Source of the DNA: Burkholderiales bacterium
GTDB taxonomy: Bacteria > Pseudomonadota > Gammaproteobacteria > Burkholderiales > SHXO01
Length of the DNA: 64,000 nucleotides
Direction: 5' to 3'
Assembly (NCBI GenBank): GCA_020854105.1
Contig: JADZGB010000031.1
Coordinates: forward strand, 62,001 to 126,000
The notes under the pieces were generated by a model. That model worked only from the letters and a program-made list of their open reading frames with translations. It was not told the origin of the DNA and searched no databases. The translations under genes were made by a program, and so were the position numbers. This document shows, one piece after another, positions 1 through 64,000 of the stretch. Numbering within the stretch: position 1 is the first letter of the stretch; the number at the start of each line of letters is the position of its first letter.

Positions 1-410
1 TCCTGCACCTTCTGCCCACCAATTCGGTGCTGCCACGCCTGGACGTGGCCAACGACCGGCACCTGTACCTTGCCCTGCTGGGGCCGGCCATCATCGCCGC
101 CGCTGCGCTCGCGCGGTTGCCGGCCGGACATCCGCGGCGCGGCGCGGCGGCCGGCCTGGTCGCCGCGCTCGCCGTGACCAGTTCGCTGCGCAATCTCGAC
201 TATCGCTCGGAGCAGGCATTGTGGAGCGTGACGGCGCGCACGTCGCCGCACAAGGCACGGGTCTGGAATAATCTCGGCTACGCGCACGCGCTGGCGGGCG
301 ATACGCGGGCCGCGCACGCCGCCTACGCGCGCGCCCTGCAGCTGAACCCCGCCCACGCGAAGGCCGCTGCCAACCTGCGCGCGCTCGACGCCGCGCCGCC
401 ATCCCGCTGA
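1..410 (+). CDS. C-terminal end of a TPR-containing membrane protein (5' partial)
   Basis: The reading frame is open to the left edge of the window, so only the last ~136 residues are seen. It begins inside a motif (PTNSVLPRLDVANDRHLYLA) that is typical of the luminal end of polytopic membrane proteins carrying C-terminal tetratricopeptide repeats (glycosyltransferase- or O-GlcNAc-transferase-like annotations). One hydrophobic segment follows, then one clear TPR (ARVWNNLGYAHALAGD, with a second helix ending LQLNPAHAKAAANL). The substrate cannot be inferred. It ends 4 nt before the next gene. An internal GTG at 27 could be mistaken for the start, but upstream codons match the family. Confidence 0.7.
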   Translation, partial: LHLLPTNSVLPRLDVANDRHLYLALLGPAIIAAAALARLPAGHPRRGAAAGLVAALAVTSSLRNLDYRSEQALWSVTARTSPHKARVWNNLGYAHALAGDTRAAHAAYARALQLNPAHAKAAANLRALDAAPPSR

Positions 411-414
411 GCCC

Positions 415-1326
415 GTGCCGATGCAGCCGCTCGAACAGATCACCATCGAAGCACTGATCGAGCGCCACGACGTGCTGCTGTTCGACGCCTACGGCGTGCT
501 GGTGCACTCGGGCGGCGCCCTGCCCGGCGCAGCCGCCGCCCTCGACCTGCTGCACCGTGCGGGCCGTGCCTTCTTCGTCGTCACCAACGACGCGTCCAAG
601 CTGCCGGAGACCGCTGCCGCGCGCTACCGGCGCTTTGGACTGGCGCTGGGACCCGAGCACATCGTCAGTTCGGGCCAGCTGCTCACCGGCCATTTCGCCG
701 CGCACGGCCTGGTGGGCGCGCACTGCGCCGTGCTCGGCACCGCCGACAGCGCGCATTACGTGCGCCGCGCCGGCGGCGAAGTGGTGCCGCCCGACCAGCC
801 GTTCGACGTGCTGGTGATCGGCGACGAGACCGGCTACGACTTCGTGGATGGTGTGGACGCGGCACTCACCACGCTGTTTCATCGCCTCGATGCAGGCGAG
901 CGTGTTTATCTGGTGCTGCCCAACCCCGATCTCGTCTACCCACGCGGCACGCGCAGTTTTGGCATCGCATCTGGCAGCGTCGCGCTCATGCTCGAGGCCG
1001 CGCTTGCACGCCGCTACGGCGCCGCGCGGGCGCCCGTCTTCACGCGCCTGGGCAAGCCCGAACCGCACCTATATCGCGAAGCCCTGTCGCGCGTGAGTGC
1101 GCGCGCGCCGGTGATGATCGGCGACCAGATGGAGACCGACATTCTGGGCGCGATCGCAGCCGGGATCGATTCGGTCCTGGTGAGCACCGGCATCAGCGTG
1201 GACCAGACGGCGCGTGCCGACGGTCTGCGCCCCACCTGGTGGATGCAGTCGGTGGCGCCAGGCGGATTCGAGGGCAACGATATGGACGACGCGGCGCCGG
1301 TGTGCCGCGACGGCATTTCCAAATAG
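415..1326 (+). CDS. HAD-superfamily IIA hydrolase (NagD/phosphoglycolate phosphatase-like)
   Basis: A 303-residue cytoplasmic HAD protein. Motif I is LLFDAYGVL (nucleophile Asp24), motif II is VVTNDAS near residue 60, and motif IV is MIGDQMETDI near residue 236 with the metal-binding aspartates; KPEPHLY lies between. This order and the cap position match HAD subfamily IIA, which dephosphorylates sugar or nucleoside phosphates. The residue two after the nucleophile is Tyr rather than the usual Asp, a DxY arrangement better known from haloacid dehalogenases, so phosphatase activity should not be assumed. The GTG start at 415 could equally be the ATG at 421. It converges on the efflux gene with a 6-nt gap. 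Confidence 0.75.
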   Translation: MPMQPLEQITIEALIERHDVLLFDAYGVLVHSGGALPGAAAALDLLHRAGRAFFVVTNDASKLPETAAARYRRFGLALGPEHIVSSGQLLTGHFAAHGLVGAHCAVLGTADSAHYVRRAGGEVVPPDQPFDVLVIGDETGYDFVDGVDAALTTLFHRLDAGERVYLVLPNPDLVYPRGTRSFGIASGSVALMLEAALARRYGAARAPVFTRLGKPEPHLYREALSRVSARAPVMIGDQMETDILGAIAAGIDSVLVSTGISVDQTARADGLRPTWWMQSVAPGGFEGNDMDDAAPVCRDGISK

Positions 1327-1332
1327 ACCGCT

Positions 1333-2508
1333 TCAGCCACGCGCGCGCACGAGGACATGCGCGGCGAGCGCGAGTGCGCCGCACACCGCGATGGCGAGCG
1401 CCATCGGCACCGCGCTCGCCTGCTGCACGATGCCAAGCGCCGCGCTCGCGAGCGCGGCGAGGGCGAACTGCAGCGTTCCGAGCAGGGCTGCCGCGCTGCC
1501 CGCGCGTTGCCCCTGATGCGACAACGCGAGCGCCGTCGCATTCGGGCCGATGAATCCGAGGCTGGCGACGTAGCCGAACAACGGCACCAGCAGCCCCGCG
1601 AATCCTCCCGCTCCGGTCAGCGCGCTCAGCAGGAGCAGCACGCCGAACCCGGTATTGACCTGGTTGGCCCGCACGAGCACGTCGCGCGCCGGATGCCCGA
1701 TCAGCAGCCGCCGGTTCAGCTGCGATGCGGCGATGAGTCCGAAGGCATTGCCGCCAAACAGCCAGCCGTAGTGCTCGGGCGGCACCCCGTTGAGATCGAT
1801 GAACACCGACGGCGAACCGGTGATGTAGGCGAACATCCCGGCCTGCGCGAAGCCGCCAGCCAGCGCGTAGCCGAGGAAACGCCGGTCGGCCAGCATGCCG
1901 GCATATGCGCGCGAACTTTCCGCCACGCCAAGACTTGCCGCGCGAGTGCGCTGCGTCTCCGGCATCCAGGCTGCACAGGCGGCCAGCACGAGCAGGCCGA
2001 ACAGCGCCAGCGCCCAGAAGATCGACTGCCAGCCGAAGTTCACCAGCAGCACGCCGCCGGCGAGCGGCGCCAGGATCGGCGCGGCGCCCATCACCAGCAT
2101 GATCAGCGAGAACATGCGCGCGGATTCCTGCGCGTCGAACAGGTCGCGCACCATCGTGCGCGAGATCACCAGACCGGCGCAGCCGCCGAGCGCCTGCACG
2201 AAGCGCAGTGCGATCAGCGCCGGCAGGTCGGGCGCGAGCGCGCAGCCCGCGCTGGCGAGCACGTAGAGCGCGATGCCGGCGGCGAGCGGACGGCGCCGGC
2301 CGTAGCGATCGGCCAGGGGACCGTAGAAGATCTGCCCGCACACCAGTCCCGCGAAGAACGCGGACAGCGTGAGCTGGACCGCGCCGACTCCCGTGTCGAA
2401 GGCGCGCGCCAGGGCCGGAAGGCCGGGCAGGTACATGTCGATCGACATCGGCGCGAACGCCGCGAGCGCGCCGAGGATCAGTGTCAGGCGCCCGATCGGC
2501 TGCTTCAC
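1333..2508 (-). CDS. Bcr/CflA-family drug efflux MFS transporter
   Basis: A 391-residue, twelve-TM major facilitator, the usual length for the Bcr/CflA subgroup of drug:H+ antiporters. The first helix carries FAPMSIDMYLPGLP, a signature of this subgroup, and the loop after TM2 has the MFS motif A (GPLADRYGRRRPL). It acts in the inner membrane to export small hydrophobic compounds; the substrate cannot be read from sequence. It starts 2 nt downstream of the dctM stop on the same strand, so it may be co-transcribed with the TRAP genes, although no functional link is obvious. Confidence 0.85.
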   Translation of the reverse strand: MKQPIGRLTLILGALAAFAPMSIDMYLPGLPALARAFDTGVGAVQLTLSAFFAGLVCGQIFYGPLADRYGRRRPLAAGIALYVLASAGCALAPDLPALIALRFVQALGGCAGLVISRTMVRDLFDAQESARMFSLIMLVMGAAPILAPLAGGVLLVNFGWQSIFWALALFGLLVLAACAAWMPETQRTRAASLGVAESSRAYAGMLADRRFLGYALAGGFAQAGMFAYITGSPSVFIDLNGVPPEHYGWLFGGNAFGLIAASQLNRRLLIGHPARDVLVRANQVNTGFGVLLLLSALTGAGGFAGLLVPLFGYVASLGFIGPNATALALSHQGQRAGSAAALLGTLQFALAALASAALGIVQQASAVPMALAIAVCGALALAAHVLVRARG

Positions 2509-2509
2509 G

Positions 2510-3826
2510 TCAACGCAGCAGGAGGTCGGGAAGCCAGGTCGCCAGGCCGGGGACGAGCATTACCAGCGCCAGCATGAGCAGTCCCATCAGCACGTAGGGC
2601 GTGACCGCGCGGAAGATCTGCGCCATCGTGATGTGCTTCGGCGCGACGCCGCGCATGGTGAACAAGAGCATGCCGAAGGGCGGGGTGAGCAGGCCCAGCT
2701 GCATGCAGATCAGGTACATCACGCCGAACCACAGCGGTTCGAAGGCGTAGTAGTGCACCAGCGGCATGTAGAAGGGCAGCGTGACGAGCATCATGCTGAC
2801 CTGGTCGACAAAGCAGCCGAGCAGGAGCAGGATCGCCAGCATGCCGAGCAGCACCACCCAGGGCTGCAGCGCCGCGTCGCGCACCAGCCCGACCAGGCCG
2901 TCGGTGGCGCCGGAGAAGGACAGGACCTGGGCGAAGGTGGTGGCGCCGACGATGATGAACAGGATGACGCCCGAGATGGCGGCCGTGCCGAGCAGCGATC
3001 TGGTCAGGCTGCGCAGCGTCAGCGCGCGATAGGCCAGCGCGACGATCATGGTGGCGAGCGCTCCGAGCGCCGCCGATTCCGTGGGCGTGGCCCAGCCTGC
3101 GGACATGGCCGCGATCACCGCGATGAAGATCAGCACCAGCGGCGTGACGTGCACCACCAGGGGCTTCCAGCGCGCCCATCCGCGTACCGGCGCATGCTCG
3201 AAGCGCGGCGCGAGCTTCGGGTCCAGGCTCGCGCGCAGCACGATGTAGGCGACGAACATGGCCGCGAGCAGGATGCCGGGCACCACGCCGGCGACCAGCA
3301 GGCCGCTGATGGAGATGCCCGCGAGGCTGCCCAGCAGCACGGTGAGCGCCGAGGGCGGAATCAGCATGTCGACGCCGCCGATGGCCATGATCGGCCCGGT
3401 CGCCATGCCCGGGTGATATCCCCGGCGCAGCATTTCCGGCAGCAGCAGGCTGCCGAGCAGCGCGGTGGTGGCCACGGTCGATCCGGAGATGGCCGAGAAG
3501 ACGGTGCCGGCGACGACTGCAATGACCGCGAGCCGCCCGGGCACGCGCCAGATCAGGTGATCGAAGGCATCGATTGCCTTCATCGCGATGCCGGTGTGGA
3601 ACAGCACCTCGCCCATGAGCACGAAGAACGGGATGGGCGTGAGCGAGAAATTGGTGACCGCGCCCAGACCGTTGCGCACGACCTGCATGAGACCGGCTTC
3701 GCCGCCCATGTACATGAGAGCGCCGATCAGGTTCACCGCCAGGAAGGCGAAGGCCGCGGGCAATCCGAGCAGCAGCAGCAGGGAGAGCAGGCCGAACAGG
3801 AAAACGAGCGTCTGCCACCAGTGCAT
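2510..3826 (-). CDS. dctM: TRAP transporter large permease subunit (DctM)
   Basis: A 438-residue polytopic membrane protein with the DctM signature (IPFFVLMGEVLFHTGIA near residue 65 and a GGVDMLIPPSALTVLLG segment). It is the channel-forming subunit of a tripartite ATP-independent periplasmic transporter that imports organic acids with sodium or protons. The reading frame is open further upstream, but the ATG at 3826 is chosen because it overlaps the dctQ stop as TGATG and gives a normal N-terminus (MHWWQTLVFLFG). The small and binding-protein subunits lie directly upstream. Confidence 0.9.
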   Translation of the reverse strand: MHWWQTLVFLFGLLSLLLLLGLPAAFAFLAVNLIGALMYMGGEAGLMQVVRNGLGAVTNFSLTPIPFFVLMGEVLFHTGIAMKAIDAFDHLIWRVPGRLAVIAVVAGTVFSAISGSTVATTALLGSLLLPEMLRRGYHPGMATGPIMAIGGVDMLIPPSALTVLLGSLAGISISGLLVAGVVPGILLAAMFVAYIVLRASLDPKLAPRFEHAPVRGWARWKPLVVHVTPLVLIFIAVIAAMSAGWATPTESAALGALATMIVALAYRALTLRSLTRSLLGTAAISGVILFIIVGATTFAQVLSFSGATDGLVGLVRDAALQPWVVLLGMLAILLLLGCFVDQVSMMLVTLPFYMPLVHYYAFEPLWFGVMYLICMQLGLLTPPFGMLLFTMRGVAPKHITMAQIFRAVTPYVLMGLLMLALVMLVPGLATWLPDLLLR

Positions 3827-4329
3827 CAGCCGCGCTCTTCCTCCAGGCCGGCCACCGCCGGCACGTCGTGGGACGCGGGGTGCCGCAGCCGGCGCACGCA
3901 CTCCACCGCCAGCAGGGCGAAGCAGACGGGCAGCGGCACCAGCAGCCACCACTCCGGAAACACCAGGCTCTTGATGACCACGGACCCGGCTGCGCGTGAA
4001 TCGAGCAGCGCGGCCAGGCCATACCAGGCGGCGACCGCGCTCACCACCGCGCCCACGCCCGAGGCGATGCGATCGAGCCGACGCAGGTTGCCGGCGCCGA
4101 GCAGGTTGCCCAGGACATCGAGGCGGACGTGTTCGTTGCGGTACATCAGCCACGGCGCGGCCAGGAAGGTGGCGAGCGGCAGCGAGTACTCGGTGACCTC
4201 GACGATCCACGGCAGGCTGAGCAGGCCCAGGTTGCGCGCGATCACGTCGAAGCTCACCAGCAGGACCATGCCGCCCAGCAGGGCCGCGGCCAGCAGGCCG
4301 CAGGCCTGCATCAGCAGGCGGTAGAGCAT
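3826..4329 (-). CDS. dctQ: TRAP transporter small permease subunit (DctQ)
   Basis: A 167-residue protein with four predicted membrane helices and the DctQ motif around residues 45-75 (WIVEVTEYSLPLATFLAAPW, followed by VRLDVLG). It joins the large subunit to form the membrane complex of the TRAP importer. The gene starts 31 nt after the binding-protein gene and its stop overlaps the dctM start by one base, which indicates translational coupling. The C-terminal ~20 residues are polar and poorly conserved. Confidence 0.88.
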   Translation of the reverse strand: MLYRLLMQACGLLAAALLGGMVLLVSFDVIARNLGLLSLPWIVEVTEYSLPLATFLAAPWLMYRNEHVRLDVLGNLLGAGNLRRLDRIASGVGAVVSAVAAWYGLAALLDSRAAGSVVIKSLVFPEWWLLVPLPVCFALLAVECVRRLRHPASHDVPAVAGLEEERG

Positions 4330-4360
4330 CGACCCGGAGACTGGAATCGACCCTGCGTCA

Positions 4361-5326
4361 TCACTTCGTCATCATCTGGCGCAGCTTCGGGCCGTGCGTC
4401 GGACTGGCGCGGATCACGCCTGCCCAGCCCTGCTCGTATGCGGTGTCGAGCAGGATCCTGGCCTGGGCCTCGTCCAGCTTCACCACTTCGATGCCGGCTG
4501 CGCGCTGGCGCCTGTCCTCGGCCGCGCCGTCGGTGCGATAGGCGGCGTTGAGGCTCTCCAGCCACGCGCGCTGCTTCTCGAGGAACTCACGCTGTTGCGG
4601 GGTGAGCCTCTGCCACGACTTCAGATTGAACAGCACCGACAGTTCGATGTTGTAGAAACCCGGGTCGAGGCGGTACTTCGTGCGCTCCTGCCAGCCCAGG
4701 TCGAAGATGCCCACCAGCGGCCAGCCGTAGCCGTCCACGACACCGCGGTCCAGCGCCGTGTAGACCTCGCCGGGTGCCACCTGCACCACCGCACCGCCCA
4801 GCTTCTGGAAGAAGCCGCGGTAGATCGGCGCGATGCGCAGTTTCAGGCCGCTCAGGTCAGCCCTGGTGATCCTGCGGTTGGAATAGATGTGATAGCGCAT
4901 CCCCTCGCCGGTGCACGCGAAGACGCGCAGCCCCTTCGCCTCGAAGATCGAGTTCAGGTAGTCCAGGGCGCCGTTGGCGCGCAGCTCCGCCATGCCCATG
5001 TCGCTGTAGTTGAGCGCCATGCCCTCCGGCACCGCGGAGGCGGTATATCCGGCGGTGGTGTTGGCCAGGTCCACCACGCCGTTGCGCAGCGCGTTGGCCA
5101 GTTCGAAGGTCGGAATGCTCTTCGGCCCGCCGACGTACTGGATCTTCACCAGCCCCCTGCCCTCGGCGTTGACCTTCTCGATGAAGCGCTCGAAGTTCCT
5201 CGCGTAGTACGTGCCCTCCGTGAACGCATTCGCGGCGCGCAGCTTGACTTCCTGCGCCAGGGCCGGGGCAGCGCCCAGCAGCGTGCAACACAGTGCAAGG
5301 AGCGTGCTGCGCGAAGCGGATCTCAT
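4361..5326 (-). CDS. dctP: TRAP transporter substrate-binding protein (DctP)
   Basis: A 321-residue periplasmic binding protein with a signal peptide ending near AAPALAQ-EV. DctP-family features are seen: an N-terminal KLRAANAF strand, GMRYHIYSNRRI, and LKLRIAPIYRGFFQKLGGAVV near the mid-domain where the family's conserved Arg contacts the ligand carboxylate. The ATG at 5326 is chosen over longer frames because AGGAG lies about 8 nt upstream and the signal peptide starts there. The extra upstream frame is repeat DNA. The ligand is probably a carboxylate but is not identifiable. Confidence 0.88.
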   Translation of the reverse strand: MRSASRSTLLALCCTLLGAAPALAQEVKLRAANAFTEGTYYARNFERFIEKVNAEGRGLVKIQYVGGPKSIPTFELANALRNGVVDLANTTAGYTASAVPEGMALNYSDMGMAELRANGALDYLNSIFEAKGLRVFACTGEGMRYHIYSNRRITRADLSGLKLRIAPIYRGFFQKLGGAVVQVAPGEVYTALDRGVVDGYGWPLVGIFDLGWQERTKYRLDPGFYNIELSVLFNLKSWQRLTPQQREFLEKQRAWLESLNAAYRTDGAAEDRRQRAAGIEVVKLDEAQARILLDTAYEQGWAGVIRASPTHGPKLRQMMTK

Positions 5327-5534
5327 CGACGACTCCTCGGGACGTTGCGCCTGATCATTCGGGAGCCGGCATTCTAGCCGGGGCAGGCGGATCGGGCGAT
5401 CCGAGACCCCGAATCCGAGACCCCGGATCCCGCCGTTCGCCGGGATGACGGAAGGCCCGTCGCACCGGCGCAAGCCGGTGCCCAGCAGAAACGGAAAAGG
5501 CTCCTCTGTGTTTTCGCTGGATCTCGGCGCCGGC
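5327..5534. repeat. Intergenic segment with dispersed palindromic repeat (copy 1)
   Basis: This 208-bp gap between dctP and the porin gene holds a copy of the window's commonest short repeat. It is a GC-rich palindrome centred on GGATCCCGCCGTTCGCCGGG followed by ATGACGG (5425-5451), then an imperfect second palindrome around 5460-5530. The same element recurs at 9744-9787, 15481-15532, 24712-25024, 37690-37802, 42378-42437, 43031-43095, 43895-44065 and 45645-45735. It does not appear to encode protein. Confidence 0.75.
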
Positions 5535-6839
5535 TCAATACTGATAGATCAGCGTCAGCCAGAACTTGCGCACGTCCACCTTGTGCGCCAGGGTGTCGCC
5601 CACGACCGCGTCGCCCGCCCGGTAATCGGCGTACTCGAGCTTGCCGGTCAGTCCCTTCAACAGCGGCAGGGTCAGGCCAATGTCGAACTCCCGGCCGAGA
5701 TCGATGCTCCCGTGATCGGACTCGAACTTGTGCATCTCGGCGTAGATGCCGAGCTTGCCGATCTTTCCTCCGACCACGGCGTACAGATCGCGCATCCCCT
5801 GCGCGGGCGTAGTCAGGAACTGATCGGCCCAGCCCTGGAACAGATGGTTCGTGCCCAGGGGCGTCTGGAAGCCGTAGCGCCCGTCGTTGCTGGATAGCAG
5901 TTCGTATTCCGCACGCACGTACCAGTCGCCGAACTGCGGACCCGCGCCGACGTGGACGTAATGCGCATCGATGCGTGCATCGCCGCCGGAGTAGTCGTCC
6001 TGCTTGGCGTACTCCGCCGTGTATAGCACCTTGAACTTCTCGCCCACCGGATACGCGCCGTTCGCGCGCACGCCCAGGATGCGATTGGAGTTGTCCGTGA
6101 ACGCGGGCGTGGCCGCGGTGTTCTTGAGCGCCTGCCCGGTGATGTCCTGGTCCTGCAGATAGGCATAGCCGATCAGGTCGTTGCCCGGCCGCCAGGTGTA
6201 GCGCGCGTTGAGCAGCGGCATGTCCAGGTCGTGCTGATCGCCCAGTATGTTCTTCTGCCGCCACAGGTAACCCGCGGTCAGCTTCGTGTTCGGCAGACTG
6301 GTGTTCTCCACCATGAAGGCGTTGAACACCTGCATCACCTGGCGGAACTCGACGTTGCCCACGAAGCGCACGTTGTCGAGCTTGATCGACTGGCGACCCA
6401 GGCGCAGCCGCGTGGCATCGATGCCCGTGTAGTCCACGAACAGCTGATTGATGTCCGTGTCCTCCGGATCGGCCACGATCGGATACTCGGCGAAGCGCGG
6501 ATCGGTGCGTGTGGTCGCGAACTCCTGCTCGCTGAAGTGGCTGACGTCGATGCCCTCCACGGTCAGGCTCAGGCCGTGCCAGGGCTTCGTGCGCCAGCCG
6601 AGCAGCGTGCGCAGGGTCAGTGCATTGGCATGCTCGGGCTTGTTCTCCTGAGAGACGTTCTCCCAGCGCGGCCGCAGGTTGAGGAGCAGCTTGCCGCCGG
6701 TGATGGCCTCGAGGGGCGTGGTCGCGTTCTCTTCCTGGTCGGGAGCGTTCTGGGCGAGAGCCGTTCCCGCGCTCAGCAGCATCGCCACGGTGGCTGCTAG
6801 CGTGCCCCGGCACCGTGACCGGGCCAGTCTGGTCGTCAT
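5535..6839 (-). CDS. Outer-membrane porin of the alginate-export (AlgE-like) type
   Basis: A 434-residue protein with a signal peptide ending at GTALAQ-NAP and alternating hydrophobic/polar strands throughout. It ends in LTLIYQY, a terminal aromatic of the kind recognised by the BAM machinery. Strand patterns (KLLLNLRPRWENVS near the N-terminus, RLRLGRQSIKLDN mid-protein) match the Alginate_exp family of 18-stranded beta-barrels, which includes general small-molecule porins as well as alginate exporters. The substrate is unknown. It is divergent from narX and shares its upstream region, so co-regulation with nitrate respiration is possible. Confidence 0.8.
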   Translation of the reverse strand: MTTRLARSRCRGTLAATVAMLLSAGTALAQNAPDQEENATTPLEAITGGKLLLNLRPRWENVSQENKPEHANALTLRTLLGWRTKPWHGLSLTVEGIDVSHFSEQEFATTRTDPRFAEYPIVADPEDTDINQLFVDYTGIDATRLRLGRQSIKLDNVRFVGNVEFRQVMQVFNAFMVENTSLPNTKLTAGYLWRQKNILGDQHDLDMPLLNARYTWRPGNDLIGYAYLQDQDITGQALKNTAATPAFTDNSNRILGVRANGAYPVGEKFKVLYTAEYAKQDDYSGGDARIDAHYVHVGAGPQFGDWYVRAEYELLSSNDGRYGFQTPLGTNHLFQGWADQFLTTPAQGMRDLYAVVGGKIGKLGIYAEMHKFESDHGSIDLGREFDIGLTLPLLKGLTGKLEYADYRAGDAVVGDTLAHKVDVRKFWLTLIYQY

Positions 6840-7081
6840 GTTCTTTGTCTCCTAAGGTCGTCGGCAGCGCCTCTGCCTCACCCGGAAGGATCGGCCATTG
6901 CAGGGCATCTGCACATTCCACCTTGGGACGGCGCGCGCGCTCCGAAGACCTAGTCCGGTTGCGACGGCGTGCGCGCCGCGGCATACGCCAGGCCTAGTCC
7001 GGAAGGACTAGTCCGCGCTGCCGGGCCAGCGGAGCGAACCCCTCTGCTATAGTGTCCGATCCCCCCAACCTGCTGGATCGC
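6840..7081. promoter_or_regulatory. Divergent porin/narX control region with repeated TAGTCC elements
   Basis: The region contains GACCTAGTCCGG at 6947-6958. It also holds a perfect 7-bp inverted repeat, CTAGTCC (6994-7000) and GGACTAG (7005-7011), separated by four bases. A further TAGTCC follows at 7009-7014. The 11-mer GACCTAGTCCG recurs in inverted orientation before narK1 (15621-15631). The two direct CTAGTCCGG copies start 44 bp apart, about four helical turns. I infer a regulator-binding site, most simply for NarL or a LuxR-type relative; no binding data are available. Confidence 0.5.
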
Positions 7082-9058
7082 ATGGCGAAACTCAGCCGAC
7101 GCCTGGGGCCGAAGCTCACCGCCATCCTGGTCGTCTATCTGCTGGTGGCGCTCGTGGCCGTCGGCATGACGCTGCTCATGTCCTGGCAACTCGAGGGCGG
7201 GGCCGCTGCAGTCAACGAACTGGGCAGCCAGCGCATGCGCTCCTACCGCATCGCGCTGGTCCTCGCACCGGCCTCGCCGTCCGCGGCGGATCAGGCGGCG
7301 GCCGCTGCACGGGCGCGCAGCGAGATCGCGGAGTTCGACCGTGTGCTGGACTACCTGCAACGTGGCGATTCCTCGCGGCCCATGATGCTGCCGCGCGACC
7401 AGGCCATCCAGGCGCGCTTCGCCGCCCTGCGGGCCGAGTGGTCCGAACAGATGAAGCCGCGCATCGAGGCGGTACTCGGCGCGACCTCCCCGGAGGCGCG
7501 GCACGCGCTGCTCGTCGCCTACGTGCCGCGCGCGGATGCCTTCGTGGACCACATCGACGGCATCGTGCGCGCCATCGAGCAGGCCATCTCGCACACCACC
7601 TATCTGCTGCGCACCTTGCAGTTCGGCCTCATCGTGCTCAGTCTGGTCGGCACGGTGGCGCTGATCTATCTGATGTTCCTGCTCGTCGTGCGTCCAGTCG
7701 CCGCCCTGGAGGCGGGCATGAAGCGCATGGCCGACGGCGACTTCGCCGTGCGCCTGCCGGTCGAATCCCAGGACGAGTTCGGCGAACTGGCCTCTGGCTT
7801 CAACAGCATGGCCGCTCACCTGCAGGACCTGTACGCGAACCTCGAGCACCGCGTCGCCCAGAAGACGCGAACGCTCGCCGACAAGAACGAGGAACTGGCC
7901 ACGCTGTACGAGGTGGCGGCGCTGCTCGGCCAGCCGGGATCGATCGAGGCGGTGTGCCGGGATTTCCTGCGCGAGCTCATGTCGCGCCTCGAGGCGCAGG
8001 GCGGCGCAGTGCGTCTGATCGAACCGGACAGCGGGGAGATCCATCTGTTCGTGCATCAGGGGCTGTCGGGCGCGTTCACCGAATCGGAGCGCTGCCTGCG
8101 GCGCGGCGGCTGCCTGTGCGGCGAGGGTGCGCAGCGGGCGCAGCCCAGCGTCCACGTGCTGGTGCAAGGCGCACTGCGAGCCGAGCCCATACGCTGCCGC
8201 GAGGAAGGCTTCGCCACCGTCGGCGTGTTCCCGATGCGGCTGCGCGAGCACAATCTGGGGCTGTTCAATCTCTACTTCCGGGAGCCGCGCGAGTTCAGCA
8301 CACAGGAGCGCTTCATGCTCGAGACGCTCGGCCGGCACCTGGCGATCGCGGTCGAGAACCAGCGGCTGGTGGCGCGCGAGAAGGAGATGGCGATCTCCGA
8401 GGAGCGCAATCTGCTCGCGCAGGAACTGCACGACAGCATCGCCCAGTCGCTCGCCTTCCTGAACATCCAGGCCCAGCTGCTGCAGGACTCGCTCGATCAC
8501 GACAGGCTCGACAGCGCGCGCGAGGAGCTGGGACGCATCCGCGAGGGCATCCAGGAGAGCTACGACGACGTGCGCGAGCTGCTCGTGCACTTTCGCACGC
8601 GCATGGCCGAGACCGACATCGAAGCGGCCATCGCCTCGGCGCTGGTGCGCTTCGAGAGCCAGACGCGGGTGAAGACGCGCTTCCTCCAGTCGGGCGTCGG
8701 ACTGCCGCTGGCGCCCGAGATGCAGTTGCAGGTCATGCACATCGTCCAGGAGAGCCTGTCCAATGCGCGCAAGCACGCGCAGGCCACCAGCGTGCAGGTC
8801 GAGATGGAGCGCGGCACCGTGTACCGCTTCTGGGTGCGCGACGACGGCAGAGGCTTCGACCCGCAGGCCGTCCACACCGACCTGCACGTGGGACTGCGCA
8901 TCATGCGCGAGCGCGCGCACCGCATCGGCGGTGAACTGCGGGTGACCTCGAGCCAGGGCCGCGGCACCGAGGTGCTGCTGACCCTTCCGGTGCTCGAGGC
9001 CGGCCGCTCCGCGCCGGCGCGTTCCGGCACCTCGACTCTGGAAGATCGAACGACATGA
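7082..9058 (+). CDS. narX: Nitrate/nitrite sensor histidine kinase NarX
   Basis: A 658-residue membrane sensor kinase. TM1 is near residues 13-33, followed by a periplasmic domain with a NarX-type P-box (ELGSQRMRSYRIAL), a second TM near 185-205, a HAMP domain, a GAF-like central module and a HisKA_3 dimerisation helix with phospho-accepting His near residue 450 (AQELHDSIAQSL). A C-terminal HATPase domain follows. The central module carries a Cys cluster (CLRRGGCLC, then IRC), as in NarX/NarQ relatives. The ATG at 7082 is chosen over the GTG at 7052 because the TM segment follows it closely. It senses nitrate/nitrite and phosphorylates NarL; its stop overlaps the narL start. Confidence 0.92.
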   Translation: MAKLSRRLGPKLTAILVVYLLVALVAVGMTLLMSWQLEGGAAAVNELGSQRMRSYRIALVLAPASPSAADQAAAAARARSEIAEFDRVLDYLQRGDSSRPMMLPRDQAIQARFAALRAEWSEQMKPRIEAVLGATSPEARHALLVAYVPRADAFVDHIDGIVRAIEQAISHTTYLLRTLQFGLIVLSLVGTVALIYLMFLLVVRPVAALEAGMKRMADGDFAVRLPVESQDEFGELASGFNSMAAHLQDLYANLEHRVAQKTRTLADKNEELATLYEVAALLGQPGSIEAVCRDFLRELMSRLEAQGGAVRLIEPDSGEIHLFVHQGLSGAFTESERCLRRGGCLCGEGAQRAQPSVHVLVQGALRAEPIRCREEGFATVGVFPMRLREHNLGLFNLYFREPREFSTQERFMLETLGRHLAIAVENQRLVAREKEMAISEERNLLAQELHDSIAQSLAFLNIQAQLLQDSLDHDRLDSAREELGRIREGIQESYDDVRELLVHFRTRMAETDIEAAIASALVRFESQTRVKTRFLQSGVGLPLAPEMQLQVMHIVQESLSNARKHAQATSVQVEMERGTVYRFWVRDDGRGFDPQAVHTDLHVGLRIMRERAHRIGGELRVTSSQGRGTEVLLTLPVLEAGRSAPARSGTSTLEDRTT

Positions 9059-9717
9059 GCATACGTGTACTCATCGTGGACGACCACACGCTGTTTCGCA
9101 GCGGCGTGAAGGCGCTCATCGCACGCCAGGAGGATTTCGAGGTGGTGGGTGAGGCCTCCGATGGCCTCGACGGCATCAAGCGGGCGAAGGAACTCGCGCC
9201 GGACGTGATCCTGCTCGACCTGCACATGCCCGGTCTGTCGGGGCGCGAGGCGGTGAAGATCCTCGCCCAGGAGTGCCCCGATTCCAGGGTGGTGATGCTC
9301 ACCGTGTCCGAAGACGCCGAAGACCTGATCGAGACGCTGCGCAACGGCGCCAGCGGCTATCTGCTCAAGAACATCGACACGCAGACGCTGATCGACTCGA
9401 TCCGGCGGGCCGCGGACGGCGATTCGGTGGTCTCGCCCCAGATGACGAGCAAGCTGGTGCGCAACATCAAGAACGGGCCCGCGGCGGCCTCGGTACCGGC
9501 GGAGCGCGACAGGCTCAGCCCGCGCGAGCGCGAGATCCTCGCCTTCCTGGCGCGCGGGGCGAGCAACAAGGAGATCGCGCGTGCGCTCGACGTGGCGGAG
9601 AGCACGGTGAAGATCCACGTCCAGCACATCCTGCGCAAGCTGAACCTGACCAGCCGCGTGCAGGCGGCGGTCTATGCGGTGGAGAGCGGGCTCACGGATA
9701 CCGGGAACAAGTCCTAG
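9055..9717 (+). CDS. narL: Nitrate/nitrite response regulator NarL
   Basis: A 220-residue two-domain regulator. The receiver domain holds acidic Asp9/Asp10, phospho-acceptor Asp55 (ILLDLHMPG) and a conserved Lys in YLLKNI. A linker leads to a LuxR-type HTH near residues 150-210 (LSPREREILAFLARGASNKE, then STVKIHVQHI). It starts in ATGA overlap with narX, so the two are translationally coupled. The cognate operon (narK1 onward) begins about 6 kb downstream, after an intervening catabolic block. It should activate nar transcription when nitrate is present. A TACTCCT heptamer resembling a NarL site lies upstream of narK1. Confidence 0.9.
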   Translation: MSIRVLIVDDHTLFRSGVKALIARQEDFEVVGEASDGLDGIKRAKELAPDVILLDLHMPGLSGREAVKILAQECPDSRVVMLTVSEDAEDLIETLRNGASGYLLKNIDTQTLIDSIRRAADGDSVVSPQMTSKLVRNIKNGPAAASVPAERDRLSPREREILAFLARGASNKEIARALDVAESTVKIHVQHILRKLNLTSRVQAAVYAVESGLTDTGNKS

Positions 9718-9743
9718 GTCGGCGGCACTACGCGATCCATGCT

Positions 9744-9787
9744 TCCCGGCCGTCGTCCGTCAGCCCGGTGCGGGCCGGGATGACGAG
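9744..9787. repeat. Dispersed palindromic repeat (copy 2)
   Basis: This short copy of the repeat lies between narL and the convergent gntP-type gene. It reads CGTCGTCCGTCAGCCCGGTG, then CGGGCCGGGATGACGAG. It may act as a bidirectional hairpin between the convergent transcripts. A GTCCTAGG sequence just before it (9711-9718, overlapping the narL stop) partly resembles the narX/narK1 element. Confidence 0.55.
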
Positions 9788-9832
9788 CAGACCGACCGGG
9801 CCCCGGCCCCGACCGACGCAGGCGGCGCCGGA

Positions 9833-11140
9833 TCATAGATTGAACAGCACCACTGCGAGGGCAGTGCCCAAAGCCGGCATGATCACCGTCATCGCGGCGA
9901 CGGCAGGGTAGGCCGCCGCGTAGGATTCCCGGCAGATCGAGCGTATGGTCGTCACGACGTAGCCGTTGTGCGGGAGCGAGTCCAGTGCGCCGGACGAGAT
10001 CGACACGACCCGGTGCAGCGCATCGGGATTCACGCCCTGGCCGAGATAGATCGGCGCGAGCAGCGGCAGTGCGATCGACTGGCCACCCGAAGCCGAGCCC
10101 GTCAGTCCGGCGATCACGCTCACGGCGATGGCAGCGCCGATCAGCGGAGAGCCGGGGAGATGCGTCATGAAGTCGACGGCAGCCTGGAAGCCGCCGGTGA
10201 GCTTCGCGACGCCGCCGAAGCCGACGACCGCCGCGGTGTTCGCGATGGCGATGAGGGCGCCGAGGGCGCCGGCGGCCATGGCGTCCCCGATGCGGCCCTT
10301 CAGGAAGCCGGTGTTCAGCACGATCCCCGACAGCACGCCGGCGCCCAGGGCGACGATCAGCGCGGACTCCTTCAGCGCGTCGTGCAGCACGAACGAGACG
10401 ACCAGCACGGCGGCGAGGGGCAGTGCGCTGCGCCATACCGGCGGCAGGCGCCGGTCCTCCACGTGCGGATCGTCGTCCCGCACCGTGAAGTGCTCGCCGG
10501 CTGCGACGGCACGACGTACCAGCCACGACAGCCACACGTGCCCGACGACGGCCATCATGATGGCGACCACGAGGCTGACCTCCCAGCCGGCGTAGGGGGT
10601 CGTGCCCAGGAACTTCGTCGGGATCCAGTTCTGGATCTCCGGCGATCCGGCCGAGGTCATGGTGAAGGTGACCGAGCCGAGCGCGAGCGCGGCGGGAATG
10701 AAGCGCCGCGGCACGTCGGCCACCCGGAACAGGCTCAGCGCCATCGGATAGACCGAGAACGCGACGACGAACAGGCTCACGCCGCCGTAGGTCAGCACGG
10801 CGCAGGCGGTGACGACGGCGATGACGGCATGCCGCGCGCCGAGCTTCTTCACGATCCAGACGGCGACGCTGTCGGCCGCACCGCTGGCCTCCATCACCTT
10901 CCCGAACAGCGAGCCGAGCAGGAACATGAAGAACCACGTCTGCACGAAGCCGACGAAGCCCTGCATGTAGGCGGCCGTGAAGGCCGGATCGCCTTGCGCT
11001 GCGGCCTGCGGGAATAGTGCGAAACCGCTCGTGAGCGCGACGAGCAGGGCACACAGGGGCGCTGCGATGAGCAGTTCGACGCCGCGCATCGTGAGATGGA
11101 TCAGCAGGGCGAGGCCCACCAGAAGTCCGACGAGGCTCAT
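9833..11140 (-). CDS. GntP-family permease
   Basis: A 435-residue polytopic inner-membrane transporter of the gluconate:H+ symporter (GntP) family. Helices are spread along the protein and there is a conserved core with GSASGGQSIALPLL near residue 340 and SSGALDSLPHNGYVV near residue 375. GntP proteins import gluconate, other sugar acids or short hydroxy acids. It follows a GMC dehydrogenase and a semialdehyde dehydrogenase on the same strand, so a short hydroxy acid such as 3-hydroxypropionate is a plausible substrate (inference). The ATG at 11140 is preferred; a GTG one codon earlier is possible. Confidence 0.82.
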   Translation of the reverse strand: MSLVGLLVGLALLIHLTMRGVELLIAAPLCALLVALTSGFALFPQAAAQGDPAFTAAYMQGFVGFVQTWFFMFLLGSLFGKVMEASGAADSVAVWIVKKLGARHAVIAVVTACAVLTYGGVSLFVVAFSVYPMALSLFRVADVPRRFIPAALALGSVTFTMTSAGSPEIQNWIPTKFLGTTPYAGWEVSLVVAIMMAVVGHVWLSWLVRRAVAAGEHFTVRDDDPHVEDRRLPPVWRSALPLAAVLVVSFVLHDALKESALIVALGAGVLSGIVLNTGFLKGRIGDAMAAGALGALIAIANTAAVVGFGGVAKLTGGFQAAVDFMTHLPGSPLIGAAIAVSVIAGLTGSASGGQSIALPLLAPIYLGQGVNPDALHRVVSISSGALDSLPHNGYVVTTIRSICRESYAAAYPAVAAMTVIMPALGTALAVVLFNL

Positions 11141-11220
11141 CACGGTCGCGCCCTCCCGGACCGGATCCGGCGCAACGGCGGTTGGGCAGGCGGACGCCCG
11201 GCTGATGCTGCGTGCTTCAT
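11140..11220 (-). CDS. Possible 26-residue leader peptide before the GntP gene
   Basis: A short frame runs from ATG at 11220 to a TGA that overlaps the GntP start codon as TGATG. AAGGA lies about 9 nt upstream of its ATG. The peptide is basic and proline-rich, with no recognisable domain. The stop/start overlap suggests it might couple translation into the permease gene, but in GC-rich DNA such a frame can arise by chance. Confidence 0.25.
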   Translation of the reverse strand: MKHAASAGRPPAQPPLRRIRSGRARP

Positions 11221-11279
11221 GTGCGAGGGTTCCTTTCTCGTTGTTCGTGGGTACCGGTGTGGAGCCGCGCCGCGACGAA

Positions 11280-12929
11280 TCAGCCGCGGCGCATCCATCG
11301 CGCCGCCTTCTCCGCGATCATCAGCGTCGGCGCATTGGTGTTGCCACCCGTGATCGTCGGCATGATGCCAGCGTCGGCGATGCGCAGGCCGGCCACGCCG
11401 CGCACGCGCAGGCGACTGTCGACGACGGCCATCGGATCGTCGGCCGCGCCCATCTTCGTCGTGCCGACCGGATGGAAGATCGTCGTCGCGATGTCGCCCG
11501 CGAGCCGCGCCAGTTCGTCGTCGGTCTGAAACTGCGTGCCGGGCTTCCATTCCTCCGGCCGGTAAGGCGCGAGAGCCGGCTGCGCGACGATCCTCCGCGT
11601 GACCCGCAGCGAGTCGGCGGCCACCTTGCGGTCTTCCTCCGTGCTCAGGTAGTTCGGCGCGATCGCGGGGGCGTCCTCCGGCCGGGCGCTGCGGATCCGT
11701 ACCGTCCCGCGGCTGGTCGGTTCGAGGTTGCAGACGCTCGCCGTGAACGCCGGGAAACGGTGCAGCGGTTCGCCGAACGCGTCGAGACTGAGCGGCTGCA
11801 CGTGGTACTGGATGTTCGGATGCACGTGCGACGGATCGCTGCGCGTGAACGCGCCGAGCTGCGACGGCGCCATGCTCATCGGGCCGGTGCGTTTCAGTGC
11901 GTACTCCGCGCCGATCATCGCCTTGCCCACGAGGCTGTTCGCGAGCGTGTTGAGCGTCTTCGCGCCGCTGACCTTGAAGACCGCGCGGATCTGGAGATGG
12001 TCCTGGAGATTTGCTCCCACGCCCGGGCTGTCCTGCTTCACCGCGATGCCGAACTTCTGCAGCAGCGCTGCCGGGCCGACCCCCGAGAGCTGCAGCAGTT
12101 GCGGCGACCCGATGCTGCCGGCCGCGAGGACGACCTCGGCCTTCGCGCTCACGCTGACGCGGCGGCCATCGTGGATCACCTCGACGCCGGTACAGCGCAA
12201 CCCGCCGTCGGCGCCGCGCTCGATGCTCAGGCGCTGCGCCTGCGCGTTCGTCCAGAGCGTGAAGTTGGGACGCGCCATGCACGTCGGGCGGAGGAAGGCC
12301 TTGGCCGTGTTCCAGCGCCAGCCGGAGCGCTGATTCACCTCGAAGTAGCCGACGCCCTCGTTCGTGCCGCGATTGAAGTCTTCGGTCGCGGGGATGCCCG
12401 CCTGCTGCGCCGCTGCGGCGAAGGCATCGAGGATGTCCCAGCGCAGCCGCTGCCTCTCGACGCGCCATTCACCGCCGCAACCGTGCAGCTTCGCGAAGTT
12501 CTCGTGACCGTCCGCGCCGTCGTCGAGGCGGTAGTGGTCCTCGTGGGCCTTGAAGTCGGGGAGGCAGTTCTCCCACGTCCATTCGCTGTCGCCGGTGAGG
12601 CGTGCCCAGTGCTCGTAGTCGCGGGCCTGCCCGCGCATGTAGATCATGCCGTTGATGCTCGAGCAGCCGCCGAGCGTGCGGCCGCGCGGATAGCGCAGCT
12701 CGCGGCCGTTGAGACCCGCGTCCGGCCCGGTCTGGTAGAGCCAGTCGGTGCGCGCATTGCCGATGCAGTAGAGATAGCCGACCGGAATGTGGATCCAGTG
12801 CCAGTTGTCCCGGCCGCCCGCCTCCAGCAGCAGCACGCGCTTCGACGAATCGGCCGAGAGCCGGTTGGCGAGAAGGCAGCCGGCGGTTCCGGCGCCGACG
12901 ATCACGTAGTCGAACTCGGTGACGGCCAT
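11280..12929 (-). CDS. GMC-family FAD alcohol dehydrogenase (choline dehydrogenase/HpdH-like)
   Basis: A 549-residue flavoenzyme. The N-terminal FAD-binding motif is YVIVGAGTAGCLLANRL, and a GMC signature (GRTLGGCSSINGMIYMRGQ) is near residue 85. The C-terminal catalytic region has HPVGTTKMG near residue 490 and NTNAPTLMIAEKAA at the end. GMC enzymes oxidise primary alcohols to aldehydes. It starts 4 nt after the adjacent CoA-acylating semialdehyde dehydrogenase. In some pseudomonads a GMC 3-hydroxypropionate dehydrogenase (HpdH) pairs with MmsA and a LysR regulator, and the same trio is seen here. Choline or another alcohol remains possible. Confidence 0.8.
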   Translation of the reverse strand: MAVTEFDYVIVGAGTAGCLLANRLSADSSKRVLLLEAGGRDNWHWIHIPVGYLYCIGNARTDWLYQTGPDAGLNGRELRYPRGRTLGGCSSINGMIYMRGQARDYEHWARLTGDSEWTWENCLPDFKAHEDHYRLDDGADGHENFAKLHGCGGEWRVERQRLRWDILDAFAAAAQQAGIPATEDFNRGTNEGVGYFEVNQRSGWRWNTAKAFLRPTCMARPNFTLWTNAQAQRLSIERGADGGLRCTGVEVIHDGRRVSVSAKAEVVLAAGSIGSPQLLQLSGVGPAALLQKFGIAVKQDSPGVGANLQDHLQIRAVFKVSGAKTLNTLANSLVGKAMIGAEYALKRTGPMSMAPSQLGAFTRSDPSHVHPNIQYHVQPLSLDAFGEPLHRFPAFTASVCNLEPTSRGTVRIRSARPEDAPAIAPNYLSTEEDRKVAADSLRVTRRIVAQPALAPYRPEEWKPGTQFQTDDELARLAGDIATTIFHPVGTTKMGAADDPMAVVDSRLRVRGVAGLRIADAGIMPTITGGNTNAPTLMIAEKAARWMRRG

Positions 12930-12933
12930 GAGG

Positions 12934-14433
<1,500 letters not shown>

Positions 14434-14527
14434 GGGAATCCTCCTCGTCGATCCTGAAATATAGGAGAGTATCCCTGGATTTACCATTGAGTGATTCTGA
14501 AACCTATTATTTGGGAGGCAAATACAT
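14434..14527. promoter_or_regulatory. Divergent mmsA/lysR promoter region
   Basis: This 94-bp AT-richer spacer between divergent genes should hold both promoters and the LysR-family operator. It includes AGGAGG for mmsA (minus) and GGGAGG for lysR (plus). No operator can be assigned confidently by eye. Confidence 0.5.
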
Positions 14528-15469
14528 ATGGTGGCGCCCATCGACCCACGGACGCTCCAGGCCTTCGTCGCGGTCGCATCCGAGGGCAGCGTGTCGCGCG
14601 CCGCGGACCGGCTGCATCTCAGTCAGCCCGCCGTGAGCCTCCAGCTCAAGCGGCTCGCGGAACTGACCGGCCTCGTGCTCTTCAGCCGCACGCCGCGGGG
14701 CCTCGCGCTCACGGCCGACGGTGCGGCGCTGCTGCCGCAGGCGCGCGAGACGCTCGCGGCCCTCACCGGCTTCGCGCGCGCGGCCGAGGGCCTGCACGGC
14801 ACCGTCCGCGGGCGGTTGCGCCTCGGGACCATCCTCGATCCGGAATTCACGCGGCTCGGCGCCTTCCTGCGCGAGCTGGTGCTGTCGTCACCGCAGATCG
14901 GGACCGAGCTGCGCCAGGGGATGAGCGGGACGGTGCTGGCCCAGATCGCGCGCGGCGAACTCGACGCGGGTTTCTACCTCGGCGATCCGAACGCGACGGC
15001 CGCTGACGGCCGCGAGCCGCAGTTCGATACCGGGCTGCTCACGCGCTTCACGTACCGCGTCATCGCGCCGGCCGGGTGGGGGCCGCAGGTCCTCGGCCGC
15101 GACTGGGCGGCACTGGCAGCGCTGCCGTGGATTCGGACGCCGCCCGATTCGGTGCACAACCGGCTGCTCTCGGCGGTGTTCGAACGGCTGGGCGTCCAGC
15201 CGCACGGCGTCGCGCTCGTCGACCAGGAGGCGTCGATGCTGGACCTGGTGCGATCAGGCGTCGGTGTGAGCCTCGCGCGCGACGCCATCGCGATCCGCGA
15301 GAGCCAGGCTCGCGGGCTCGTGATCGCCGACCGCGTCGCGCTGGCGTCGTCGCTGAGCTTCGTCAGTCTGCGATCGGAGCGCGCAAACCCGGTGGTGCGC
15401 AGCGCCTGGGCCGCGCTGGACCGGGTGTGGGACCATGAGGACGGGTCGGAAGGCATGGCGCGCGGCTAG
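14528..15469 (+). CDS. LysR-family transcriptional regulator
   Basis: A 313-residue regulator with an N-terminal winged HTH (residues 5-65; [20 protein letters not shown], then [12 protein letters not shown]) and a C-terminal two-lobe effector domain. GGGAGG lies about 9 nt before the ATG. Being divergent from mmsA, it most likely controls the mmsA/GMC/GntP block in response to a substrate or intermediate of that pathway. Comparable LysR proteins respond to 3-hydroxypropionate in related arrangements, but the effector here is unknown. Confidence 0.85.
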
Positions 15470-15727
15470 ATCCAGAAGCAGTGAAGTGCCCTTTCGTTTG
15501 CGCTGGGCATCGGCATTCGCCGGGGCGACGGAATTTGGTCATGCAGTCATGCGGCGGGCGGCTACGCCTCGGGCAGGACCCTACTCCTTTGTGACTATCC
15601 CCGTCGTCCGAATGGCCGATCGGACTAGGTCTTCTTCGTCGTGACAGCGTCCATTCGCCGAATAGGCCGCGCGCCGGCCGATCCGTATTCTCTCACTCGC
15701 GTGCTGGAAGAATCTCGGGAGAAAACG
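15470..15727 (+). promoter_or_regulatory. narK1 upstream region with repeat copy 3 and putative regulator sites
   Basis: It contains a dispersed-repeat copy (15481-15532), then a TACTCCT heptamer at 15582-15588 that fits the NarL consensus TACYYMT. An inverted repeat follows: GTCCGA (15606-15611), 8 nt, TCGGAC (15620-15625). The right arm continues into CGGACTAGGTC (15621-15631), the exact reverse complement of GACCTAGTCCG before narX. No FNR-type TTGAT-N4-ATCAA box was seen. I infer nitrate-responsive control. Confidence 0.5.
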
Positions 15728-16978
15728 GTGGCCACGCTACGGACCAAGCAGATATCGGTGCTGATCGCCAGCACCCTCGCCTTCACCGTGTGCTTCATGG
15801 TGTGGATGATGTTCGGCGTGATCGGTATCCCGATCAAGAAGGCGCTCGACCTGAACGCGACCCAGTTCGGCATCCTGACGGCCATGCCGGTGCTGACCGG
15901 ATCCCTGATCCGGGTGCCGCTGGGCATGTGGACCGACAAGTACGGCGGTCGCATCGTCCTTTTCCTGCTGATGCTGGCGACCGTCGTGCCGATCTGGCTC
16001 ATCTCGTATGCGACCGAGTTCTGGCACTTCATCGTGCTCGGTCTCTTCGTCGGACTGGCGGGTGGCTCGTTCTCGGTGGGAACGCCCTACGTGGCGCGCT
16101 GGTTCGAGCGCGGCCGGCAGGGCTTCGCCATGGGTGTGTTCGGCGCGGGCAACTCCGGTGCGGCCGTCACCAAGTTCGTCGCGCCCGTCCTGGTGGTGGC
16201 CTACGGCTGGTTCGTCGTCCCCAAGGTGTTCGCGGCGGCGATGCTGATCACGGCGCTGCTGTTCTGGTTCGGATCCTACAGCGATCCCGCTCACCGGATC
16301 GATTCGCGCGTGAGCTGGCGCCAGCAGCTCGCCGCGATGCGCGACCCCAACGTCTGGAAGTACTCGCAGTACTACTCCATCGTATTCGGCGGCTACGTCG
16401 CGCTCGCGCTGTGGATGACGCAGTACTACGTGGGCGAGTACGGCTTCGACATCCGCTTCGCCGCGCTGCTCGCGGCCTGCTTCTCGCTGCCCGGCGGCGT
16501 GCTGCGCGCGGTCGGCGGCTGGCTCTCGGACAAGTACGGCGCGCATCAGGTGACCTGGTGGGTGCTGTGGGTGAGCTGGATCTGCCTGTTCCTGCTGTCC
16601 TACCCGCAGACGCAGTTCACCATCATGACGGTCGACGGGCCGGCCACCTTCCACGTCGGACTCGGACCGTGGGCATTCACCGCCCTCATGTTCGTGATGG
16701 GCATGGCCTGGGCCTTCGGCAAGGCCTCGGTGTTCAAGTACATCTCGGACGACTACCCGCACAACATCGGCGTGGTGTCGGGCATCGTCGGCCTGGCCGG
16801 CGGCCTGGGCGGCTTCGTCCTGCCGATCGTGTTCGGAATGCTGGTGGACCTGACCGGCATCCGTTCCAGCTGCTTCATGCTGATGTACGGAATCGTCTGG
16901 GTCTCGCTGATCTGGATGTACTTCACCGAGGTACGGCGCACGCCGGTCATGGGACCGCGCGCCGTGGACGCCGCCTGA
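15728..16978 (+). CDS. narK: NarK1-type nitrate/proton symporter
   Basis: A 416-residue, twelve-TM major facilitator of the nitrate/nitrite porter family. It has the glycine-rich signature GLAGGSFSVGTPYVARW near residue 115 and a second nitrate-signature segment (GIVGLAGGLGGFVLPIVFG) near residue 350. NarK1 types bring nitrate in with protons to start respiration. The GTG at 15728 is chosen because GGGAGA lies 7 nt upstream and the first TM follows normally; a GTG at 15641 would add 29 residues and would place the start beside the putative operator. narK2 follows after 58 nt. Confidence 0.88.
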   Translation: MATLRTKQISVLIASTLAFTVCFMVWMMFGVIGIPIKKALDLNATQFGILTAMPVLTGSLIRVPLGMWTDKYGGRIVLFLLMLATVVPIWLISYATEFWHFIVLGLFVGLAGGSFSVGTPYVARWFERGRQGFAMGVFGAGNSGAAVTKFVAPVLVVAYGWFVVPKVFAAAMLITALLFWFGSYSDPAHRIDSRVSWRQQLAAMRDPNVWKYSQYYSIVFGGYVALALWMTQYYVGEYGFDIRFAALLAACFSLPGGVLRAVGGWLSDKYGAHQVTWWVLWVSWICLFLLSYPQTQFTIMTVDGPATFHVGLGPWAFTALMFVMGMAWAFGKASVFKYISDDYPHNIGVVSGIVGLAGGLGGFVLPIVFGMLVDLTGIRSSCFMLMYGIVWVSLIWMYFTEVRRTPVMGPRAVDAA

Positions 16979-17036
16979 CCGCGGCGGTCCGCACGAGAGT
17001 CGCCTGACGCAACGCGGTCAACGAGGAGTCGAACTC

Positions 17037-18449
17037 ATGAGCACAGACACCATCCCGCAGCCCCGGGGACGGACCATCAGGATCTGGACCCCCGAGGACA
17101 AGGCGTTCTGGGAGAAGGAAGGCGAGGCGGTGGCCCGCCTGAACCTGTGGATCTCGGTCCCCTGCCTGTTCCTGGCCTTCGCCATCTGGCAGCTATGGAG
17201 CGTGGCTGCGGTCAATCTTCCCGCGCTCGGCTTCACGCTCAACACCAACCAGCTGTTCTGGCTCGCCGCCGCGCCCGCGCTGTCGGGTGCGACGCTGCGC
17301 ATCTTCTACTCGTTCATGGTCCCGATCTTCGGCGGCCGGCGCTGGACCGCCATCTCGACCGCCAGCCTGCTGATCCCCGCGATCGGCATCGGCGTCGCGG
17401 TGCAGGACAACAGCACGACCTTCCCCACGCTGCTGGTGCTCGCGCTGCTGTGCGGTCTGGGCGGGGGCAACTTCTCCTCGTCGATGGCCAACATCAGCTT
17501 CTTCTTCCCGAAGGAGCGCAAGGGCTCGGCCCTGGGCGTGAATGCGGGCCTGGGCAATCTGGGCGTCTCCTCGGTCCAGTTCCTCGCGCCGCTGGTGGTC
17601 ACCATGCCGATCTGGGTGGCATTCGGCGGCGAGGCCCAGACCATCGTGAACAAGGCCGGGCAGGCGGTGCAGATCTGGCCCCAGAACGCGGCCTTCGTCT
17701 GGGTGCCGTTCATCGCCATCGCCGCCTTCTTCGCCTGGTTCGGCATGAACGACATCGCCGATGCCAAGGCCTCGTTCGCCGATCAGGCGGTGATCTTCAA
17801 GCGCAAGCACAACTGGCTCATGTGCTGGCTCTACCTCGGCACCTTCGGTTCGTTCATCGGCTATGCCGCCGGCTTCCCGCTGCTGATCAAGTCGCAGTTT
17901 CCGGATGTCAACGCGCTGCAGTTCGCCTGGATGGGTCCGCTGGTGGGTGCGCTGATCCGTCCGGTGGGCGGCTGGCTGGCCGACAAGCTGGGCGGCGCGC
18001 GCGTGACCTTCTGGAATTTCATCGTGATGGCCGCGGCGGTCGCTGGCGTCCTGTACTTCCTGCCTTCCGGTCCTTCGCAGGGCAGTTTCACCGGCTTCCT
18101 GGTGATGTTCATGCTGTTGTTCCTGACCACCGGCATCGGCAACGGCTCGACGTTCCGCATGATCCCGGTTATCTTCCTGAACGAACGCACCGCCGGCATC
18201 TCGGCCAAGGGTTCGCCCGAATGGGATCAGGCGGTCAAGGCCGGGAACAAGGAGGCGGCCGCCGTGCTCGGCTTCTCCGGTGCCATCGGGGCCTACGGCG
18301 GCTTCTTCATACCGAAGAGCTATGGCAGCTCCATCGCCATGACCGGCGGTCCCGAGATGGCGCTCTACTGCTTCATCGTCTTTTACGCGAGCTGCATCGC
18401 GGTCACGTGGTGGTACTACTCGCGCCGCCACGCACCGATGCCGTGCTGA
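17037..18449 (+). CDS. narK2: NarK2-type nitrate/nitrite antiporter
   Basis: A 470-residue nitrate/nitrite porter with the NarK signatures GLGGGNFSSSMANISFFFP near residue 140 and GFSGAIGAYGGFFIPKSYG near residue 415. These lie in the TM5 and TM11 positions, where conserved glycines line the substrate path. NarK2 types exchange cytoplasmic nitrite for periplasmic nitrate. The N-terminus carries about 35 polar residues before TM1. AGGAG lies about 8 nt before its ATG. It is followed after 16 nt by narG, consistent with one narK1-narK2-narGHJI transcript. Confidence 0.92.
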   Translation: MSTDTIPQPRGRTIRIWTPEDKAFWEKEGEAVARLNLWISVPCLFLAFAIWQLWSVAAVNLPALGFTLNTNQLFWLAAAPALSGATLRIFYSFMVPIFGGRRWTAISTASLLIPAIGIGVAVQDNSTTFPTLLVLALLCGLGGGNFSSSMANISFFFPKERKGSALGVNAGLGNLGVSSVQFLAPLVVTMPIWVAFGGEAQTIVNKAGQAVQIWPQNAAFVWVPFIAIAAFFAWFGMNDIADAKASFADQAVIFKRKHNWLMCWLYLGTFGSFIGYAAGFPLLIKSQFPDVNALQFAWMGPLVGALIRPVGGWLADKLGGARVTFWNFIVMAAAVAGVLYFLPSGPSQGSFTGFLVMFMLLFLTTGIGNGSTFRMIPVIFLNERTAGISAKGSPEWDQAVKAGNKEAAAVLGFSGAIGAYGGFFIPKSYGSSIAMTGGPEMALYCFIVFYASCIAVTWWYYSRRHAPMPC

Positions 18450-18465
18450 AACAGGGAACTCACGC

Positions 18466-21400
18466 ATGTCTCATTTCCTCGACCGCCTCACCTTCTTCAC
18501 CAGGGACCAGTCGAACTTCTCGGGCGGCCACGGCGTGGTCACCAACGAGGACCGCACCTGGGAAGACGGTTACCGCAAGCGCTGGCAGCACGACAAGATC
18601 GTGCGCTCCACCCACGGCACCAACTGCACCGGGTCGTGCAGCTGGAAGATCTACGTCAAGGGCGGGGTGGTGACCTGGGAGACCCAGCAGACCGACTATC
18701 CGCGCACCCGTCCCGACATGCCGAACCACGAGCCGCGCGGCTGTGCGCGCGGCGCGTCCTACTCGTGGTACCTGTACAGCGCGAACCGCCTCAAGTACCC
18801 GATGGTGCGCGGCCGCCTGATCCGCCTGTGGCGCGAAGCGCGCAGGATGCTCGGACCGGTCGATGCATGGGCCTCGATCGTGACCGACCCGGTGAAGGCC
18901 CGGTCCTACAAGGCCGGCCGCGGCATGGGCGGCTTCGTGCGCTCGAGCTGGGACGAGGTGCAGGAGATCATCGCGGCGGCGAACGTCCACACCATCCGGC
19001 AGCACGGACCGGATCGCATCATCGGCTTCTCGCCCATTCCGGCGATGTCGATGGTGTCCTACGCGGCGGGCTCGCGCTACCTCTCGCTCATCGGCGGGGT
19101 GAGCATGAGCTTCTACGACTGGTACTGCGACCTGCCGCCGTCGAGCCCGCAGACCTGGGGCGAGCAGACCGACGTCCCGGAATCGGCCGACTGGTACAAC
19201 TCCACCTACCTGATCGCCTGGGGTTCGAACGTGCCGCAGACGCGCACGCCGGACGCGCATTTCTTCACCGAGGTGCGCTACAAGGGGGCGAAGGTGGTGG
19301 CGGTCACGCCCGACTACGCCGAGGTCGCCAAACTGGCAGACCTGTGGCTGCACCCCAAGCAGGGGACCGACGCGGCGCTCGCGATGGCGATGGGCCACGT
19401 GATCATGAAGGAGTTCCACGTCGAGCGGCAGGCGCCGTACTTCACCGACTACGCGCGGCGCTACACCGACATGCCGCTGCTGGTGAAGTTGACGCGGCGC
19501 GGCGATCACCATGTCGCCGACCGCTTCCTGCGGGCGAGCGACCTGCCGGGCGCGCTCGGCCAGGCCAACAACCCGGAGTGGAAGACGCTTGCCTTCGACC
19601 AGACCAGCGGCGACCTGGTGGTGCCCAACGGGGCCGTGGGCTTCCGCTGGAACCAGAAGGAAGGCGAGGACCTGGGCAAGTGGAACCTCGAGGCCAGGGA
19701 GGCGGGCGGCAAGGACGTGCAGTTGCGCCTGTCGCTGGCGGAGGCGCGCGACTGCGTCGCGGCGGTGGCCTTCCCGTATTTCGGCGGTATCGCCCACGAG
19801 TTCTTCCAGCACAACGACCAGGGCGGCGAAGTCCTGCTGCGCAACGTGCCTGCGCGAACGCTGAAGCTGGCCGATGGCGAGACGCTGGTCACCACCGTGT
19901 TCGATCTGCTCGCCGCCAACTACGGCGTCGACCGGGGCCTGGGCGACCACTGCCCGAAGTCCTATGACGAGGACAAGCCCTACACGCCGAAGTGGCAGGA
20001 GTCGATCACCGGCGTGCCGGCCGAGCACGTGATCACGGTCGCCCGCCAGTTCGCCGAGAACGCCGAGAAGACCGGCGGCAAGTCGATGGTGATCATCGGC
20101 GCGGCAATGAACCACTGGTACCACAGCGACATGAACTACCGCGCCATCATCAACATGCTGATGATGTGCGGATGCATCGGCCAGTCCGGCGGCGGCTGGG
20201 CCCACTACGTCGGGCAGGAGAAGCTGCGGCCCCAGACCGGCTGGACCGCTCTCGCCTTCGCGCTCGACTGGCACCGCCCGCCGCGCCAGCAGAACTCCAC
20301 TTCCTTCTTCTACGCCCACACCGACCAGTGGCGCTACGAGAAGCTCAAGATCGACGAGATCCTCTCGCCGGTCGCCGATGCGAAGGACTTCGACGGCAGC
20401 TTCATCGATTTCAACGTGCGCGCCGAACGCATGGGCTGGCTGCCTTCCGCACCGCAGCTCAAGACCAACCCGTTGCAGGTGTGCCGGGACGCGGCCGCGG
20501 CTGGCATGGATCCCAGGGCCTACGCGGTGAAGGGACTGAAGGACGGCAGCCTCAGTCTGTCGTGCGAGGATCCGGACGATCCGGCCAACTTCCCGCGCAA
20601 CATGTTCGTGTGGCGCTCGAACATCCTGGGGTCCTCGGGCAAGGGCCACGAGTACTTCCTCAAGCACCTGCTGGGCACCACCCACGGCGTGCAGGGCAAG
20701 GACCTCGGTGCCGGAGACGCGAAGCCACAGGAGGTCGTGTGGCACGAGCAGGCACCGGAAGGCAAGCTCGACCTGCTGGTCACCCTGGATTTCCGCATGA
20801 GCACCACTTGTCTGTACTCGGACATCGTGCTGCCCACCGCGACCTGGTACGAGAAGAACGACCTCAACACCTCCGACATGCACCCCTTCATCCATCCGTT
20901 GTCCACGGCGGTGGATCCGGCCTGGGAAGCCCGCTCGGACTGGGAGATCTACAAGGGCATCGCGAAGAAGTTCTCGGAGATCGCCGACGGCCATCTGGGC
21001 GTGGAGAAGGAACTGGTGCTCACGCCGCTGATGCACGACACGCCGGCCGAACTGGCGCAGGCGATGGACGTGAAGGACTGGAAGAAGGGCGAGTGCGAGC
21101 TGGTGCCCGGCAAGACCGCGCCGCAGATGACGGTGGTCGAGCGCGACTACGTGAACACCTACAGGAAGTTCACCGCGCTCGGTCCGCTGATGATCGAGGC
21201 CGGCAATGGCGGCAAGGGCATCGCCTGGAACACGGAGCACGAGGTGAAGAACCTCGCCGAGTTGAACCAGGTGGTGAACGAACTCGGTGTGAGCATGGGT
21301 CTGCCGAGGATCGAGACCGACATCGACGCGGCGGAGGTCATCCTGATGCTGGCGCCCGAGACCAACGGCGAAGTCGCCGTCAAGGCCTGGGACGCGCTGT

Positions 21401-22206
21401 CGAAGATCACCGGCCGCGAGCACCAGCACCTGGCCATTCCGCGCGAGGACGAGAAGATCCGCTTCCGCGACGTGCAGGCGCAGCCGCGCAAGATCATCTC
21501 CTCTCCCACCTGGTCGGGCATCGAATCCGAGCGCGTGAGCTACAACGCCGGCTGGACCAACGTGCACCAGCTGATCCCGTGGCGCACGCTCACCGGCCGC
21601 CAGCAGTTCTACCAGGACCACAAATGGATGCTGGGCTTCGGTGAAGGATTGTGCGTGTACCGCCCGCCGGTGGACACGCGCGCCATCGGCGAGATGGCCG
21701 GCGCGCGGCCGAACGGCAACCCGGAGCTGCTGCTCAACTTCATCACGCCGCACCAGAAGTGGGGCATCCACAGCACCTATACCGACAACCTGCTGATGCT
21801 GACGCTCTCGCGCGGCGGACCGATCGTGTGGCTGTCCGAGAACGACGCGCGCGAGGGCGGCATCGAGGACAACGACTGGATCGAGCTGTTCAACGTCAAC
21901 GGCTCGATCACCGCGCGCGCGGTGGTTTCGCAGCGGGTGAAGGACGGCATGGTGATGATGTACCACGCGCAGGAGAAGATCGTGAACGTTCCCGGCTCCG
22001 AGATCACCGGCACGCGCGGCGGCATCCACAACTCGGTCACCCGCGTGCTGGTCAAGCCAACCCACATGATCGGCGGCTACGCTCAGCTGAGCTACGGCTT
22101 CAACTACTACGGAACGATCGGGACGAACCGCGACGAGTTCGTGGTGGTGCGCAAGATGGCCAAGGTGGACTGGATGGATGCGCCAGCGGCGTCCGTCGGC
22201 GCCTGA
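18466..22206 (+). CDS. narG: Respiratory nitrate reductase alpha subunit NarG
   Basis: A 1246-residue molybdopterin oxidoreductase, the full NarG length. The N-terminal FS0 [4Fe-4S] site is seen as HGTNCTGSCSWKIYVKGG near residue 50, with its His ligand and Cys residues. The Mo-bis-MGD pocket includes WYNSTYLIAWGSNVPQTRTPD, with the conserved Asp expected to ligate Mo. A second hallmark, GGGWAHYVGQEKLRPQTGW, is mid-protein. No Tat leader is apparent at the N-terminus (MSHFLDRL), so the enzyme faces the cytoplasm. It reduces nitrate to nitrite, receiving electrons from NarH and NarI. It is followed by an unusual 142-nt spacer. Confidence 0.97.
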   Translation: MSHFLDRLTFFTRDQSNFSGGHGVVTNEDRTWEDGYRKRWQHDKIVRSTHGTNCTGSCSWKIYVKGGVVTWETQQTDYPRTRPDMPNHEPRGCARGASYSWYLYSANRLKYPMVRGRLIRLWREARRMLGPVDAWASIVTDPVKARSYKAGRGMGGFVRSSWDEVQEIIAAANVHTIRQHGPDRIIGFSPIPAMSMVSYAAGSRYLSLIGGVSMSFYDWYCDLPPSSPQTWGEQTDVPESADWYNSTYLIAWGSNVPQTRTPDAHFFTEVRYKGAKVVAVTPDYAEVAKLADLWLHPKQGTDAALAMAMGHVIMKEFHVERQAPYFTDYARRYTDMPLLVKLTRRGDHHVADRFLRASDLPGALGQANNPEWKTLAFDQTSGDLVVPNGAVGFRWNQKEGEDLGKWNLEAREAGGKDVQLRLSLAEARDCVAAVAFPYFGGIAHEFFQHNDQGGEVLLRNVPARTLKLADGETLVTTVFDLLAANYGVDRGLGDHCPKSYDEDKPYTPKWQESITGVPAEHVITVARQFAENAEKTGGKSMVIIGAAMNHWYHSDMNYRAIINMLMMCGCIGQSGGGWAHYVGQEKLRPQTGWTALAFALDWHRPPRQQNSTSFFYAHTDQWRYEKLKIDEILSPVADAKDFDGSFIDFNVRAERMGWLPSAPQLKTNPLQVCRDAAAAGMDPRAYAVKGLKDGSLSLSCEDPDDPANFPRNMFVWRSNILGSSGKGHEYFLKHLLGTTHGVQGKDLGAGDAKPQEVVWHEQAPEGKLDLLVTLDFRMSTTCLYSDIVLPTATWYEKNDLNTSDMHPFIHPLSTAVDPAWEARSDWEIYKGIAKKFSEIADGHLGVEKELVLTPLMHDTPAELAQAMDVKDWKKGECELVPGKTAPQMTVVERDYVNTYRKFTALGPLMIEAGNGGKGIAWNTEHEVKNLAELNQVVNELGVSMGLPRIETDIDAAEVILMLAPETNGEVAVKAWDALSKITGREHQHLAIPREDEKIRFRDVQAQPRKIISSPTWSGIESERVSYNAGWTNVHQLIPWRTLTGRQQFYQDHKWMLGFGEGLCVYRPPVDTRAIGEMAGARPNGNPELLLNFITPHQKWGIHSTYTDNLLMLTLSRGGPIVWLSENDAREGGIEDNDWIELFNVNGSITARAVVSQRVKDGMVMMYHAQEKIVNVPGSEITGTRGGIHNSVTRVLVKPTHMIGGYAQLSYGFNYYGTIGTNRDEFVVVRKMAKVDWMDAPAASVGA

Positions 22207-22348
22207 AGAACCTTCGCCACAGAGGACACAGAGGGCACGGAGATGATCTTGACGATTCGAAGTTGTCGGCATCTTTCCCCAGTTGGAGCTCGAACTTCTC
22301 TGTGTTCTCTGTGCCCTCTGTGGCAAAACGCCCTTCGGAGTCATTAGC
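22207..22348. repeat. narG-narH spacer carrying an inverted pair of CACAGAG repeats
   Basis: The spacer has GCCACAGAGGACACAGAGG (from 22216) and, 80 bp later, its near reverse complement CTCTGTGTTCTCTGTGCCC, running on to CTCTGTGGC (22296-22324). The pair could fold into a long hairpin within the nar mRNA. A second pair of the same family separates narH and narJ (23876-24040). It resembles a small non-coding mobile repeat rather than a gene. The narH ribosome-binding site (GGAG) lies just downstream. Confidence 0.7.
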
Positions 22349-23869
22349 ATGAAAATCCGCGCGCAGATCGGCATGGTGCTCAACCTGGACAAGTGCATCG
22401 GATGCCACACCTGTTCGGTCACCTGCAAGAACGTCTGGACCTCCCGCGAGGGAATGGAGTACGCCTGGTTCAACAACGTCGAGACCAAGCCCGGCATCGG
22501 CTACCCGAAGGAATGGGAGAACCAGGACCGCTGGCAGGGCGGCTGGACGCGCAAGGCCAACGGCTCCATCGAGCCCAGGATCGGCGGCAAGCTGAAGGTG
22601 CTGATGAAGATCTTCGCCAACCCGCACCTGCCCGAGATCGACGACTACTACGAGCCCTTCACCTTCGATTACGAGCATCTGCACAAGGCGCCGGAGATGA
22701 AAGCCGCGCCGGTGGCGCGTCCGCGCAGCCTGATCAGCGGGCAGCGCATGGAGAAGATCGAGTGGGGTCCGAACTGGGAAGAGATTCTCGGCGGCGAGTT
22801 CTCCAAGCGCTCGAAGGACGCCAACTTCGAGGCGGTGCAGAAGGACATCTACGGGCAGTTCGAGAACACCTTCATGATGTACCTGCCGCGCCTGTGCGAG
22901 CACTGTCTGAACCCGGCGTGCGTGGCGGCCTGCCCGTCCGGCTCCATCTACAAGCGCGAGGAGGACGGCATCGTCCTCATCGATCAGGACAAGTGTCGCG
23001 GCTGGCGCATGTGCGTGTCGGCCTGCCCCTACAAGAAGATCTACTATAACTGGCAGTCGGGCAAGGCCGAGAAGTGCATCTTCTGCTATCCGCGCATCGA
23101 GGCGGGCCAGCCGACGGTGTGCTCGGAGACCTGCGTCGGCCGCATCCGCTACCTCGGCGTGCTCCTCTATGACGCGGATCGCATCGAGCAGGCGGCCTCG
23201 GCCGCCGATCCGCAGGATCTCTACCAGGCGCAACTGGACGTGTTCCTGAATCCGCATCTGCCCGAGATTCAGGAGCAGGCGCGCCGCGACGGCGTTCCGG
23301 ATGCCTGGATCAAGGCCGCGCAGCAGTCGCCGGTGTACAAGATGGCAATGGAATGGAAGATCGCCTTCCCGCTGCATCCGGAATACCGCACCCTGCCGAT
23401 GGTCTGGTACGTGCCGCCGCTCTCGCCGATCCAGTCGGCCGCGAATGCGGGAGACGTCGGCAGCTTCGGCCAGCTGCCCGACGTGCGCAGCCTGCGCATT
23501 CCGGTGCGCTACCTCGCCAACCTGCTCACCGCGGGCGACGAGGCACCGGTCACTACCGCGCTGGAACGCATGCTCGCCATGCGCGCGTACATGCGCGATC
23601 GCCATGTGGACCGGCGCGAGAACAGCGAGGTGCTGCGTCAGGTGGGCATGAGCGAGGGTGAGGTCGAGGAGATGTACCGCTACCTCGCGATCGCGAACTA
23701 CGAGGACCGTTTCGTCATCCCGACCACGCACCGCGAGTACGCCGAGAACGCCTTCGACCTGCGCGGGGGCTGCGGCTTCTCCTTCGGCAACGGATGCTCG
23801 GACGGCACCAGCCAGACCAGCCTGTTCGGCGGCAAGAAGCGCAAGACGATTCCGGTCAAGGCAATCTGA
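22349..23869 (+). CDS. narH: Respiratory nitrate reductase beta subunit NarH
   Basis: A 506-residue iron-sulfur subunit with four ferredoxin-like cysteine groups: CIGCHTCSVTC near the N-terminus, CEHCLNPACVAACP near residue 185, CRGWRMCVSACPYKK, and CIFCYPRIEAGQPTVCSETC. In the third group a Trp replaces the second Cys, the known NarH feature giving one [3Fe-4S] and three [4Fe-4S] clusters. It passes electrons from NarI heme to NarG. The ATG at 22349 is chosen because GGAG is 9 nt upstream; the frame upstream of it belongs to the repeat. Confidence 0.96.
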   Translation: MKIRAQIGMVLNLDKCIGCHTCSVTCKNVWTSREGMEYAWFNNVETKPGIGYPKEWENQDRWQGGWTRKANGSIEPRIGGKLKVLMKIFANPHLPEIDDYYEPFTFDYEHLHKAPEMKAAPVARPRSLISGQRMEKIEWGPNWEEILGGEFSKRSKDANFEAVQKDIYGQFENTFMMYLPRLCEHCLNPACVAACPSGSIYKREEDGIVLIDQDKCRGWRMCVSACPYKKIYYNWQSGKAEKCIFCYPRIEAGQPTVCSETCVGRIRYLGVLLYDADRIEQAASAADPQDLYQAQLDVFLNPHLPEIQEQARRDGVPDAWIKAAQQSPVYKMAMEWKIAFPLHPEYRTLPMVWYVPPLSPIQSAANAGDVGSFGQLPDVRSLRIPVRYLANLLTAGDEAPVTTALERMLAMRAYMRDRHVDRRENSEVLRQVGMSEGEVEEMYRYLAIANYEDRFVIPTTHREYAENAFDLRGGCGFSFGNGCSDGTSQTSLFGGKKRKTIPVKAI

Positions 23870-24055
23870 TGCGTTGCCACAGAGGGCACAGAGAACACAG
23901 AGAAACCGAGCCGATTCATGGCAGAGACACCCGATCAGCACTGCCGGACCGCCGTGTGTCCACTGCGGCTGGAGCCTCATGAAGATGAAAAGCTCCGAAT
24001 CTACCGACGACCTCTTTGTGGCCTCTGTCTCATCTGTGGCTAACGACTCTCAGCG
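23870..24055. repeat. narH-narJ spacer carrying a second inverted pair of CACAGAG repeats
   Basis: GCCACAGAGGGCACAGAG (from 23876) is answered by CTCTGTCTCATCTGTGGC, ending at 24040. The 165-bp element lies inside the nar operon and contains no credible gene. Together with 22207-22348 it shows the same repeat family placed twice between genes that are normally nearly adjacent. Confidence 0.68.
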
Positions 24056-24688
24056 ATGAAAACCTTCAAGGCACTCGGCGCCCTGCTCGCCTATCCCACG
24101 CAGGAACTGATCGAAGCCCTGCCCGATCTGTACGCGGCGATCGTGGAGGATGCCCTGGTGCCGCGCCCGCAACGCGACGAACTCAAGCCGCTCCTGCACT
24201 GGATGAGCGGGCAGGATCTGCTCGACCTGGAGGAGCAGTACGTGGAATTGTTCGATCGGGGCCGCGCCACGTCGCTGCACCTGTTCGAGCACGTGCACGG
24301 CGAATCGCGCGACCGCGGACAGGCGATGGTCGACCTGAAGCAGCTCTACCAGAGCGCAGGCCTGCAGCTGGCGCCGCACGAGCTGCCCGACTTCCTCCCG
24401 GCGATCCTGGAGTACCTGTCGTTCCGGCCGCTGCCGGAGGTGAACGATATGATCGGCGACTTCGCCCACATCCTGCGCAGCGTCGGCGCACAGCTGAGAA
24501 AGCGCCGCAGCGGCTACGCGGCCGTCCTCGCAGCCGTGCTCGCGGCAGCGGGCGAAGCGCAGTTCGACGAGGCGTCCGCACAGCCGGTCGCGGAGAAGAG
24601 CATGGACGAGGAGTGGGCGGAAGAGCCGGTGATCTTCGGTCCGGCAGCGGCGCCGGCCTGCGGCAAGCCGACCACGCCGCTGCGGTGA
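24056..24688 (+). CDS. narJ: Nitrate reductase assembly chaperone NarJ
   Basis: A 210-residue helical protein of the NarJ/TorD-like family, which binds the NarG N-terminus and gates insertion of the Mo cofactor and FS0 cluster. Recognisable segments are LGALLAYPTQELIEALPDL, LEEQYVELFDRGRATSLHLF (then EHVHGESRDRG) and LPDFLPAILEYLSF. The C-terminal ~40 residues are acidic and Ala/Pro-rich. It is separated from narI by 373 nt of tandem repeats instead of the usual overlap or short gap. Confidence 0.92.
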   Translation: MKTFKALGALLAYPTQELIEALPDLYAAIVEDALVPRPQRDELKPLLHWMSGQDLLDLEEQYVELFDRGRATSLHLFEHVHGESRDRGQAMVDLKQLYQSAGLQLAPHELPDFLPAILEYLSFRPLPEVNDMIGDFAHILRSVGAQLRKRRSGYAAVLAAVLAAAGEAQFDEASAQPVAEKSMDEEWAEEPVIFGPAAAPACGKPTTPLR

Positions 24689-25061
24689 ATGAGGACGAGG
24701 TCGTGCAGGCGGGTGCCCTTCGTCCGCCCCGGCGGGAGCCGCAGCCGGCGCATACCCAGGTGCCCTTCGTCGCCCGGCGAAAGCCGCAGCCCGGCGCAGA
24801 CACAGGTGCCCTTCGTCGCCCGGCGAAAGCCGCAGCCCGGCGCAGACACAGGTGCCCTTCGTCGCCCCGGCGAAAGCCGCAGCCCGGCGCAGACAGAGGT
24901 GCCCCTTCGTCGCCCCGGCGGAAGCCGGGGCCCGGCGCAGACAGAGAAAGGCCCTTCTCCGTTTCCGCTGGATCCCGGCTTGCGCCGGGATGACGGGATG
25001 ACGGGATGACGGGATGACGGGATGGTACTGAATCACGAATCACGAACAAAGAGGCAACGCC
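24689..25061. repeat. Tandem array of 46-47-bp repeats between narJ and narI (copy 4)
   Basis: Five units follow head to tail (about 24712-24758, 24759-24804, 24805-24850, 24851-24897, 24898-24944). Each begins GGTGCCCTTCGTC and contains a palindromic CGGCGAAAGCCG-like core. A longer degenerate unit (GATCCCGGCTTGCGCCGGG) follows, and then four perfect copies of GGGATGAC (24987-25018). The units have no variable spacers, so this is not a CRISPR array. It sits within the nar operon and could form repeated hairpins in the mRNA. The narI ribosome-binding site (GAGG) is at its right edge. Confidence 0.8.
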
Positions 25062-25736
25062 ATGAATCAGTTTCTCTTCGGGATCTACCCCTACATCTGT
25101 CTGGCGGTCTTCTTCATCGGCAGCCTGCTGCGCTTCGACCGCGAGCAGTACACCTGGCGCAGCGGCTCGTCCCAGCTGCTGCGTGCCCGGCAGCTCAGAA
25201 TCGGTTCGAACCTGTTCCACGCGGGGGTCCTGTTCCTGCTGTTCGGGCACTTCTTCGGGATGCTCACGCCCCACTGGGCCTACGAGCACTTCCTCAGCGC
25301 CGGCAGCAAGCAGCTGATCGCGATGGTGACCGGCGGCATCGCGGGCGTGCTGGCCCTGATCGGGCTGACCGTCCTGCTGCACCGGCGCCTGAGTGACGAG
25401 CGCATCCGCGCCACCAGCAGCGGCATGGACATCGCCCTGCTGCTGATCCTGTGGGTGCAACTCGCGCTCGGTCTGGCCACGGTCCCGCTCTCGGGACAGC
25501 ACCTGGACGGCAGCGTGATGCTGCTGCTGGCCGAATGGGCGCAGCGGGTGGTGACCTTCCGCCCGGGCGCGGCGGAACTGCTCGCGGAAGTATCCTGGGT
25601 GTTCAAGCTGCACATCTTCCTGGGTTTGACGATATTCCTCGTATTCCCGTTCGGCCGGCTGGTGCACATCTGGAGCGGGCTGGCTTCGGTGGGATACCTC
25701 GCCCGGGCCTACCAGATCGTGCGGCAGCGGGGCTAG
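25062..25736 (+). CDS. narI: Respiratory nitrate reductase gamma subunit NarI
   Basis: A 224-residue, five-TM cytochrome b that oxidises quinol at the periplasmic side and passes electrons to NarH. The four axial heme-b histidines are visible in pairs: LFHAGVLFLLFGHFFGM near residues 50-65 and VFKLHIFLGLTIF with RLVHIWS near residues 185-205. Length is standard. It is followed after 16 nt by an MCP-tip-like gene. Its distance from narJ is unusual because of the repeat array. Confidence 0.95.
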   Translation: MNQFLFGIYPYICLAVFFIGSLLRFDREQYTWRSGSSQLLRARQLRIGSNLFHAGVLFLLFGHFFGMLTPHWAYEHFLSAGSKQLIAMVTGGIAGVLALIGLTVLLHRRLSDERIRATSSGMDIALLLILWVQLALGLATVPLSGQHLDGSVMLLLAEWAQRVVTFRPGAAELLAEVSWVFKLHIFLGLTIFLVFPFGRLVHIWSGLASVGYLARAYQIVRQRG

Positions 25737-25752
25737 CGTCGAGAGGAGACGG

Positions 25753-26358
25753 ATGCCGGAGAGGAACAGCAGCGCCGCGGCGGCGCTCGCCCGCGTCGTA
25801 CTGATCAACGAGGACATCAAGCAGGTCGTGCGCAGCGCGTTCGCCATCAACCTGATGGCGCTCAACGCCATACTGGTGGCGCGCCGCGCCGGCACTGCCG
25901 CCGCCGGCTTCGGCGTGGTGGCGGGCGAGATGCGCGAGCTGAGCACCTCCCTCGAAGGCTGCATGGCAGGCTTGCGCCGCCTCTCCGACGATCTGCTGGC
26001 CAGTGTCACGCGCGCCATGCGCCATGGCCGGGTCGAGCGCATCCTGATCCGCTCGGCCGGGCTGGGCGAGGCAGCACGCATCCACCTCGATCCCGTCCTG
26101 CAGCGCTCGGGCGGGCGGGCGCGTGCCATCGCGCGCGAGATCGACGGCCAGTGCGCGCACCTGCTGGAGGACGTGGAATCGGCCGTTCGCATCAGCCGCA
26201 TGGCGGACAGCCTGGCGCACATGGCGAAGATCGAGGCCTCCTGGTCATCGGACCGCGCCGGTCTGGCCACCGTGTCGGACGAGCTGGCACAGTCGCTGCG
26301 CGGCATCCTGCCCCCGCTCCAGGCACTTTCCGCGAAGCTCAGGGAGATCCGTCAGTGA
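25753..26358 (+). CDS. Soluble protein with a methyl-accepting-chemotaxis-protein-like tip segment
   Basis: A 201-residue helical protein without membrane segment or signal peptide. Residues ~28-70 resemble the hairpin tip of chemoreceptor signalling domains (FAINLMALNAILVARRAG, then GFGVVAGEMRELS), although the usual AAIEAARAG core is altered to AILVARRAG. The rest is predicted coiled coil. GGAG precedes the ATG, and its stop overlaps the next start in GTGA fashion, tying it to the diiron protein downstream. It could present a signal to CheA/CheW or be a decayed receptor fragment used for another role. I do not know a named family for it. Confidence 0.7.
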   Translation: MPERNSSAAAALARVVLINEDIKQVVRSAFAINLMALNAILVARRAGTAAAGFGVVAGEMRELSTSLEGCMAGLRRLSDDLLASVTRAMRHGRVERILIRSAGLGEAARIHLDPVLQRSGGRARAIAREIDGQCAHLLEDVESAVRISRMADSLAHMAKIEASWSSDRAGLATVSDELAQSLRGILPPLQALSAKLREIRQ

Positions 26359-27104
26359 AGGCTGCCAGGACCATCTATCAGAACGGCGGACATCGCTGGA
26401 TCGTGATCACCCGGGATCCGGCACGCCCCGACTATCTGATCGATACCAACGAATACCTGATCACCGACGGCGAACGATCGCTGCTGTGCGACCCGGGCGG
26501 CTCGGAGATCTTCCCCGCCGTGTTCGCCACGATCAGCAGCGAGTGCAACCCCCGCGACATCGTCTCGGTGTTCTCCTCGCACCAGGATCCCGACATCATC
26601 TCCTCGCTGGCCCTGTGGCTGGAGTTCAACCCGGACATCAGGTGCTATGCGAGCTGGCTGTGGACCGGCTTCATCCCGCACTTCGGCGGCACGCGCGAGA
26701 CCTTCATATCGATACCCGACGAGGGCATGCCGATCGAGCTCGGCCGGCTCGAGATGGACGCGGTACCAGCGCACTACCTGCATTCTTCCGGCAACTTCCA
26801 CCTGCACGACCCGGCCGCGCGCATCCTGTTCTCGGGCGATGTGGGCGCTGCGCTGCTGCCGGCCGATGCCGACATCTTCGTCACCGATTTCGATCGCCAC
26901 ATCCGGCAGGCCGACGCCTTCCACCGGCGCTGGATGGGATCCAACGAGGCCAAGCGCGACTGGTGCGAGCGCGCCGCCCGGCTGGAGATCGACATGCTGT
27001 GCCCGCAGCACGGAGCCATCTACCAGGGCCAGGACGTGCAGCGCTTCATCAACTGGTTCGACGAGCTCCACGTCGGGGTCGTCGGCAGACCGAGCAAGGA
27101 TTGA
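26355..27104 (+). CDS. Metallo-beta-lactamase-fold diiron protein (oxygen-binding ODP-like)
   Basis: A 249-residue protein matching the N-terminal diiron domain of flavodiiron proteins but lacking the flavodoxin domain. Metal-ligand motifs are seen in order: SSHQDPDIIS (His-x-Asp-x-Asp), PAHYLHSSGNFHLHD, LFSGDVGAAL and CPQHGAIYQG. Stand-alone proteins of this type (ODP) bind oxygen at a diiron site and have been linked to bacterial chemotaxis. The GTG start overlaps the stop of the MCP-like gene. I infer an O2- or NO-responsive sensor pair placed in the nar operon; NO or O2 reduction without a flavin domain is less likely. Confidence 0.78.
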   Translation: MKAARTIYQNGGHRWIVITRDPARPDYLIDTNEYLITDGERSLLCDPGGSEIFPAVFATISSECNPRDIVSVFSSHQDPDIISSLALWLEFNPDIRCYASWLWTGFIPHFGGTRETFISIPDEGMPIELGRLEMDAVPAHYLHSSGNFHLHDPAARILFSGDVGAALLPADADIFVTDFDRHIRQADAFHRRWMGSNEAKRDWCERAARLEIDMLCPQHGAIYQGQDVQRFINWFDELHVGVVGRPSKD

Positions 27105-27106
27105 CC

Positions 27107-27799
27107 ATGCCTCCCATGCAGACCGACACGCCCTCCGCCAGCCTGGTGCGCGACCTGCTCGCACGCCGCGCCATCGCGCTCGGTCTCGCCGATGCCGGAC
27201 CGGAGGACAGCGTCCCGGATGCGGCCATCGAGCGCCTGCTGGAACAGGAGGTGCGCACCCCGGAGCCGACCGAAGAGGAATGCAGCCGCTACTACACGGT
27301 GCATGAAGACGAGTTCGTGGTCGGGGAGCTGGTCGCTGCCAGCCACATCCTGTTCGCGGTGACGCCCGGTGCGCCGGCCGTGCTCATCCGCACCAAGGCC
27401 GAGCAGGTGCTCGCACGGCTGGGCGGCGAGCCGGAGGCCTTCGCCGAATGCGCTGCCTCCATGAGCAACTGCCCCTCCGGCAGCCAGGGCGGGCAGCTCG
27501 GGCAGCTCTCGCGTGGCCAGTCCGTGCCGGAGTTCGAGCAGGCGCTGTTCGATGCCTCGCGGCCTGCCGGCATCCTGCCGCGCCTGGTCAACACCCGCTT
27601 CGGCTTCCACATCGTGCGCATCGACCAGCGCATCGCCGGCAAGGCATTGCCATACGAGCACGTGCGCACCCGCATCGCCGAGCAGTTGACCGAACGCGTG
27701 CAGCACAGTGCCCTGGTGCAGTACGTGCGCGTGCTGGCCGGCGAGGAAGGCACGACAGTGCCGGGCATCGACGCGGCGACCTCGCCGCTGGTGCAGTAG
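27107..27799 (+). CDS. Parvulin-type peptidyl-prolyl isomerase (PpiC/NifM-like)
   Basis: A 230-residue protein with a C-terminal rotamase domain: VAASHILFAV near residue 85, CPSGSQGGQLGQLSRGQSVP near residue 125 and FGFHIVRIDQRI near residue 165 are the parvulin core strands. An N-terminal helical part precedes it. No signal peptide is seen, so it probably acts in the cytoplasm, where it may assist folding of NarG/NarH; such genes often follow narGHJI in denitrifying betaproteobacteria. It starts 3 nt after the diiron gene at ATG 27107. Confidence 0.88.
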   Translation: MPPMQTDTPSASLVRDLLARRAIALGLADAGPEDSVPDAAIERLLEQEVRTPEPTEEECSRYYTVHEDEFVVGELVAASHILFAVTPGAPAVLIRTKAEQVLARLGGEPEAFAECAASMSNCPSGSQGGQLGQLSRGQSVPEFEQALFDASRPAGILPRLVNTRFGFHIVRIDQRIAGKALPYEHVRTRIAEQLTERVQHSALVQYVRVLAGEEGTTVPGIDAATSPLVQ

Positions 27800-27809
27800 G
27801 AGCCGGCGC

Positions 27810-28463
27810 GTGCCGGACGACCTGCTGGGACGCCTGAAGCGCTTTCGGCGCAGCACGTTTCCACGCTATCGGCGCGAGTTCCGCGACCTCGCGCAGCGCG
27901 GTCAGCATCCGCGCACGCTGTTCATCGGCTGCTCCGATTCGCGCCTGGTGCCGCATCTGCTCACCGACAGTGGCCCGGGCGAGCTGTTCGTCGTGCGCAA
28001 CGTCGGCAACTTCGTGCCGCCGTGGGACGCCTCGCGCGGCTATCACGGCACCTGTGCCGCCATCGAGTTCGCTCTGCTCAACCTGCGCGTGCGCGACATC
28101 GTGGTCTGCGGACACAGCCACTGCGGCGCCGTGCGCGCGCTCTACGAGGATGCGCCGGCACAGGCGCCGCACCTGGCCCAGTGGCTGGAACTCGGGCGGG
28201 AGGCCTGCCTTCCCGTGCGCTCCACGCCCGAGGCGCTGCACCGTACCGAGCAGCGCTCCATCGCCCTGCAGCTCGAGCGCCTCATGCAGTATCCGCTGGT
28301 CGCCGCCGGCGTCGAGCGCGGCGAACTGTTCCTGCACGGCTGGCACTATCTGATCGAGGAAGGCGAGGTGACGGTGCTCGATCTCGCCCAGAGCGCGTTC
28401 GTCCCCGCTGGGCGCGGGCCCGGCGCGGACGGCGGGCCGCCCGTGCTCGACCTGCTGCAATGA
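27810..28463 (+). CDS. Beta-class carbonic anhydrase
   Basis: A 217-residue cytoplasmic enzyme interconverting CO2 and bicarbonate. Zinc ligands and catalytic residues are visible: Cys41-Ser-Asp43-Ser-Arg45 (FIGCSDSRL) and His102/Cys105 (CGHSHCGAV). The GTG at 27810 is chosen because AGGAG overlapping the parvulin stop lies about 8 nt upstream. It is followed in ATGA overlap by a small membrane protein. Its presence at the end of the nar transcript suggests pH or bicarbonate balancing during nitrate respiration, but this is inference. Confidence 0.9.
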
Positions 28464-28939
28464 ACGAGTTCGCGCTCGCACGTGCGCTGCACGTGCTCGC
28501 CGTCGTGCTCTGGATCGGGGGCGTGGCCTTCGTCACCGCCGTCCTGCTGCCGGCGGTGCGCCAGCACGTTCCGCCGGCGCAGCGCCTGCCCTTCTTCGAC
28601 CGCATCGAGCGGCGCTTCGCGTGGCAGGCGCGGGTGACCACGCTGCTGGCCGGTGTCACGGGATTCTGGATGACCGCGCGCTACGATCTGTGGCCGCGCT
28701 TTGCCCAGCCCGAGTTCTGGTGGATGCACGCGATGGTGCTGGTGTGGGCGCTGTTCACGCTGATGCTGTTCGTGCTCGAACCGCTGGTGCTGCACCGCTG
28801 GCTCGGGGCGCGCCACGCGCGCGACCCCGGGTCCACCTTCGCGCTGGTGCAGCGCCTGCACTGGATCCTGCTGACGGCGAGCCTGATCACGGTGTTCGGT
28901 GCCGTGGCGGGCAGCCACGGCGGGGCGTGGCTGCCCTGA
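28460..28939 (+). CDS. CopD-like small integral membrane protein
   Basis: A 159-residue protein with four predicted TM helices. The first is [20 protein letters not shown], a pattern (His in the helix, W-I-G-G) shared with CopD/DUF-type and heme-binding membrane proteins. Further histidines lie near residue 90 and in the last helices. The function is unknown; a heme-binding or redox role is possible. It overlaps the carbonic anhydrase stop as ATGA and is probably the last gene of the nar transcript. Confidence 0.7.
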
Positions 28940-28968
28940 TCCCCCCGCATTACAGTAAGGGGCCTTGC

Positions 28969-29289
28969 ATGCACTGGTTCGTGCTCGCCATCGCCGGCCT
29001 GCTGGAGGTCGGCTGGGCCATCGGACTGAAATACACCCACGGCTTCACGCGGCTGTGGCCGAGCGTGGCGACGGCGCTGGCAATGATCCTCAGCCTGTGG
29101 CTGCTGGGGATCGCCATGAAGACACTCCCGGTTGGCACGGCCTACGCCGTATGGGTGGGCATCGGCGCCGTGGGCACGGTGCTCCTGGGCATCGTGCTGC
29201 TCGGCGAGCCGACGAACACGCTGCGACTGGTCAGCGTGGGCCTCATCGTCGCCGGCATCGCGGGCCTGAAGCTGGCAAGCCCAGGCTAG
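28969..29289 (+). CDS. sugE: SMR-family exporter SugE/Gdx
   Basis: A 106-residue, four-TM small multidrug resistance protein. [20 protein letters not shown] carries the conserved Glu of TM1, and the protein belongs to the SugE/Gdx subgroup (G-L-K-Y-T after the Glu), whose members export guanidinium or quaternary ammonium ions. It forms an antiparallel dimer in the inner membrane. No ykkC-type guanidine riboswitch was recognisable in the 29 nt before it. It converges on napH. Confidence 0.88.
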
Positions 29290-29293
29290 GCCA

Positions 29294-30151
29294 TCACGGC
29301 GGCTTCGCGAAGCGCGTCCCCATGTGCAGCACGTTCTCGCCGCACACGTCGATGCAGCGGCCGCAGTTGGTGCAGTCACCGCTGGCGATCACCACGGAGG
29401 CATCGGCTGCACGCGGCTTGAGCGCCGGCACCAGCACCTGCGGCTCCGGGCAGGCGCGGTAGCAGTCGCCACAGTCGGTGCAGGCCGCCCGGCCGCGCGC
29501 ATTCACCCGCACCAGCGCTGCACACCCGAGCGCGCCGTAGAACGCGCCGACCGGACACAGGTGGCTGCACCAGCCGCGCCGGCTCACCAGCAGGTCGAAC
29601 AGGAACACCGCGAGCACGACCAGCCAGGCGAGGCCCATGCCGAACACCAGCCCTCGATGCAGCCAGGTGATCGGATTCACCAGTTCCCAGGCGATGCTGC
29701 CGGTTACGGCCGACACGATCAGCGTCATCGCGAGCAGCCAGTAGCGCAGGCTGCGGCGCGGCTGCCATCCCGGGCCCAGACCCAGGCGCGTGCGCAGCCA
29801 GTGGGCGGCGTCGGTCACGACGTTGATCGGACATACCCACGAGCAGTAGACGCGGCCGCCGACCACCAGATAGAACACGAGGACGATCAGCGCACCGGTG
29901 AGCGCCAGCGCGTGCGGTGCGTGGCCGGCGGCAAGCGACTGCAGCAGGATGAGCGGGTCAGTCAGGCTCAGCACGTCGAGGACGGTGCTGGAGGCGAGAT
30001 TGCCCTTGACCCACCAGATGGCGAACCACGGTCCGAGCAGGAATAGCACCAGAATCGTCCCCTGCACCAGGCGCCGTGCCAGCAGCCAGCGGTTGCGCAC
30101 CAGCAGGTTGCGGCGCACGGAATGCGGCACGCATGCCGCTTTGGCGCTCAT
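29294..30151 (-). CDS. napH: NapH-type membrane quinol dehydrogenase iron-sulfur protein
   Basis: A 285-residue protein with about four TM helices, two cytoplasmic CxxxCP motifs (CSWVCPINVV near residue 100, CSHLCPVGAFYG near residue 185) and two C-terminal [4Fe-4S] sites (CTDCGDCYRACPEP, CTNCGRCIDVCGEN). NapH oxidises quinol and passes electrons via NapG. The ATG at 30151 overlaps the napG stop as ATGA; longer frames are antisense noise. No napA, napB, napC or napD is in the window, so the partner enzyme is unclear. Confidence 0.88.
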   Translation of the reverse strand: MSAKAACVPHSVRRNLLVRNRWLLARRLVQGTILVLFLLGPWFAIWWVKGNLASSTVLDVLSLTDPLILLQSLAAGHAPHALALTGALIVLVFYLVVGGRVYCSWVCPINVVTDAAHWLRTRLGLGPGWQPRRSLRYWLLAMTLIVSAVTGSIAWELVNPITWLHRGLVFGMGLAWLVVLAVFLFDLLVSRRGWCSHLCPVGAFYGALGCAALVRVNARGRAACTDCGDCYRACPEPQVLVPALKPRAADASVVIASGDCTNCGRCIDVCGENVLHMGTRFAKPP

Positions 30152-30801
30152 GCAGCAGCGGGCGGATCGCGCCGCGCCAGGGCCAGCGGCAGCACCTTGA
30201 TGGAGGCCTTCTCGGTGACGCACGCCTGTTCGCACTTGCCGCAGCCGGTGCAGGCATCGGTGTGCACCGTCGGCTCGAAGTAGCCGCGTCCGTTCGCCTG
30301 GTGCCGCTCCATCGTGATCGCGCGCCCCTTCACCGGACAGGCGAGGTAACAGGCGCGACAGCCCGTCTGCTGCGCCACCGCGTAGCAGGTGTCGCGGCCC
30401 GTGAGCACGGCCACGCCCATGCGCGCCTGCGCGATGTCGCGCAGATCGTGGTCGAGCGCGCCGGTGGGACAGGCAACCACGCAGGGGATGTCCTCACACA
30501 TCTCGCACGCGCCCTGGCGCGCGACGAAATACGGAGTGCCGACCGTCACGCCCCTGTCCGGCGTGGCCAGATGCAGGATGTCGAAGGGACAGGCACGCAC
30601 GCACAGTCCGCAGCGCACGCACGCCGCGGAGAACACCTCCTCGTCCAGCGCCCCGGGCGGCCGGATCGCCACGGGCGGCAGGGCCTGCGCCTGTCGTGCG
30701 TGCGCGGCGAGTAGCAGTCCGGCCACGCCGGCCGAACTGGCCAGACCGACACACTGGCGCAGGAAGTCGCGCCGGTCGCGCGGTCCCGAAGTGTCCGTCA
30801 T
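30148..30801 (-). CDS. napG: NapG-type periplasmic ferredoxin
   Basis: A 217-residue protein with a Tat signal (RDRRDFLRQ followed by a short hydrophobic stretch) and four [4Fe-4S] sites: CVRCGLCVRACP, CEMCEDIPCVVACP, CRACYLACP and CTGCGKCEQAC. It is exported folded and transfers electrons from NapH to a periplasmic acceptor. It starts the napG-napH pair. The acceptor cannot be NapA from this locus, as none is present; NirS, a P460-type protein or an unlinked nap cluster are alternatives. Confidence 0.88.
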   Translation of the reverse strand: MTDTSGPRDRRDFLRQCVGLASSAGVAGLLLAAHARQAQALPPVAIRPPGALDEEVFSAACVRCGLCVRACPFDILHLATPDRGVTVGTPYFVARQGACEMCEDIPCVVACPTGALDHDLRDIAQARMGVAVLTGRDTCYAVAQQTGCRACYLACPVKGRAITMERHQANGRGYFEPTVHTDACTGCGKCEQACVTEKASIKVLPLALARRDPPAAA

Positions 30802-30900
30802 CCCGTCCTCCCCGACCTTGCCTGCACGCGCCCGCGCGCGCTCAGCGGTCGAAGCCGGCGCCGCCGAGGGCGACGCGCAAGCTGCACGGCGTTGCCTGTG

Positions 30901-32076
30901 TCAGCCCGGCCGCCCGTCCGCGCGCACGCTCGCCAGCATCGGGCCGTAGCGCACCAGATAGAGCGCGAATGCGCCCGCCCACAGCCCGCCGGAGGCCCAC
31001 AGCGCAGCCGGATACAGGGCAGGCGCGATCAGCAGCGGGACCACGCGCAGCAGCGCGGCGGCGTGCACGAGCGCGTATGCCGCGGTCTCCATGCCGCCGG
31101 CACGCAGCGGACGTCCGGTATGACCGAGCGCCGTGCGCGTGATCATGCCGATGATCATGCCGCCGATGGCGCCGGTGCCGAATGCATGCACCGCCGCGAG
31201 TTCTGGCACCAGCCCCGCTGCCGCCGCGGCCAGTAGCAGCAGTCCGAGCGGAATCCAGGCATAGGACAGGTGCAAGATCCACAGCAGCGGGGTGGACCGC
31301 GTACACCATGGATCCCAGGACCACAGCCTGAGCGCGTGCAGTGTGGCGGCAACCAGCGCCAGCGCCCCGGCGAGCCAGCCGGGCACGCCCGGACCCTGCG
31401 CCAGCAGCGCCGCCGCCAGCGCGACCATGGCGGCACGGTCGAGGCCGGCGGAGGTACGGATGCGCGCCACCGGCAACGCGTTGCGGGTGAAGCTGGGCAC
31501 CACCCGGCCGGCCATGACGGCCACGAGGAACACCACCAGGTAGATGCCGGCGCGGGTGAAACTGCCGGGCGCGACATCGAGCACCTGCTGCGCAGCCAGG
31601 TGAAAGCCGAGATTGCACAGCGTCAGCAGCAGCAGGATGCCGACCATGAAGCGGTTGCGGCTGCGCGCGCGCTGCAGCGGGATCCACAGCGCAATGGCCG
31701 CGGCCGGGAGAAAGGCGAGATCGACCGCGGCTGCCAGCCAGCCCGGGCCGGTCAGCAGCAGGATGCGCCCCGCCAGCCACAATGCGGCCAGGGCGGCCAG
31801 CGGCGCCCCCGTGGGGGTGGGCAGGCCGGTCCAGTTGCGCGCTGCGGTGAACAGAAAGCCGACGATCACCGCAGCGGCAAAGCCGAACAGCATCTCGTGC
31901 CCGTGCCAGTTCATACCGGACAGCACGCCGCCGCCGAATCCGAGCCGGTACTGGATCAACCACCAGGGCACGGACAGGGCGGCCAGCAGCGCGGCGAGCA
32001 GGTAGAGGGGTCGGAAGCCGAGGTAGAAAAGCGGCACGCGCGCCAGGGACATCGCGGGCGAAGCGGGAGCATTCAT
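30901..32076 (-). CDS. nnrS: NnrS family heme-copper membrane protein
   Basis: A 391-residue protein with about twelve TM helices of the NnrS family, which protects cells from nitric oxide stress and is co-expressed with denitrification genes. Family marks are NWHGHEMLFGFAAAVIVGFL near residue 55, NWTGLPTP near residue 85, and GMITRTALGHTGRPL near residue 325, with conserved histidines expected to bind heme and copper. It is divergent from the four-Cys protein gene at 32247. Confidence 0.92.
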   Translation of the reverse strand: MNAPASPAMSLARVPLFYLGFRPLYLLAALLAALSVPWWLIQYRLGFGGGVLSGMNWHGHEMLFGFAAAVIVGFLFTAARNWTGLPTPTGAPLAALAALWLAGRILLLTGPGWLAAAVDLAFLPAAAIALWIPLQRARSRNRFMVGILLLLTLCNLGFHLAAQQVLDVAPGSFTRAGIYLVVFLVAVMAGRVVPSFTRNALPVARIRTSAGLDRAAMVALAAALLAQGPGVPGWLAGALALVAATLHALRLWSWDPWCTRSTPLLWILHLSYAWIPLGLLLLAAAAAGLVPELAAVHAFGTGAIGGMIIGMITRTALGHTGRPLRAGGMETAAYALVHAAALLRVVPLLIAPALYPAALWASGGLWAGAFALYLVRYGPMLASVRADGRPG

Positions 32077-32246
32077 CGTGTCAGTTTAGGCGAACGCGAC
32101 GCATTGCGTCATCACCCGCCGGCCGTTTTCTGAATCCAGACGAAGGAAGCGCCCCACCCCTGCGCTACGATGAATCGGAATCGGAAATCCGTCGATACCG
32201 GGGTCGGCGCCCGATCGATGCGGGCGCCCCGGGGAGGACAGTTCAC

Positions 32247-32588
32247 ATGCCGCAGCCGGAACTCCTGGCGCTGCTCGCCCTGTTCGGGGCCCTGGCTCTG
32301 TTCGTGGTGTGGGAGGGCGCTGCCGTGTGGCGCGCGGCCGCCACCCAGCACGACATCCTGCCCCTGCAACGCGTGCTCGAGCGACGCGGAGTCCGGCTGC
32401 GGGGAATGGAGGATCGCGTCGAGCTGCAGCAGTTCGGACAGGCGGCACGCCGCTGCGTTATCTGCACGCGTGGGGCACAATGCGAGGCATGGCTGGTGGG
32501 CGATGCCAGCGCCCCGCTGGAGGGGTTCTGCCCGAATGCGTCCTTCGTCGAGGGACTTTCCGGCCGCACGCGCAACCGCATCGCCTGA
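32247..32588 (+). CDS. Small membrane-anchored four-cysteine protein (DUF6455-like)
   Basis: A 113-residue protein with one N-terminal TM helix (LLALLALFGALALFVVWEG) and a C-terminal motif CVICTRGAQCEAWL, then FCPNASFV. The Cys spacing and the FCPNA ending resemble DUF6455 proteins. It may bind a metal or be a small redox protein facing the cytoplasm. GGAGG precedes the ATG. It sits between nnrS and a c-type cytochrome in a denitrification setting, but no function is assigned. Confidence 0.7.
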   Translation: MPQPELLALLALFGALALFVVWEGAAVWRAAATQHDILPLQRVLERRGVRLRGMEDRVELQQFGQAARRCVICTRGAQCEAWLVGDASAPLEGFCPNASFVEGLSGRTRNRIA

Positions 32589-32589
32589 A

Positions 32590-32657
32590 CCGTCTGCCCG
32601 CCGGCTCCCAGCCGGCAGTGCGAATCGCCTGCCCGCCGGCGCCCAGCCAGCGGTGCG
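32590..32657 (+). repeat. Direct duplication of ~31 bp in the intergenic spacer
   Basis: Two imperfect copies, each beginning CTGCCCGCCGG and ending in GTGCG, lie at about 32590-32621 and 32626-32657. They sit between the four-Cys protein and the cytochrome gene and contain no ribosome-binding site. Confidence 0.55.
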
Positions 32658-32687
32658 TCAATCAAATCGTCTCACAGGAGGGTAGCC

Positions 32688-33242
32688 ATGCAGATCCGTC
32701 GTCGCCTCGGCATGCTGATATCGGTGTTCGGTCTTTGCGCCGCAGCACCCGCGCTGTCCCAGTCCGATCAGGCACAGTCCGATGTGACCGAGGGCCAGAA
32801 GCTCTACATCGCGCAATGCCAGATGTGTCACGGCTTCAACGTGGAGGAGGCAGCACGTGCGCCGGTGCGGCCGGACCGGTTGCTGGTCGCCCACGCCACC
32901 GGCGCGACGCAGACGCTGCTCGACGTCCCGGGGTTGCGAGTCGACGTCCCGGGGTTGCGAGACATAGCGACGCTTCCCGAGGATGGCGTGCGCCTGGCGT
33001 TCGCACCGCCATTCGGGCCGAACCTGCGCGGTATCATCGGCCGCGAGGCAGGCACCGCGCCCGGCTTCGAATACTCCCGATCCTTCATGGATGCGCTCAA
33101 GGGCATGGTGTGGACCGAAGGGACACTGGACTGGTGGATCCGCGACACCCAGGCCTGGGTACCCGGCGTGGTGATGTACTACCGCCAGGCCGATCCGGAA
33201 GTGCGGCGCAAGATCATCGCCTTCCTCAAGGCCAATCCCTGA
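32688..33242 (+). CDS. Periplasmic monoheme c-type cytochrome
   Basis: A 184-residue protein with a signal peptide ending near AAPALS-QSD and one heme c site (CQMCHGF) near residue 45. A downstream Met (GMVW or VVMYY) is the likely sixth ligand. AGGAGGG lies about 6 nt before the ATG. A perfect 21-bp tandem duplication (32920-32940 and 32941-32961) inserts seven residues, giving LDVPGLR-VDVPGLR. It overlaps the end of the convergent PyrD-like gene by 17 nt. It may carry electrons to NirS or serve a PQQ-dependent dehydrogenase; neither is shown. Confidence 0.82.
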   Translation: MQIRRRLGMLISVFGLCAAAPALSQSDQAQSDVTEGQKLYIAQCQMCHGFNVEEAARAPVRPDRLLVAHATGATQTLLDVPGLRVDVPGLRDIATLPEDGVRLAFAPPFGPNLRGIIGREAGTAPGFEYSRSFMDALKGMVWTEGTLDWWIRDTQAWVPGVVMYYRQADPEVRRKIIAFLKANP

Positions 33243-34065
33243 CCTGCTGCGCGTGCCACGCACGCGCTACCCCGCACACCAGGCCGGGTCCGCCCGCGAC
33301 GAAGCCGCGGTGCATCTGTACCAGCGCTGCGCCTGCACGCTGCAGCGCGAGCGCGCGTTCGACACGATCGATGCCGCCGACCGCGATCACCGCCAGGCGC
33401 TGCTGTGCCTGGGCGAGCGCGCGGCACGCGCCAGGCACCCAGGATTCCCACGAGCCGCCCGCCGCTGCGCCGTCGAAGACCGCGACCACGCCTTCGTAGC
33501 CTAGTGCAGCGGCGTGCGCGGCCATGTCTGCGGCATCGTCGGCACCCCGCACATCCAGCGGCCACTTGACCAGCAGCGGCGTGCGCCGGCCGCCGCCATC
33601 GGGCAGCGCCGCACAGCGCTGCTGCACTTGTCCGAGCAGGTCGGCCAGGCGCATGCGCTGGCGGGGATCGCGCAGTGCGCGCGCGGATTGCGCGGAGAAG
33701 TTGAGCACCACGTAGTCGGCGCATGACCGGACAGCGCACACCGCGTGCGCGTAGTCACGCCACGCGTGGCCGGCAGCGGTGTCGGCATCCGCGCCGACGT
33801 TGACCCCCACGACCACACGCCGCGCCGCGGGCGGCAGCGCACGCAGCGTGGCGGCGAGGCGCCCCACGCCCGGGTTGTGCTCCGCACGCGCCGCCGGCGT
33901 GACGGTGCCGATCTCGACGAAGCCGAATCCCCAGTCCCCCGCCCGTATCAGGCAGCTGCCGTCGCGGTCGTAGCCGGCGGCCAGACCCACCGGACCGGGA
34001 AAGCGCAGTCCGAGCACGTGCAGCACGCGTGCGCGCTCATCGGCCGCGCATCCGGCCTCGCTCAC
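33226..34065 (-). CDS. PyrD-like FMN TIM-barrel protein, probably not a true dihydroorotate dehydrogenase
   Basis: A 279-residue protein aligned with class 2 dihydroorotate dehydrogenase. FMN-site segments are kept (GLAAGYDRDG, VEIGTVTP, LLVKWPLDV, AVGGIDRVERAL, LVQMHRGFV). It lacks the N-terminal membrane-binding helices, and the orotate-binding parts are altered: the NRMGFNN loop is missing, NISSPN reads NFSAQS, and the NTT after the seventh strand reads FDG. I infer an FMN enzyme with another substrate. The GTG at 34065 overlaps the SerC-like stop (GTGA). Poor annotation as pyrD would be misleading if the housekeeping copy lies elsewhere. Confidence 0.75.
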   Translation of the reverse strand: MSEAGCAADERARVLHVLGLRFPGPVGLAAGYDRDGSCLIRAGDWGFGFVEIGTVTPAARAEHNPGVGRLAATLRALPPAARRVVVGVNVGADADTAAGHAWRDYAHAVCAVRSCADYVVLNFSAQSARALRDPRQRMRLADLLGQVQQRCAALPDGGGRRTPLLVKWPLDVRGADDAADMAAHAAALGYEGVVAVFDGAAAGGSWESWVPGACRALAQAQQRLAVIAVGGIDRVERALALQRAGAALVQMHRGFVAGGPGLVCGVARAWHAQQVRDWP

Positions 34066-35168
34066 TGGAAGCGGCGACGGAAATCGCCCATGAATTCGGC
34101 CAGCACCGCCACGTCCTCCTGCGACACCGCGTTGTACAGGCCGGCGCGCAGCCCGCCGATGCGGCTGTGCCCTGCCAGTCCGTCCAGCCCCTCCTCGCGC
34201 GCAGCGAGCAGGAACAGGGGCGTGAGCGAGGCATCGGCCAGGTCGAAGCACACACTCACGCGCGAGCGGTACGCACGCTGCACGCGGCAACGGTAGAAGC
34301 CTTCACTGCCGTCGATCGCGGCGTACAGGGCCTCGCTCCTGCTGCGTGCGGCCGTCTCCATCGCAGGCAGTCCACCCTGCCCGAGCAGCCATTCGAACAC
34401 CAGGCCGGCGACGTAGATCGCGAACGTGGGCGGCGTATTGACCATGGAACAGGCAGCATCCTGCTGCGTGTAGTCGAACGGTGCTGGCGTGAAGGCGTGT
34501 GCCCGCCCGAGCAGATCACGGCGTACCAGGACCACGGTCAGGCCGGCCACGCCGAGGTTCTTCTGCGCGCCCGCGTAGATCACGCCATGTGCCGTCAGCC
34601 GCACGCGCCGGGTCAGGAAGTTGGACGTCATGTCCGACACCAGGGGCACGGGCAGAGTGGGCGGTGCATCCGGATGCTCCACCCCGTCCCCAGTCTCGTT
34701 GTCGGTGACGTGCACGTAGGCTGCTCCGGGCGTCAGGCGCCAGTCGGCGGGCGGGGGCACATGATCGAAGCCGCCCTGCGCACTGCTCGCCGCGGTTGCG
34801 ACGCGCACCGCCCCCACCGCAGCGTCCATCGCCTTGCGTGACCAGTAGCCGGTCTCCACGTAGTCGGCCACGGCGCCCGGAGGCGCCAGGTTCATCGGCA
34901 CCAGTCCGAACTGCGCGCTCGCACCGCCCTGCAGGAATAGCACGGCGAAATCGTCGGAGATGTCGAGCAGCGTGCGCAGATGCTCTTCGGCGGCAGCGCG
35001 GATCGTGCGGAAGCGCGCGCCGGTGAAGGGCAGCGTCAGTACCGATCCGGCAGCGCGCACCGGCCCGATGTCCTCCAGGATGCGCGCGTGCACGGCATCT
35101 GGCAGGCGCGACTGCGAGGCCGAGAAATCGCGCGCCGCGCGCGCCTGTCTCGGCCGCACCGCCTGCAT
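34062..35168 (-). CDS. SerC-like PLP aminotransferase with altered substrate site
   Basis: A 368-residue class V aminotransferase of SerC type and normal length. The PLP lysine is in YAGAQKNLGVAGLT, and LQGGASAQFGLVPMNL, YVETGYWSRKA and NTPPTFAIYVAGLVF match the family. Compared with E. coli SerC, the phosphate-binding His41-Arg42 (SHRGKEF) is replaced by FTGARF, the FSSGP start reads FSASQ, and GHRVVGG reads GHSRIGG. A substrate other than 3-phosphohydroxypyruvate is likely (inference). It lies 7 nt after the PuuD-like gene in an operon headed by pqqA. Confidence 0.78.
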   Translation of the reverse strand: MQAVRPRQARAARDFSASQSRLPDAVHARILEDIGPVRAAGSVLTLPFTGARFRTIRAAAEEHLRTLLDISDDFAVLFLQGGASAQFGLVPMNLAPPGAVADYVETGYWSRKAMDAAVGAVRVATAASSAQGGFDHVPPPADWRLTPGAAYVHVTDNETGDGVEHPDAPPTLPVPLVSDMTSNFLTRRVRLTAHGVIYAGAQKNLGVAGLTVVLVRRDLLGRAHAFTPAPFDYTQQDAACSMVNTPPTFAIYVAGLVFEWLLGQGGLPAMETAARSRSEALYAAIDGSEGFYRCRVQRAYRSRVSVCFDLADASLTPLFLLAAREEGLDGLAGHSRIGGLRAGLYNAVSQEDVAVLAEFMGDFRRRFQ

Positions 35169-35175
35169 GGCCGGC

Positions 35176-35682
35176 TCAGCCGCTCACCAGCGCGCCGTGA
35201 TGGCTGGAGGCCATGAACACCAGCAGCGGAATCGAGAGCATGGTGTTGGTGCGCGAGGACAGGAAGGTGATGCGGGCGCAGCGCAGGCGCTCCTCGATCG
35301 GGGCCGGGCGGAATCCCAGCACCTTCTTCTGGTGCGGCCACAGTACCAGCCAAAGATTCAGCACCATGATGGTCCCGATCCACGTGCCCATGCCGATGCC
35401 CGCGAGCGGCCCTTCCAGCGTCAGCGCGGGCAGCAGCCAGTCCTTGCGCCACAGCAGCATGATGCCGGCCATCCAGGTGACCACGGCCGCCCAGCGGAAC
35501 AGGCCGTGCTCGCGGTTGAGCCGCGCCATGAAGCCGGGATTCGAGGGGTCGGTGAGTTCCTCGCGCGCGACCGGCCGCCAGTGCGGCCGCTGGGCCACGT
35601 TCGCGTAGTTGTGTCCGATCCAGACGATGCCGGCGGCGAAGTGCAGCGCACGCAGCGCCCAGTCGATCATCTGTGCATCCAT
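35176..35682 (-). CDS. PuuD/COG3748-like membrane protein
   Basis: A 168-residue protein with about four TM helices resembling the membrane part of PuuD-type urate hydroxylases. It has LRALHFAAGIVWIGHNYANV at the N-terminus, a mid-protein WPHQKKVLG and a final SSRTNTMLSIPLLVFMASSH. The C-terminal cytochrome domain of full PuuD is absent. The ATG at 35682 is chosen because the first TM follows at once. Gaps of 11 and 7 nt to its neighbours place it in the pqqADE operon. Its role there is unknown; a heme-binding membrane redox role is possible. Confidence 0.72.
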   Translation of the reverse strand: MDAQMIDWALRALHFAAGIVWIGHNYANVAQRPHWRPVAREELTDPSNPGFMARLNREHGLFRWAAVVTWMAGIMLLWRKDWLLPALTLEGPLAGIGMGTWIGTIMVLNLWLVLWPHQKKVLGFRPAPIEERLRCARITFLSSRTNTMLSIPLLVFMASSHHGALVSG

Positions 35683-35693
35683 GCCGGCTCCGC

Positions 35694-35882
35694 TCAGGAT
35701 CCTGCCAGCCGCAGCACCGCCAGCAGCACGATGGTCAGGGCCACGCCCAGCGCGATGGTGCTGGCAGCGCTGTCGAAGGGGTGCTTCCACTGCCGCGCCT
35801 CGCTCCCGGTCCCAGCCGGCTTGCGCCGGGGCGTGGGCTGGAGAACCTGCGTACGCGTCTGGCCTGATGCGCGCGGCTTCAT
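35694..35882 (-). CDS. Single-TM small protein coupled to pqqE
   Basis: A 62-residue protein: a basic N-terminal half and one C-terminal TM helix (STIALGVALTIVLLAVLRL). The ATG overlaps the pqqE stop as ATGA, which supports real translation. It would be inserted tail-first in the inner membrane. No family is recognised. It may anchor or accompany the neighbouring PuuD-like membrane protein. Confidence 0.6.
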   Translation of the reverse strand: MKPRASGQTRTQVLQPTPRRKPAGTGSEARQWKHPFDSAASTIALGVALTIVLLAVLRLAGS

Positions 35883-37015
35883 AGTTCGGTGGAGACCGCG
35901 TCACGCAGCCGCCGGATCAGCGGGCGCTTGGGCCGCTCCGGGGAATGCGAGGCATCGATCGCCTGGGTGATGACGTGATGATGCGGGGAGCGTGAACAGG
36001 CCGGATCGGCGTTCGCCGCATCTCCGGTGAGCAGGAAGGCCTGGCAGCGGCAGCCGCCGAAGTCCTTCTCCTTCTCGCTGCAACTGCGGCAGGGCTCCTT
36101 CATCCATTCGTCGCCGCGGAACTTGCGGAACAGGGGCGAGTCGTTCCAGATCCAGGCCAGGGACTTCTCGCGCACGGTGGGGAATTCCAACCCCTCGATC
36201 ACGCGCACCTCCTGGCAGGGCAGCGCCGCGCCGTCCGGCGCGATGGTCAGGTGGATCGTTCCCCACCCGTTCATGCACGCCTTGGGCCGTCCCTCGTAGT
36301 AGTCGGGGATGACGAAGTAGATCGTCATGCTCTGCCCCAGGCGCTCGCGCGCCGCCTGCACCACGGCTTCCGCGTGCTCGATCTGGGCACGCGAGGGCAG
36401 CAGCTCGTCGCGATTGAGCAGGGCCCAGTTGTAGTACTGGATGTTGGCGAACTCGAGGTAATCCACGCCGATGGACTCGGCCATGGCGAGAATGCGCTCG
36501 ACCTGATCGATGTTCTGCCGGACCACCGGCACGTTGAGCACCATCGGAAAACCGTGGGCCTTGATGCGCGCGGCCACGTCGAGCTTGATGTCGTGCGCGC
36601 GCGCGCCGGTCAGTTCATTGGTGAGTCGCCGGTCGGCCGACTGCAGCGAGAGCTGGATCTGCTTGAGTCCGGCTTCCTTCAGCGCGCGCAGCCGCGTCTC
36701 GGTGAGGCCGATGCCGGAGGTGATGAGATTGGTGTAGAAGCCGAGCGAATCCGCGTATCCGACCAGTTCCTCGAGATCATCGCGCAGCATCGGCTCGCCG
36801 CCGGAGAAGCCCAGTTGCAGGGAGCCCAGCGTACGCGCCTGGCGCAGCACGTCCTTCCACTCCTCGGTGGACAGCTCCTGACTGGTGTAGCGCTGGAAAT
36901 CCAGCGGGTTATTGCACCAGACGCATTTGAGCGGACAGCGGTAGGTCAGCTCCAGTACCAGCCACAGCGGCCGGCCCTGCCCGTCAAGCGCGATCCCGGA
37001 TCCATCCTTTGGCAT
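35879..37015 (-). CDS. pqqE: PqqA peptide cyclase PqqE (radical SAM)
   Basis: A 378-residue radical SAM/SPASM enzyme that cross-links Glu and Tyr side chains of PqqA in the first step of PQQ synthesis. The SAM cluster motif is Cys27-x3-Cys31-x2-Cys34 (RCPLKCVWCNNPLDF), GFSGGEPMLR follows, and the SPASM cysteines are in CMNGWG, PCQEV and CRSCSEKEKDFGGCRC, then DPAC. All hallmark residues of genuine PqqE are present. It overlaps pqqD by 32 nt. pqqB and pqqC are not in the window. Confidence 0.93.
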   Translation of the reverse strand: MPKDGSGIALDGQGRPLWLVLELTYRCPLKCVWCNNPLDFQRYTSQELSTEEWKDVLRQARTLGSLQLGFSGGEPMLRDDLEELVGYADSLGFYTNLITSGIGLTETRLRALKEAGLKQIQLSLQSADRRLTNELTGARAHDIKLDVAARIKAHGFPMVLNVPVVRQNIDQVERILAMAESIGVDYLEFANIQYYNWALLNRDELLPSRAQIEHAEAVVQAARERLGQSMTIYFVIPDYYEGRPKACMNGWGTIHLTIAPDGAALPCQEVRVIEGLEFPTVREKSLAWIWNDSPLFRKFRGDEWMKEPCRSCSEKEKDFGGCRCQAFLLTGDAANADPACSRSPHHHVITQAIDASHSPERPKRPLIRRLRDAVSTEL

Positions 37016-37277
37016 ACGACACCTCGAGAAATTTCTGCACTCCCTGCTCCACCCGCTCGGGCGTTTCCGAGAACAGGGCCCTGAGTTCTTCGGTCAACTC
37101 TCCCACCGTGCGCTGTCCGTCGCAGCGACGCAGGATCTCCGCGGCGGTGGGGTTGAGCTTCACCACGCCCTCCGGATAGAGGAGCACGTAGGCCGCCTGC
37201 GTGTCCTCCCAGCGCAGCAGGAACATCGGCTTGAGCTCCGGACGCCGGGCCGCCTCGATCGATGCGCTCTGATTCAT
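36984..37277 (-). CDS. pqqD: PQQ biosynthesis peptide chaperone PqqD
   Basis: A 97-residue protein that binds PqqA and presents it to PqqE. It shows the PqqD pattern: RPELKPMFLLRWEDTQAAYV, then LLYPEGVVKLNPTAAEILRR and a helical end. The ATG at 37277 has AGGAGA about 8 nt upstream; a start six codons earlier lacks a site. It overlaps pqqE and follows pqqA by 54 nt, without the usual pqqB and pqqC between them. Confidence 0.9.
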   Translation of the reverse strand: MNQSASIEAARRPELKPMFLLRWEDTQAAYVLLYPEGVVKLNPTAAEILRRCDGQRTVGELTEELRALFSETPERVEQGVQKFLEVSYAKGWIRDRA

Positions 37278-37331
37278 GTTCTTCTCCTGTGGCATCCGGG
37301 GGCGCCCGAAGGCACCCCCGGAGCCGTTCGC

Positions 37332-37406
37332 TCAGCGCACGTACACGTAGGCCGTAACTTCGAAGCCCAGACGGATGTCGCAGAACGCGGGGTCGATCCA
37401 CTGCAT
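37332..37406 (-). CDS. pqqA: PQQ precursor peptide PqqA
   Basis: A 24-residue peptide with the PqqA pattern (MQWIDPAFCDIRLGFEVTAY followed by VYVR). The Glu16-x3-Tyr20 pair is the one cross-linked by PqqE and excised to form PQQ. A strong AGGAGG lies about 8 nt before the ATG. It was found by reading the minus strand directly; it is too short for ordinary ORF lists. It heads the operon pqqA-pqqD-pqqE and is likely the most highly expressed member. Confidence 0.9.
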   Translation of the reverse strand: MQWIDPAFCDIRLGFEVTAYVYVR

Positions 37407-37577
37407 GACGTTGCCTCCTGTGTCAGATGGAAGTGGAACGGGCGAGCGCTCGCACACCCTGCGTGGCCGTGGTCCGTGGCCTCGCGCGTCCCGGGAGGCA
37501 CTATGCGCCGAGCGTGCGCAGCGGATGAAGGACAGAATTGCGCGTTGTCGGCTAGTGAAGAGCCGTAACCTGACCTG

Positions 37578-37626
37578 CGCAGATTCATGATTCTGCGGAT
37601 CCGGGCCGATGCGTACGCAGAATCTG
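37578..37626. promoter_or_regulatory. Near-perfect palindrome upstream of pqqA
   Basis: CGCAGATTCATGATTCTGCG at 37578-37597 is a 20-bp palindrome with one mismatched pair. A further CGCAGAATC half-site lies at 37616-37624. It sits about 170 nt upstream of pqqA on the minus strand and 185 nt past the zinc-ribbon gene. I infer an operator for the pqqA promoter; the regulator is unknown. Confidence 0.4.
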
Positions 37627-37689
37627 AAGATGGATCAACGACAGGTTTCGGACATCCCGGCGAAAAGCCGAAAAGCGGGATTCACCCCT

Positions 37690-37802
37690 GCCGTCATTCC
37701 GGCGGAAGCCGGAATCCAGGCAGTAGAACTGCCCTTTCGTTGTTCGCTGGGTCCCGGCTTTCGCCGGGACGGCGGGTCGAGTCGTCACTCCGGCGAAGGC
37801 CG
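37690..37802. repeat. Dispersed palindromic repeat (copy 5)
   Basis: Two back-to-back palindromes (ATTCCGGCGGAAGCCGGAAT and GTCCCGGCTTTCGCCGGGAC) are joined by the TGCCCTTTCGTT linker that is typical of this family. It overlaps the 3' end of the zinc-ribbon gene by 18 bp and fills the gap towards pqqA. Confidence 0.75.
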
Positions 37803-38099
37803 CTCCATCCCCAGCAGCGCGCGCGCCTCTGTCTGCAGCGCGCGGTAGGTCTGCTCGTGCATCCCGGGACGCGGGCTGGTGGTCGCCAGCCGGCGCGCCA
37901 GTGCGAGAAGCCCCTGCATGCGCGCGCGAAGCTCCTCGACTTCCTCCAGCACCCGCGCGTGAACCTCCGCCTCGATCAGCTCGACCTTGCGATCCTGGCA
38001 CACGCCGATGCACGGCTGCGGCGCTTCGATGCGGCCGCAGCCGATGCAGCGCCAGACCTGAACCCGACCGTCGTACTCGTCCGACTGGAGAAGCGTCAT
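37785..38099 (-). CDS. Small zinc-ribbon-like protein with coiled-coil tail
   Basis: A 104-residue soluble protein. Residues ~17-35 hold CIGCGRIEAPQPCIGVC, a four-Cys arrangement that fits a zinc ribbon or rubredoxin-like knuckle. The rest is charged helix (VELIEAEVHARVLEEVEELR). No family name is recognised. The ATG at 38099 is chosen because the longer frame upstream is an arginine-rich artefact. It lies between the pqq operon and the divergent radical SAM gene; its end is within a repeat. Confidence 0.6.
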   Translation of the reverse strand: MTLLQSDEYDGRVQVWRCIGCGRIEAPQPCIGVCQDRKVELIEAEVHARVLEEVEELRARMQGLLALARRLATTSPRPGMHEQTYRALQTEARALLGMERPSPE

Positions 38100-38269
38100 C
38101 GTATGCCTCCGAATGGGCGCTGCAGCACGCACGACGCCCGCATTCTGCTGCCTGCATGCCGCGCGCCATGCGCCCGCCGGGCTCCGGAGCCGCGGGCTGC
38201 GGGTCTGCGGGCCGCAACGCGCCGGCGCCGGCATTGCCGCGACCATGCTGGTGCGCGGATGCCCGGTGC

Positions 38270-38286
38270 CTTAACCCAGGTTCAGG
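38270..38286 (+). promoter_or_regulatory. TTAAC-N5-TTCAG motif upstream of the B12 radical SAM gene
   Basis: CTTAACCCAGGTTCAGG, 72 nt before the radical SAM start. It is the best-conserved copy of a motif also found at 42352, 52453, 59194, 63571 and 63694. It can be read as a 10-bp-spaced direct repeat or an imperfect palindrome. Confidence 0.5.
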
Positions 38287-38357
38287 ATCTGCGCCGCACA
38301 TGTGCGGCAACCTAGTATGCTGCCCGTTCCGGGTGTCCCTGGCGTACCCTCTCTCCC

Positions 38358-40220
38358 ATGCGACTGCTGCTGATCAATCCGCGCTTTCCCGAGAGTTTCT
38401 GGAGCTTCCGCTTCGCCATGGACCGGATCGTCCCCGGCAAGCGCACCCTCAATCCGCCCCTGGGACTAGCCACCCTCGCGGCCCTGTGTCCGCCGCACTG
38501 GGAAGTGACGATCGTGGACGAGAACGTCGAATCGATACCGCTCGATCCGCAGGCGGACCTGATCGGCGTGTGTGGAATGGGGGTGCAGTTTCCGCGCCAG
38601 CGCGAGCTGCTCGGCTACTACCGCGCGCGCGGTTACCGTGTCGTCGCGGGAGGCAGCTATGCCTCCCTCTGTCCAGAGAAGTACGCGGCGCTGGCCGACA
38701 CAACGGTGGCCGGCGAGGCCGAGTACATCTGGCCGGCATTCTGCCGCGATGTCGAGAACGGCACCGCGCAGCCACTGTACCGCGAAACCGGCACGGTGGC
38801 GCTGACCGACTCGCCCACGCCGCGATTCGACCTGCTCAAGCTGCATCTGTACAACACCGCCAGCATGCAGTTCTCGCGCGGCTGCCCTTACATGTGCGAC
38901 TTCTGCGACATCATCGTGATGTTCGGACGACGCCCGCGCACCAAGGATGTCGAACAGATCGGACGCGAACTGGACGCCCTGCGTGCCCAGGGCGCGCGCC
39001 AGGTCTTCTTCGTGGACGACAACCTGATCGGCAACCGCGCCGTGGCCAAGACCCTGCTGCGCTTCCTCGCGCAGTACCAGGCACGGCACCGCTACCGGTT
39101 CAGCTTCGGCACCGAGGCCTCGCTCAACCTGGCACAGGACGAGGAACTGTTGACGCTGATGCGAGGGGCCAATTTCGGCTGGGTGTTCATCGGCATCGAG
39201 ACGCCGGACGAGGCGGCGCTGAAGCTCACCCGCAAGACCCAGAACATGAGCACGGACATCCTCGGCGCCCTGCGCAGGATCTACGCGCACGGCATCGACG
39301 TGCTGGCCGGTTTCATCGTGGGCTTCGACACCGACACGCTGGAGACCTTCGAGCGCCAGCGCAGCTTCATCCTCGAATCGGGCATCCAGGCCGCGATGGT
39401 CGGATTGCTGACGGCGCTCCCTCGCACCCCGCTGTACGAGCGGCTGCAGCGCGAGGGGCGGCTGATCGAGCGCGCCGACGACACCGACAACACACGACCC
39501 GGTACCAACATCGTGCCGCGCAACATGGACTACGATGCCATGGTCGAGGCGTACCAGGATCTGTACCGGTCCCTGCTCACCGACGCCGGCATCGCCCGCC
39601 GCATCCGCAGCAAGATGCGCTGGATGCACGCGCCGGTCTATCGCGGCGAGTACAGCCCGGCGCAGCGCCTGTCGATCCTGGCGCGCCTGCTGGTGCGAGG
39701 CATCCTGCCGGGCGGCCCGTCGCGCTGGCTGGCGTTCCTGTCCACGTTGCCGCGCTCGCCGCGCCAGATCCCATCGGTCGTGTCGGACTGGATCACCGGC
39801 CTGTCGATGCGCGAGTACATCCGCCGCCGCTTCGACGCGACCGGCAGCGTACCCGCGGCGGCGCGACGCAGGATGCGCGGCCTGGTGCGTGCGCTTGCCC
39901 GCTATCGCGACAGCGGCGTGGGGCTGCACGTGGGGGCCGATGCGCGCCACGTCGAGATCTCCCTGAGCGAGCGCGTGGACCAGCGCTTCTTCGTCCGCCT
40001 CGCACCGCGGCTCGAGCGCGTGCTGCGCGACGGCCGTGCCACTCTGGCGCTGCGCGTCGACACGCTGCGTGCCCAGCACGTGCCGGCCCTGCAGGCGATG
40101 CTGGCGCGCATCGCCCGCCACGGCGACCGCGTGTCCATCTCGCTGCCGGAGTCGTGGCGCGGCCGGCTGCAGGTGGACTCCTCGGTATTCCGTCTGGTGC
40201 TCTCGCCTTCGCCGCGCTGA
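38358..40220 (+). CDS. B12-binding-domain radical SAM protein
   Basis: A 620-residue protein. Residues 1-140 form a cobalamin-binding-like domain (MRLLLINPRFPESFWSF, GVCGMGVQF). The radical SAM domain follows with Cys176-x3-Cys180-x2-Cys183 (RGCPYMCDFCD). GIETPDEAALKLTRKTQNM and a DUF4070-type C-terminal domain come next, then ~120 residues rich in Arg with no match I know. Such enzymes often methylate or rearrange lipids or cofactors. The gene is monocistronic on the plus strand and carries the nir-associated motif at its promoter, so it may serve anaerobic metabolism (inference). Confidence 0.82.
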   Translation: MRLLLINPRFPESFWSFRFAMDRIVPGKRTLNPPLGLATLAALCPPHWEVTIVDENVESIPLDPQADLIGVCGMGVQFPRQRELLGYYRARGYRVVAGGSYASLCPEKYAALADTTVAGEAEYIWPAFCRDVENGTAQPLYRETGTVALTDSPTPRFDLLKLHLYNTASMQFSRGCPYMCDFCDIIVMFGRRPRTKDVEQIGRELDALRAQGARQVFFVDDNLIGNRAVAKTLLRFLAQYQARHRYRFSFGTEASLNLAQDEELLTLMRGANFGWVFIGIETPDEAALKLTRKTQNMSTDILGALRRIYAHGIDVLAGFIVGFDTDTLETFERQRSFILESGIQAAMVGLLTALPRTPLYERLQREGRLIERADDTDNTRPGTNIVPRNMDYDAMVEAYQDLYRSLLTDAGIARRIRSKMRWMHAPVYRGEYSPAQRLSILARLLVRGILPGGPSRWLAFLSTLPRSPRQIPSVVSDWITGLSMREYIRRRFDATGSVPAAARRRMRGLVRALARYRDSGVGLHVGADARHVEISLSERVDQRFFVRLAPRLERVLRDGRATLALRVDTLRAQHVPALQAMLARIARHGDRVSISLPESWRGRLQVDSSVFRLVLSPSPR

Positions 40221-40242
40221 GCGGTGGGCGCGCCGCCGGCCG

Positions 40243-42096
40243 CTACGCCGCCGGCGGCGCCGTCACCACGAAGGCATCGGAGAAGCATGCATCCTCGGGC
40301 AGCCCCTGCGCAATGAATGCCGGACGGGCGGTCCCCACCATCTGCACCGAACCACAGGTGTAGATCTCGAAGCCCGACAGATCGGGATGATCCTGCAGGA
40401 TCGCCTCGTGCACGAGGCCGGTGCGCCCGGTCCATGCATCGCCGGGAAGCGGTTCCGACAGTACCGGGATGAAATGGAAGCCGGGATGCTCGCGCGTCCA
40501 GGCCTCGACCTGCGCGCGCTCGTAGAGATCCTCGGCGTGACGCACGCCCCAGTACAGCATCATGGGACGCTGGATGCCGCTGCGGAACGCCTCCTCTAGC
40601 ATGCTCTTGACCGGTGCGAAGCCGGTCGAACCGGCGACGAAGATCAGCGGCGTGCTGCCATCGCGCAACTGGAACGCACCCAGCGGTCCCTCGATCAACA
40701 GGCGGTCGCCCGGGCGCATCGACTCGAACACATGGGTGGTGAAGCGCCCGCCCGGCACCAGGCGCACGTGCATCTCGATCTGATCGCGGCCGGACGGCGC
40801 CGTGGCGAACGAGAACGCGCGCCGCGCGCCGTCCTCGAGCACGACGTTGAAGTACTGCCCCGCACGGTAGTCGATGCGGGCACCCTCGGGCAGCCGCAGA
40901 TGGATGATCATGACGTCGGGCGCGGCGCGATGCATGGAACCGACCACCGTCTCCCAGGTCTGTATCGCACCGCGCGCCGCCCCGGCGCCCAGCTCGTACT
41001 CGACCTCCACGTCGGTGACCGGCGTGCACACGCACAGCAGGGCGCGACCCAGCCGGCGTTCCTCGTCCGACAGCACGCTCTTCTGATACGCGGCGTGCCG
41101 CACCTCGCCCTGCAGGATCGTGCCCTTGCACACGCCGCAACCGCCGTTGCGGCAATCGAAGAGCATGGGAATCCCGGCACGCAGCCCAGCCTCCAGGATG
41201 GTCTCGTCGGTGCGCACCGGCACCTCCCGGTTGCCCGGATGCACCGTCATGCGCACGCCCTTGTCCGCGCGTCGCGGCGGCAGCCACGGCAGCAGGACCA
41301 GCAGCGCGGTCGTGCCGGCGAGGAGCATCCAGACGCCCTCGCGCGACCACGCGTACATCAGCGGCAGGGTGGCGAGCAGGTACCAGTCCAGGCGCAGCGG
41401 CGGCGCCACCGCGGACAGGTCGGCCGGCGCATGGCTGGTCACGGGCAGCGCCACCGACAGTGCAATCATGGTCGCCAGCAGCGGCAGCGCGATGGCGCGC
41501 GGCGGATTGGTGGCGGCACGCGGCACGCGCTGGATGTGGATCCACAGGAACAGCAGCAGCGTGAGCGGCACTCCGACGTGGATGAAGGCGAGCAGCGAGA
41601 ACAGACGATCGTTGACGCTGTCCTGGTAGATGAAGTTGCGCACCAGCACCCCACCGAACAGCGGCACCCAGTCGAGGAACTCGGCGGTTGCGACGACCAC
41701 GAACTGCGCCAGTTCGTCCCAGGGCAGCATGTAGCCGTTGATGCCGGAGATGTAGGTGAGCCAGAGCAGGCTCACGCCGCTGATCCAGGAGAACCAGCGG
41801 AAGCCGCGATGGCGGTCGAAGCAGAAGTGACGCGACATGTGCAGCAGCATGGTGACCACCATGCCGTCCGAGGCGTAGCGGTGCAGGCCGCGCATCACCA
41901 TGCCCAGTCCCAGGTGGCCGTGGGTGATCCGCTCCACCGACTGGTACGCGCCGCTCACGCCGGTATCGAAGAAGACGTAGAGGTAGATGCCGGTCGCCGC
42001 GACGATCCAGAACAGGAAAAAGGCGATCTCGCCAAGGCGGTAGAAGGGATTGAGGCGATCGCCGAAGGCGGCGTTGAACCACCTCTCGACGCGCAT
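40243..42096 (-). CDS. Cytochrome b / [2Fe-2S] ferredoxin / FAD-NAD reductase fusion
   Basis: A 617-residue, three-part protein. Residues 1-270 form a PetB-like cytochrome b with four heme histidines spaced 14 apart in pairs (His72/His86 and His173/His187). Residues ~282-365 form a plant-type ferredoxin (CRNGGCGVCKG with Cys315, 320, 323, then Cys355). Residues ~375-617 form a ferredoxin-NADP reductase-like module (RRAFSFATAP, GSTGFAPVKSMLEE, YTCGSVQMV). It could move electrons between NAD(P)H and quinone. The start is uncertain: ATG 42096 matches the domain edge; GTG 42135 and ATG 42222 are in frame but lie upstream of or across a terminator hairpin. Confidence 0.85.
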   Translation of the reverse strand: MRVERWFNAAFGDRLNPFYRLGEIAFFLFWIVAATGIYLYVFFDTGVSGAYQSVERITHGHLGLGMVMRGLHRYASDGMVVTMLLHMSRHFCFDRHRGFRWFSWISGVSLLWLTYISGINGYMLPWDELAQFVVVATAEFLDWVPLFGGVLVRNFIYQDSVNDRLFSLLAFIHVGVPLTLLLFLWIHIQRVPRAATNPPRAIALPLLATMIALSVALPVTSHAPADLSAVAPPLRLDWYLLATLPLMYAWSREGVWMLLAGTTALLVLLPWLPPRRADKGVRMTVHPGNREVPVRTDETILEAGLRAGIPMLFDCRNGGCGVCKGTILQGEVRHAAYQKSVLSDEERRLGRALLCVCTPVTDVEVEYELGAGAARGAIQTWETVVGSMHRAAPDVMIIHLRLPEGARIDYRAGQYFNVVLEDGARRAFSFATAPSGRDQIEMHVRLVPGGRFTTHVFESMRPGDRLLIEGPLGAFQLRDGSTPLIFVAGSTGFAPVKSMLEEAFRSGIQRPMMLYWGVRHAEDLYERAQVEAWTREHPGFHFIPVLSEPLPGDAWTGRTGLVHEAILQDHPDLSGFEIYTCGSVQMVGTARPAFIAQGLPEDACFSDAFVVTAPPAA

Positions 42097-42146
42097 GAAG
42101 CAGGCCTGTCCGGCCGCCTGTAGTCGCTGCAGCACCGCTTCCGTCC

Positions 42147-42184
42147 AAAGAAAAAAAAACGGGCCGGGCAGGATGCCCGGCCCG
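42147..42184 (-). terminator. Intrinsic terminator or attenuator, minus strand
   Basis: A perfect 11-bp stem (CGGGCCGGGCA at 42159-42169, TGCCCGGCCCG at 42173-42183) with a 3-nt loop is followed on the minus strand by eight consecutive U residues. It lies 51 nt before the cytochrome b fusion start, so it either ends the upstream transcript or attenuates the fusion gene. Confidence 0.85.
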
Positions 42185-42351
42185 TGGAGAACTCCGCAAC
42201 CAGCCGCCAGGAACGGAGGCATCGCCCTGTCCGCAGGTCGATGGGGAATTCAGGCGACCGTCATCGGCGACGGAGAGTCACACACAGGAGCCGCGCAATC
42301 AGCCAACGCCCCCTGTGTCTGCGAATCTACGCACCATCGACCCGCTTCGCC

Positions 42352-42366
42352 TTCATCCAGATTAAG
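42352..42366 (-). promoter_or_regulatory. TTAAC-type motif upstream of the cytochrome b fusion
   Basis: TTCATCCAGATTAAG on the plus strand (minus: CTTAATCTGGATGAA) is a variant of the recurring motif with 10-bp half-site spacing. A promoter here would transcribe about 200 nt of leader before reaching the terminator hairpin at 42147-42184. Confidence 0.4.
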
Positions 42367-42377
42367 TGCCGGCCGGC

Positions 42378-42437
42378 GTTGCGCGCTGGGGCCCGGCGTT
42401 CGCCGGGGCGGCAATGACCCGTCATCCCGGCGAAAGG
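42378..42437. repeat. Dispersed palindromic repeat (copy 6)
   Basis: A copy with core GGGCCCGGCGTTCGCCGGGG, then GTCATCCCGGCGAAAGGAGG, lies between the His-rich protein gene and the cytochrome b fusion leader. Confidence 0.7.
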
Positions 42438-42456
42438 AGGAATCTGCATGGCGAGA

Positions 42457-42987
42457 TCACTGCACGGCACGCCAGCCAGGATGCTCGAAATACCGAGGAT
42501 ACTGGTTCAGCGCCTGGATGACGCGTACCGCGCCCTTGCGCGCGTCCGCCAGGTCCACCTGCTTCATCTGTTCGGCGCCACCGATAATCTCGACCAGCAG
42601 CACGTGCAGATTCGCGTCTGCCGCGGGCGAGAGCTTGCAGTTCTCCACCATGTAGGCGATCTGCGCGTCGATCTTCCCGGCCAGCGCCACGTAGCCCGGG
42701 CCGTCCTGCTTGCGCGCATGGATTGCCGGATGCGCCGCCTGCATCGCATCCCGGATCGTGGTCATCGCCTGACGCAGCGGCGCATCGGTCGTCCACTTCT
42801 TGCCGTGATCGAGTTGCAGCTCTCGCGGAGCGCCCTCGTGACCGTGTGCGTGTTCCTCCGCCGGCGCAGCTTCGTGGCCGTGTGCGTGCTCATCCGGCTG
42901 GGCGCCGTGAACAGGCATCGCAATCAGCATCGCGAGGCTGACGAGGGCCGCCGGCACGGTGCCGGCGTGGCGAATCAGACGATACAT
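42457..42987 (-). CDS. Histidine-rich periplasmic protein in the nir cluster
   Basis: A 176-residue exported protein (signal peptide ending near MPVHGA-QPD) with two copies of EEHAHGHE/DEHAHGHE, suitable for binding copper, zinc or nickel. A helical domain follows (LDHGKKWTTDAPLRQAMTTI and an AYMVENCKLSPAADANLHVL segment). Similar proteins occur beside denitrification genes, but I cannot name a function with confidence. It lies downstream of a P460-type cytochrome and upstream of the terminator, perhaps the last gene of the nir transcript. Confidence 0.65.
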   Translation of the reverse strand: MYRLIRHAGTVPAALVSLAMLIAMPVHGAQPDEHAHGHEAAPAEEHAHGHEGAPRELQLDHGKKWTTDAPLRQAMTTIRDAMQAAHPAIHARKQDGPGYVALAGKIDAQIAYMVENCKLSPAADANLHVLLVEIIGGAEQMKQVDLADARKGAVRVIQALNQYPRYFEHPGWRAVQ

Positions 42988-43030
42988 GTAGTCTCCTGTC
43001 TCGAATGGTCGGAGCGGAAGAGATCGCTCG

Positions 43031-43095
43031 TATGTTTCCGCTGCGTCCCGGCCCCCGGGACAACGCATTCCGGGGACTTGGCCGGGGCGACCGGA
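43031..43095. repeat. Dispersed palindromic repeat (copy 7)
   Basis: A degenerate copy (TTTCCGCTGCGTCCCGGCCC, then CATTCCGGGGACTTGGCCGG) lies in the 163-bp gap between the P460-type and His-rich genes. Confidence 0.6.
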
Positions 43096-43150
43096 TTGGT
43101 TTCGGACCTGGTCAACTGCGAGGCGAGTGCCGCGGCGCGATGTTCCGCGC

Positions 43151-43639
43151 TTACTGCGCACCGCGCGTGAACAGATAGTGATTGTCGGCGTGCGGTATGT
43201 GACAGACGAAACAGGCCTGGCCACCGTCCTTGACCGCTTTCTGGGCAGGGTCGCCGCCCTTGAAGGCCTGGAATCCCCAGCCGCCGGTCTCGGCGTAGCG
43301 CTGCGGATCGTACACCATCACCGCCACCACCTTGCGATCGCCCTGGCTCATGCTGTGGTTGTCCTGTTCCACGTACTTGAAGCGGTCCACCACGAAGGTG
43401 GCGCCCGGGGCGAACTTGCCGGTGCGCAATCCCTCGAGTGCCGCATCGTTGACGTAGACATGCTGAATGCCGACGTTGCCCTCCGGCTGGTGGCCGCTGC
43501 GGTTCACCGTCGAATGATGATGGAACCAGCTGCGGTAACCTTCGGGAAATCCGATGCCGGCGGTGTCCTGGGCGGCGTAAGCCGCGCCAGCCATGCCTGC
43601 AGCGGAAATGGCGGCGAACACGAGACTGCGATTCCACAT
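43151..43639 (-). CDS. Cytochrome P460-family c-type heme protein
   Basis: A 162-residue periplasmic protein with a signal peptide ending near GAAYA-AQD. Heme attachment is CFVCHIPH near the C-terminus, and the fold is marked by FPEGYRSWFHHHSTVN at the N-terminus and a central DRFKYVEQDNHSM segment, typical of P460/cytochrome c'-beta relatives. These bind or oxidise NO or hydroxylamine. The ATG at 43639 has GGAGA about 8 nt upstream. Placed after nirN, it probably handles NO or another nitrogen oxide (inference). Confidence 0.8.
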   Translation of the reverse strand: MWNRSLVFAAISAAGMAGAAYAAQDTAGIGFPEGYRSWFHHHSTVNRSGHQPEGNVGIQHVYVNDAALEGLRTGKFAPGATFVVDRFKYVEQDNHSMSQGDRKVVAVMVYDPQRYAETGGWGFQAFKGGDPAQKAVKDGGQACFVCHIPHADNHYLFTRGAQ

Positions 43640-44071
43640 GGCGATTCTCCTCTTCCGTTGGTGGTGCGCCATCCTCTCGCGGGACGGAACGCATCGCGGG
43701 TGTCAGTGTGACGCGGCACGCGTCGCATGGGGCTCAGGAAAATCATGAATTCGCGTGATGACGGATGTGTAATGTGGAAAGCCTTTACTTTCCGCTGGGC
43801 CCCCGCGTTCGACGGGCGACGGGGCATCGGGGCATCGGGGCATCGGGGAGTTTGCCCCGGCCCCGGATTGAAGCAAGCCCGATCCGGCAAGGACGAAATG
43901 GCCTTTCGCTGCCGCCACACCGGCGCGAGCAATATCCGGCAACCACGAAAGGGCCTTTCGCTGCCGTCATCCTGGTGCGAGAAAAATCCGGCAACGACGA
44001 AAGGGCCTTTCGCCGCCGTCATCCCGGTGCAAGCCGGGATCCAGCAGGAACGAGAGGGCTCTTCACCCCAT
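43640..44071. repeat. 432-bp gap with tandem repeats (copy 8)
   Basis: After the P460 promoter side, GGGGCATC is repeated three times (43821-43844). Three ~51-bp units follow (about 43895-44065), each with a GAAAKGGCCTTTCGC block and a CCGTCATCC-like palindrome. The last unit ends in a full GTCATCCCGGTGCAAGCCGG core. I see no gene in it. It separates nirN from the P460 gene within the minus-strand cluster. Confidence 0.75.
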
Positions 44072-45796
44072 TCAGTGGCTCGTGCCGCTCGAGCGCGTGA
44101 TCTTGTTGTGCACGTTGTACTTGCCGACCGGCTTGCGCATTGGAATGCGCCTGACCTCCTCGAGCGTGGCGGCGTCATAGACGACGAGTGCCCCGTCCAT
44201 TTCCCACACGCTCACCAGGGCGAAGCGGCCGTCTCGCGTGAACTCGACGTGGGCGGCCGTTCTGCCCGGCGCGGGTGTGATGGTCCTGACCACCTCCAGC
44301 GTGGCCTTGTCGATCACCTGCAGACTGTCCTTGCGCGGACTGTTGAACGCGTCCACCCATGCATAGCGGCTGTTCTCGTGGCTGCGCATGAAGAAGCCGG
44401 GCCCGGCCGTCTCGATCTGGCGCAGCGGCTGCCAGGTCTTCATGTCAATGACGCTGACCACGGCGCTCTTCAGATTCGGCGTGGCCAGCACCGTGCGTCC
44501 CTGGTAGTCCCAGGTGATGCCCGAGCCCAGATGCGGCAGTCCGGGCAGCGGCAGATGCGCGACCCTGCGCCGCACGTCCAGGTTGATGACCTGCCCGGCA
44601 GCGCCGTCGCGGCCGGCCCCGATCACGTAGGCGTAGGTCGGATCGAAGAAGAAGTCGTCGAGGATGCCATCGAGCTGCGTGCGCCGGGGAGTGAACTGCC
44701 CGGGCGCGGCGATCCCCTCGCCGAGCCGGTAATCGTGCACCATGCCCTCGTAGACCGGCTCGGCCGCCGGGTCGTAGCTGATCTCCCACAGTTCGGGTAC
44801 GTCCTTGAGCGCGACCACGAAGCTGCTGCGCGGTGCCGCGTCGTAGACCGCACTCACGCGCGAGGAATTGCCGGCCTTGTCGCGGGTCTCGATGATGCGC
44901 ACCAGAGACAGGTCGCGCGCATCCAGGATGACCAGGTCGTGCGGCAGATAGTTGCCGACCGCGACGTAGCGGCCGTCGGCCGACACTGCTGCATTGCGCG
45001 TGTTGATGCCGGCGCGCACTTCCGCGACCAACTGCAGGTTCCACAGGTCGTACTTGCTGATCCAGCCGTCGCGCGAGGCGAAGTAGACGAAGCGCCCATC
45101 GGGCGAGAACTTCGGTCCGCCGTGCAGCGCGAAGCGCGAGGGGAAGCGGGTGAGCGGCTCGAAGCGGTCGCCGTCCAGGATCGTGACGTGCTGATCCCCG
45201 GCCTCCACCACCACGAACAGATTGAGCGGGTCCGCCGCGTAGGCCGGACGTGCGGGCAGCCGATCGGCACCGGGCATCACCACGCGCGACTGTTCGATCT
45301 GCGCGGCGCCCCAGTCGGGTACGCGCGCCAGCGCACTGTGAACGAACTGCGTCAGTGACTCGATCCGCGAAGGCGTCAGTGTGCCGGCGAAGCCAGGCAT
45401 CTGCGTCGCATGCCGTCCGTTGGCGATGACCTCCCGTGTCGCGGAACGCGACAGCCGACCCAGATTCTCCGGCAGCAGCGCCGGCCCCATCCCGCCGAGC
45501 CGGTCGGCCCCGTGGCAGGCCGCGCAGTGCTCGCGGTACAGGTCCTCGTTCTGCCCGGCAGCCGCCGCTGCCGAGAGCAGCAGCAACGCACCCGCGCTCA
45601 GCGCGCGCAGCGCCGCGCCGATCCAGGTGCTCCTGAGCGCGGGCAGACAGAGGCGCTTCTCGATTCCGGCTGGATCCCGGCTTGCGCCGGGATGACGGAT
45701 TGCGACCGGATGACGGACGGGATGATGGATGGCGCCGGGACGATGACTGGAGTCGCGCGGGGCGCACTCTGCGCACGCCAGGCGTTTGCCGCGCAT
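44072..45796 (-). CDS. nirN: NirN, c-heme/d1-type protein of heme d1 biosynthesis
   Basis: A cytochrome cd1 homologue: a c-heme domain (LYREHCAACHGADRLGGMG) and an eight-bladed d1-binding propeller that ends in GKYNVHNKITRSSGTSH. NirN dehydrogenates dihydro-heme d1 to heme d1 in the periplasm. The signal peptide (GAALRALSAGALLLLSAAAA) lies ~60 codons after the only canonical start, an ATG at 45796 that overlaps the nirJ stop as TGATG. The intervening codons contain repeat copy 9, so the repeat either extends the N-terminus in frame or the true start is a CTG near 45646. The mature protein is intact either way. Confidence 0.85.
   Translation of the reverse strand: MRGKRLACAECAPRDSSHRPGAIHHPVRHPVAIRHPGASRDPAGIEKRLCLPALRSTWIGAALRALSAGALLLLSAAAAAGQNEDLYREHCAACHGADRLGGMGPALLPENLGRLSRSATREVIANGRHATQMPGFAGTLTPSRIESLTQFVHSALARVPDWGAAQIEQSRVVMPGADRLPARPAYAADPLNLFVVVEAGDQHVTILDGDRFEPLTRFPSRFALHGGPKFSPDGRFVYFASRDGWISKYDLWNLQLVAEVRAGINTRNAAVSADGRYVAVGNYLPHDLVILDARDLSLVRIIETRDKAGNSSRVSAVYDAAPRSSFVVALKDVPELWEISYDPAAEPVYEGMVHDYRLGEGIAAPGQFTPRRTQLDGILDDFFFDPTYAYVIGAGRDGAAGQVINLDVRRRVAHLPLPGLPHLGSGITWDYQGRTVLATPNLKSAVVSVIDMKTWQPLRQIETAGPGFFMRSHENSRYAWVDAFNSPRKDSLQVIDKATLEVVRTITPAPGRTAAHVEFTRDGRFALVSVWEMDGALVVYDAATLEEVRRIPMRKPVGKYNVHNKITRSSGTSH
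45645..45735. repeat. Dispersed palindromic repeat (copy 9) at the nirN 5' end
   Basis: It contains GGATCCCGGCTTGCGCCGGG then ATGACGG, followed by degenerate GGATGACGG units. Its minus strand is open in the nirN frame and would encode RHPGASRDPAG, a peptide commonly produced when this repeat class is translated. Confidence 0.75.
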
Positions 45797-46959
45797 CACG
45801 CCTCCGCCGCGAGTGCTGCCGGTCGCGCGATCTCGTCGTCGTTCAGATAGCAGGCGGGATCCTCCGCCCACGGATCTCCGGTCAGCTGCAGTGCACGCAC
45901 GCGCGTGTTTCCGCCGCAGATGGCCAGATGCGCACAATCGGCGCAACGTCCCTTCACCGGACGCGGGCGCTGCTTCAGTCCGGCCATGATGGGGTCGGCG
46001 GTGTCCGACCAGATCTGCGAGAACGGACGTTCGCGCACGTTGCCGAGGCTGTAGTGCCACCAGTAGGTATCGGGATGCACGTTACCCACGTTGTCGATGT
46101 TGGCGATGCCCACGCCGGAGGCGTTGCCGCCCCAGCGCTGCAGGTGCTCGCGCAGCGCCTCCACCCGCGCCGGGGCGTGCGCGCGCGCCCACTGCAGCAG
46201 ATAGACAGCGTCGGCGTCGTTGTTCCCGGTCACGTACTCGCGCGCCACCCCGCGCTGGAGGTCGCGCCAGGCGGAAGCGAATACCAGGTCCATCGCCTGG
46301 CGCGTGGTCTGCAGCAGCGCGTCCTTGCGCCGGTTGGTGTTGCCGCGGCCCGCATAGTTCAGATGGGACAGATAGAACTTGTCGATCGCCTCGGCATCGA
46401 GCAGTTCGAGCATCCACGACAGTTCCTGCGCATTCATCTCGGTCAGCGTGAAGCGCACCCCGACCTTCACGCCCACCTCGCGGCAGCGGCGGATGCCGGC
46501 CAGCGCAGCGGCATACGCGCCCTGCTTGCGCCGGAACACGTCGTGCGTCGCCTCGCGCCCGTCCAGACTCACGCCCACGTAATCGAAGCCGGTGTCCGCG
46601 ATCCGGCGCGCCATCGGCTCGTCGATCAGCGTGCCGTTGGAGGACAGGCCGACGTAGAAGCCCATGTCCCTGGCGTGCGCGGCGAGTTCGAAGATGTCGG
46701 GCCGCAGCAGCGGCTCCCCGCCCGACAGGATCAGCACCGGCACGCCGAAGCGGCGCAGATCCTCCATGACCGTCAGGGCCTCGCGCGTGTCCAGTTCGCC
46801 GGGGAAATCCCGATCGCACGAGATGGAGTAGCAGTGCTGGCAGGTCAGGTTGCAGCGGCGCACGAGGTTCCAGATGACGACCGGCCCGGGTGGTGCCTGC
46901 GCCGGCACGCGCGCGCGCTCGCCGCGCAGGATCTTCATGTACTGGGTGATTCGCAACAT
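45796..46959 (-). CDS. nirJ: Heme d1 biosynthesis radical SAM protein NirJ
   Basis: A 387-residue radical SAM/SPASM enzyme. The SAM cluster is Cys36-x3-Cys40-x2-Cys43 (RRCNLTCQHCYSIS), SGGEPLLRPD follows, and the C-terminal auxiliary cluster is in CADCAHLAICGGNTRVRAL with DPACYL. NirJ replaces the two propionate side chains with oxo groups in heme d1 synthesis. GGAGAG precedes the ATG. It follows nirH by 17 nt and overlaps nirN. Confidence 0.93.
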   Translation of the reverse strand: MLRITQYMKILRGERARVPAQAPPGPVVIWNLVRRCNLTCQHCYSISCDRDFPGELDTREALTVMEDLRRFGVPVLILSGGEPLLRPDIFELAAHARDMGFYVGLSSNGTLIDEPMARRIADTGFDYVGVSLDGREATHDVFRRKQGAYAAALAGIRRCREVGVKVGVRFTLTEMNAQELSWMLELLDAEAIDKFYLSHLNYAGRGNTNRRKDALLQTTRQAMDLVFASAWRDLQRGVAREYVTGNNDADAVYLLQWARAHAPARVEALREHLQRWGGNASGVGIANIDNVGNVHPDTYWWHYSLGNVRERPFSQIWSDTADPIMAGLKQRPRPVKGRCADCAHLAICGGNTRVRALQLTGDPWAEDPACYLNDDEIARPAALAAEA

Positions 46960-46976
46960 TGTTCTCTCCTTCCGGC

Positions 46977-47474
46977 TCAAAGGCCGATGCGCAGCCCGGT
47001 CTTCTTCAGGATGCGCGTGCTGTACAGGACATCGTGCTCCCGGCACGCCTCGCCCAGCAGCGCGCGGATCTGCGCCACCTGCGCCGCGATCTCCTCGCGC
47101 GTGCGCGCGTGCACCATCGCGAACAGGTTGTACGGCCAGTCCGGCAGATGGCGCGGACGCCGGTAGCAGTGGCTCACGAACGGCAATTCCCCCACGCGCG
47201 TGCCGAGCGCGTCGATGCGCGCATCGCACACGTCCCAGACCGACATGCCGTTGGCCGTGTAGCCAAGTGCATAGTGGTTGGGCACGGCGGCAACGCGGCG
47301 CACGATCCCGAGCGTATGCATGCGCTGCAGCCGGACGATGACCTCCTCGCCATCCATGCCCAGCCGCTCGCCCACCGTGTGGTAGGGACGCGGGGTGAGC
47401 GGCAGTCCGGCCTGGGTGGCACGCACCAGCGCGCGGTCGGCGGCATCGAGAACGGGAGCGGATTCGGCAGTCAT
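46977..47474 (-). CDS. nirH: Siroheme decarboxylase subunit NirH
   Basis: A 165-residue Lrp/AsnC-like protein with an N-terminal winged-helix fold (LPLTPRPYHTVGERLGM) and the decarboxylase motifs NHYALGYTANGMSVWDV and HLPDWPYNLFAMVH. It ends LYSTRILKKTGLRI, which marks NirH among its paralogues. With NirDL and NirG it decarboxylates siroheme to didecarboxysiroheme. It follows nirG by 6 nt. Confidence 0.88.
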   Translation of the reverse strand: MTAESAPVLDAADRALVRATQAGLPLTPRPYHTVGERLGMDGEEVIVRLQRMHTLGIVRRVAAVPNHYALGYTANGMSVWDVCDARIDALGTRVGELPFVSHCYRRPRHLPDWPYNLFAMVHARTREEIAAQVAQIRALLGEACREHDVLYSTRILKKTGLRIGL

Positions 47475-47480
47475 GGCAGC

Positions 47481-47939
47481 TCAGGCACGCAGGCGCAGGT
47501 CGAGAAAGTATTCCTTCTGCTTCGGGAAGGCGTACACGGGCAGGCCGGTTGCGGCCTCGATTCGCGCGAGCACTGCATCGGCCTGACTGCCCGCCTCCAC
47601 GGCGATCACGAACCACAGATTGAATGCATGTTCGCGCAGGTAGTTGTGGGCGACCTCCGGCAACGCGTTGACGATGCCGATGACGCGATCCAATGCCGGG
47701 TCGGGCACGCGCATGGCGACAAGGACGTAGCGTCCGCCGGCGCGCTCGATCTGGTACATCGGTCCCAGGCGCGACAGCACGCCGGCGTCGAGCAGCCGCT
47801 GCAGGCGCGCGATCAGCACATCCTCCTCGAGGCCGAGCTGGGCGGCCGCTTCGCGGTAGGGGCGCTCCACCAGCGGCACTGCGTCCTGCAGCTGGTTGAT
47901 GATCGCACGATCGGTGTCGTCAAGCGTGGGGCCGAGCAT
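47481..47939 (-). CDS. nirG: Siroheme decarboxylase subunit NirG
   Basis: A 152-residue AsnC-like protein (DRAIINQLQDAVPLVERPYR, LGPMYQIERAGGRYVLVAMR, AHNYLREHAFNLWFVIA). It forms part of the NirDLGH siroheme decarboxylase. The ATG at 47939 lies inside the end of nirDL, an overlap of 20 nt. Assignment between NirG and NirD types rests on gene order and the FPKQKEYFLDLRLRA end. Confidence 0.85.
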   Translation of the reverse strand: MLGPTLDDTDRAIINQLQDAVPLVERPYREAAAQLGLEEDVLIARLQRLLDAGVLSRLGPMYQIERAGGRYVLVAMRVPDPALDRVIGIVNALPEVAHNYLREHAFNLWFVIAVEAGSQADAVLARIEAATGLPVYAFPKQKEYFLDLRLRA

Positions 47940-48960
47940 GCTGCATCTCCGGGAAGTAGCGTGCACCCTGTTGCTTGAAGCGCGTACGCCCGAACAGCAC
48001 GCGCGCGGGAAAGCCCTCCAGAGCGCAGGCGCGCGCGTTGCCGGCCAGGGTGCTGCGCACCGCGCCGGGTTCACGCCCGTGCACCATGCAGTACAGGTTG
48101 AACGGCCAGTCCGGCAGGCTGCGCTCGCGCCGGTAGCACAGGGTCACGCCCGGGCACGCCGCCAGTGCACGTCCGAACGCCCCGACCTGCCCGTCGGGCA
48201 CGTCCCACACCGCCATGGCGTTGGCGCGATAGCCCATCTCGCGGTGGCGCACGATCACGCCGAGGCGGCGGATGACCCCGGCCTGCACCCAGTCGCGCAA
48301 CGTGTCCACTACCTGCTCCCCGGTCATCCCCGCTTGCGCCGCGAGTTCACGGTAGGGATGGCGGGTCAGCGCCAGGCCGGACTCGAGCGCTCCCAGCAGC
48401 GCACGCTCTGCCAGCGTAAGGGGCAAGGGGCAGGGCGCGCGGCGCCAGGCCGGCTGCTCCGATGCCTGCGCGGGCCCGCGCATGTCGAAGCCGAGGTCGA
48501 TGCGGTACTCCTCGAGCAGCGGAAAATTCAGCACCGGACCGGACGCGGCCGCACGCTCGATCTCGTCCATCGCCTGGCCGAGGGTGGCCGGATCCGCGGC
48601 ATTGAGCACGAACCACAGGTTGGGATCGCCATCGCGCGCATAGTTGTGGCTGACTTCGCGCCGTGCGCTGACGAGCGCGGCCACGCGCTCCAGGTCGTCC
48701 TCGCGCACCCGCAGTGCGGCCAGCGTGCTGACGCCCACGCTGTGGGGCGCGATCACCGCGCCGACGCGGGCGATCGTGCCGTCGGCCAGGCACCGCGCGA
48801 GCACCGCCAGCACGGCCTCCTCGGAGACTTCGAGCCGTTGCGCGACCGCGGCGTAGGGGGCGTCCACCAGCGGAAAGCCGCGCTGGTGCTCGTTGAGCAG
48901 ACGGAAGCGCAGCGCCGCCGGTGCCTGCGCGGGCGCGGCCGGATCGGCGCGCGCGCTCAC
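47920..48960 (-). CDS. nirD: Fused siroheme decarboxylase NirDL
   Basis: A 346-residue protein made of two AsnC-like units. The first (about 17-165) is NirD-like (EHQRGFPLVDAPYAAVAQRL, SHNYARDGDPNLWFVLN, FPLLEEYRIDLGFDM). The second (about 178-346) is NirL-like (GLALTRHPYRELAAQAGM, MGYRANAMAVWDV, LPDWPFNLYCMVHG, ending LFGRTRFKQQGARYF). Such fusions are known in several denitrifiers. It starts in ATGA overlap with nirF. Confidence 0.9.
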   Translation of the reverse strand: MSARADPAAPAQAPAALRFRLLNEHQRGFPLVDAPYAAVAQRLEVSEEAVLAVLARCLADGTIARVGAVIAPHSVGVSTLAALRVREDDLERVAALVSARREVSHNYARDGDPNLWFVLNAADPATLGQAMDEIERAAASGPVLNFPLLEEYRIDLGFDMRGPAQASEQPAWRRAPCPLPLTLAERALLGALESGLALTRHPYRELAAQAGMTGEQVVDTLRDWVQAGVIRRLGVIVRHREMGYRANAMAVWDVPDGQVGAFGRALAACPGVTLCYRRERSLPDWPFNLYCMVHGREPGAVRSTLAGNARACALEGFPARVLFGRTRFKQQGARYFPEMQHARPHA

Positions 48961-50162
48961 AGCCCGATGCGTCCAGCGCGGGAGGTGAAGAAGATGCCGC
49001 TGGGCTTGTCCGCGGGCAGCGTCGCGCGCGGCGCGAGCGTAGCCGTGTCGTACACCACCACCTTGTCATCGTCGCGCGCCGAGATCCACACTGCCTCGCC
49101 GCGCGGCGTGAACTCCAGGTGCAGCACCGCCTTCCCCGGATGCAGGGTCTCGACCAGCGCACGGGTGTGCGTGTCGATGACCTGCACCACGTCGTTGTGC
49201 GGGAGCGCGAAATTCACCCACACCTGGCGCCCGTCCGGGCGCGCCATCACGAACACCGGCTGTCCAGCCACGGGAATGCGCGCGACCTCCTGCCAGGTGT
49301 CCGCGTCCACCACCAGCACCTCGTGCCGGCCGATCGCCGGCAGCCAGGCGTGACGGCCCGCGATCGCCCAGCCCTCGAGGTGCGGCATCTTGTACACCGG
49401 CAGCGGCTCCTGGCCGCGGCCGTAGCCGTCGAGGATGCGCCGCACGCCCTTCTCCGGCTCCCATAGATCCAGCAGCGCCAGGCCGTCCTCGCCGAACAGG
49501 CCGGCGATGTACCAGCGACCGTCGGGCGTGACCAGCGCGTCATAGGGCTGCGCGCCGATGTTGCGCAGCCGCGTGATGCGCGGGGCGCGCGGCTCGCGCA
49601 CGTCCGCCACCCAGATCTCGCCGGCCTCGAACAGGCTGAACACGAAACGCCCGTCAGTCGCGTCCTCCAGTCCGACCACCTTGGCGCGCTTGCCCGGTTC
49701 GTATTCGGCCGGTATGTCGGCCAGCAGTTCCAGCGTATCGCTGGAGAAGACCTTCACCCCGCCCGGCGCGTAGTTGGCCACCGCCACCAGACGCCCGTCC
49801 TGCGAGATCGCGCCGCCGATGCTGTTGCCCGCCTGCAGCACGCGGGCCTCGATGCGCCGGCACAGCAGATCGACCTTGGTCAGGCCGCCGTCCCGGCCGA
49901 ACACGAACGCGTAGCGGGCATCCCGCGAGTACACGAGCGAGGCGTGCGACAGATCGCCGAGGCCGTCGATCGCCCCCAGCGCGGTGAGCCCGGTGGTCTC
50001 CACCAGTTGCAGGCGGCCGGCGGCGCGCTCCACGATCAGGCCCAGATCGCCTGTTCCCCGCGGCGCATCGGTGCAGGCCAGTGCCGGGGCGCCGAGCATG
50101 GATGCGGCGAGCGCCAGGGCGCGGCAGCCGCGCAGGATGCGATGGCGTGCAGTGCCGTTCAT
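48957..50162 (-). CDS. nirF: Heme d1 biosynthesis protein NirF
   Basis: A 401-residue periplasmic eight-bladed propeller protein that acts late in heme d1 synthesis. It has a signal peptide ending near APALAC-TDA, the start motif GDLGLIVERAAGRLQLVET, and the conserved blades VYSRDARYAFVFGRDGGL and YKMPHLEGWAIAGRHAWLP. The cysteine at the end of the signal peptide (ALAC) suggests a lipoprotein, as in some NirF. It overlaps nirC and nirDL by 4 nt each. Confidence 0.92.
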   Translation of the reverse strand: MNGTARHRILRGCRALALAASMLGAPALACTDAPRGTGDLGLIVERAAGRLQLVETTGLTALGAIDGLGDLSHASLVYSRDARYAFVFGRDGGLTKVDLLCRRIEARVLQAGNSIGGAISQDGRLVAVANYAPGGVKVFSSDTLELLADIPAEYEPGKRAKVVGLEDATDGRFVFSLFEAGEIWVADVREPRAPRITRLRNIGAQPYDALVTPDGRWYIAGLFGEDGLALLDLWEPEKGVRRILDGYGRGQEPLPVYKMPHLEGWAIAGRHAWLPAIGRHEVLVVDADTWQEVARIPVAGQPVFVMARPDGRQVWVNFALPHNDVVQVIDTHTRALVETLHPGKAVLHLEFTPRGEAVWISARDDDKVVVYDTATLAPRATLPADKPSGIFFTSRAGRIGL

Positions 50163-50545
50163 TTGCGTGTTCCTGCCTTCAGATACCTGGCGATCCAGCG
50201 CGCGTCATCCTCGCTGAGCATTGCGTCCCAGGCAGGCATGGCACTGCCGGGACGGCCGCGCAGAATCATTGCCTCGATGTACTCGAGCGGTTTGCCCTCG
50301 AGCGCGGAGGGCGTGAGCGGCGGACCGAGACCGCCAGCCAGCGTCATGCCGTGGCAGGAGCCGCAATCGTGCTCCACCAGATGGCGCAGTTCGAGATGGC
50401 GGGCAGGCACGGATGCCTCCTGCGGCGCCCGGGCCCGGGCATCGCCGTCGGCTGGATGGGCCGACCCGGAAACCATCATCGTCATCAGAAAAAAGGCGGA
50501 TGCGAACCTTGACCCTGAGGGGGAGTTACATCGGGATGTTCGCAT
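50159..50545 (-). CDS. nirC: NirC-type monoheme cytochrome c
   Basis: A ~128-residue periplasmic cytochrome with one heme site (HDCGSCHGMTLAGGLGPPLTP) and a likely Met ligand (SAMPAWDAML). NirC donates electrons to NirS or takes part in heme d1 maturation. Three starts are possible: ATG 50545 gives a normal signal peptide, while ATG 50569 and GTG 50581 add polar residues and the GTG lies in the hairpin arm. Its stop overlaps the nirF start (ATGA). Confidence 0.82.
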   Translation of the reverse strand: MRTSRCNSPSGSRFASAFFLMTMMVSGSAHPADGDARARAPQEASVPARHLELRHLVEHDCGSCHGMTLAGGLGPPLTPSALEGKPLEYIEAMILRGRPGSAMPAWDAMLSEDDARWIARYLKAGTRK

Positions 50546-50580
50546 CCGCAACTGGAGCCCGTGATTCATCGCGAAGTTCA

Positions 50581-50607
50581 CGCCGTGCCGGCATCGCCGG
50601 CACGGCG
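50581..50607 (-). terminator. Perfect hairpin between nirS and nirC
   Basis: CGCCGTGCCGGC (50581-50592), loop ATC, GCCGGCACGGCG (50596-50607): a 12-bp stem 8 nt after the nirS stop. No U-run follows on the minus strand, so it is more likely an mRNA stabiliser or partial attenuator than a full terminator. Confidence 0.6.
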
Positions 50608-50615
50608 CGTGTACG

Positions 50616-52563
<1,948 letters not shown>

Positions 52564-53985
52564 ATGGACTTTCTTCCCGTCAGCCTGGTGGTCAAGGACA
52601 GGCCGTGCGTGGTGGTCGGCGGCGGAGAGGTCGCCGCGCGCAAGGCGCAGATGCTGCTGCGCGCGCAGGCGCGCGTGACGGTCGTGGCGCCCGCACTCGG
52701 CGAGGCGGTGCAGCGCATGCAGCAGGCGCAACGGATCCGCCACGTCGCTGCCCGATTCCGCGACGAGCATCTCGAAGCTGCGGTCCTGGTCATCGCGGCA
52801 ACGGACGAGCAGTCCGTGAACGAGGCCGTGCATCGCGCCGCATGCGCGCGCGGCATACCGGTGAACGTGGTGGATCAGCCTCGGCTGTGCACTTTCGCGA
52901 TGCCCGCCATCATCGACCGCTCGCCCGTGCTCATCGCGATCTCCAGCGGCGGCTTCGCACCGGTGCTCGCGCGCCTGCTGCGCGCACGCATCGAGAGCGT
53001 GCTGCCGGCCGGCCTGGGGCGGCTCGCACAGCTGGGCGAGCGCTTCCGTGAGATGGTGAAGGGGCGCCTGCCCGATCCCGACGCGCGGCGCCGGTTCTGG
53101 GAGTTCGTGTTCCAGGGCCGTGTCGCCGATCTGGCGATGGCCGGTGCGCAGGCCCACGCCGAGCAGGCGCTCGAGGCGCTGCTGTGCGATGCCGAACGCG
53201 GCCGCACCGGACTGGGCGAGGTCTATCTCGTGGGCGCCGGGCCGGGCGACCCGGACCTGCTGACGTTCCGCGCACTGCGCCTGATGCAGCAGGCCGACGT
53301 GGTGGTGTACGACCATCTGGTCGGGGACGGCATCCTCGATCTGGTGCGGCGCGATGCACGTCACATCTACGTCGGCAAGGAACGCGACAATCACACGCTG
53401 CCGCAGGCCGAGATCAACGAGCTGCTGCTGCGCCTGGCGCAGCAGGGCAAGCGCGTGCTGCGACTCAAGGGCGGCGATCCGTTCATCTTCGGCCGCGGCG
53501 GCGAGGAGATCGAGACGCTGTCGACGCATGGCGTGCCATTCCAGGTGGTGCCCGGGATCACCGCCGCATCCGGCATGGCCTGTTACGCCGGCATTCCGCT
53601 CACGCACCGGGATCACGCGCACGCCTGCGTGTTCGTGACCGGACACCTCAAGGACGGCAGCGTGGATCTCGACTGGCCGGCGCTGGCGCGCCCGGGCCAG
53701 ACAGTGGTGGTCTACATGGGCATGGGCGCGCTGCCCGAGATCTGCCGGCAGCTGGTGCGCCACGGTCTGCCGCACGACACCCCGGCGGCAGTGGTACGTC
53801 ACGCCACCACGCGTCGTCAAAAGGTCGTGAGCGGATCGCTGGAGACGCTGCCGCATCTCGCGCATGCGGCGCAGTTGACCGCGCCGGCGCTCATTGTCAT
53901 CGGCGAGGTGGTGAAGCTGCGTCGCAAGCTGAGCTGGTTTGCTCCGGACGCGCAGCCGCGCGCACTGGTGAACACCGCGGTCTAA
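52564..53985 (+). CDS. cysG: Siroheme synthase CysG
   Basis: A 473-residue trifunctional enzyme. The N-terminal dehydrogenase/ferrochelatase has GGGEVAARKAQMLLRAQARV and an EHLEAAVLVIAATDE strand. The C-terminal uroporphyrinogen III methyltransferase has VGAGPGDPDLLTFRALRLMQ, KGGDPFIFGRGGEE and VPGITAASGMACYAGIPLTH. It turns uroporphyrinogen III into siroheme, which is the precursor for heme d1 here and may also serve nitrite or sulfite assimilation. It is divergent from nirS, which fits the d1 role. Confidence 0.95.
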   Translation: MDFLPVSLVVKDRPCVVVGGGEVAARKAQMLLRAQARVTVVAPALGEAVQRMQQAQRIRHVAARFRDEHLEAAVLVIAATDEQSVNEAVHRAACARGIPVNVVDQPRLCTFAMPAIIDRSPVLIAISSGGFAPVLARLLRARIESVLPAGLGRLAQLGERFREMVKGRLPDPDARRRFWEFVFQGRVADLAMAGAQAHAEQALEALLCDAERGRTGLGEVYLVGAGPGDPDLLTFRALRLMQQADVVVYDHLVGDGILDLVRRDARHIYVGKERDNHTLPQAEINELLLRLAQQGKRVLRLKGGDPFIFGRGGEEIETLSTHGVPFQVVPGITAASGMACYAGIPLTHRDHAHACVFVTGHLKDGSVDLDWPALARPGQTVVVYMGMGALPEICRQLVRHGLPHDTPAAVVRHATTRRQKVVSGSLETLPHLAHAAQLTAPALIVIGEVVKLRRKLSWFAPDAQPRALVNTAV

Positions 53986-54128
53986 GCCGGCAGCGGGCAG
54001 CCTCGGCGCGGTCCGGCGCCGCCGAAGGCACTCCCGCTCGCGATGGCGCCATCGGCGCACCGCCCTCGCACGCATACCGGGTTGCCCGGCGCGTACCCCG
54101 ACAACCCTCGGCGCGTACCGCGAGGATC

Positions 54129-55445
54129 TCAGCTCAGCCGCTTCCAGCGCGCGCTGTCGGCATCGGCGCGCAGCGGCGGGCTCTGGGCCAGGCGGGCACG
54201 CGCGAACAGCGCCGCGCGGATCAACCTCACGCCGAGCAGCGCGCTGGAGACCACGAACACTGCGGCGCCCGCGTACACCAGGACGTTCCACACGCTCGCG
54301 GCGAGGGCAAGCAGCACGAGCGCAGCGGCGTGTGTCCAGAACTGCCGGATGCCGGCGGTCTCGGGCATGATCTCCTTGACCGTGGGCGGGCGTGCGCCGC
54401 TGCGCATCTGCAGTGCGAGCCACAACAGGAACGGCACGATCTTGTACAGCATGCCGGCAATCACGCAGAAGGCGAATCCTGGCAGCATCAGAACGCCGAT
54501 CAGCAGCACCCAGGCCTGGGAGGTCTGCAGCGCCAGCGCCTGGCCGGCCGACCAGGTCAGCACGGCTGCGATCAGGCACAGCATCCCCAGGCGCCAGAAC
54601 AGGAAGGTCGCGTCCGGCTGCAGCCGCCGCCGACCACGCTGCTGCAGCCGCAGCGTGACCAGCGCGAACGTCGCTGCCGCAGCCGCGAGCAGCCACTGCA
54701 GCGGCTCGCGCAGGTCCTGCCATCCGAACCACCGCGCCAAGCTCCACAGCAGCAGTGCCGCCAGCATGGCGGCGGCGAAGCGGCCCTGCAGCCAGCCAGG
54801 ATAGCCGACCGTCATCTGGAACATCGGCACCACCGCCAGTGCCGCTCCGAGCACCAGCAGCATCGTCCAGCCAAGCAGGCCCCAGGTGGCGTGCACATCG
54901 GTCAGCTCGAGGAGCGGCAGCGCTACGCCACTCATGCCCGTGGCGAGCAGCAGCCCGAGCGAGACGGTCACCAGCAGCCCCAGCAGTGCCGCGGCGACCA
55001 CGCGCGCGAGCGGGTCGCGCAGACGCTGGCGTGCGATGCCCGCGCCGATTGCCGTCAGATAGACGGCGAAGGCGAGGCCCAGCAGCAGCGCGGCGACCGT
55101 GAACAGCACCGGCCTTCCCGTGACGAATGCGGCGGCGAGGCAGGCAGCCCCGGCCGCGAGCGCGGGATGCGATATCGCGGCCACCACGCCGGTGCGCGGC
55201 AGCGGGACCCCGAAGGCGACCGGCAGCAGCTGCAGCAGTGCGCCCAGCATGGCGTTGCCCATGAAGCCCAAGGTGAGCAGATGCGTCGTGGCCAGCACCG
55301 CCCCGGTCCAGCGCGAGGCCAGCGCCTGCGGTCCGGCCCACAGCAGCAGCACGCCCGCGGCGACCGCGAACCACGGCGCGGAGAGCAGGAAGCGCAGCGG
55401 AACGGCGGCCGCGGGTGCGCGGTGAATCGACAGGGCGGAGGCCAT
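54129..55445 (-). CDS. Uncharacterised polytopic membrane protein of the denitrification cluster
   Basis: A 438-residue protein with about twelve TM helices. A conserved-looking segment (LATTHLLTLGFMGNAMLGAL, then LQLLPVAFG) has a His in TM2, a second His lies in LELTDVHATWGLLGWTM, and a Pro-rich KIVPFLLWLALQ follows later. The layout recalls heme-copper-oxidase or NnrS-like proteins, but catalytic His groups are not complete. It starts 4 nt after the DUF2249 gene, so it belongs to the oxidase-like operon. I do not recognise it. Confidence 0.65.
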   Translation of the reverse strand: MASALSIHRAPAAAVPLRFLLSAPWFAVAAGVLLLWAGPQALASRWTGAVLATTHLLTLGFMGNAMLGALLQLLPVAFGVPLPRTGVVAAISHPALAAGAACLAAAFVTGRPVLFTVAALLLGLAFAVYLTAIGAGIARQRLRDPLARVVAAALLGLLVTVSLGLLLATGMSGVALPLLELTDVHATWGLLGWTMLLVLGAALAVVPMFQMTVGYPGWLQGRFAAAMLAALLLWSLARWFGWQDLREPLQWLLAAAAATFALVTLRLQQRGRRRLQPDATFLFWRLGMLCLIAAVLTWSAGQALALQTSQAWVLLIGVLMLPGFAFCVIAGMLYKIVPFLLWLALQMRSGARPPTVKEIMPETAGIRQFWTHAAALVLLALAASVWNVLVYAGAAVFVVSSALLGVRLIRAALFARARLAQSPPLRADADSARWKRLS

Positions 55446-55449
55446 CGCG

Positions 55450-55668
55450 CTACCTGGCGATCAGGATCTCGAAGAACCCCTCGGGATCGAAGCCGTGGCG
55501 GTAGGACCAGCCCTCGCGTTCGAGCCACTGGAACAGCGGACGCGGCAGGCGATGGATGAGCACGCGCAGTGTCGCGCCCTGCGGCAGTGTCTCGAGTGCG
55601 GCGACCACGCGCTCGAACGGCTCGGGCGGCTCCAGCCAGCGCACGTCGATGTCGATGCGCTCGCTCAT
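55450..55668 (-). CDS. DUF2249 small protein
   Basis: A 72-residue protein with the DUF2249 pattern (IDVRWLEPPEPFERVVAALE, LRVLIHRLPRPLFQWLEREG, GFFEILIAR), a TusA-like small alpha/beta fold common near nitrogen-oxide genes. Its ATG at 55668 overlaps the upstream oxidase-like stop (ATGA). The function is unknown; sulfur-carrier or NO-related roles have been suggested for the fold, without evidence here. Confidence 0.78.
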   Translation of the reverse strand: MSERIDIDVRWLEPPEPFERVVAALETLPQGATLRVLIHRLPRPLFQWLEREGWSYRHGFDPEGFFEILIAR

Positions 55669-57086
55669 CGCACCCTCTGCCCTGCGCGGCGCATGCTGCC
55701 GGCGATCACCACCACGAACAGCACGCCTCCGACGATCGCGATCGCACCCCCCAGTCCCATCAGTCCCATTCCCGCCACCTGCTCCAGTCGGTCGAGCACC
55801 TGTTCGGATCCGGCGACCTTGCGCTGCACCCCGTATCCGCCGGACCACACCAGACCGGCGATGTGCATCAGCTGCCCGATCCCGTACACGTAAGGCTGCC
55901 ACAAGGCGAGCCGTGCATTGGGGGCGCCGTAGCCCAGGCGCGGCATCAGTTCGTAGGCCACTCCCATGAACGCAAGGGTGATGCCGACGATACAGCCGTG
56001 ATAGTGCGCCGGGATCTTGACGTTGGCCCCGCTGATGGCGAAGCCGATCAGCCCGCCAGCGCAGAACAGCACCAGCGACATCACCAGCGCCGCGCGCAGC
56101 GCACGCCGCTGCGGATCGAGCGGACCGGTGCCGCGCAGGCCCGCGATCAGTGCCAGCGCCAGCGGCGGGATGGCCATGCCGCCGCCAACGCGCATCATCC
56201 AGGTGAGCATGCGCCGGTGCTCGACCGACGTCACGTCCCATGCCAGATACACCAGCGGCGTGGCCAGCACCACCACCAGAGACAGGCCGAACAGTACCAG
56301 CACCACGCGCGGGCCGATGGGCAGGCGCGCGCCGATCGCATCGGCGAGCCACAGCCAGGCCACCAGCATCAGCACGGTCCAGGTGAACTGCAGCACGTGG
56401 CCACCACCCCAGAACAGCACCTCGTAGTAGGTACGCGGATCGACCGCCGCGGGCAGCGCCAGCCAGGACCACAGGAAGGCGAACAATGCCACTCCCGTGG
56501 CAAATGCCGCAGCCACCAGGCCCAGCCGAAGCGCGCCGGCACCGTCGATTCGCGCGTGGGTGCTGGCGCCGAGTACGGCACGCGCAATCACCAGCGCCAC
56601 GCCGGCGGCAAGCGCGATCAGGCCACCCAGGAACACCGGTCCGTCGAGGACCGGCACGTAGTTGGCCATGACAGGCCGGGCGCGCTCGACGAAGGGCGAT
56701 ACGCACAGCGCTGCCGTGCCGGCCGCGCACAGCGCCAGGCCGGCCCTTCCCAGCGTCGGCACGCGTGTGCCGCTGGCGAGACTCCAGAACACTCCGCCGA
56801 AGGCCACGAACCACACGAGCACCGAGAGATCGACGTGCACCACCAGCGCCACCCGGAAGAAATCACTGACCGGAAACAGGTGCTGCAGATACGGGGTGCG
56901 GGCCAGCACCAGCAGGATGGAGAAGACGCCCGACAGCGCGATTGCCGCCATGCCCAGCAGCATCCAGGCGCGCGCCAGCGAACGCGGCAGCCCGGCGGCA
57001 ACGGGCAGGCGATAGTGCTCAGGTGCGGCCCCGGTGCGCGCGGGTGCGCGCACATGCGCCGGAACGGCGAGGTGAGCGGGCTTCAT
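55665..57086 (-). CDS. Divergent heme-copper oxidase subunit I-like protein, candidate NO reductase
   Basis: A 473-residue, twelve-TM protein. Expected ligands are His84 (VVHVDLSV) and His361/His363 (PAHYHGCIVG) for hemes and His230 (FWGGGHVLQF) for the copper/iron site. The usual tyrosine after His230 is absent (Gln233, Phe234), and the His-His pair of TM7 reads Glu289-His290 (TSVEHRRM). These changes argue against oxygen reduction as in A-type oxidases and fit nitric oxide reductase-like members of the superfamily (inference). It overlaps DUF2249 and follows the Ig-like protein by 3 nt without a subunit II gene. Confidence 0.75.
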   Translation of the reverse strand: MKPAHLAVPAHVRAPARTGAAPEHYRLPVAAGLPRSLARAWMLLGMAAIALSGVFSILLVLARTPYLQHLFPVSDFFRVALVVHVDLSVLVWFVAFGGVFWSLASGTRVPTLGRAGLALCAAGTAALCVSPFVERARPVMANYVPVLDGPVFLGGLIALAAGVALVIARAVLGASTHARIDGAGALRLGLVAAAFATGVALFAFLWSWLALPAAVDPRTYYEVLFWGGGHVLQFTWTVLMLVAWLWLADAIGARLPIGPRVVLVLFGLSLVVVLATPLVYLAWDVTSVEHRRMLTWMMRVGGGMAIPPLALALIAGLRGTGPLDPQRRALRAALVMSLVLFCAGGLIGFAISGANVKIPAHYHGCIVGITLAFMGVAYELMPRLGYGAPNARLALWQPYVYGIGQLMHIAGLVWSGGYGVQRKVAGSEQVLDRLEQVAGMGLMGLGGAIAIVGGVLFVVVIAGSMRRAGQRVR

Positions 57087-57589
57087 CGGTACAGGATGCC
57101 TCCCCTGGCAGGATCGAAATCGACGACCAGGATGCGTCCCGGATCGAGGCGCACGGTTTCATCGCGCACGTGATTGAAGCCCTGCACCCGCTCGCTGTCG
57201 TCGATGCGTACCGTCAGGCGATGCTCGCCGGCGGGCACGGGAAAGCGCGCGTAGTAGGTGGACGGTCCATCCCTGGCGATTCCGGCCGGCGCCACGGTCT
57301 CGCGGGCGAGCATGGCACCGTCCAGGCTCAGCTCCACCGTCAGGGGGGAGCGCTCGCGCGGACAGTCCATCTCCTGGCGCATGTTCGGCGCCATGCGCTG
57401 CAGTTCCTCTGCCGAGCGCCGCCGGCATTCGCTGCGCAGCTGGCCGGGCTGCGAGAAACTCAGCTTGAGCAGCGCCTGATCCTCCGCCAGATGCCGGTAG
57501 ACCGGCGCAGTCGAGAAGATGCCGATCACGGCAGCGAATGCCACATACAGGACGGCCTGCATCAGCAGGGCCACGGGCCGGCTAGCCAT
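57083..57589 (-). CDS. Single-TM periplasmic protein of the oxidase-like operon
   Basis: A 168-residue protein with an N-terminal membrane anchor (LLMQAVLYVAFAAVIGIFST) and a beta-rich periplasmic part (STYYARFPVPAGEHRLTVRI) that could be an Ig-like domain. A CRRRSAEELQ/MDCPRERS pair of Cys lies mid-protein. It has no family name I know. It overlaps the cytochrome b fusion stop by 8 nt and the heme-copper gene start by 4 nt, so it may be an accessory subunit of one of them. Confidence 0.65.
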   Translation of the reverse strand: MASRPVALLMQAVLYVAFAAVIGIFSTAPVYRHLAEDQALLKLSFSQPGQLRSECRRRSAEELQRMAPNMRQEMDCPRERSPLTVELSLDGAMLARETVAPAGIARDGPSTYYARFPVPAGEHRLTVRIDDSERVQGFNHVRDETVRLDPGRILVVDFDPARGGILYR

Positions 57590-59159
57590 GAACCACCTCC
57601 TCTGCCGCGGACGCGTGGCTGCGCCGCGTGCGCAGAGCCTCGACCGCGCGCCGCAGATCCGCAGCCTCGTGGGGTGCGCAGGCGACGACGCGCATCTGCT
57701 CACGCGGCACGCGTGCGCGCAGGTACGGCTCACGCAAGCCATCCAGGCGCTGCTGCGTCCAGCGCCCGCCCAGACGATAGGCGCACCCGTCCTCGGGGCA
57801 GGTGGCCACCACCACGCCGTGCGCGCCGTTGCGCAGCGCGAACTCCACGAACGATGGCGGCATCTGCCCGGCACACATGAACGTCAGCGCCGCAGTGTCG
57901 GGGCTGCGCAGGGCCTCGACCTCGACGCTGTTGCTGCAGCCCAATACCACGATGCGCGCCGGACCGGACAGGCGTGCCAGTTCGCTCTGCAATGTCTCGC
58001 GCAGCGCGCCGATGCGCTGCTGCGGCATGTCGATTCCGGTCACCAGTTCTCTCACGCTGCGAAACGGGGTCGACGACGGGCATGCACCGGCGCAGATCCC
58101 GCAGGCCGTGCACAGCGCCGGATCCACCACTGCCAGTTCGGCACCGATGCGCGCGTCCGGATGCGGATGCATGGTGATCGCCCCGTGCGGGCAGTCCTCG
58201 AAGCAGCGCCGGCAGCCGTTGCAGTTGGCCGGATCCACCCTCGCCACAGCGGGGCGGTGTGCGCGGCCCAGGAGTGGACAGGCAGCCAGCGCGAGCGTCA
58301 GCACCGTCGCGACCGCCCACAGTGCCCCTGGCGAGGTCTCGTACATGAGCGCGTGCGGGGCAAGGTAGAACCAGTCGAGCGCCAGCGCGGGCTCCGCCCG
58401 CATGGCATCCGCGGGACCGGCGCTGGTGACGGGCGCGAACAGCGACAGGACCAGCAGGGCCGCCAGGGTGCCGGCCCCGAGCGCACGTGCGGGCACCGTC
58501 TCCGGCCGGCTCAGCCGCTTGATGTGCACCCACATCCCGAGCAGCAGCAGCAGGGGCAGGCCGATGTGGAGGAACACGAACAGCGAGAACAGCCGATCGT
58601 CCACGCTCTCCGGCGTGAGGAAGTTGCGCGCCAGCGACACCCCGAACACCCCGGCTGCATCCAGCCATTCCATCGTGGCCACCGCACTGAACAGCGCCAG
58701 CTGATCCCATACCAGCCAATAGCCGACCACCCCGCTGCCCAGGGCCAGCCACACCAGCGGCACGCCGCTGATCCAGGTGAACCAGCGCGCACCCGCATAG
58801 CGGCCGCGCACGAACTCGCACCCCACGTGCAGCAGAATCACGGCGGCGAACGCGGCCGAGGCGTAGCGGTGCAGGCTGCGCATCAGCCCGCCGGCCCAGG
58901 GCTGTTCCGTCGACAGCGCCTGCACCGATTGCCACGCACCCGCGACGCTGGTGTCGAACACGACGTACAGGTAGACGCCGCTCACCACGACGATCCAGAA
59001 CAGGTGGAAACCGAGTGCGCCGAGATGGCGCCAGGGATTGGCATGCGCGCCGAAACAGCGGTCGAACGCGGCTTCGACGCGTGCGAGCACGCCGGCCGCG
59101 CCCGGGAACGGGTACGCAAGCACACCGGGGGACCGAGCCCGTCTGGCCGTCGCGAACAT
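57582..59159 (-). CDS. Cytochrome b / 2[4Fe-4S] ferredoxin / FlpD-MvhD-like fusion
   Basis: A 525-residue, three-part protein. The N-terminal ~250 residues are a PetB-like cytochrome b with paired heme histidines (RSLHRYASAAF / ILLHVGCEF and FLHIGLPLL / WVHIKRL). A double ferredoxin follows (CNGCRRCFEDCPHG, CTACGICAGACPSS). The C-terminal ~140 residues match the FlpD/MvhD iron-sulfur family (VLGCSNSVEVEALR, TFMCAGQMPPSFVEFALRNG, VVVATCPEDGCAYRLGGRW), which couples flavin or hydrogenase electrons in Hdr complexes. I infer a membrane quinone link to a soluble low-potential donor. Its cytochrome b part is homologous to that at 40243-42096. Confidence 0.83.
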   Translation of the reverse strand: MFATARRARSPGVLAYPFPGAAGVLARVEAAFDRCFGAHANPWRHLGALGFHLFWIVVVSGVYLYVVFDTSVAGAWQSVQALSTEQPWAGGLMRSLHRYASAAFAAVILLHVGCEFVRGRYAGARWFTWISGVPLVWLALGSGVVGYWLVWDQLALFSAVATMEWLDAAGVFGVSLARNFLTPESVDDRLFSLFVFLHIGLPLLLLLGMWVHIKRLSRPETVPARALGAGTLAALLVLSLFAPVTSAGPADAMRAEPALALDWFYLAPHALMYETSPGALWAVATVLTLALAACPLLGRAHRPAVARVDPANCNGCRRCFEDCPHGAITMHPHPDARIGAELAVVDPALCTACGICAGACPSSTPFRSVRELVTGIDMPQQRIGALRETLQSELARLSGPARIVVLGCSNSVEVEALRSPDTAALTFMCAGQMPPSFVEFALRNGAHGVVVATCPEDGCAYRLGGRWTQQRLDGLREPYLRARVPREQMRVVACAPHEAADLRRAVEALRTRRSHASAAEEVVHG

Positions 59160-59193
59160 GCCCTGATGCTACGTGCGCCCTGGGCGCGGTGAA

Positions 59194-59208
59194 TTAACCT
59201 GCGTTCAG
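59194..59208 (-). promoter_or_regulatory. TTAAC-N5-TTCAG motif upstream of the cytochrome b/FlpD fusion
   Basis: TTAACCTGCGTTCAG on the plus strand, 35 nt before the ATG at 59159 and overlapping the SCO stop codon. Its position near the start suggests the fusion gene has its own promoter inside the minus-strand cluster. Confidence 0.5.
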
Positions 59209-60044
59209 CGAAGCGCGCCCGCGCGCCTGCGCTGGGCCACGAACAGGGCCAGCGCCACGATGCCGGTGACGCCGCCGGCCAGCTCCAGGATGATGGCGTA
59301 CTTGAAGCGGTATTCGCCGCTGACCGGATCGTAATAGGTGCACAGGATGCGGATGCGCTCGAGCAGCCCGATGGCGTCGACCGGTTCGGCGCGCTCGCCG
59401 CGCAGCGCCAGTTCGAGCGCATCGGTGAGTGCGGACAGGGCGAACCCGTCGCCGTAGACCTGCGCCACCACCACGCCGCTGCCATCGATCACGCTCACCT
59501 GCGTGAGGTGGTCGAACCCGCCCGTCACCGGCACGTAGCGGAAGCCCAGTTCGTCGGCGAGCGCACGCAGCGTGTCCGGGTCCGGGCTGAGGAAGTGCCA
59601 GTTGGGCAAGTGGATGCCCTGCTGACGCCCGAACGCGCCCATCGCCTCGGGACCGTCGAACGGCAGGTTGAAGCCGATGGTCACCACGTTGAACGCGTCG
59701 GTGCCCAGCGCGCCCATGGCGGAATTGACGGCGCGCGCGAGCGTGCGCGTGGTGGTCGGACACACCTGGAAGCAGCCGGTGTAGACGAAGGACACCAGCA
59801 GCGGTTTGCCGCGCAGATCGGCCAGGCGCAGGCTGCCGCCCCGTCCATCACGCAGGCGGTGATCGCCCAATGCGTTGCCGATGGCCCCCTGGCTGGCGCG
59901 CAGGGCCTCGGCCTGGTCCAGGCGCTGCACCGCAGCCTGCACCGGCTCCGCATCCGGCGTGTCGGCACCGTGCGCGAGCGCCGCGAGGCCCCCACACAGC
60001 AGCGCGATGCACGCGCGCAGGAGCCCCCGGCGCTTGCCGCTCAC
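59205..60044 (-). CDS. SCO1/SenC-family copper chaperone
   Basis: A 279-residue membrane-anchored thioredoxin-fold protein that delivers copper to CuA. Copper ligands are in TGCFQVCPTTT (CxxxC) and the later His in GGFDHLTQVSV. A signal/anchor at the N-terminus and a C-terminal TM (LAGGVTGIVALALFVAQ) are predicted. The GTG at 60044 is taken as the start, 1 nt after the ctaB stop. It presumably loads the CuA site of the adjacent subunit II. Confidence 0.87.
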   Translation of the reverse strand: MSGKRRGLLRACIALLCGGLAALAHGADTPDAEPVQAAVQRLDQAEALRASQGAIGNALGDHRLRDGRGGSLRLADLRGKPLLVSFVYTGCFQVCPTTTRTLARAVNSAMGALGTDAFNVVTIGFNLPFDGPEAMGAFGRQQGIHLPNWHFLSPDPDTLRALADELGFRYVPVTGGFDHLTQVSVIDGSGVVVAQVYGDGFALSALTDALELALRGERAEPVDAIGLLERIRILCTYYDPVSGEYRFKYAIILELAGGVTGIVALALFVAQRRRAGALR

Positions 60045-60045
60045 C

Positions 60046-60960
60046 TCACCACCACGTGCCGTCGATGATGGCACCCAGCAGCAGCAGGCTGAGCTGGGTG
60101 AGGGAGGCATGGAATGCCGCCATCGCCCGCTGCGGCCCCGGCTCGCGCAGCAGTGCCCAGCAGCGGCGCAGCAGCAGGATGCCGCCCGCCACCGCGGCGG
60201 CCAGGTAGATCGCGCCCAGGCCGAAGAACACCGGCGCCACGGAGAGTGCGACCAGCGCCACTGCGTGGGCGAAGATCGCCTGCGACGCGCGCGCGCTGCC
60301 CACCACCACCGGCAGCATCGGCACGCGGGCGGCTTCGTAGTCCTTGCGGAACGCGATCGCGAGGCTCCAGAAGTGCGGCGGTGTCCACAGGAACAGGATC
60401 ACCGCCAGGATGGCGGGGACCGCACCGATGTGCGGATCCACCGCGGCGGCGCCGGCAAGTACCGCAGAACTGCCGGCCAGCCCGCCGATCACGATGTTCA
60501 TCCACGTCCGGCGCTTGAGCCAGACCGTGTACACCACCGCATAGATGAACGCGCCCAGGAAGGTGTAGAGCGCCGACCAGCCATTGAGCGCCCACCAGGC
60601 GGCGACGGTGGACGCCGCCACCAGGCCGAGGATCACGCCCAGCCAGGCGCGCGAGTGCGGCAGTTCGCCGGTGACGAAGGCACGTCGCTGCGTGCGCTTC
60701 ATGCGCGCGTCGACGTCGCGCTCGACGTACTGGTTGAAGGCACCGGCGCTGGCGGAGGACAGGAACACCGCCAGCCCGAGCACGACCACCTGCCACGCGC
60801 TGAGCGCCGGACCGCTCGCCACGGCCCAGCCCGCCAGGGCGGTGAATGCGATCACCGCCCCGATGCGCAGCTTGAACAGGCCAAGCACGACACGCGCGCG
60901 ATGCGCCCATCCCGCTGCGCGGACCTCCCCGACGGCTGTGATGCTGCTCATCGCACTCAC
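60046..60960 (-). CDS. ctaB: Protoheme IX farnesyltransferase (heme O synthase)
   Basis: A 304-residue, nine-TM UbiA-type prenyltransferase. The Asp-rich motif is NQYVERDVDARMKRTQRR and the second loop has YTVWLKRRTWMNIVIGG; LWTPPHFWSLAIAFRKDYE is conserved in heme O synthases. It makes heme O from protoheme and farnesyl diphosphate. With ctaA at the window end it indicates heme A or O is needed for the adjacent oxidase-like complex. ATG 60951 is an alternative start. Confidence 0.92.
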   Translation of the reverse strand: MSAMSSITAVGEVRAAGWAHRARVVLGLFKLRIGAVIAFTALAGWAVASGPALSAWQVVVLGLAVFLSSASAGAFNQYVERDVDARMKRTQRRAFVTGELPHSRAWLGVILGLVAASTVAAWWALNGWSALYTFLGAFIYAVVYTVWLKRRTWMNIVIGGLAGSSAVLAGAAAVDPHIGAVPAILAVILFLWTPPHFWSLAIAFRKDYEAARVPMLPVVVGSARASQAIFAHAVALVALSVAPVFFGLGAIYLAAAVAGGILLLRRCWALLREPGPQRAMAAFHASLTQLSLLLLGAIIDGTWW

Positions 60961-60977
60961 CTCGATCCGTTACGGTC

Positions 60978-62681
60978 TCAGTTGATGCCCCACACCGACC
61001 CGAGGTACTTCCAGTTGATGAAGTAGTACAGGACGAACGCCCCGAGGAACACCAGCGCCAGGGTGAAGGTGCCGCGCGCTTCCAGCAGCCCCGCTCCGCC
61101 GCCGTGGCCCTCGATCGCCTCGGCCACGGGCAGACGCAGCGGCGTGGGCTTGGGCTGACGCTGGCCCTCGTCCAGGCGCTTGCCGAACAGGATCGACCAC
61201 ACCGTCACGAGGATGTACATGCCGCCGCCGATGAAGGCGATCACCGCGAACACGCCCATCAGGGTCATCATCAGGTATGCCGCGCCCGGGAACTCGTACG
61301 GCAGGGGCATGCCCGAGAAGCCGATGTCCCAGTGCCGCCGCGGCACGCCGAGGGTACCCGCGCCCATCAGCGTGAGCGCGAGACCGTACATGCCGATGCT
61401 GAACACGTAGGGCTGCCACTGCGCAATCTTGTAGAACGACACGTCGCGGCTGAACAGGCTGGGGATCAGGAAGTAGGTCAGCCCCATGAACGCCAGCGTG
61501 GTGCCGATCACGACCGTTGCGTGGAAGTGCCCGGGCACGTAGATGGTGTTGTGGATGAGCATGTTGAGCTGCTCGGTACCCATCATTACGCCGGAGATGC
61601 CGCCCAGGAAGCCGAAGCCGATGATCGACAGGAAGATCGACGAGAACACCGGATTGCTCCACGGCGCCTTGCGCAGCCACTCGTACAGGCCGCGCGTGTA
61701 GCCCTTCTTGCGCTGCGCCACTTCCATCGCGCCGGGCACGGTCAGTCCGTGCAGCATGCTCGCCAGCACCGCGAAGTACATGAAGTAGCTGGTGTTGAGA
61801 ATCTTCCACTCGGACGACAGCCCGGGGTCGGACAGCAGATGGTGCGCGCTGGCCAGCTGCAGGAACAGGATGTAGAGCAGGAAGGCCGTGCGGCTCACCT
61901 TCTCGGACATGGGCTTGGCCCCGAACACGATGGCGCCCACCGCGTACCACACCGAGATGTGAGCGGCGACGTTGACCTGCTGCGAGGAGTGGCCCAGGCC
62001 CCACCAGATCACCCGGTACATCAGCGGATCGATGTGCTGGATGTAGCCGATCGACCAGAGGAAGGTCGGGATCAGGATGATGGCGCCGGAGGCGATGGTG
62101 AAGATGGCGATGATGGCGGCCGTCAGCGCACCGAAGGTCACCAGCGGCACCGAGCCCTCGTAGGTCTTCTCGGCCTTGGCGACGACCAGCGTCCCGAGGA
62201 AGATGAAACAGGCGATCAGCCCGCCCACGGCGAACAGGATCAGGCCCAGGTAGAAGGCCGGATGGGCCTGCATCGGCGTGTAGGAGGTCATCATCACGCT
62301 CGACTGGCCCTGGAAGATCGCGACGTTGGTGGTGATCGCCCCGATCACCATCAGCGCGAAGGCGAGCCAGGCCCAGCGCGGCGTCGCCAGCCGTGATCGG
62401 AGCAGCGTCGAGGAGCAGAAGTACAGAATCGCGACCTCGAAGAACAGCAGCCAGAAGATCAGCATGTCGAGGCCGTGGGCGGTGAGCACCATGTAGAAGC
62501 GCTCGGCATCGAGAATGTGCAGACCCGGCACGCGGGTGAGCGAGACCAGCAGGGCGAGAATGCCGCCGAGCAGCAGGAACACCACGCCGGCAACGGCGTT
62601 GACCTTGATCAGGGTCTCCGCCTGCTTGTGGTACTGGAGGCCGGAGCGCGGGTCGATCCGGAACGAGTCAGTCATGGCCAT
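60978..62681 (-). CDS. Heme-copper oxidase subunit I-like protein lacking the active-site Tyr (eNOR-like candidate)
   Basis: A 567-residue, about 14-TM protein. Ligands are His69 (LTAHGLDM), His231 (WGLGHSSQQVN), His280-His281 (ASAHHLL), and His385/His387 (VPGHFHATV). The position normally held by the cross-linked Tyr (four after His231) is Gln235. Oxygen reductases need that Tyr, and Gln there is a feature reported for NO-reducing members of the superfamily called eNOR. The CuA subunit II is encoded 19 nt upstream. Oxygen reduction by another mechanism is not excluded. SCO and ctaB follow directly. Confidence 0.8.
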   Translation of the reverse strand: MAMTDSFRIDPRSGLQYHKQAETLIKVNAVAGVVFLLLGGILALLVSLTRVPGLHILDAERFYMVLTAHGLDMLIFWLLFFEVAILYFCSSTLLRSRLATPRWAWLAFALMVIGAITTNVAIFQGQSSVMMTSYTPMQAHPAFYLGLILFAVGGLIACFIFLGTLVVAKAEKTYEGSVPLVTFGALTAAIIAIFTIASGAIILIPTFLWSIGYIQHIDPLMYRVIWWGLGHSSQQVNVAAHISVWYAVGAIVFGAKPMSEKVSRTAFLLYILFLQLASAHHLLSDPGLSSEWKILNTSYFMYFAVLASMLHGLTVPGAMEVAQRKKGYTRGLYEWLRKAPWSNPVFSSIFLSIIGFGFLGGISGVMMGTEQLNMLIHNTIYVPGHFHATVVIGTTLAFMGLTYFLIPSLFSRDVSFYKIAQWQPYVFSIGMYGLALTLMGAGTLGVPRRHWDIGFSGMPLPYEFPGAAYLMMTLMGVFAVIAFIGGGMYILVTVWSILFGKRLDEGQRQPKPTPLRLPVAEAIEGHGGGAGLLEARGTFTLALVFLGAFVLYYFINWKYLGSVWGIN

Positions 62682-62700
62682 GGCCGATCCCCTGTTCTTC

Positions 62701-63240
62701 TTACTTGACGTACATGCGGCTCACCATCTGGTGATGGCCGATGCCGCAGTACTCGTTGCAAACGATCGCGAACGATCCGGTCTTGTTCGGCGTGATGGTC
62801 ACCACCATCTCGTAGTCCGGCACGACCTGCAGGTTGATGTTTTCGGGCTGGAGCGAGAAGCCGTGCTGGTAGTCCATTGCCGAGAGGTGCAGCCGGTAGG
62901 TCTTGTCCTTCTCCAGCTCGAGGATGGGCCACCACTGCCACAGACGGGCGATCAGGTAGACGTCGCTGCCCGCGGGCGGCTGCACCACCGGGATGTTCAG
63001 CTCGGTCTCGGTGCGCACGGTGTACTTGTCCACCATCTCCTGCGTCTTCTGCTGGAATTGCGCGGCGGAGATGCGGTAGGCCTCGTTGGACAGGTTCTGT
63101 TTCCCGAACACGTGCCAGTACGGCATCATGAAGAACAGCACCAGCGCCCAGAGGAAGGCGATTACGATCCACCATACCTCGAGCTTCTCGACCGGCTCCT
63201 TCCACCAGATGCGTTTCGCGGGCGGCAGTATCGAACTCAT
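62701..63240 (-). CDS. CuA-containing subunit II of the heme-copper complex
   Basis: A 179-residue protein with one N-terminal TM helix (EVWWIVIAFLWALVLFFMMP) and a periplasmic cupredoxin domain. The CuA site is complete: a His in MDYQHGFSLQP and CNEYCGIGHHQM near the C-terminus. It takes electrons from a cytochrome c and passes them to subunit I. GGAG precedes the ATG. It is the B-type short form with a single TM, and it lies between the small subunit and subunit I. Confidence 0.9.
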   Translation of the reverse strand: MSSILPPAKRIWWKEPVEKLEVWWIVIAFLWALVLFFMMPYWHVFGKQNLSNEAYRISAAQFQQKTQEMVDKYTVRTETELNIPVVQPPAGSDVYLIARLWQWWPILELEKDKTYRLHLSAMDYQHGFSLQPENINLQVVPDYEMVVTITPNKTGSFAIVCNEYCGIGHHQMVSRMYVK

Positions 63241-63255
63241 CGTCGGATCTCCAGG

Positions 63256-63444
63256 CTACAGCGGTGCGTTGGGGATGGTGACGATCTCCATCACGCCCCA
63301 TAGGATGTAGAACACCGTCGGGACGGTGATGCCCAGGAACAGCAGGAGAAACGGGTTGTCCAGCAGGTGCTGCATGGCCGGGATGCGCTCTTCTTCGTCG
63401 CCCCCGCCATCGCGCGGTGCCCGTTCGGGGTTGCCTTGTGCCAT
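63256..63444 (-). CDS. Small one-TM subunit, probably of the same complex
   Basis: A 62-residue protein with a polar N-terminal half and one TM helix (LLLFLGITVPTVFYILWGVM). It ends 15 nt before the CuA subunit gene. Small helices of this kind occur as extra subunits of heme-copper enzymes. No ribosome-binding site is obvious, so the exact start is uncertain. Confidence 0.65.
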   Translation of the reverse strand: MAQGNPERAPRDGGGDEEERIPAMQHLLDNPFLLLFLGITVPTVFYILWGVMEIVTIPNAPL

Positions 63445-63570
63445 CGTGTTGTCACGCTGCGCCCGCAGCGCGCCTCCTAGTTGGAATGGATCAGGTGTCC
63501 GGCCGGCCGTGCCGAGATCAGGGCCGGCGGAGCCTGGCAGCGACTGTACGCTCGGGACTACAGCCGCAAC

Positions 63571-63585
63571 TTCACACAGGTTCAG
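63571..63585 (-). promoter_or_regulatory. TTAAC-type motif upstream of the oxidase-like operon
   Basis: TTCACACAGGTTCAG on the plus strand, about 127 nt before the small-subunit ATG at 63444. It is one of two copies in this 298-bp divergent spacer; the other is nearer ctaA. Confidence 0.45.
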
Positions 63586-63693
63586 AATTCGCGATCCGGA
63601 TCGGACGCGGCCTGGTCCGGCACCGCGGGAGCGCGGCGCTCCTGCTCCGTCCCGTGGGCCGGGCGGTTCTCGCGGCGATGCGGATCCGCTTCC

Positions 63694-63708
63694 TTAACCT
63701 GGATTCAG
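63694..63708 (+). promoter_or_regulatory. TTAAC-N5-TTCAG motif upstream of ctaA
   Basis: TTAACCTGGATTCAG, 35 nt before the ctaA GTG, the same distance as the copy before the cytochrome b/FlpD fusion. Confidence 0.5.
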
Positions 63709-63742
63709 CAGCCCCCGCGTGCACGCTGCTAGATTGGCCGCC

Positions 63743-64000
63743 GTGATCGCCGATCCCTCCCATGTCAGGGCACGCCGGCTCATCCGCCGCCTCGCGGCGG
63801 CAGGCGTGCTCGTGGTGATCGTGGTCCTGGCCATGAGCGCGCTGCTGCGCCTGCGCGCGGCCGGACTGGGCTGCGCGGACTGGCCCGCCTGCTATGGCCA
63901 GACGCCGGCGGCTGCGGCGGCTGCGCCCGCGCTGCCGCGCCTGCTGCACCGGGTCTCGGCCATGGCCGCGACATTCGCCGTGATCGGCATCGCCGTGTTC
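63743..64000 (+). CDS. ctaA: Heme A synthase CtaA/COX15 (3' partial)
   Basis: The first 86 residues of a polytopic membrane protein, cut by the window edge. After TM1 (AGVLVVIVVLAMSALLRLRA) comes GLGCADWPACYGQ, the COX15 signature, and then LLHRVSAMAATFAVIGI with a heme-ligand His. It oxidises heme O to heme A. It is divergent from the CuA-oxidase-like operon. The GTG at 63743 is the only reasonable start seen, and the ribosome-binding site is weak. Confidence 0.85.
   Translation, partial: MIADPSHVRARRLIRRLAAAGVLVVIVVLAMSALLRLRAAGLGCADWPACYGQTPAAAAAAPALPRLLHRVSAMAATFAVIGIAVF

Follow-up and report, generated by a model that had tools for sequence, protein, structure and literature searches.

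Muok and colleagues are said to have described, in 2019, an ODP together with the cytoplasmic receptor TDE2496 in Treponema denticola. According to the available excerpt of one report (PMC7666581), the T. denticola ODP is a chemotaxis oxygen sensor, and the MCP coupled to it, which lacks sensor and membrane parts, modulates CheA; this excerpt and that of a second report (PMC7319448) indicate that the pairing of an ODP with a receptor is already known. In the available part of Mowery et al. 2015 (PMC4692393), each receptor dimer has one subunit turned towards the trimer axis and a second one able to reach CheA and CheW; for the engineered single-chain Tsr~Tsr, the trimer contacts are ascribed to one subunit and possible contact with CheA/CheW to the other. 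The same text refers to uncharacterised, natural, soluble single-chain receptor proteins and states that they had no known function at the time (2015).

The window, i.e. the whole stretch of 64,000 nucleotides analysed here, carries on its plus strand, where the other genes and the MCPf repeats located below in the window also lie, a gene for a soluble, putatively double-tip receptor-like protein of 201 aa, named MCPf here (25753..26358, ATG start), followed by a gene for an ODP-family diiron protein of 249 aa with a metallo-beta-lactamase fold (26355..27104; assigned by PF19583, PDB match, and metal-site residues). The ODP start codon GTG (26355-26357) overlaps the MCPf stop codon TGA (26356-26358) in the sequence GTGA, and the translational coupling proposed in the first-pass annotation stands. 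MCPf begins 16 nt after the end (25736) of narI (25062..25736; PF02665, E = 5.9e-78). The remainder of the presumed operon, narK1-narK2-narG-narH-narJ, occupies 15641..24688 (narG, narH, and narJ identified by Pfam and narK by reading the sequence), and the next gene after ODP encodes a PpiC/NifM-like peptidyl-prolyl isomerase (27107..27799). The narJ-narI gap contains five 46-nt tandem copies and 4.9 copies of CGGGATGA (24712-24943, 24986-25024), a repeat array that is unusual inside a nar operon. A second full-length NarI is encoded elsewhere in the same genome (contig C43:368611-369276), yet there is one ODP. In a congener (G003; L031 2004-8620), ODP and ppiC are about 6.6 kb apart, with NnrS-like and TonB-receptor-like ORFs (named by reading) in the stretch between them; immediately ahead of ppiC is a piece that matches ODP residues 97-138. 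Both in the window and at another locus, L130, the pair is followed by PpiC and then by a carbonic-anhydrase-like gene; at L130 (9411-14111) these are followed by a MoeA-like ORF (the last two names by reading), with no nar genes in reach.

The ODP protein matched PF19583 over residues 29-220 (E = 2.1e-71; 240.2 bits vs a cut-off of 27.2), and its closest solved structures were 6qrq (E = 1.6e-64) and 6qnm (E = 1.7e-55), both described as 'Oxygen-binding diiron protein', which upholds the earlier identification of an ODP-like diiron protein. His/Asp residues at positions 76, 78, 80, 109, 140, 143, 162, and 219 are common to the window ODP, 6qrq, and 6qnm, and these eight metal-site positions are kept in 81 of 81 sequences; the iron ligands we take to be among them. 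The protein stands alone, with no flavodoxin match at E<=1 in the Pfam search of its 249 aa.

The first MCP tip of MCPf, a hairpin at residues 22-65 (repeat 1; 25816..25947), was identified by Pfam, hhalign, and the residue table. The Pfam MCPsignal domain (PF00015) covers these residues with E = 6.2e-8, and the score of 33.1 bits lies narrowly below the Pfam cut-off of 34.6, so that MCPf is not classed as a canonical MCP. The match spans only positions 38-82 of the 172 positions of the Pfam profile and, together with the predicted helices (see below), gives no sign in MCPf of the long hairpin in which methylation helices flank one tip. Among the aligned family members, 76 of 78 match MCPsignal at E<=0.01, the family profile matches solved MCPs with E = 6e-12, and hhalign matches repeat 1 to canonical MCP tips at 99.2%. 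The family profile also aligns to 3ur1 and 4jpb, the latter titled as a ternary complex of CheA P4-P5, CheW, and a Tm14 fragment. The MCP-like hairpin that the first-pass annotation saw in the 201-aa protein is thus confirmed, and its MCP similarity is supported by profile searches.

That earlier reading overlooked that the C-terminal half of MCPf holds another MCP tip, a diverged one, at residues 145-185 (repeat 2; 26185..26307), which is indicated by a C-half profile and a register test. In an alignment of 78 MCPf sequences, Glu161 (codon 26233-26235) is the sole invariant column; it lies within the consensus LARSAKIEAAYGG, which reads like the MCP tip motif LALNAAIEAARAGE. (This alignment leaves out L128, L060, and L084, the last being intact by eye, and includes L105 and L111 with starts placed too far in.) The C-half profile was built from C-terminal halves only (36 sequences, residues about 105-199). 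Searched against 100 relatives, it gave 11 strong matches (E<=2.1e-14; the window counted), all 11 directly upstream of ODP. Another 11 matches, in frames of 491-687 aa, were weak (E 2.7e-5 to 7.7e-4); those whose alignments were listed fall on the MCP tip. Across the class, a sample of 274 genomes searched at E<=1e-8 gave 12 places in 11 genomes (the window counted), every one beside ODP. As judged from these matches, the second tip goes together with the ODP partnership.

In the register test, Glu161 fell on the Glu that is conserved at MCP tips in the best-scoring alignments of 30 of 31 non-redundant MCPs (mean 12.2 bits), compared with none of the 31 for the reversed profile (mean 1.8 bits) and a mean of 0.8 (maximum 12) of 31 for 30 heptad-preserving shuffles. 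The MCPs were taken from all loci by a tip pattern requiring Glu, and eight of the 31 had been fetched because they matched; when these eight were removed, 22 of 23 remained in register, vs 0/23 with the reversed profile. Comparison of the C-terminal half with canonical tips by hhalign was weak (probability 13%), and repeat-to-repeat comparison of the two halves of MCPf gave no convincing match (probability 0.5%). In two sets of 300 column shuffles, none reached the score of 20.6 observed between the C-terminal half and the tips, whereas the column-reversed half reached 16.8, and composition thus explains part of the score. Because hhalign was weak and the reversed profile scored this high, the register test was taken as decisive for the second tip. 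These comparisons show, at the level of sequence, that MCPf carries two MCP tips in one chain.

MCPf is predicted to fold as a single-chain four-helix bundle. AlphaFold (AF2) models of the window MCPf (pLDDT 95.2, pTM 0.87) and of a family member from a che cluster (pLDDT 93.4, pTM 0.83) contain helices at residues 3-102, 106-163, and 168-200 and at 7-103, 107-163, and 167-199, respectively. Both models aligned best with designed single-chain four-helix bundles, i.e. the window MCPf with 8d9o (Z 18.7, 1.8 A over 172 residues) and the che-cluster member with a designed bundle (Z 17.1, 1.9 A, 170 residues); 1yo7, a ROP dimer re-engineered to one chain, followed with Z 14.4 (116 residues) and 13.8 (117 residues), respectively. 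By DSSP, residues 3-102 of the window MCPf form one helical run, which must hold the first hairpin because the bundle alignments need four helices; we infer the turn of this hairpin from those alignments and from homology. A predicted turn near 164-167 coincides with the hairpin expected from repeat 2, and the predicted helix lengths and bundle alignments would fit both tips at the same end of the bundle. In a Foldseek search, the MCPf model had no match at E<=0.001, and chemoreceptor cytoplasmic domains ranked low (2ch7 at 22 and 1qu7 at 34), which could be expected should a single chain mimic a dimer; the absence of chemoreceptor domains from the VIA structure-alignment lists is evidence neither way. 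That the bundle fold is shared shows no function by itself. With two apparent tips and a predicted complete bundle, MCPf is probably better read as a complete miniature receptor, and the label 'fragment' given to it in the first-pass annotation is probably wrong.

Positions in the two repeats are given in what we take to be the corresponding Tsr numbering. Repeat 1 keeps N376, L377, A379, L380, N381, A382, R388, G390, F396, V398, E402, and R404 in most of the 78 sequences; it has L/I/V in place of the trimer-contact Glu, E385, and K/R in place of A387. Repeat 2 keeps L378, A379, A382, I384, E385 (78 of 78), A386, and A387, with L380 changed to R/K, N381 to S, R388 to Y, F396 to L, V398 to Q, and R404 to D/E. 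As described in excerpted literature, an ionic lock pairs E385 of one dimer with R388' of another, and F396 residues stack there (PMC8144572), and E402/R404 form a further salt bridge that stabilises the trimer (PMC6746300). By these residue tables, repeat 1 holds coupling residues and also some trimer residues, with the two partners of the lock divided between the repeats. This division suggests that each half of MCPf has a fixed place, and either may be the inner one. We give an even chance to a fuller version of this idea, in which MCPf would be a natural miniature single-chain chemoreceptor whose fused dimer subunits divide the labour, which occurs only alongside ODP and which acts as an adaptation-free plug-in of the array; it draws on the coupling-type residues and the lock Arg kept in repeat 1 and on the lock Glu kept in repeat 2.

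Among 100 genomes, which include that of the window and belong mostly to the same order, 29 hold an ODP. Wherever the ODP is at least about 61% identical to that of the window (11 of 11 loci), an MCPf ORF of about 200 aa overlaps it or ends no more than 16 nt before it. A wider scan, from which the best 80 of 559 relatives were kept, gave a tblastn match of the window MCPf upstream of ODP in 75 of the 80 loci. The remaining five comprise L117, L121, and L123, which are diverged members that align with the family; L128, where the contig begins 141 nt before ODP, too close for MCPf to be scored; and L060. At the last (2993-3514, from a metagenome bin), the ORF before ODP is without both tip segments and keeps the rest of the protein, which may be a real loss or an assembly artefact. 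At 78 loci, the MCPf stop and the ODP start overlap by 4 nt in 32 cases and by 1 nt in 4, lie 0-30 nt apart in 41, and lie 52 nt apart in 1. By record title, the hosts among the best 80 of 559 are mostly Rhodocyclales, Gallionella, and other Betaproteobacteria, as well as Methylococcales and other Gammaproteobacteria; the few records that bear the names Myxococcales or Leptospirales in their titles are bins from metagenomes. At 18 loci with more distant ODPs (L012, L014-L030), those of L016 and L017 follow an MCP-like ORF of 412-421 aa with an apparent membrane segment; at the others, a crude pattern recognised no receptor ORF directly upstream, L029 being a weak partial ODP match. The pair is thus conserved in Beta- and Gammaproteobacteria, and the lack of conservation that the first-pass annotation had named as a refutation did not occur.

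The chemotaxis link suspected earlier was corroborated by gene neighbourhoods. The pair lies inside a che cluster in 16 of the best 80 of 559 loci, typically in the order cheA-MCP-cheW-MCPf-ODP-cheR-cheD-cheB, and at least two further relatives (L032 and L034) have much the same placement; the other 64 of these 80 are outside a che cluster as scored, many of them being limited by contig ends. A CheW domain is present in all 29 genomes with ODP vs 49 of the 71 others (Fisher p = 3e-4, a value that ignores relatedness), with CheW being common anyway (78 of 100 genomes). The genome of the window has six CheW-domain matches, five full MCP matches in addition to MCPf, and two flagellin matches.

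The nar location is much rarer. Nineteen of 28 ODP genomes matched a NarI profile, and NarI lies beside the pair in only two of them, i.e. the genome of the window and its congener; nar genes are near the pair at 1 of the best 80 of 559 loci (L079), where the pair, one ORF, narK1, narK2, and narGHJI follow each other on one strand. The nar location is therefore taken as local capture. The role in nitrate respiration put forward in the first-pass annotation does not hold as a general rule, and conservation of the pair in other nar operons, which had been suggested as a check, extends only to the genus of the window and L079. PpiC follows the pair also in L101 and L130. Homologues of FNR and HemN were present in the fetched stretch at 21 of the best 80 of 559 loci, none of them among the 16 che loci. 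FNR boxes were not enriched before MCPf (<=1 mismatch in 4 of 63 non-che loci vs 3.7% of 1409 control windows), although a few clear sites exist, e.g. at L084, L122, and L079. FNR control of the pair was accordingly rejected, and no regulation is claimed from the frequent FNR/HemN neighbourhood.

We consider the pair, with a probability of about 0.6, to be a cytoplasmic gas-sensing plug-in for chemosensory arrays, for which we infer docking, CheA control, the ligand, and co-expression from the operon. ODP would bind O2, perhaps NO, at its diiron site and dock on MCPf, a single chain that would be folded like the tip of an MCP dimer, with two hairpins head to tail and no membrane, HAMP, sensor, or methylation helices. 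MCPf would need no homodimerisation, being a dimer tip already. Because repeat 1 keeps the lock Arg and repeat 2 the lock Glu, it could take up a place within or next to a receptor trimer and meet CheA/CheW in one set orientation, and CheA activity would then change with the ligand state of ODP. By analogy with T. denticola, and given how often the pair lies in a che cluster, its most likely role is to feed O2 information into the array from the cytoplasm; in a denitrifier, NO may plausibly be a second ligand. In the window, the pair would have been captured by the narK1K2GHJI operon and would therefore be made while nitrate respiration is on, reporting nearby O2 (or NO) to the cell.

Other explanations account for parts of these data. 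MCPf might be a kinase-side decoy or cap that competes with real receptors for CheA/CheW, or belong to a non-flagellar Che-like pathway, with ODP gating the competition, as its tip-only form without methylation helices and the coupling-type residues retained in repeat 1 would allow; we regard this as unlikely, since a trimer Glu that never varies in repeat 2 points to genuine trimer contacts and since we read the che clusters, which contain cheR, cheD, and cheB, as flagellar. An enzymatic role, in which ODP would scavenge O2 or NO like the diiron half of a flavodiiron protein and protect nitrate reductase, its partner being a scaffold or an electron-partner adaptor, draws on the intact metal site, the weak family match of ODP to flavorubredoxin, and the position after narI in the genus of the window. 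It is quite improbable, however, given that neither protein matches a flavodoxin or redox domain in Pfam, that the partner is an MCP tip and no redox protein, and that many relatives have the pair in a che cluster.

The distribution described above also weakens the reading with which the first-pass annotation ended, a signalling pair tied specifically to nitrate respiration: the operon position in the window genome and G003, the one-strand arrangement at L079, and PpiC after the pair in L101 and L130 speak for it, but only 2 of 19 NarI-bearing ODP genomes have NarI beside the pair and only 1 of the best 80 of 559 loci has nar genes in reach, which makes it very unlikely. That MCPf is a degenerate MCP remnant, kept only through translational coupling, is scarcely credible; the short Pfam match and the lack of membrane, HAMP, and methylation parts would be expected of a remnant, whereas its length and both tips are kept across 77 aligned relatives, one column is invariant and others nearly so, and a complete fold is predicted with confidence, and the idea is contradicted by this conservation.

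The gas-sensing plug-in would have wider implications. Arrays place two identical subunits at the trimer axis and at the periphery, and it has taken engineered fusions to tell the two roles apart (PMC4692393, in excerpt); if the reading is true, a natural chain with the roles already separated would show which tip residues each position needs. It would give a probable sensor input to the class of natural soluble single-chain receptors mentioned in that excerpt and extend ODP oxygen sensing to common denitrifying and microaerobic Proteobacteria. The pair looks like a plug-in sensor for oxygen steering by swimming bacteria. Our literature search, with Muok 2019, Li 2013, and Wuichet 2010 outside its scope, recognised no double-tip receptor paired with an ODP and no MCP gene inside a nar operon, for neither of which absence from print is claimed. 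As far as the literature searched shows, the miniature double-tip form, the splitting of conserved residues between the halves, and the strict link with ODP are new; an earlier notice in Muok 2019 is possible.

The locus resembles the T. denticola ODP/TDE2496 system, as excerpted, in that the genes of an ODP-family sensor and of a soluble MCP devoid of sensor and membrane parts are coupled; it differs in that the T. denticola partner is an MCP homolog that modulates CheA, whereas the partner here is a protein of about 200 aa with, apparently, two tips per chain. Tm14 of Thermotoga maritima (3g67; tip in 4jpb and 3ur1), the best PDB sequence match of the MCPf profile, is likewise soluble, of similar size (213 aa), and has an MCP tip. 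Position 4 of the profile matches Tm14 residue 65, and the single tip of Tm14 thus lies near its middle; in MCPf, by contrast, the first tip is at residues ~30-63 and the second in the C-terminal half. The natural soluble single-chain receptors of PMC4692393 are likened to MCPf by description, not by sequence, and the excerpt mentions no link to ODP. MCPf finally shares with Tsr~Tsr, as presented in the same excerpt (Mowery et al. 2015), the joining of two receptor subunits in one chain; Tsr~Tsr, however, is engineered, full length, and membrane bound with identical halves, whereas MCPf is natural, consists of the tip only, and has halves that have diverged.

Follow-up and report, generated by a model that had tools for sequence, protein, structure and literature searches.

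What part does a membrane cytochrome b play when it carries, in the same polypeptide, a ferredoxin domain and an NAD(P)H reductase? The question is raised by a gene in a 64,000-nucleotide stretch of a Burkholderiales bacterium genome (contig JADZGB010000031.1, positions 62,001 to 126,000), here referred to as the window. The gene lies on the minus strand in an open reading frame (42222..40243) that encodes 659 amino acids from its longest ATG; the ATG at 42096, which starts the 617-amino acid form of the initial annotation, is nested inside this frame, and the plus strand of 40243-42096 is non-coding. A terminator-like hairpin of 12 pairs followed by a T-run (42185-42159, minus strand) separates ATG 42222 from the stretch in which homologues start, about 25 nucleotides before a GTG at 42135, and the residues after this GTG, VLQRLQAAGQACFMRVERWFN, match the N-termini of homologues. 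For these reasons GTG 42135 is the preferred start, and the fusion gene (40243..42135) probably encodes 630 amino acids. Residue numbers given below are those of the 617-amino acid form.

The fusion contains four Pfam domains in one chain, all above their cut-offs: Cytochrome_B (3e-21), Fer2 (9e-15), FAD_binding_6 (5e-14) and NAD_binding_1 (2e-21). On the minus strand these correspond to a b6-like cytochrome b module (41263..42096), a plant-type [2Fe-2S] ferredoxin domain (41020..41247), an FAD-binding domain (40669..40938) and an NAD(P)-binding domain (40327..40641). Homologues of the same architecture, full-length and free of stops, are present in many genomes, which rules out a frameshift or an accidental joining of two genes. 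The view that a single protein holds all modules was thereby borne out.

The membrane half is nearest to cytochrome b6 of b6f complexes (4e-29 in a profile search against cytochrome b6), with predicted helices A to F that include subunit-IV-like helices E and F. Two bis-His heme sites are formed by H72/H86 and H173/H187, with the histidines 14 residues apart on helices B and D. Across 28 full-length homologues, the window's own protein among them, these ligands are invariant (28/28), as are the [2Fe-2S] ligands C315/C320/C323/C355 and the FAD/NAD motifs R426..S429-F430, G489-x-T491-G492-F-A-P and C581-G-S. The tail carries the CX4CX2C...C cluster, the RxxSF FAD motif and the GxTGxAP NAD motif, which we take to be marks of BenC/NqrF-type reductases. 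Both sequence and fold assign the tail to the GcoB/BenC/NqrF-type NAD(P)H reductases: an AlphaFold2 model of the fusion (mean pLDDT 75) matched GcoB (Z 29.7, rmsd 7.3 over 325 residues) and the NqrF FAD domain (Z 28.9, rmsd 1.8 over 234 residues) in a structure search. Structure prediction thus confirmed the reductase half only, the membrane half being placed by sequence; the whole-model search matched just the reductase half, and the missing cytochrome b row is no evidence against a cytochrome b fold. The pTM of 0.49 gives nothing on how the two halves are arranged. Six predicted membrane helices would place the tail on the cytoplasmic side and, by analogy with bc1 topology, H86/H187 would hold the heme near the tail (N side) and H72/H173 the heme near the periplasm (P side). 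Domains, invariant ligands and helix count together support the cofactor path first suggested for this protein, from NAD(P)H through FAD and [2Fe-2S] to two b hemes.

In the window, the fusion gene is separated from the remaining genes of its cassette and adjoins heme d1 biosynthesis genes and a cytochrome P460 gene. The cytochrome P460 gene (43151-43639, minus strand) and a gene for a His-rich protein without a Pfam match (42457-42987, minus strand) lie directly upstream. The heme d1 set includes one 346-amino acid protein (47920-48960, minus strand) that joins siroheme decarboxylase alpha-like and beta-like halves. Convergent with the fusion is a gene for a B12-binding radical SAM protein with DUF4070 (38358-40220, plus strand), whose best NCBIfam matches are far under cut-off, and PqqE and PqqD genes (35879-37295, minus strand) are located near denitrification genes. 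Boxes of the FNR/NnrR type (TTGAT-N4-ATCAA-like, at most 2 mismatches) number 16 on both strands of the window where 6 are expected; the one at 42352-42365, upstream of the fusion, is too weak to use.

The remainder of the cassette is found at 55665-63375, 13-21 kb from the fusion, and all of its genes given below are on the minus strand. A search of the window's own genome revealed a second protein with the same membrane half (57582..59123, 5′ end approximate), here called the sister cytochrome b; in this half it shares 47% identity with the fusion across 270 positions. The tail of the sister consists of two [4Fe-4S] sites and an FlpD domain and resembles the end of HdrA2, and its four heme ligands and twelve tail cysteines are all invariant in 29 sequences. 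A cytochrome b6-FlpD protein with the same combination of cytochrome b6, Fe-S and FlpD (RME88945.1) appears in a table of PMC8756737, where it is entered solely as domains that accompany a cytochrome c homologue and lacks an NAD(P)H module. Next to the sister lies u166 (57083..57574), a protein without a Pfam match that is composed of a transmembrane anchor and an Ig-like beta-sandwich. Its AlphaFold2 model is confident (pLDDT 97) and it has two invariant cysteines; a fold search gave no clear relative (best E 1.6e-3). At one locus (L210) u166 is fused to the FlpD-type cytochrome b, which supports u166 as a physical partner.

The enzyme encoded alongside can be identified from its active-site residues. 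Subunit I, a B-family heme-copper protein (60978..62681), holds all of the low-spin, high-spin and CuB histidines (H69, H231-S-S-Q-Q235, H280/H281, H385/H387), and has Gln at the position of the active-site Tyr of oxygen reductases (GHSSQQ); its closest solved relatives are the Thermus ba3 oxidases. Subunit II (62701..63240) keeps the CuA ligands (H126, C161, E163, C165, H169, M172). Gln at this position is described as the mark of eNOR, as opposed to Asn in sNOR, Asp in gNOR and Glu in cNOR/qNOR (PMC8756737). Judged by these residues, the partner cassette encodes eNOR, a CuA-type, Gln-containing NO reductase. The label sNOR was considered for the cassette and dropped because the Tyr-position residue is Gln, not Asn (Table A4, PMC8756737). 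NO reductase activity with cytochrome c as donor has been reported for the ba3-a1 enzyme, since renamed eNOR (PMC8879329). The Gln substitution, the CuA subunit II and SCO are common to the cassette and to eNOR as described; here the fusion accompanies the enzyme, whereas PMC8756737 and PMC8879329, as far as consulted, count no NAD(P)H-linked cytochrome b among its components.

The other genes of the cassette encode a SCO/SenC-type copper chaperone (59205..60044), a UbiA-family protein (60046..60888) that from its context is probably heme O synthase (CtaB/CyoE), a small conserved membrane peptide, s52 (63256..63375), and COX1b (55665..56963). COX1b is a degenerate heme-copper-oxidase-like protein that keeps H43, H189, H320 and H322 and has lost two adjacent CuB histidines. 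It aligns to eNOR subunit I, and a search with its profile gave no solved relative by sequence. Despite the loss of these two histidines, COX1b is retained with eNOR at almost every locus.

Since CtaA-like, UbiA/CtaB-like and SCO genes are present in the cassette, the fusion might be viewed as an assembly reductase that supplies electrons to heme A synthase or to copper-site maturation, much as mitochondrial heme A synthase is served by ferredoxin and ferredoxin reductase. Two b hemes across the membrane would be superfluous for such a role, however, and the eNOR loci L212, L215 and L216 have the same assembly genes and no fusion, so that this explanation is very improbable.

A further explanation follows the domain path as first annotated: the fusion would be an ordinary NAD(P)H:quinone reductase that shares an operon with eNOR yet works separately from it, feeding the quinone pool at the N-side heme. 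The location of the fusion outside the eNOR operon, both in the window and in one other genome (G480), is in keeping with this. The distribution of the genes argues against it. The recurring cassette, seen in 34 stretches and one short contig, comprises the small peptide, CuA subunit II, subunit I, UbiA/CtaB, SCO, the fusion, u166, the FlpD-type cytochrome b and COX1b, often accompanied by COX15/CtaA-like genes. Among 399 genomes of the order, eNOR subunit I is found in 34 and the cytochrome b module in 35, and all 34 fall within the 35; the sole genome with the cytochrome b but without subunit I (G153) is fragmented. In 28 of these 35 genomes the fusion itself could be viewed among its neighbouring genes. 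As for the others, G153 and G312 seem to hold shortened or incomplete copies, G014, G265, G294 and G323 show just the FlpD type or part of it, and G385 has an odd form of 402 amino acids.

A second set of 80 named loci, nearly all from metagenome-assembled genomes (MAGs) of Burkholderiales or other betaproteobacteria plus a few isolates, with Curvibacter sp. PAE-UM and Simplicispira lacusdiani among the carriers of the cassette, gives a similar picture, although the named and unnamed sets overlap because some are the same contigs. The fusion is present by gene call in 76 of the 80. At named loci with more than 8 kb on both sides, eNOR subunit I is found in 47 of 47 and the FlpD-type sister in 45 of 47, and both are on the same strand at 61 of the 62 loci that hold both. 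With eNOR and the sister at 45/47 well-flanked loci, the fusion is most readily understood as a subunit within a larger system, and the self-contained, one-polypeptide NAD(P)H:quinone oxidoreductase of the initial annotation is not supported. Given this near-perfect co-occurrence with eNOR and the membrane part shared with the FlpD-type sister, a quinone reductase working apart from eNOR is quite unlikely.

The relationship between fusion and sister can be followed beyond the order. In a tree of 93 cytochrome b modules, all 29 fusion rows group with one truncated row in a single, fully supported clade (SH-aLRT) that is surrounded by the FlpD-type rows. Matches were counted in 34/369 genomes of the class and 34/398 of the phylum, where both counts include the window's genome and the phylum count also includes one other genome of its order. 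Most matching genomes outside the order have one cytochrome b, in a frame of FlpD length, and gene calls there show Fer4/FlpD tails in nearly all that are readable in full. The single fusion clade and the FlpD forms outside the order indicate that the FlpD form is probably ancestral and that the fusion arose once, through duplication and exchange of the tail. Beyond the order, eNOR loci mostly contain just the FlpD-type cytochrome b, which implies that the fusion is not essential to eNOR. A different swap is seen at one locus beside eNOR (L209, 7672-10212, minus strand), where a second cytochrome b carries a flavodoxin and a CysJ-like FAD/NADP tail (diflavin, NADPH-type); its cytochrome b module is identical to that of its FlpD-type neighbour (DNA 97.6% over 954 bases). 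Among 55 relatives of the genome concerned (G553), that genome alone has a diflavin fusion. If this case from a single MAG is not an assembly artefact, it would mean that an NAD(P)H-type module was recruited more than once, and an independent swap of this kind beside eNOR points to repeated selection for NAD(P)H input.

The explanation favoured here is that the fusion is the NAD(P)H-linked electron-transfer subunit of an eNOR system, probably paired with its FlpD sister, and a probability of roughly 0.55 is assigned to it. The domains, ligands, operon, co-occurrence and single origin are established by the sequences, while the complex, its donor and acceptor and the direction of flow are inferred. 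The fusion and the [4Fe-4S]/FlpD sister would probably form a heterodimer in place of the usual cytochrome b homodimer. NAD(P)H would reduce FAD in the cytoplasmic tail, and FAD would pass single electrons through [2Fe-2S] to the N-side heme (H86/H187) and on to the P-side heme (H72/H173). From there electrons could reach eNOR via COX1b or CuA, or a quinone bound by the cytochrome b; the terminal acceptor of the larger system may be NO. Flow in this forward direction needs no special energetics and is the best reading. The subunit role is supported by the shared loci and co-occurrence with eNOR, the Gln mark of the partner, the reductase type of the tail, the diflavin swap and the NirS-type genes, which are present in 26/28 fusion genomes and 7/30 hand-picked controls, uncorrected for relatedness. 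Points that count against it are the location of the fusion apart from the eNOR operon both here and in G480, its dispensability to eNOR beyond the order, and the cytochrome c reported as the electron donor of eNOR (PMC8879329).

Flow in reverse has to be weighed as well. Here, quinol would be oxidized at a Qo-like site and its electrons split, one entering the high-potential branch with the NO reductase and the other passing via the b hemes, [2Fe-2S] and FAD to NAD(P)+, so that NO reduction would drive NAD(P)H formation; low-potential electrons might also pass through the sister subunit to ferredoxin. In favour of such bifurcation are the b6-like cytochrome b with its subunit-IV-like helices and an invariant DW (237-238) near the PEWY position, where the module aligns to the part of complete cytochromes b that holds the Qo motif; several profile matches span positions ~7-268 against ~26-310 of cytochrome b. 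The placement relative to PEWY is approximate. The P and E positions of PEWY are not kept, which counts against this reading. An account of the Qo motif and how it varies phylogenetically is given in PMC9162462. Anammox complexes of b6-like, SUIV-like and NAD(P) oxidoreductase subunits have been proposed to work alike, with nitrite-to-NO as the driver (PMC12954380). On the opposing side, no Rieske match was found among the conserved cassette proteins scanned. RuBisCO, a mark of the need for reverse electron flow, is without clear enrichment in fusion genomes (15/28 versus 10/30 hand-picked controls, p 0.18, uncorrected for relatedness, counting matches at E < 1e-100 and one partial match in G169, and leaving out weaker over-cut-off matches such as that of the window's genome). 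Autotrophy was accordingly rejected as a driver. The energetic gap that bifurcation would have to bridge is large, and this also tells against it. Reverse flow is on balance unlikely. A broader proposal sees the two sisters as partners in a heterodimeric cytochrome b core that lacks a Rieske protein and offers two exchangeable ports of low potential (NAD(P)H, and ferredoxin-like via FlpD). Bifurcation or confurcation in this core would couple quinol and NO chemistry, and NO reduction by eNOR could directly drive or consume NAD(P)H. This proposal is equally tentative and held to be unlikely.

Among known systems, the Rieske/cytochrome b complexes of Kuenenia (PMC12954380) likewise join subunit-IV-like helices and a cytoplasmic module for NAD(P) to a b6-like cytochrome b, and are tied to nitrogen-oxide reduction. 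In contrast to these complexes, no Rieske protein or multiheme cytochrome c was found in the cassette, and the NAD(P) module is an Fer2-FNR tail in the same chain, whereas in Kuenenia it is a separate subunit with [4Fe-4S]/[3Fe-4S] clusters. The [2Fe-2S]-FAD-NAD architecture of the tail is common to BenC, GcoB, NqrF and the stand-alone reductases of Burkholderiales, all of which differ from the fusion in being soluble or bound to other partners, without a cytochrome b. Most genomes of the order also contain free-standing relatives of the tail, of which the best reach 42-50% identity; a plasmid-borne one is annotated as CDP-6-deoxy-delta-3,4-glucoseen reductase. By titles and the beginnings of abstracts, no paper was recognized as describing the fusion, and publication elsewhere is possible.

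Sequence and gene neighbourhood together point to the fusion as a subunit that gives a respiratory NO reductase system an exchangeable electron port and is built of known parts. The finding is of interest because both the direction of electron flow and the partner are testable, and it suggests an eNOR system able to exchange electrons directly with the NAD(P)H pool of the cell. The route by which eNOR yields the greenhouse gas N2O has received little study. Should the conserved eNOR operon carry cytochromes b whose electron ports can be swapped, NO reduction could be tied directly to NAD(P)H or ferredoxin, and the usual chain of quinone, bc1 and cytochrome c could be bypassed or reversed. Such a system would provide a Rieske-free case for testing cytochrome b-based bifurcation, and it would change how the energy yield and N2O output of these denitrifiers are modelled.

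Follow-up and report, generated by a model that had tools for sequence, protein, structure and literature searches.

The window analysed here (the whole stretch of DNA, 64,000 nucleotides, from a Burkholderiales bacterium) encodes a protein in which a membrane cytochrome b is joined to two ferredoxin motifs and an FlpD/MvhD domain (CytB-2xFer4-FlpD, hereafter CytB-FlpD), and the question raised by this locus is which electron donor and which acceptor such a fusion would connect. A preliminary description of the DNA had proposed a direct membrane link from a low-potential soluble donor to quinone or to NO/nitrite reduction, in the setting of a nir cluster. The architecture as such is common in databases.

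Domain anatomy and cofactor ligands of CytB-FlpD

The proposed fusion of a cytochrome b, a double ferredoxin and FlpD was confirmed as a single open reading frame with exactly the coordinates initially given, on the minus strand (Table 1). The Pfam search of the 525-residue product returned Cytochrome_B (residues 39-215, E-value 2.6e-18), two Fer4 stretches (within residues 305-363, 2.6e-11) and FlpD (residues 420-509, 1.7e-11, 44.6 bits versus a cut-off of 22.3), in that order and all above the curated cut-offs. The FlpD assignment of the C-terminal part was further upheld by the match of its family profile to solved MvhD chains (9sw2_D, 3.2e-15; 5odc_D, 2.7e-12). The AlphaFold model, for which 46 homologues were used as input, has a mean pLDDT of 90. 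An overlapping plus-strand frame (57519-59192) was considered as a gene and rejected as an antisense GC-rich frame, since both the homologues and the coding GC3/GC2 pattern fall on the minus frame.

The four heme ligands expected of the cytochrome b part are H97/H111 and H198/H212, located on helices B and D and kept across 80 homologues; their spacing of 14 within each helix is the bc1 pattern. The [4Fe-4S] ligands are C313/316/319/323 and C350/353/356/360, and the FlpD domain contributes C408/429/454/459; in the same 80 homologues each of the four heme His and 12 Fe-S Cys is either invariant or conserved to at least 95%. One MvhD Cys of a CxxC motif is replaced in this FlpD domain and four conserved Cys remain, presumably as ligands of a [2Fe-2S] cluster. 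The cytochrome b module has six transmembrane helices (A-F), and VIA-align superimposes it on bc1 cytochrome b with Z of 20-24 over about 255 residues, the fold being complete through helix F; these alignment rows are limited to the cytochrome b part and are thus uninformative on FlpD. By homology to cytochrome b, both termini are predicted to be cytosolic, which would place the Fe-S wire in the cytosol, adjoining heme bH.

Table 1. Coordinates in the window of CytB-FlpD, its modules, its paralogue and the genes of its operon
Feature	Position	Strand	Basis and remarks
CytB-2xFer4-FlpD gene	57582..59159	minus	525 aa; ORF, Pfam domains, AlphaFold model
bc1/b6-type cytochrome b module, residues 24-302	58254..59090	minus	VIA-align, own-genome bc1 alignment, conservation
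Two [4Fe-4S] ferredoxin motifs, residues 305-363	58071..58247	minus	Fer4 matches, eight invariant Cys
FlpD/MvhD domain, residues 403-517	57609..57953	minus	Pfam FlpD and MvhD chain matches
eNOR subunit II, CuA motif (C161, E163, C165, H169, M172, H126)	62701..63240	minus	CoxB-like, conserved motif
eNOR subunit I, heme-copper superfamily	60978..62681	minus	Pfam COX1 1.9e-64
Heme O synthase CtaB/CyoE	60046..60960	minus	TIGR01473 4e-77, above cut-off
SCO1/SenC copper chaperone	59205..60110	minus	Pfam SCO1-SenC 7e-10; true start may be later
Small one-TM protein, periplasmic beta domain, invariant C56/C77	57083..57592	minus	Found in 78/79 loci
COX1-like membrane protein, second divergent heme-copper member	55665..57086	minus	Pfam COX1 7.9e-11
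CytB-FNR paralogue, 659 aa (cytochrome b, Fer2, FAD_binding_6, NAD_binding_1)	40243..42222	minus	Pfam

The eNOR operon and the company of CytB-FlpD

CytB-FlpD is the fifth gene of an operon in the order eNOR II, eNOR I, CtaB, SCO, CytB-FlpD, small one-TM protein and COX1-like protein. The intergenic gaps are short or none; the small protein starts before CytB-FlpD has ended, and COX1-like starts before the small protein has. A promoter/terminator scan gave no signal above chance. The eNOR enzymes, a recently recognised type of NO reductase and a source of the greenhouse gas N2O, are told from heme-copper oxidases by a Gln that replaces the active-site Tyr (PMC8756737). In subunit I of this operon Gln235 occupies the position of the cross-linked Tyr in an alignment with ba3 oxidase and is invariant in 62 sequences, while the His-His pair and the heme His are kept; together with the CuA motif of subunit II, this identifies the predicted products of the neighbouring genes as an eNOR-type nitric oxide reductase.

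The small one-TM protein gave no Pfam match beyond chance in 42 homologues, no PDB fold with E < 1e-3 in a fold search and no FixH match in profile scans. In one genome (G215) it is fused to the C-terminus of CytB-FlpD as a single 682-aa protein (locus L128, 4887-6935). In the same locus a gene for heme A synthase (CtaA, 7016-8095) lies between this fusion and COX1-like, an insertion which suggests heme A use by eNOR. The COX1-like protein has conserved H84, H230, H361, H363 and H408. It thus keeps the heme ligands H84, H361 and H363 as well as H230, has His-Arg at the His-His position of oxidases and bears a Gln three residues past H230; its gene is absent from most alphaproteobacterial eNOR operons. 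On its 3' side are a small DUF2249/TusA-like protein (55450-55671; a similar frame also comes after COX1-like in locus L023, 14497-14709) and, adjoining the operon, a 438-aa hydrophobic protein (54129-55445) with no Pfam or NCBIfam match, relatives of which are found in three further eNOR loci.

The nir-cluster setting was correct, in that nirS, nirF, nirD-L, nirG/H, nirJ and nirN do adjoin the eNOR operon, but it left out the eNOR genes, which are the immediate neighbours of CytB-FlpD. A cytochrome P460 gene (43151-43672) lies beside the nir genes, and two ferredoxin-type proteins, NapG/NapH-like and one of them with a Fer4_5 membrane domain, are encoded beside NnrS (29294-30801). Judging from position and sequence impression, the genes at 18-26 kb of the window may be assigned as narGHJI.

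To assess how far this association extends beyond a single genome, the census of CytB-FlpD relatives covered Pseudomonadota. At least 505 relatives are present in public genomes, and the best 80, from beta-, gamma- and alphaproteobacteria, were fetched with their surroundings; being the closest relatives, they are expected to be biased towards similar operons. Among these 80, eNOR I was upstream in all 58 loci whose upstream DNA extended beyond 6.5 kb, and the small one-TM protein was present in 78 of 79 loci. The 45 full-length loci of the same set invariably contained eNOR I, eNOR II, SCO and the small protein (45/45 each), most of them also COX1-like (40), CtaB (36) and an FNR part (36). 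On the other hand, only nine of these 45 had nirS inside the 20 kb that were fetched (versus eNOR in all). A membrane link to NO/nitrite reduction, as initially suggested, is therefore backed on the side of NO, by the operon and by co-occurrence, with nitrite taking a secondary place.

Three genome samples drawn independently of the CytB-FlpD gene, from the class (229 genomes), the phylum (299) and the order (220), gave the same picture. In the class sample eNOR was present in 19 genomes and CytB-FlpD in 20, with an overlap of 19; that is, CytB-FlpD accompanied eNOR in 19/19 genomes versus 1/210 of the others (Fisher 8e-27, uncorrected for shared ancestry). The corresponding numbers in the phylum sample were 29, 33 and 28; in the one missing case the contig breaks off immediately after SCO. 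Within the order, all 17 eNOR genomes had at least one cytochrome b fusion (FlpD in 15, FNR in 16). Since our genome belongs to all three samples, these amount to 63 distinct eNOR genomes, of which 62 carry CytB-FlpD or CytB-FNR, the exception being the contig end already mentioned. The carriers of CytB-FlpD without eNOR, eight in all (G273, G395, G411, G419, G497, G547, G655 and G670), are each less than 90% complete or more than 5% contaminated. The two genes also co-occur when located on separate contigs, as in two alphaproteobacteria (G324 and G314), in the former of which the pair of CytB-FlpD and small protein lies beside nirS. A plasmid of Defluviimonas sp. SAOS-178_SWC (L131, 9948-16487) carries a compact cassette of eNOR II, eNOR I, cyoE, SCO, CytB-FlpD, small protein and hemerythrin. 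In its annotation eNOR I figures as a subunit of cbb3 oxidase, likely an instance of systematic misannotation. As databases label the subunit 'cbb3-type cytochrome c oxidase', CytB-FlpD may serve as a marker that separates eNOR operons from those of oxidases.

A paralogue in the window, CytB-FNR (Table 1), shares one eNOR operon with CytB-FlpD in relatives, and in Ca. Accumulibacter contiguus (L076) both fusions stand in tandem. Each version can also be found without the other: in the order sample the FlpD version stands alone in one genome (G014) and the FNR version in two (G025 and G605), so that the two tails look like exchangeable donor modules. An apparent 1157-aa CytB-FNR 'fusion' in G025 was discarded as a read-through of an upstream frame and not a true larger protein. 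Beside the CytB-FNR gene of the window (35879-40220) are genes for a PqqD-like protein, a SPASM radical-SAM protein and a B12-binding radical-SAM protein. Four loci of another family (L121-L124, from G473, G410, G497 and G547) have tandem duplicates of CytB-FlpD with all ligands in both copies, an arrangement suggestive of a heterodimer; the eNOR found in two of these genomes (G410 and G473) is divergent (about 50% identical).

Overall, the co-inheritance in one operon is a functional linkage of CytB-FlpD and eNOR and no proof of mechanism, and by genome association CytB-FlpD ranks as an obligate component of the nitric oxide reductase unit of eNOR. Given this near-constant company, it probably supplies electrons specifically for N2O formation by eNOR, or assists this process in another way.

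Possible functions of CytB-FlpD

The explanation that we tentatively favour is that CytB-FlpD and its small partner form a transmembrane conduit to eNOR, most likely as its dedicated donor, and that CytB-FNR plays an equivalent part with NAD(P)H as the source of electrons. A cytosolic low-potential donor would reduce the [2Fe-2S] cluster of FlpD and then the two [4Fe-4S] centres, after which electrons would move by way of heme bH and heme bL to the periplasmic face, where they could serve eNOR, which has its CuA entry on this side. In this scheme the cofactor occupancy, the source and destination of the electrons and the direction in which they move are inferred; in its role CytB-FlpD would resemble NosR, the proposed donor of NosZ. 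The arguments for such a conduit are the operon, the co-occurrence, the fusion with the small partner, the lack of the normal FlpD partners (see below), the topology deduced by homology and the NosR precedent. On the other hand, eNOR has a CuA subunit and eNOR-bearing genomes also carry bc1, so that eNOR could take its electrons from cytochrome c; the tight linkage with SCO and heme synthase fits maturation as well; and a conserved D-W at a Qo-like position hints at quinone instead. A more far-reaching version of the conduit, in which a membrane assembly of eNOR, the small partner and one or both of CytB-FlpD and CytB-FNR would reduce NO straight from cytosolic ferredoxin or NAD(P)H, through a Rieske-free bc1-like cytochrome b with exchangeable donor modules that bypasses both the quinone pool and bc1, appears, when taken as a whole, possible but rather doubtful.

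A somewhat less probable alternative is a maturation reductase that passes electrons outward to reduce Cu(II), Fe(III) or the thiols of SCO or CuA during eNOR assembly, and the sequence data appear compatible with both supply and maturation. The CytB-FlpD gene is directly 3' of those for SCO and heme O synthase, CtaA is near the operon genes in some loci, and two Cys on the periplasmic side of the small partner are invariant, all of which would suit a role in assembly. However, many genomes without eNOR should possess ordinary CuA oxidases, and CytB-FlpD is missing from nearly all sampled genomes of this kind, which makes a generic copper role unlikely; moreover, maturation would hardly need two versions with different donors. 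The precedents point both ways. CcoG, with two [4Fe-4S] clusters, reduces Cu(II) for the assembly of cbb3 oxidase (PMC7558416), and CrpH of Bordetella, a membrane heme protein overlapping in function with ccoG, has been suggested to support heme-copper oxidoreductases (PMC13038864). In contrast, NosR, the nearest analogue by role, which is a transmembrane protein with two cytoplasmic [4Fe-4S] and a proposed electron donor to NosZ, is dispensable for the assembly of the copper centre (PMC7660919).

The link to quinone that was also part of the initial proposal would make the protein a ferredoxin- or NAD(P)H:quinone oxidoreductase, delivering cytosolic electrons to p-side quinone and feeding eNOR indirectly via bc1, which we consider unlikely. 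Its attraction lies in a cytochrome b fold that is complete through helix F and in D262-W263, invariant or nearly so, which homologues and the own-genome bc1 alignment place at the PEWY position on the p-side, in a Qo-like ef-loop. But the same alignment reveals a deletion of the n-side Qi segment relative to bc1 cytochrome b, a general quinone reductase need not track eNOR so strictly, and electrons moved outward to p-side quinone dissipate the proton motive force.

The reverse process, a quinol-driven reduction of ferredoxin or NAD(P)+ by Q-cycle-type bifurcation with NO reduction as the high-potential branch, akin to an idea put forward for a novel cytochrome b/b6 fusion of Accumulibacter, is less probable still. 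That fusion may be the protein of the present analysis. A p-side quinone site combined with an n-side Fe-S wire would be the right anatomy for it, and the tandem of both fusions in Ca. Accumulibacter contiguus would speak for such chemistry, as would the passing mention of a novel cytochrome as a source of anaerobic reducing power in the Accumulibacter lineage (PMC2289847). Quinol-driven NAD(P)+ reduction is thermodynamically unfavourable at cytochrome c potentials: the branch from bH to NAD(P)+ runs uphill and against the membrane potential, unpaid by an acceptor at the level of cytochrome c. In addition, none of the neighbouring operon genes in the window encodes a Rieske protein. Finally, the classical FlpD role, in which a soluble hydrogenase or dehydrogenase/heterodisulfide reductase would be linked to the membrane, is very improbable despite the FlpD domain and a Fer4-Fer4-FlpD order like that of the HdrA2 tail, because our genome (4.07 Mb, 100% complete) encodes neither a [NiFe] hydrogenase nor an HdrA that scores above the curated cut-off, and profile search gave no second FlpD domain in it; on this gene content the hydrogenase/Hdr link was rejected, and with it the usual soluble partners of FlpD as donors.

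The literature searched, with subscription literature mostly outside the search, yielded no description of this architecture with a known function (one study lists its domains only, PMC8756737), of CytB-FlpD as a partner of eNOR, or of the supply of electrons and metals to eNOR in vivo. Membrane redox proteins devoted to a single terminal reductase are a known kind, of which the pairing of CytB-FlpD with eNOR may be a new case. Being an accessory in nearly every sampled eNOR genome, CytB-FlpD offers a direct genetic handle on the supply of electrons or metals to this enzyme.

Comparison with known redox systems

The C-terminal domain of CytB-FlpD matches MvhD/FlpD over its length and keeps four MvhD Cys positions. 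MvhD itself is soluble and acts as a connector to HdrA (PMC12350162), whereas the domain described here is attached to a membrane cytochrome b, and the genome that encodes it has no HdrA. The Fer4-Fer4-FlpD order is shared with the tail of HdrA2 (NCBIfam NF040770, positions 568-771, 2.5e-21); the FAD-bearing body of HdrA2 is absent, a cytochrome b standing in its place, and the score (76 bits) is far below the 1100-bit cut-off. Likewise, CytB-FlpD scores 89 bits against the 290-bit cut-off of NF040969 for ExtP, the cytochrome b of a selenite/tellurite operon. The same three modules plus an extra cytochrome c domain are present in a Chloroflexi protein (RME88945.1), which figures in an appendix table as cytochrome c, cytochrome b6, ferredoxin and FlpD, with domains listed and no function (PMC8756737).

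NosR and CcoG resemble CytB-FlpD in being membrane proteins with a cytoplasmic 2x[4Fe-4S] unit that serve a single terminal reductase, next to which they are encoded. This likeness is by role only: no sequence relation was seen, the Pfam scan of CytB-FlpD gave no match to Fer4_5, the membrane ferredoxin domain of CcoG and NosR, and CytB-FlpD has instead a bc1-type diheme cytochrome b and FlpD. With bc1/b6f cytochrome b it has in common the fold of helices A-F, the four heme His and the PEWY-like position, but it is devoid of helices G-H and of the Qi segment, has no Rieske protein or cytochrome c1 in its operon and adds an n-side Fe-S wire. CytB-FNR, encoded in the same operons, has a cytochrome b part of the same subfamily (47% identity) but carries in place of Fer4-FlpD a reductase tail that binds [2Fe-2S], FAD and NAD(P). 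The pair presents a bc1-type cytochrome b that has given up its Qi site in exchange for an Fe-S wire and can bear either of two tails.
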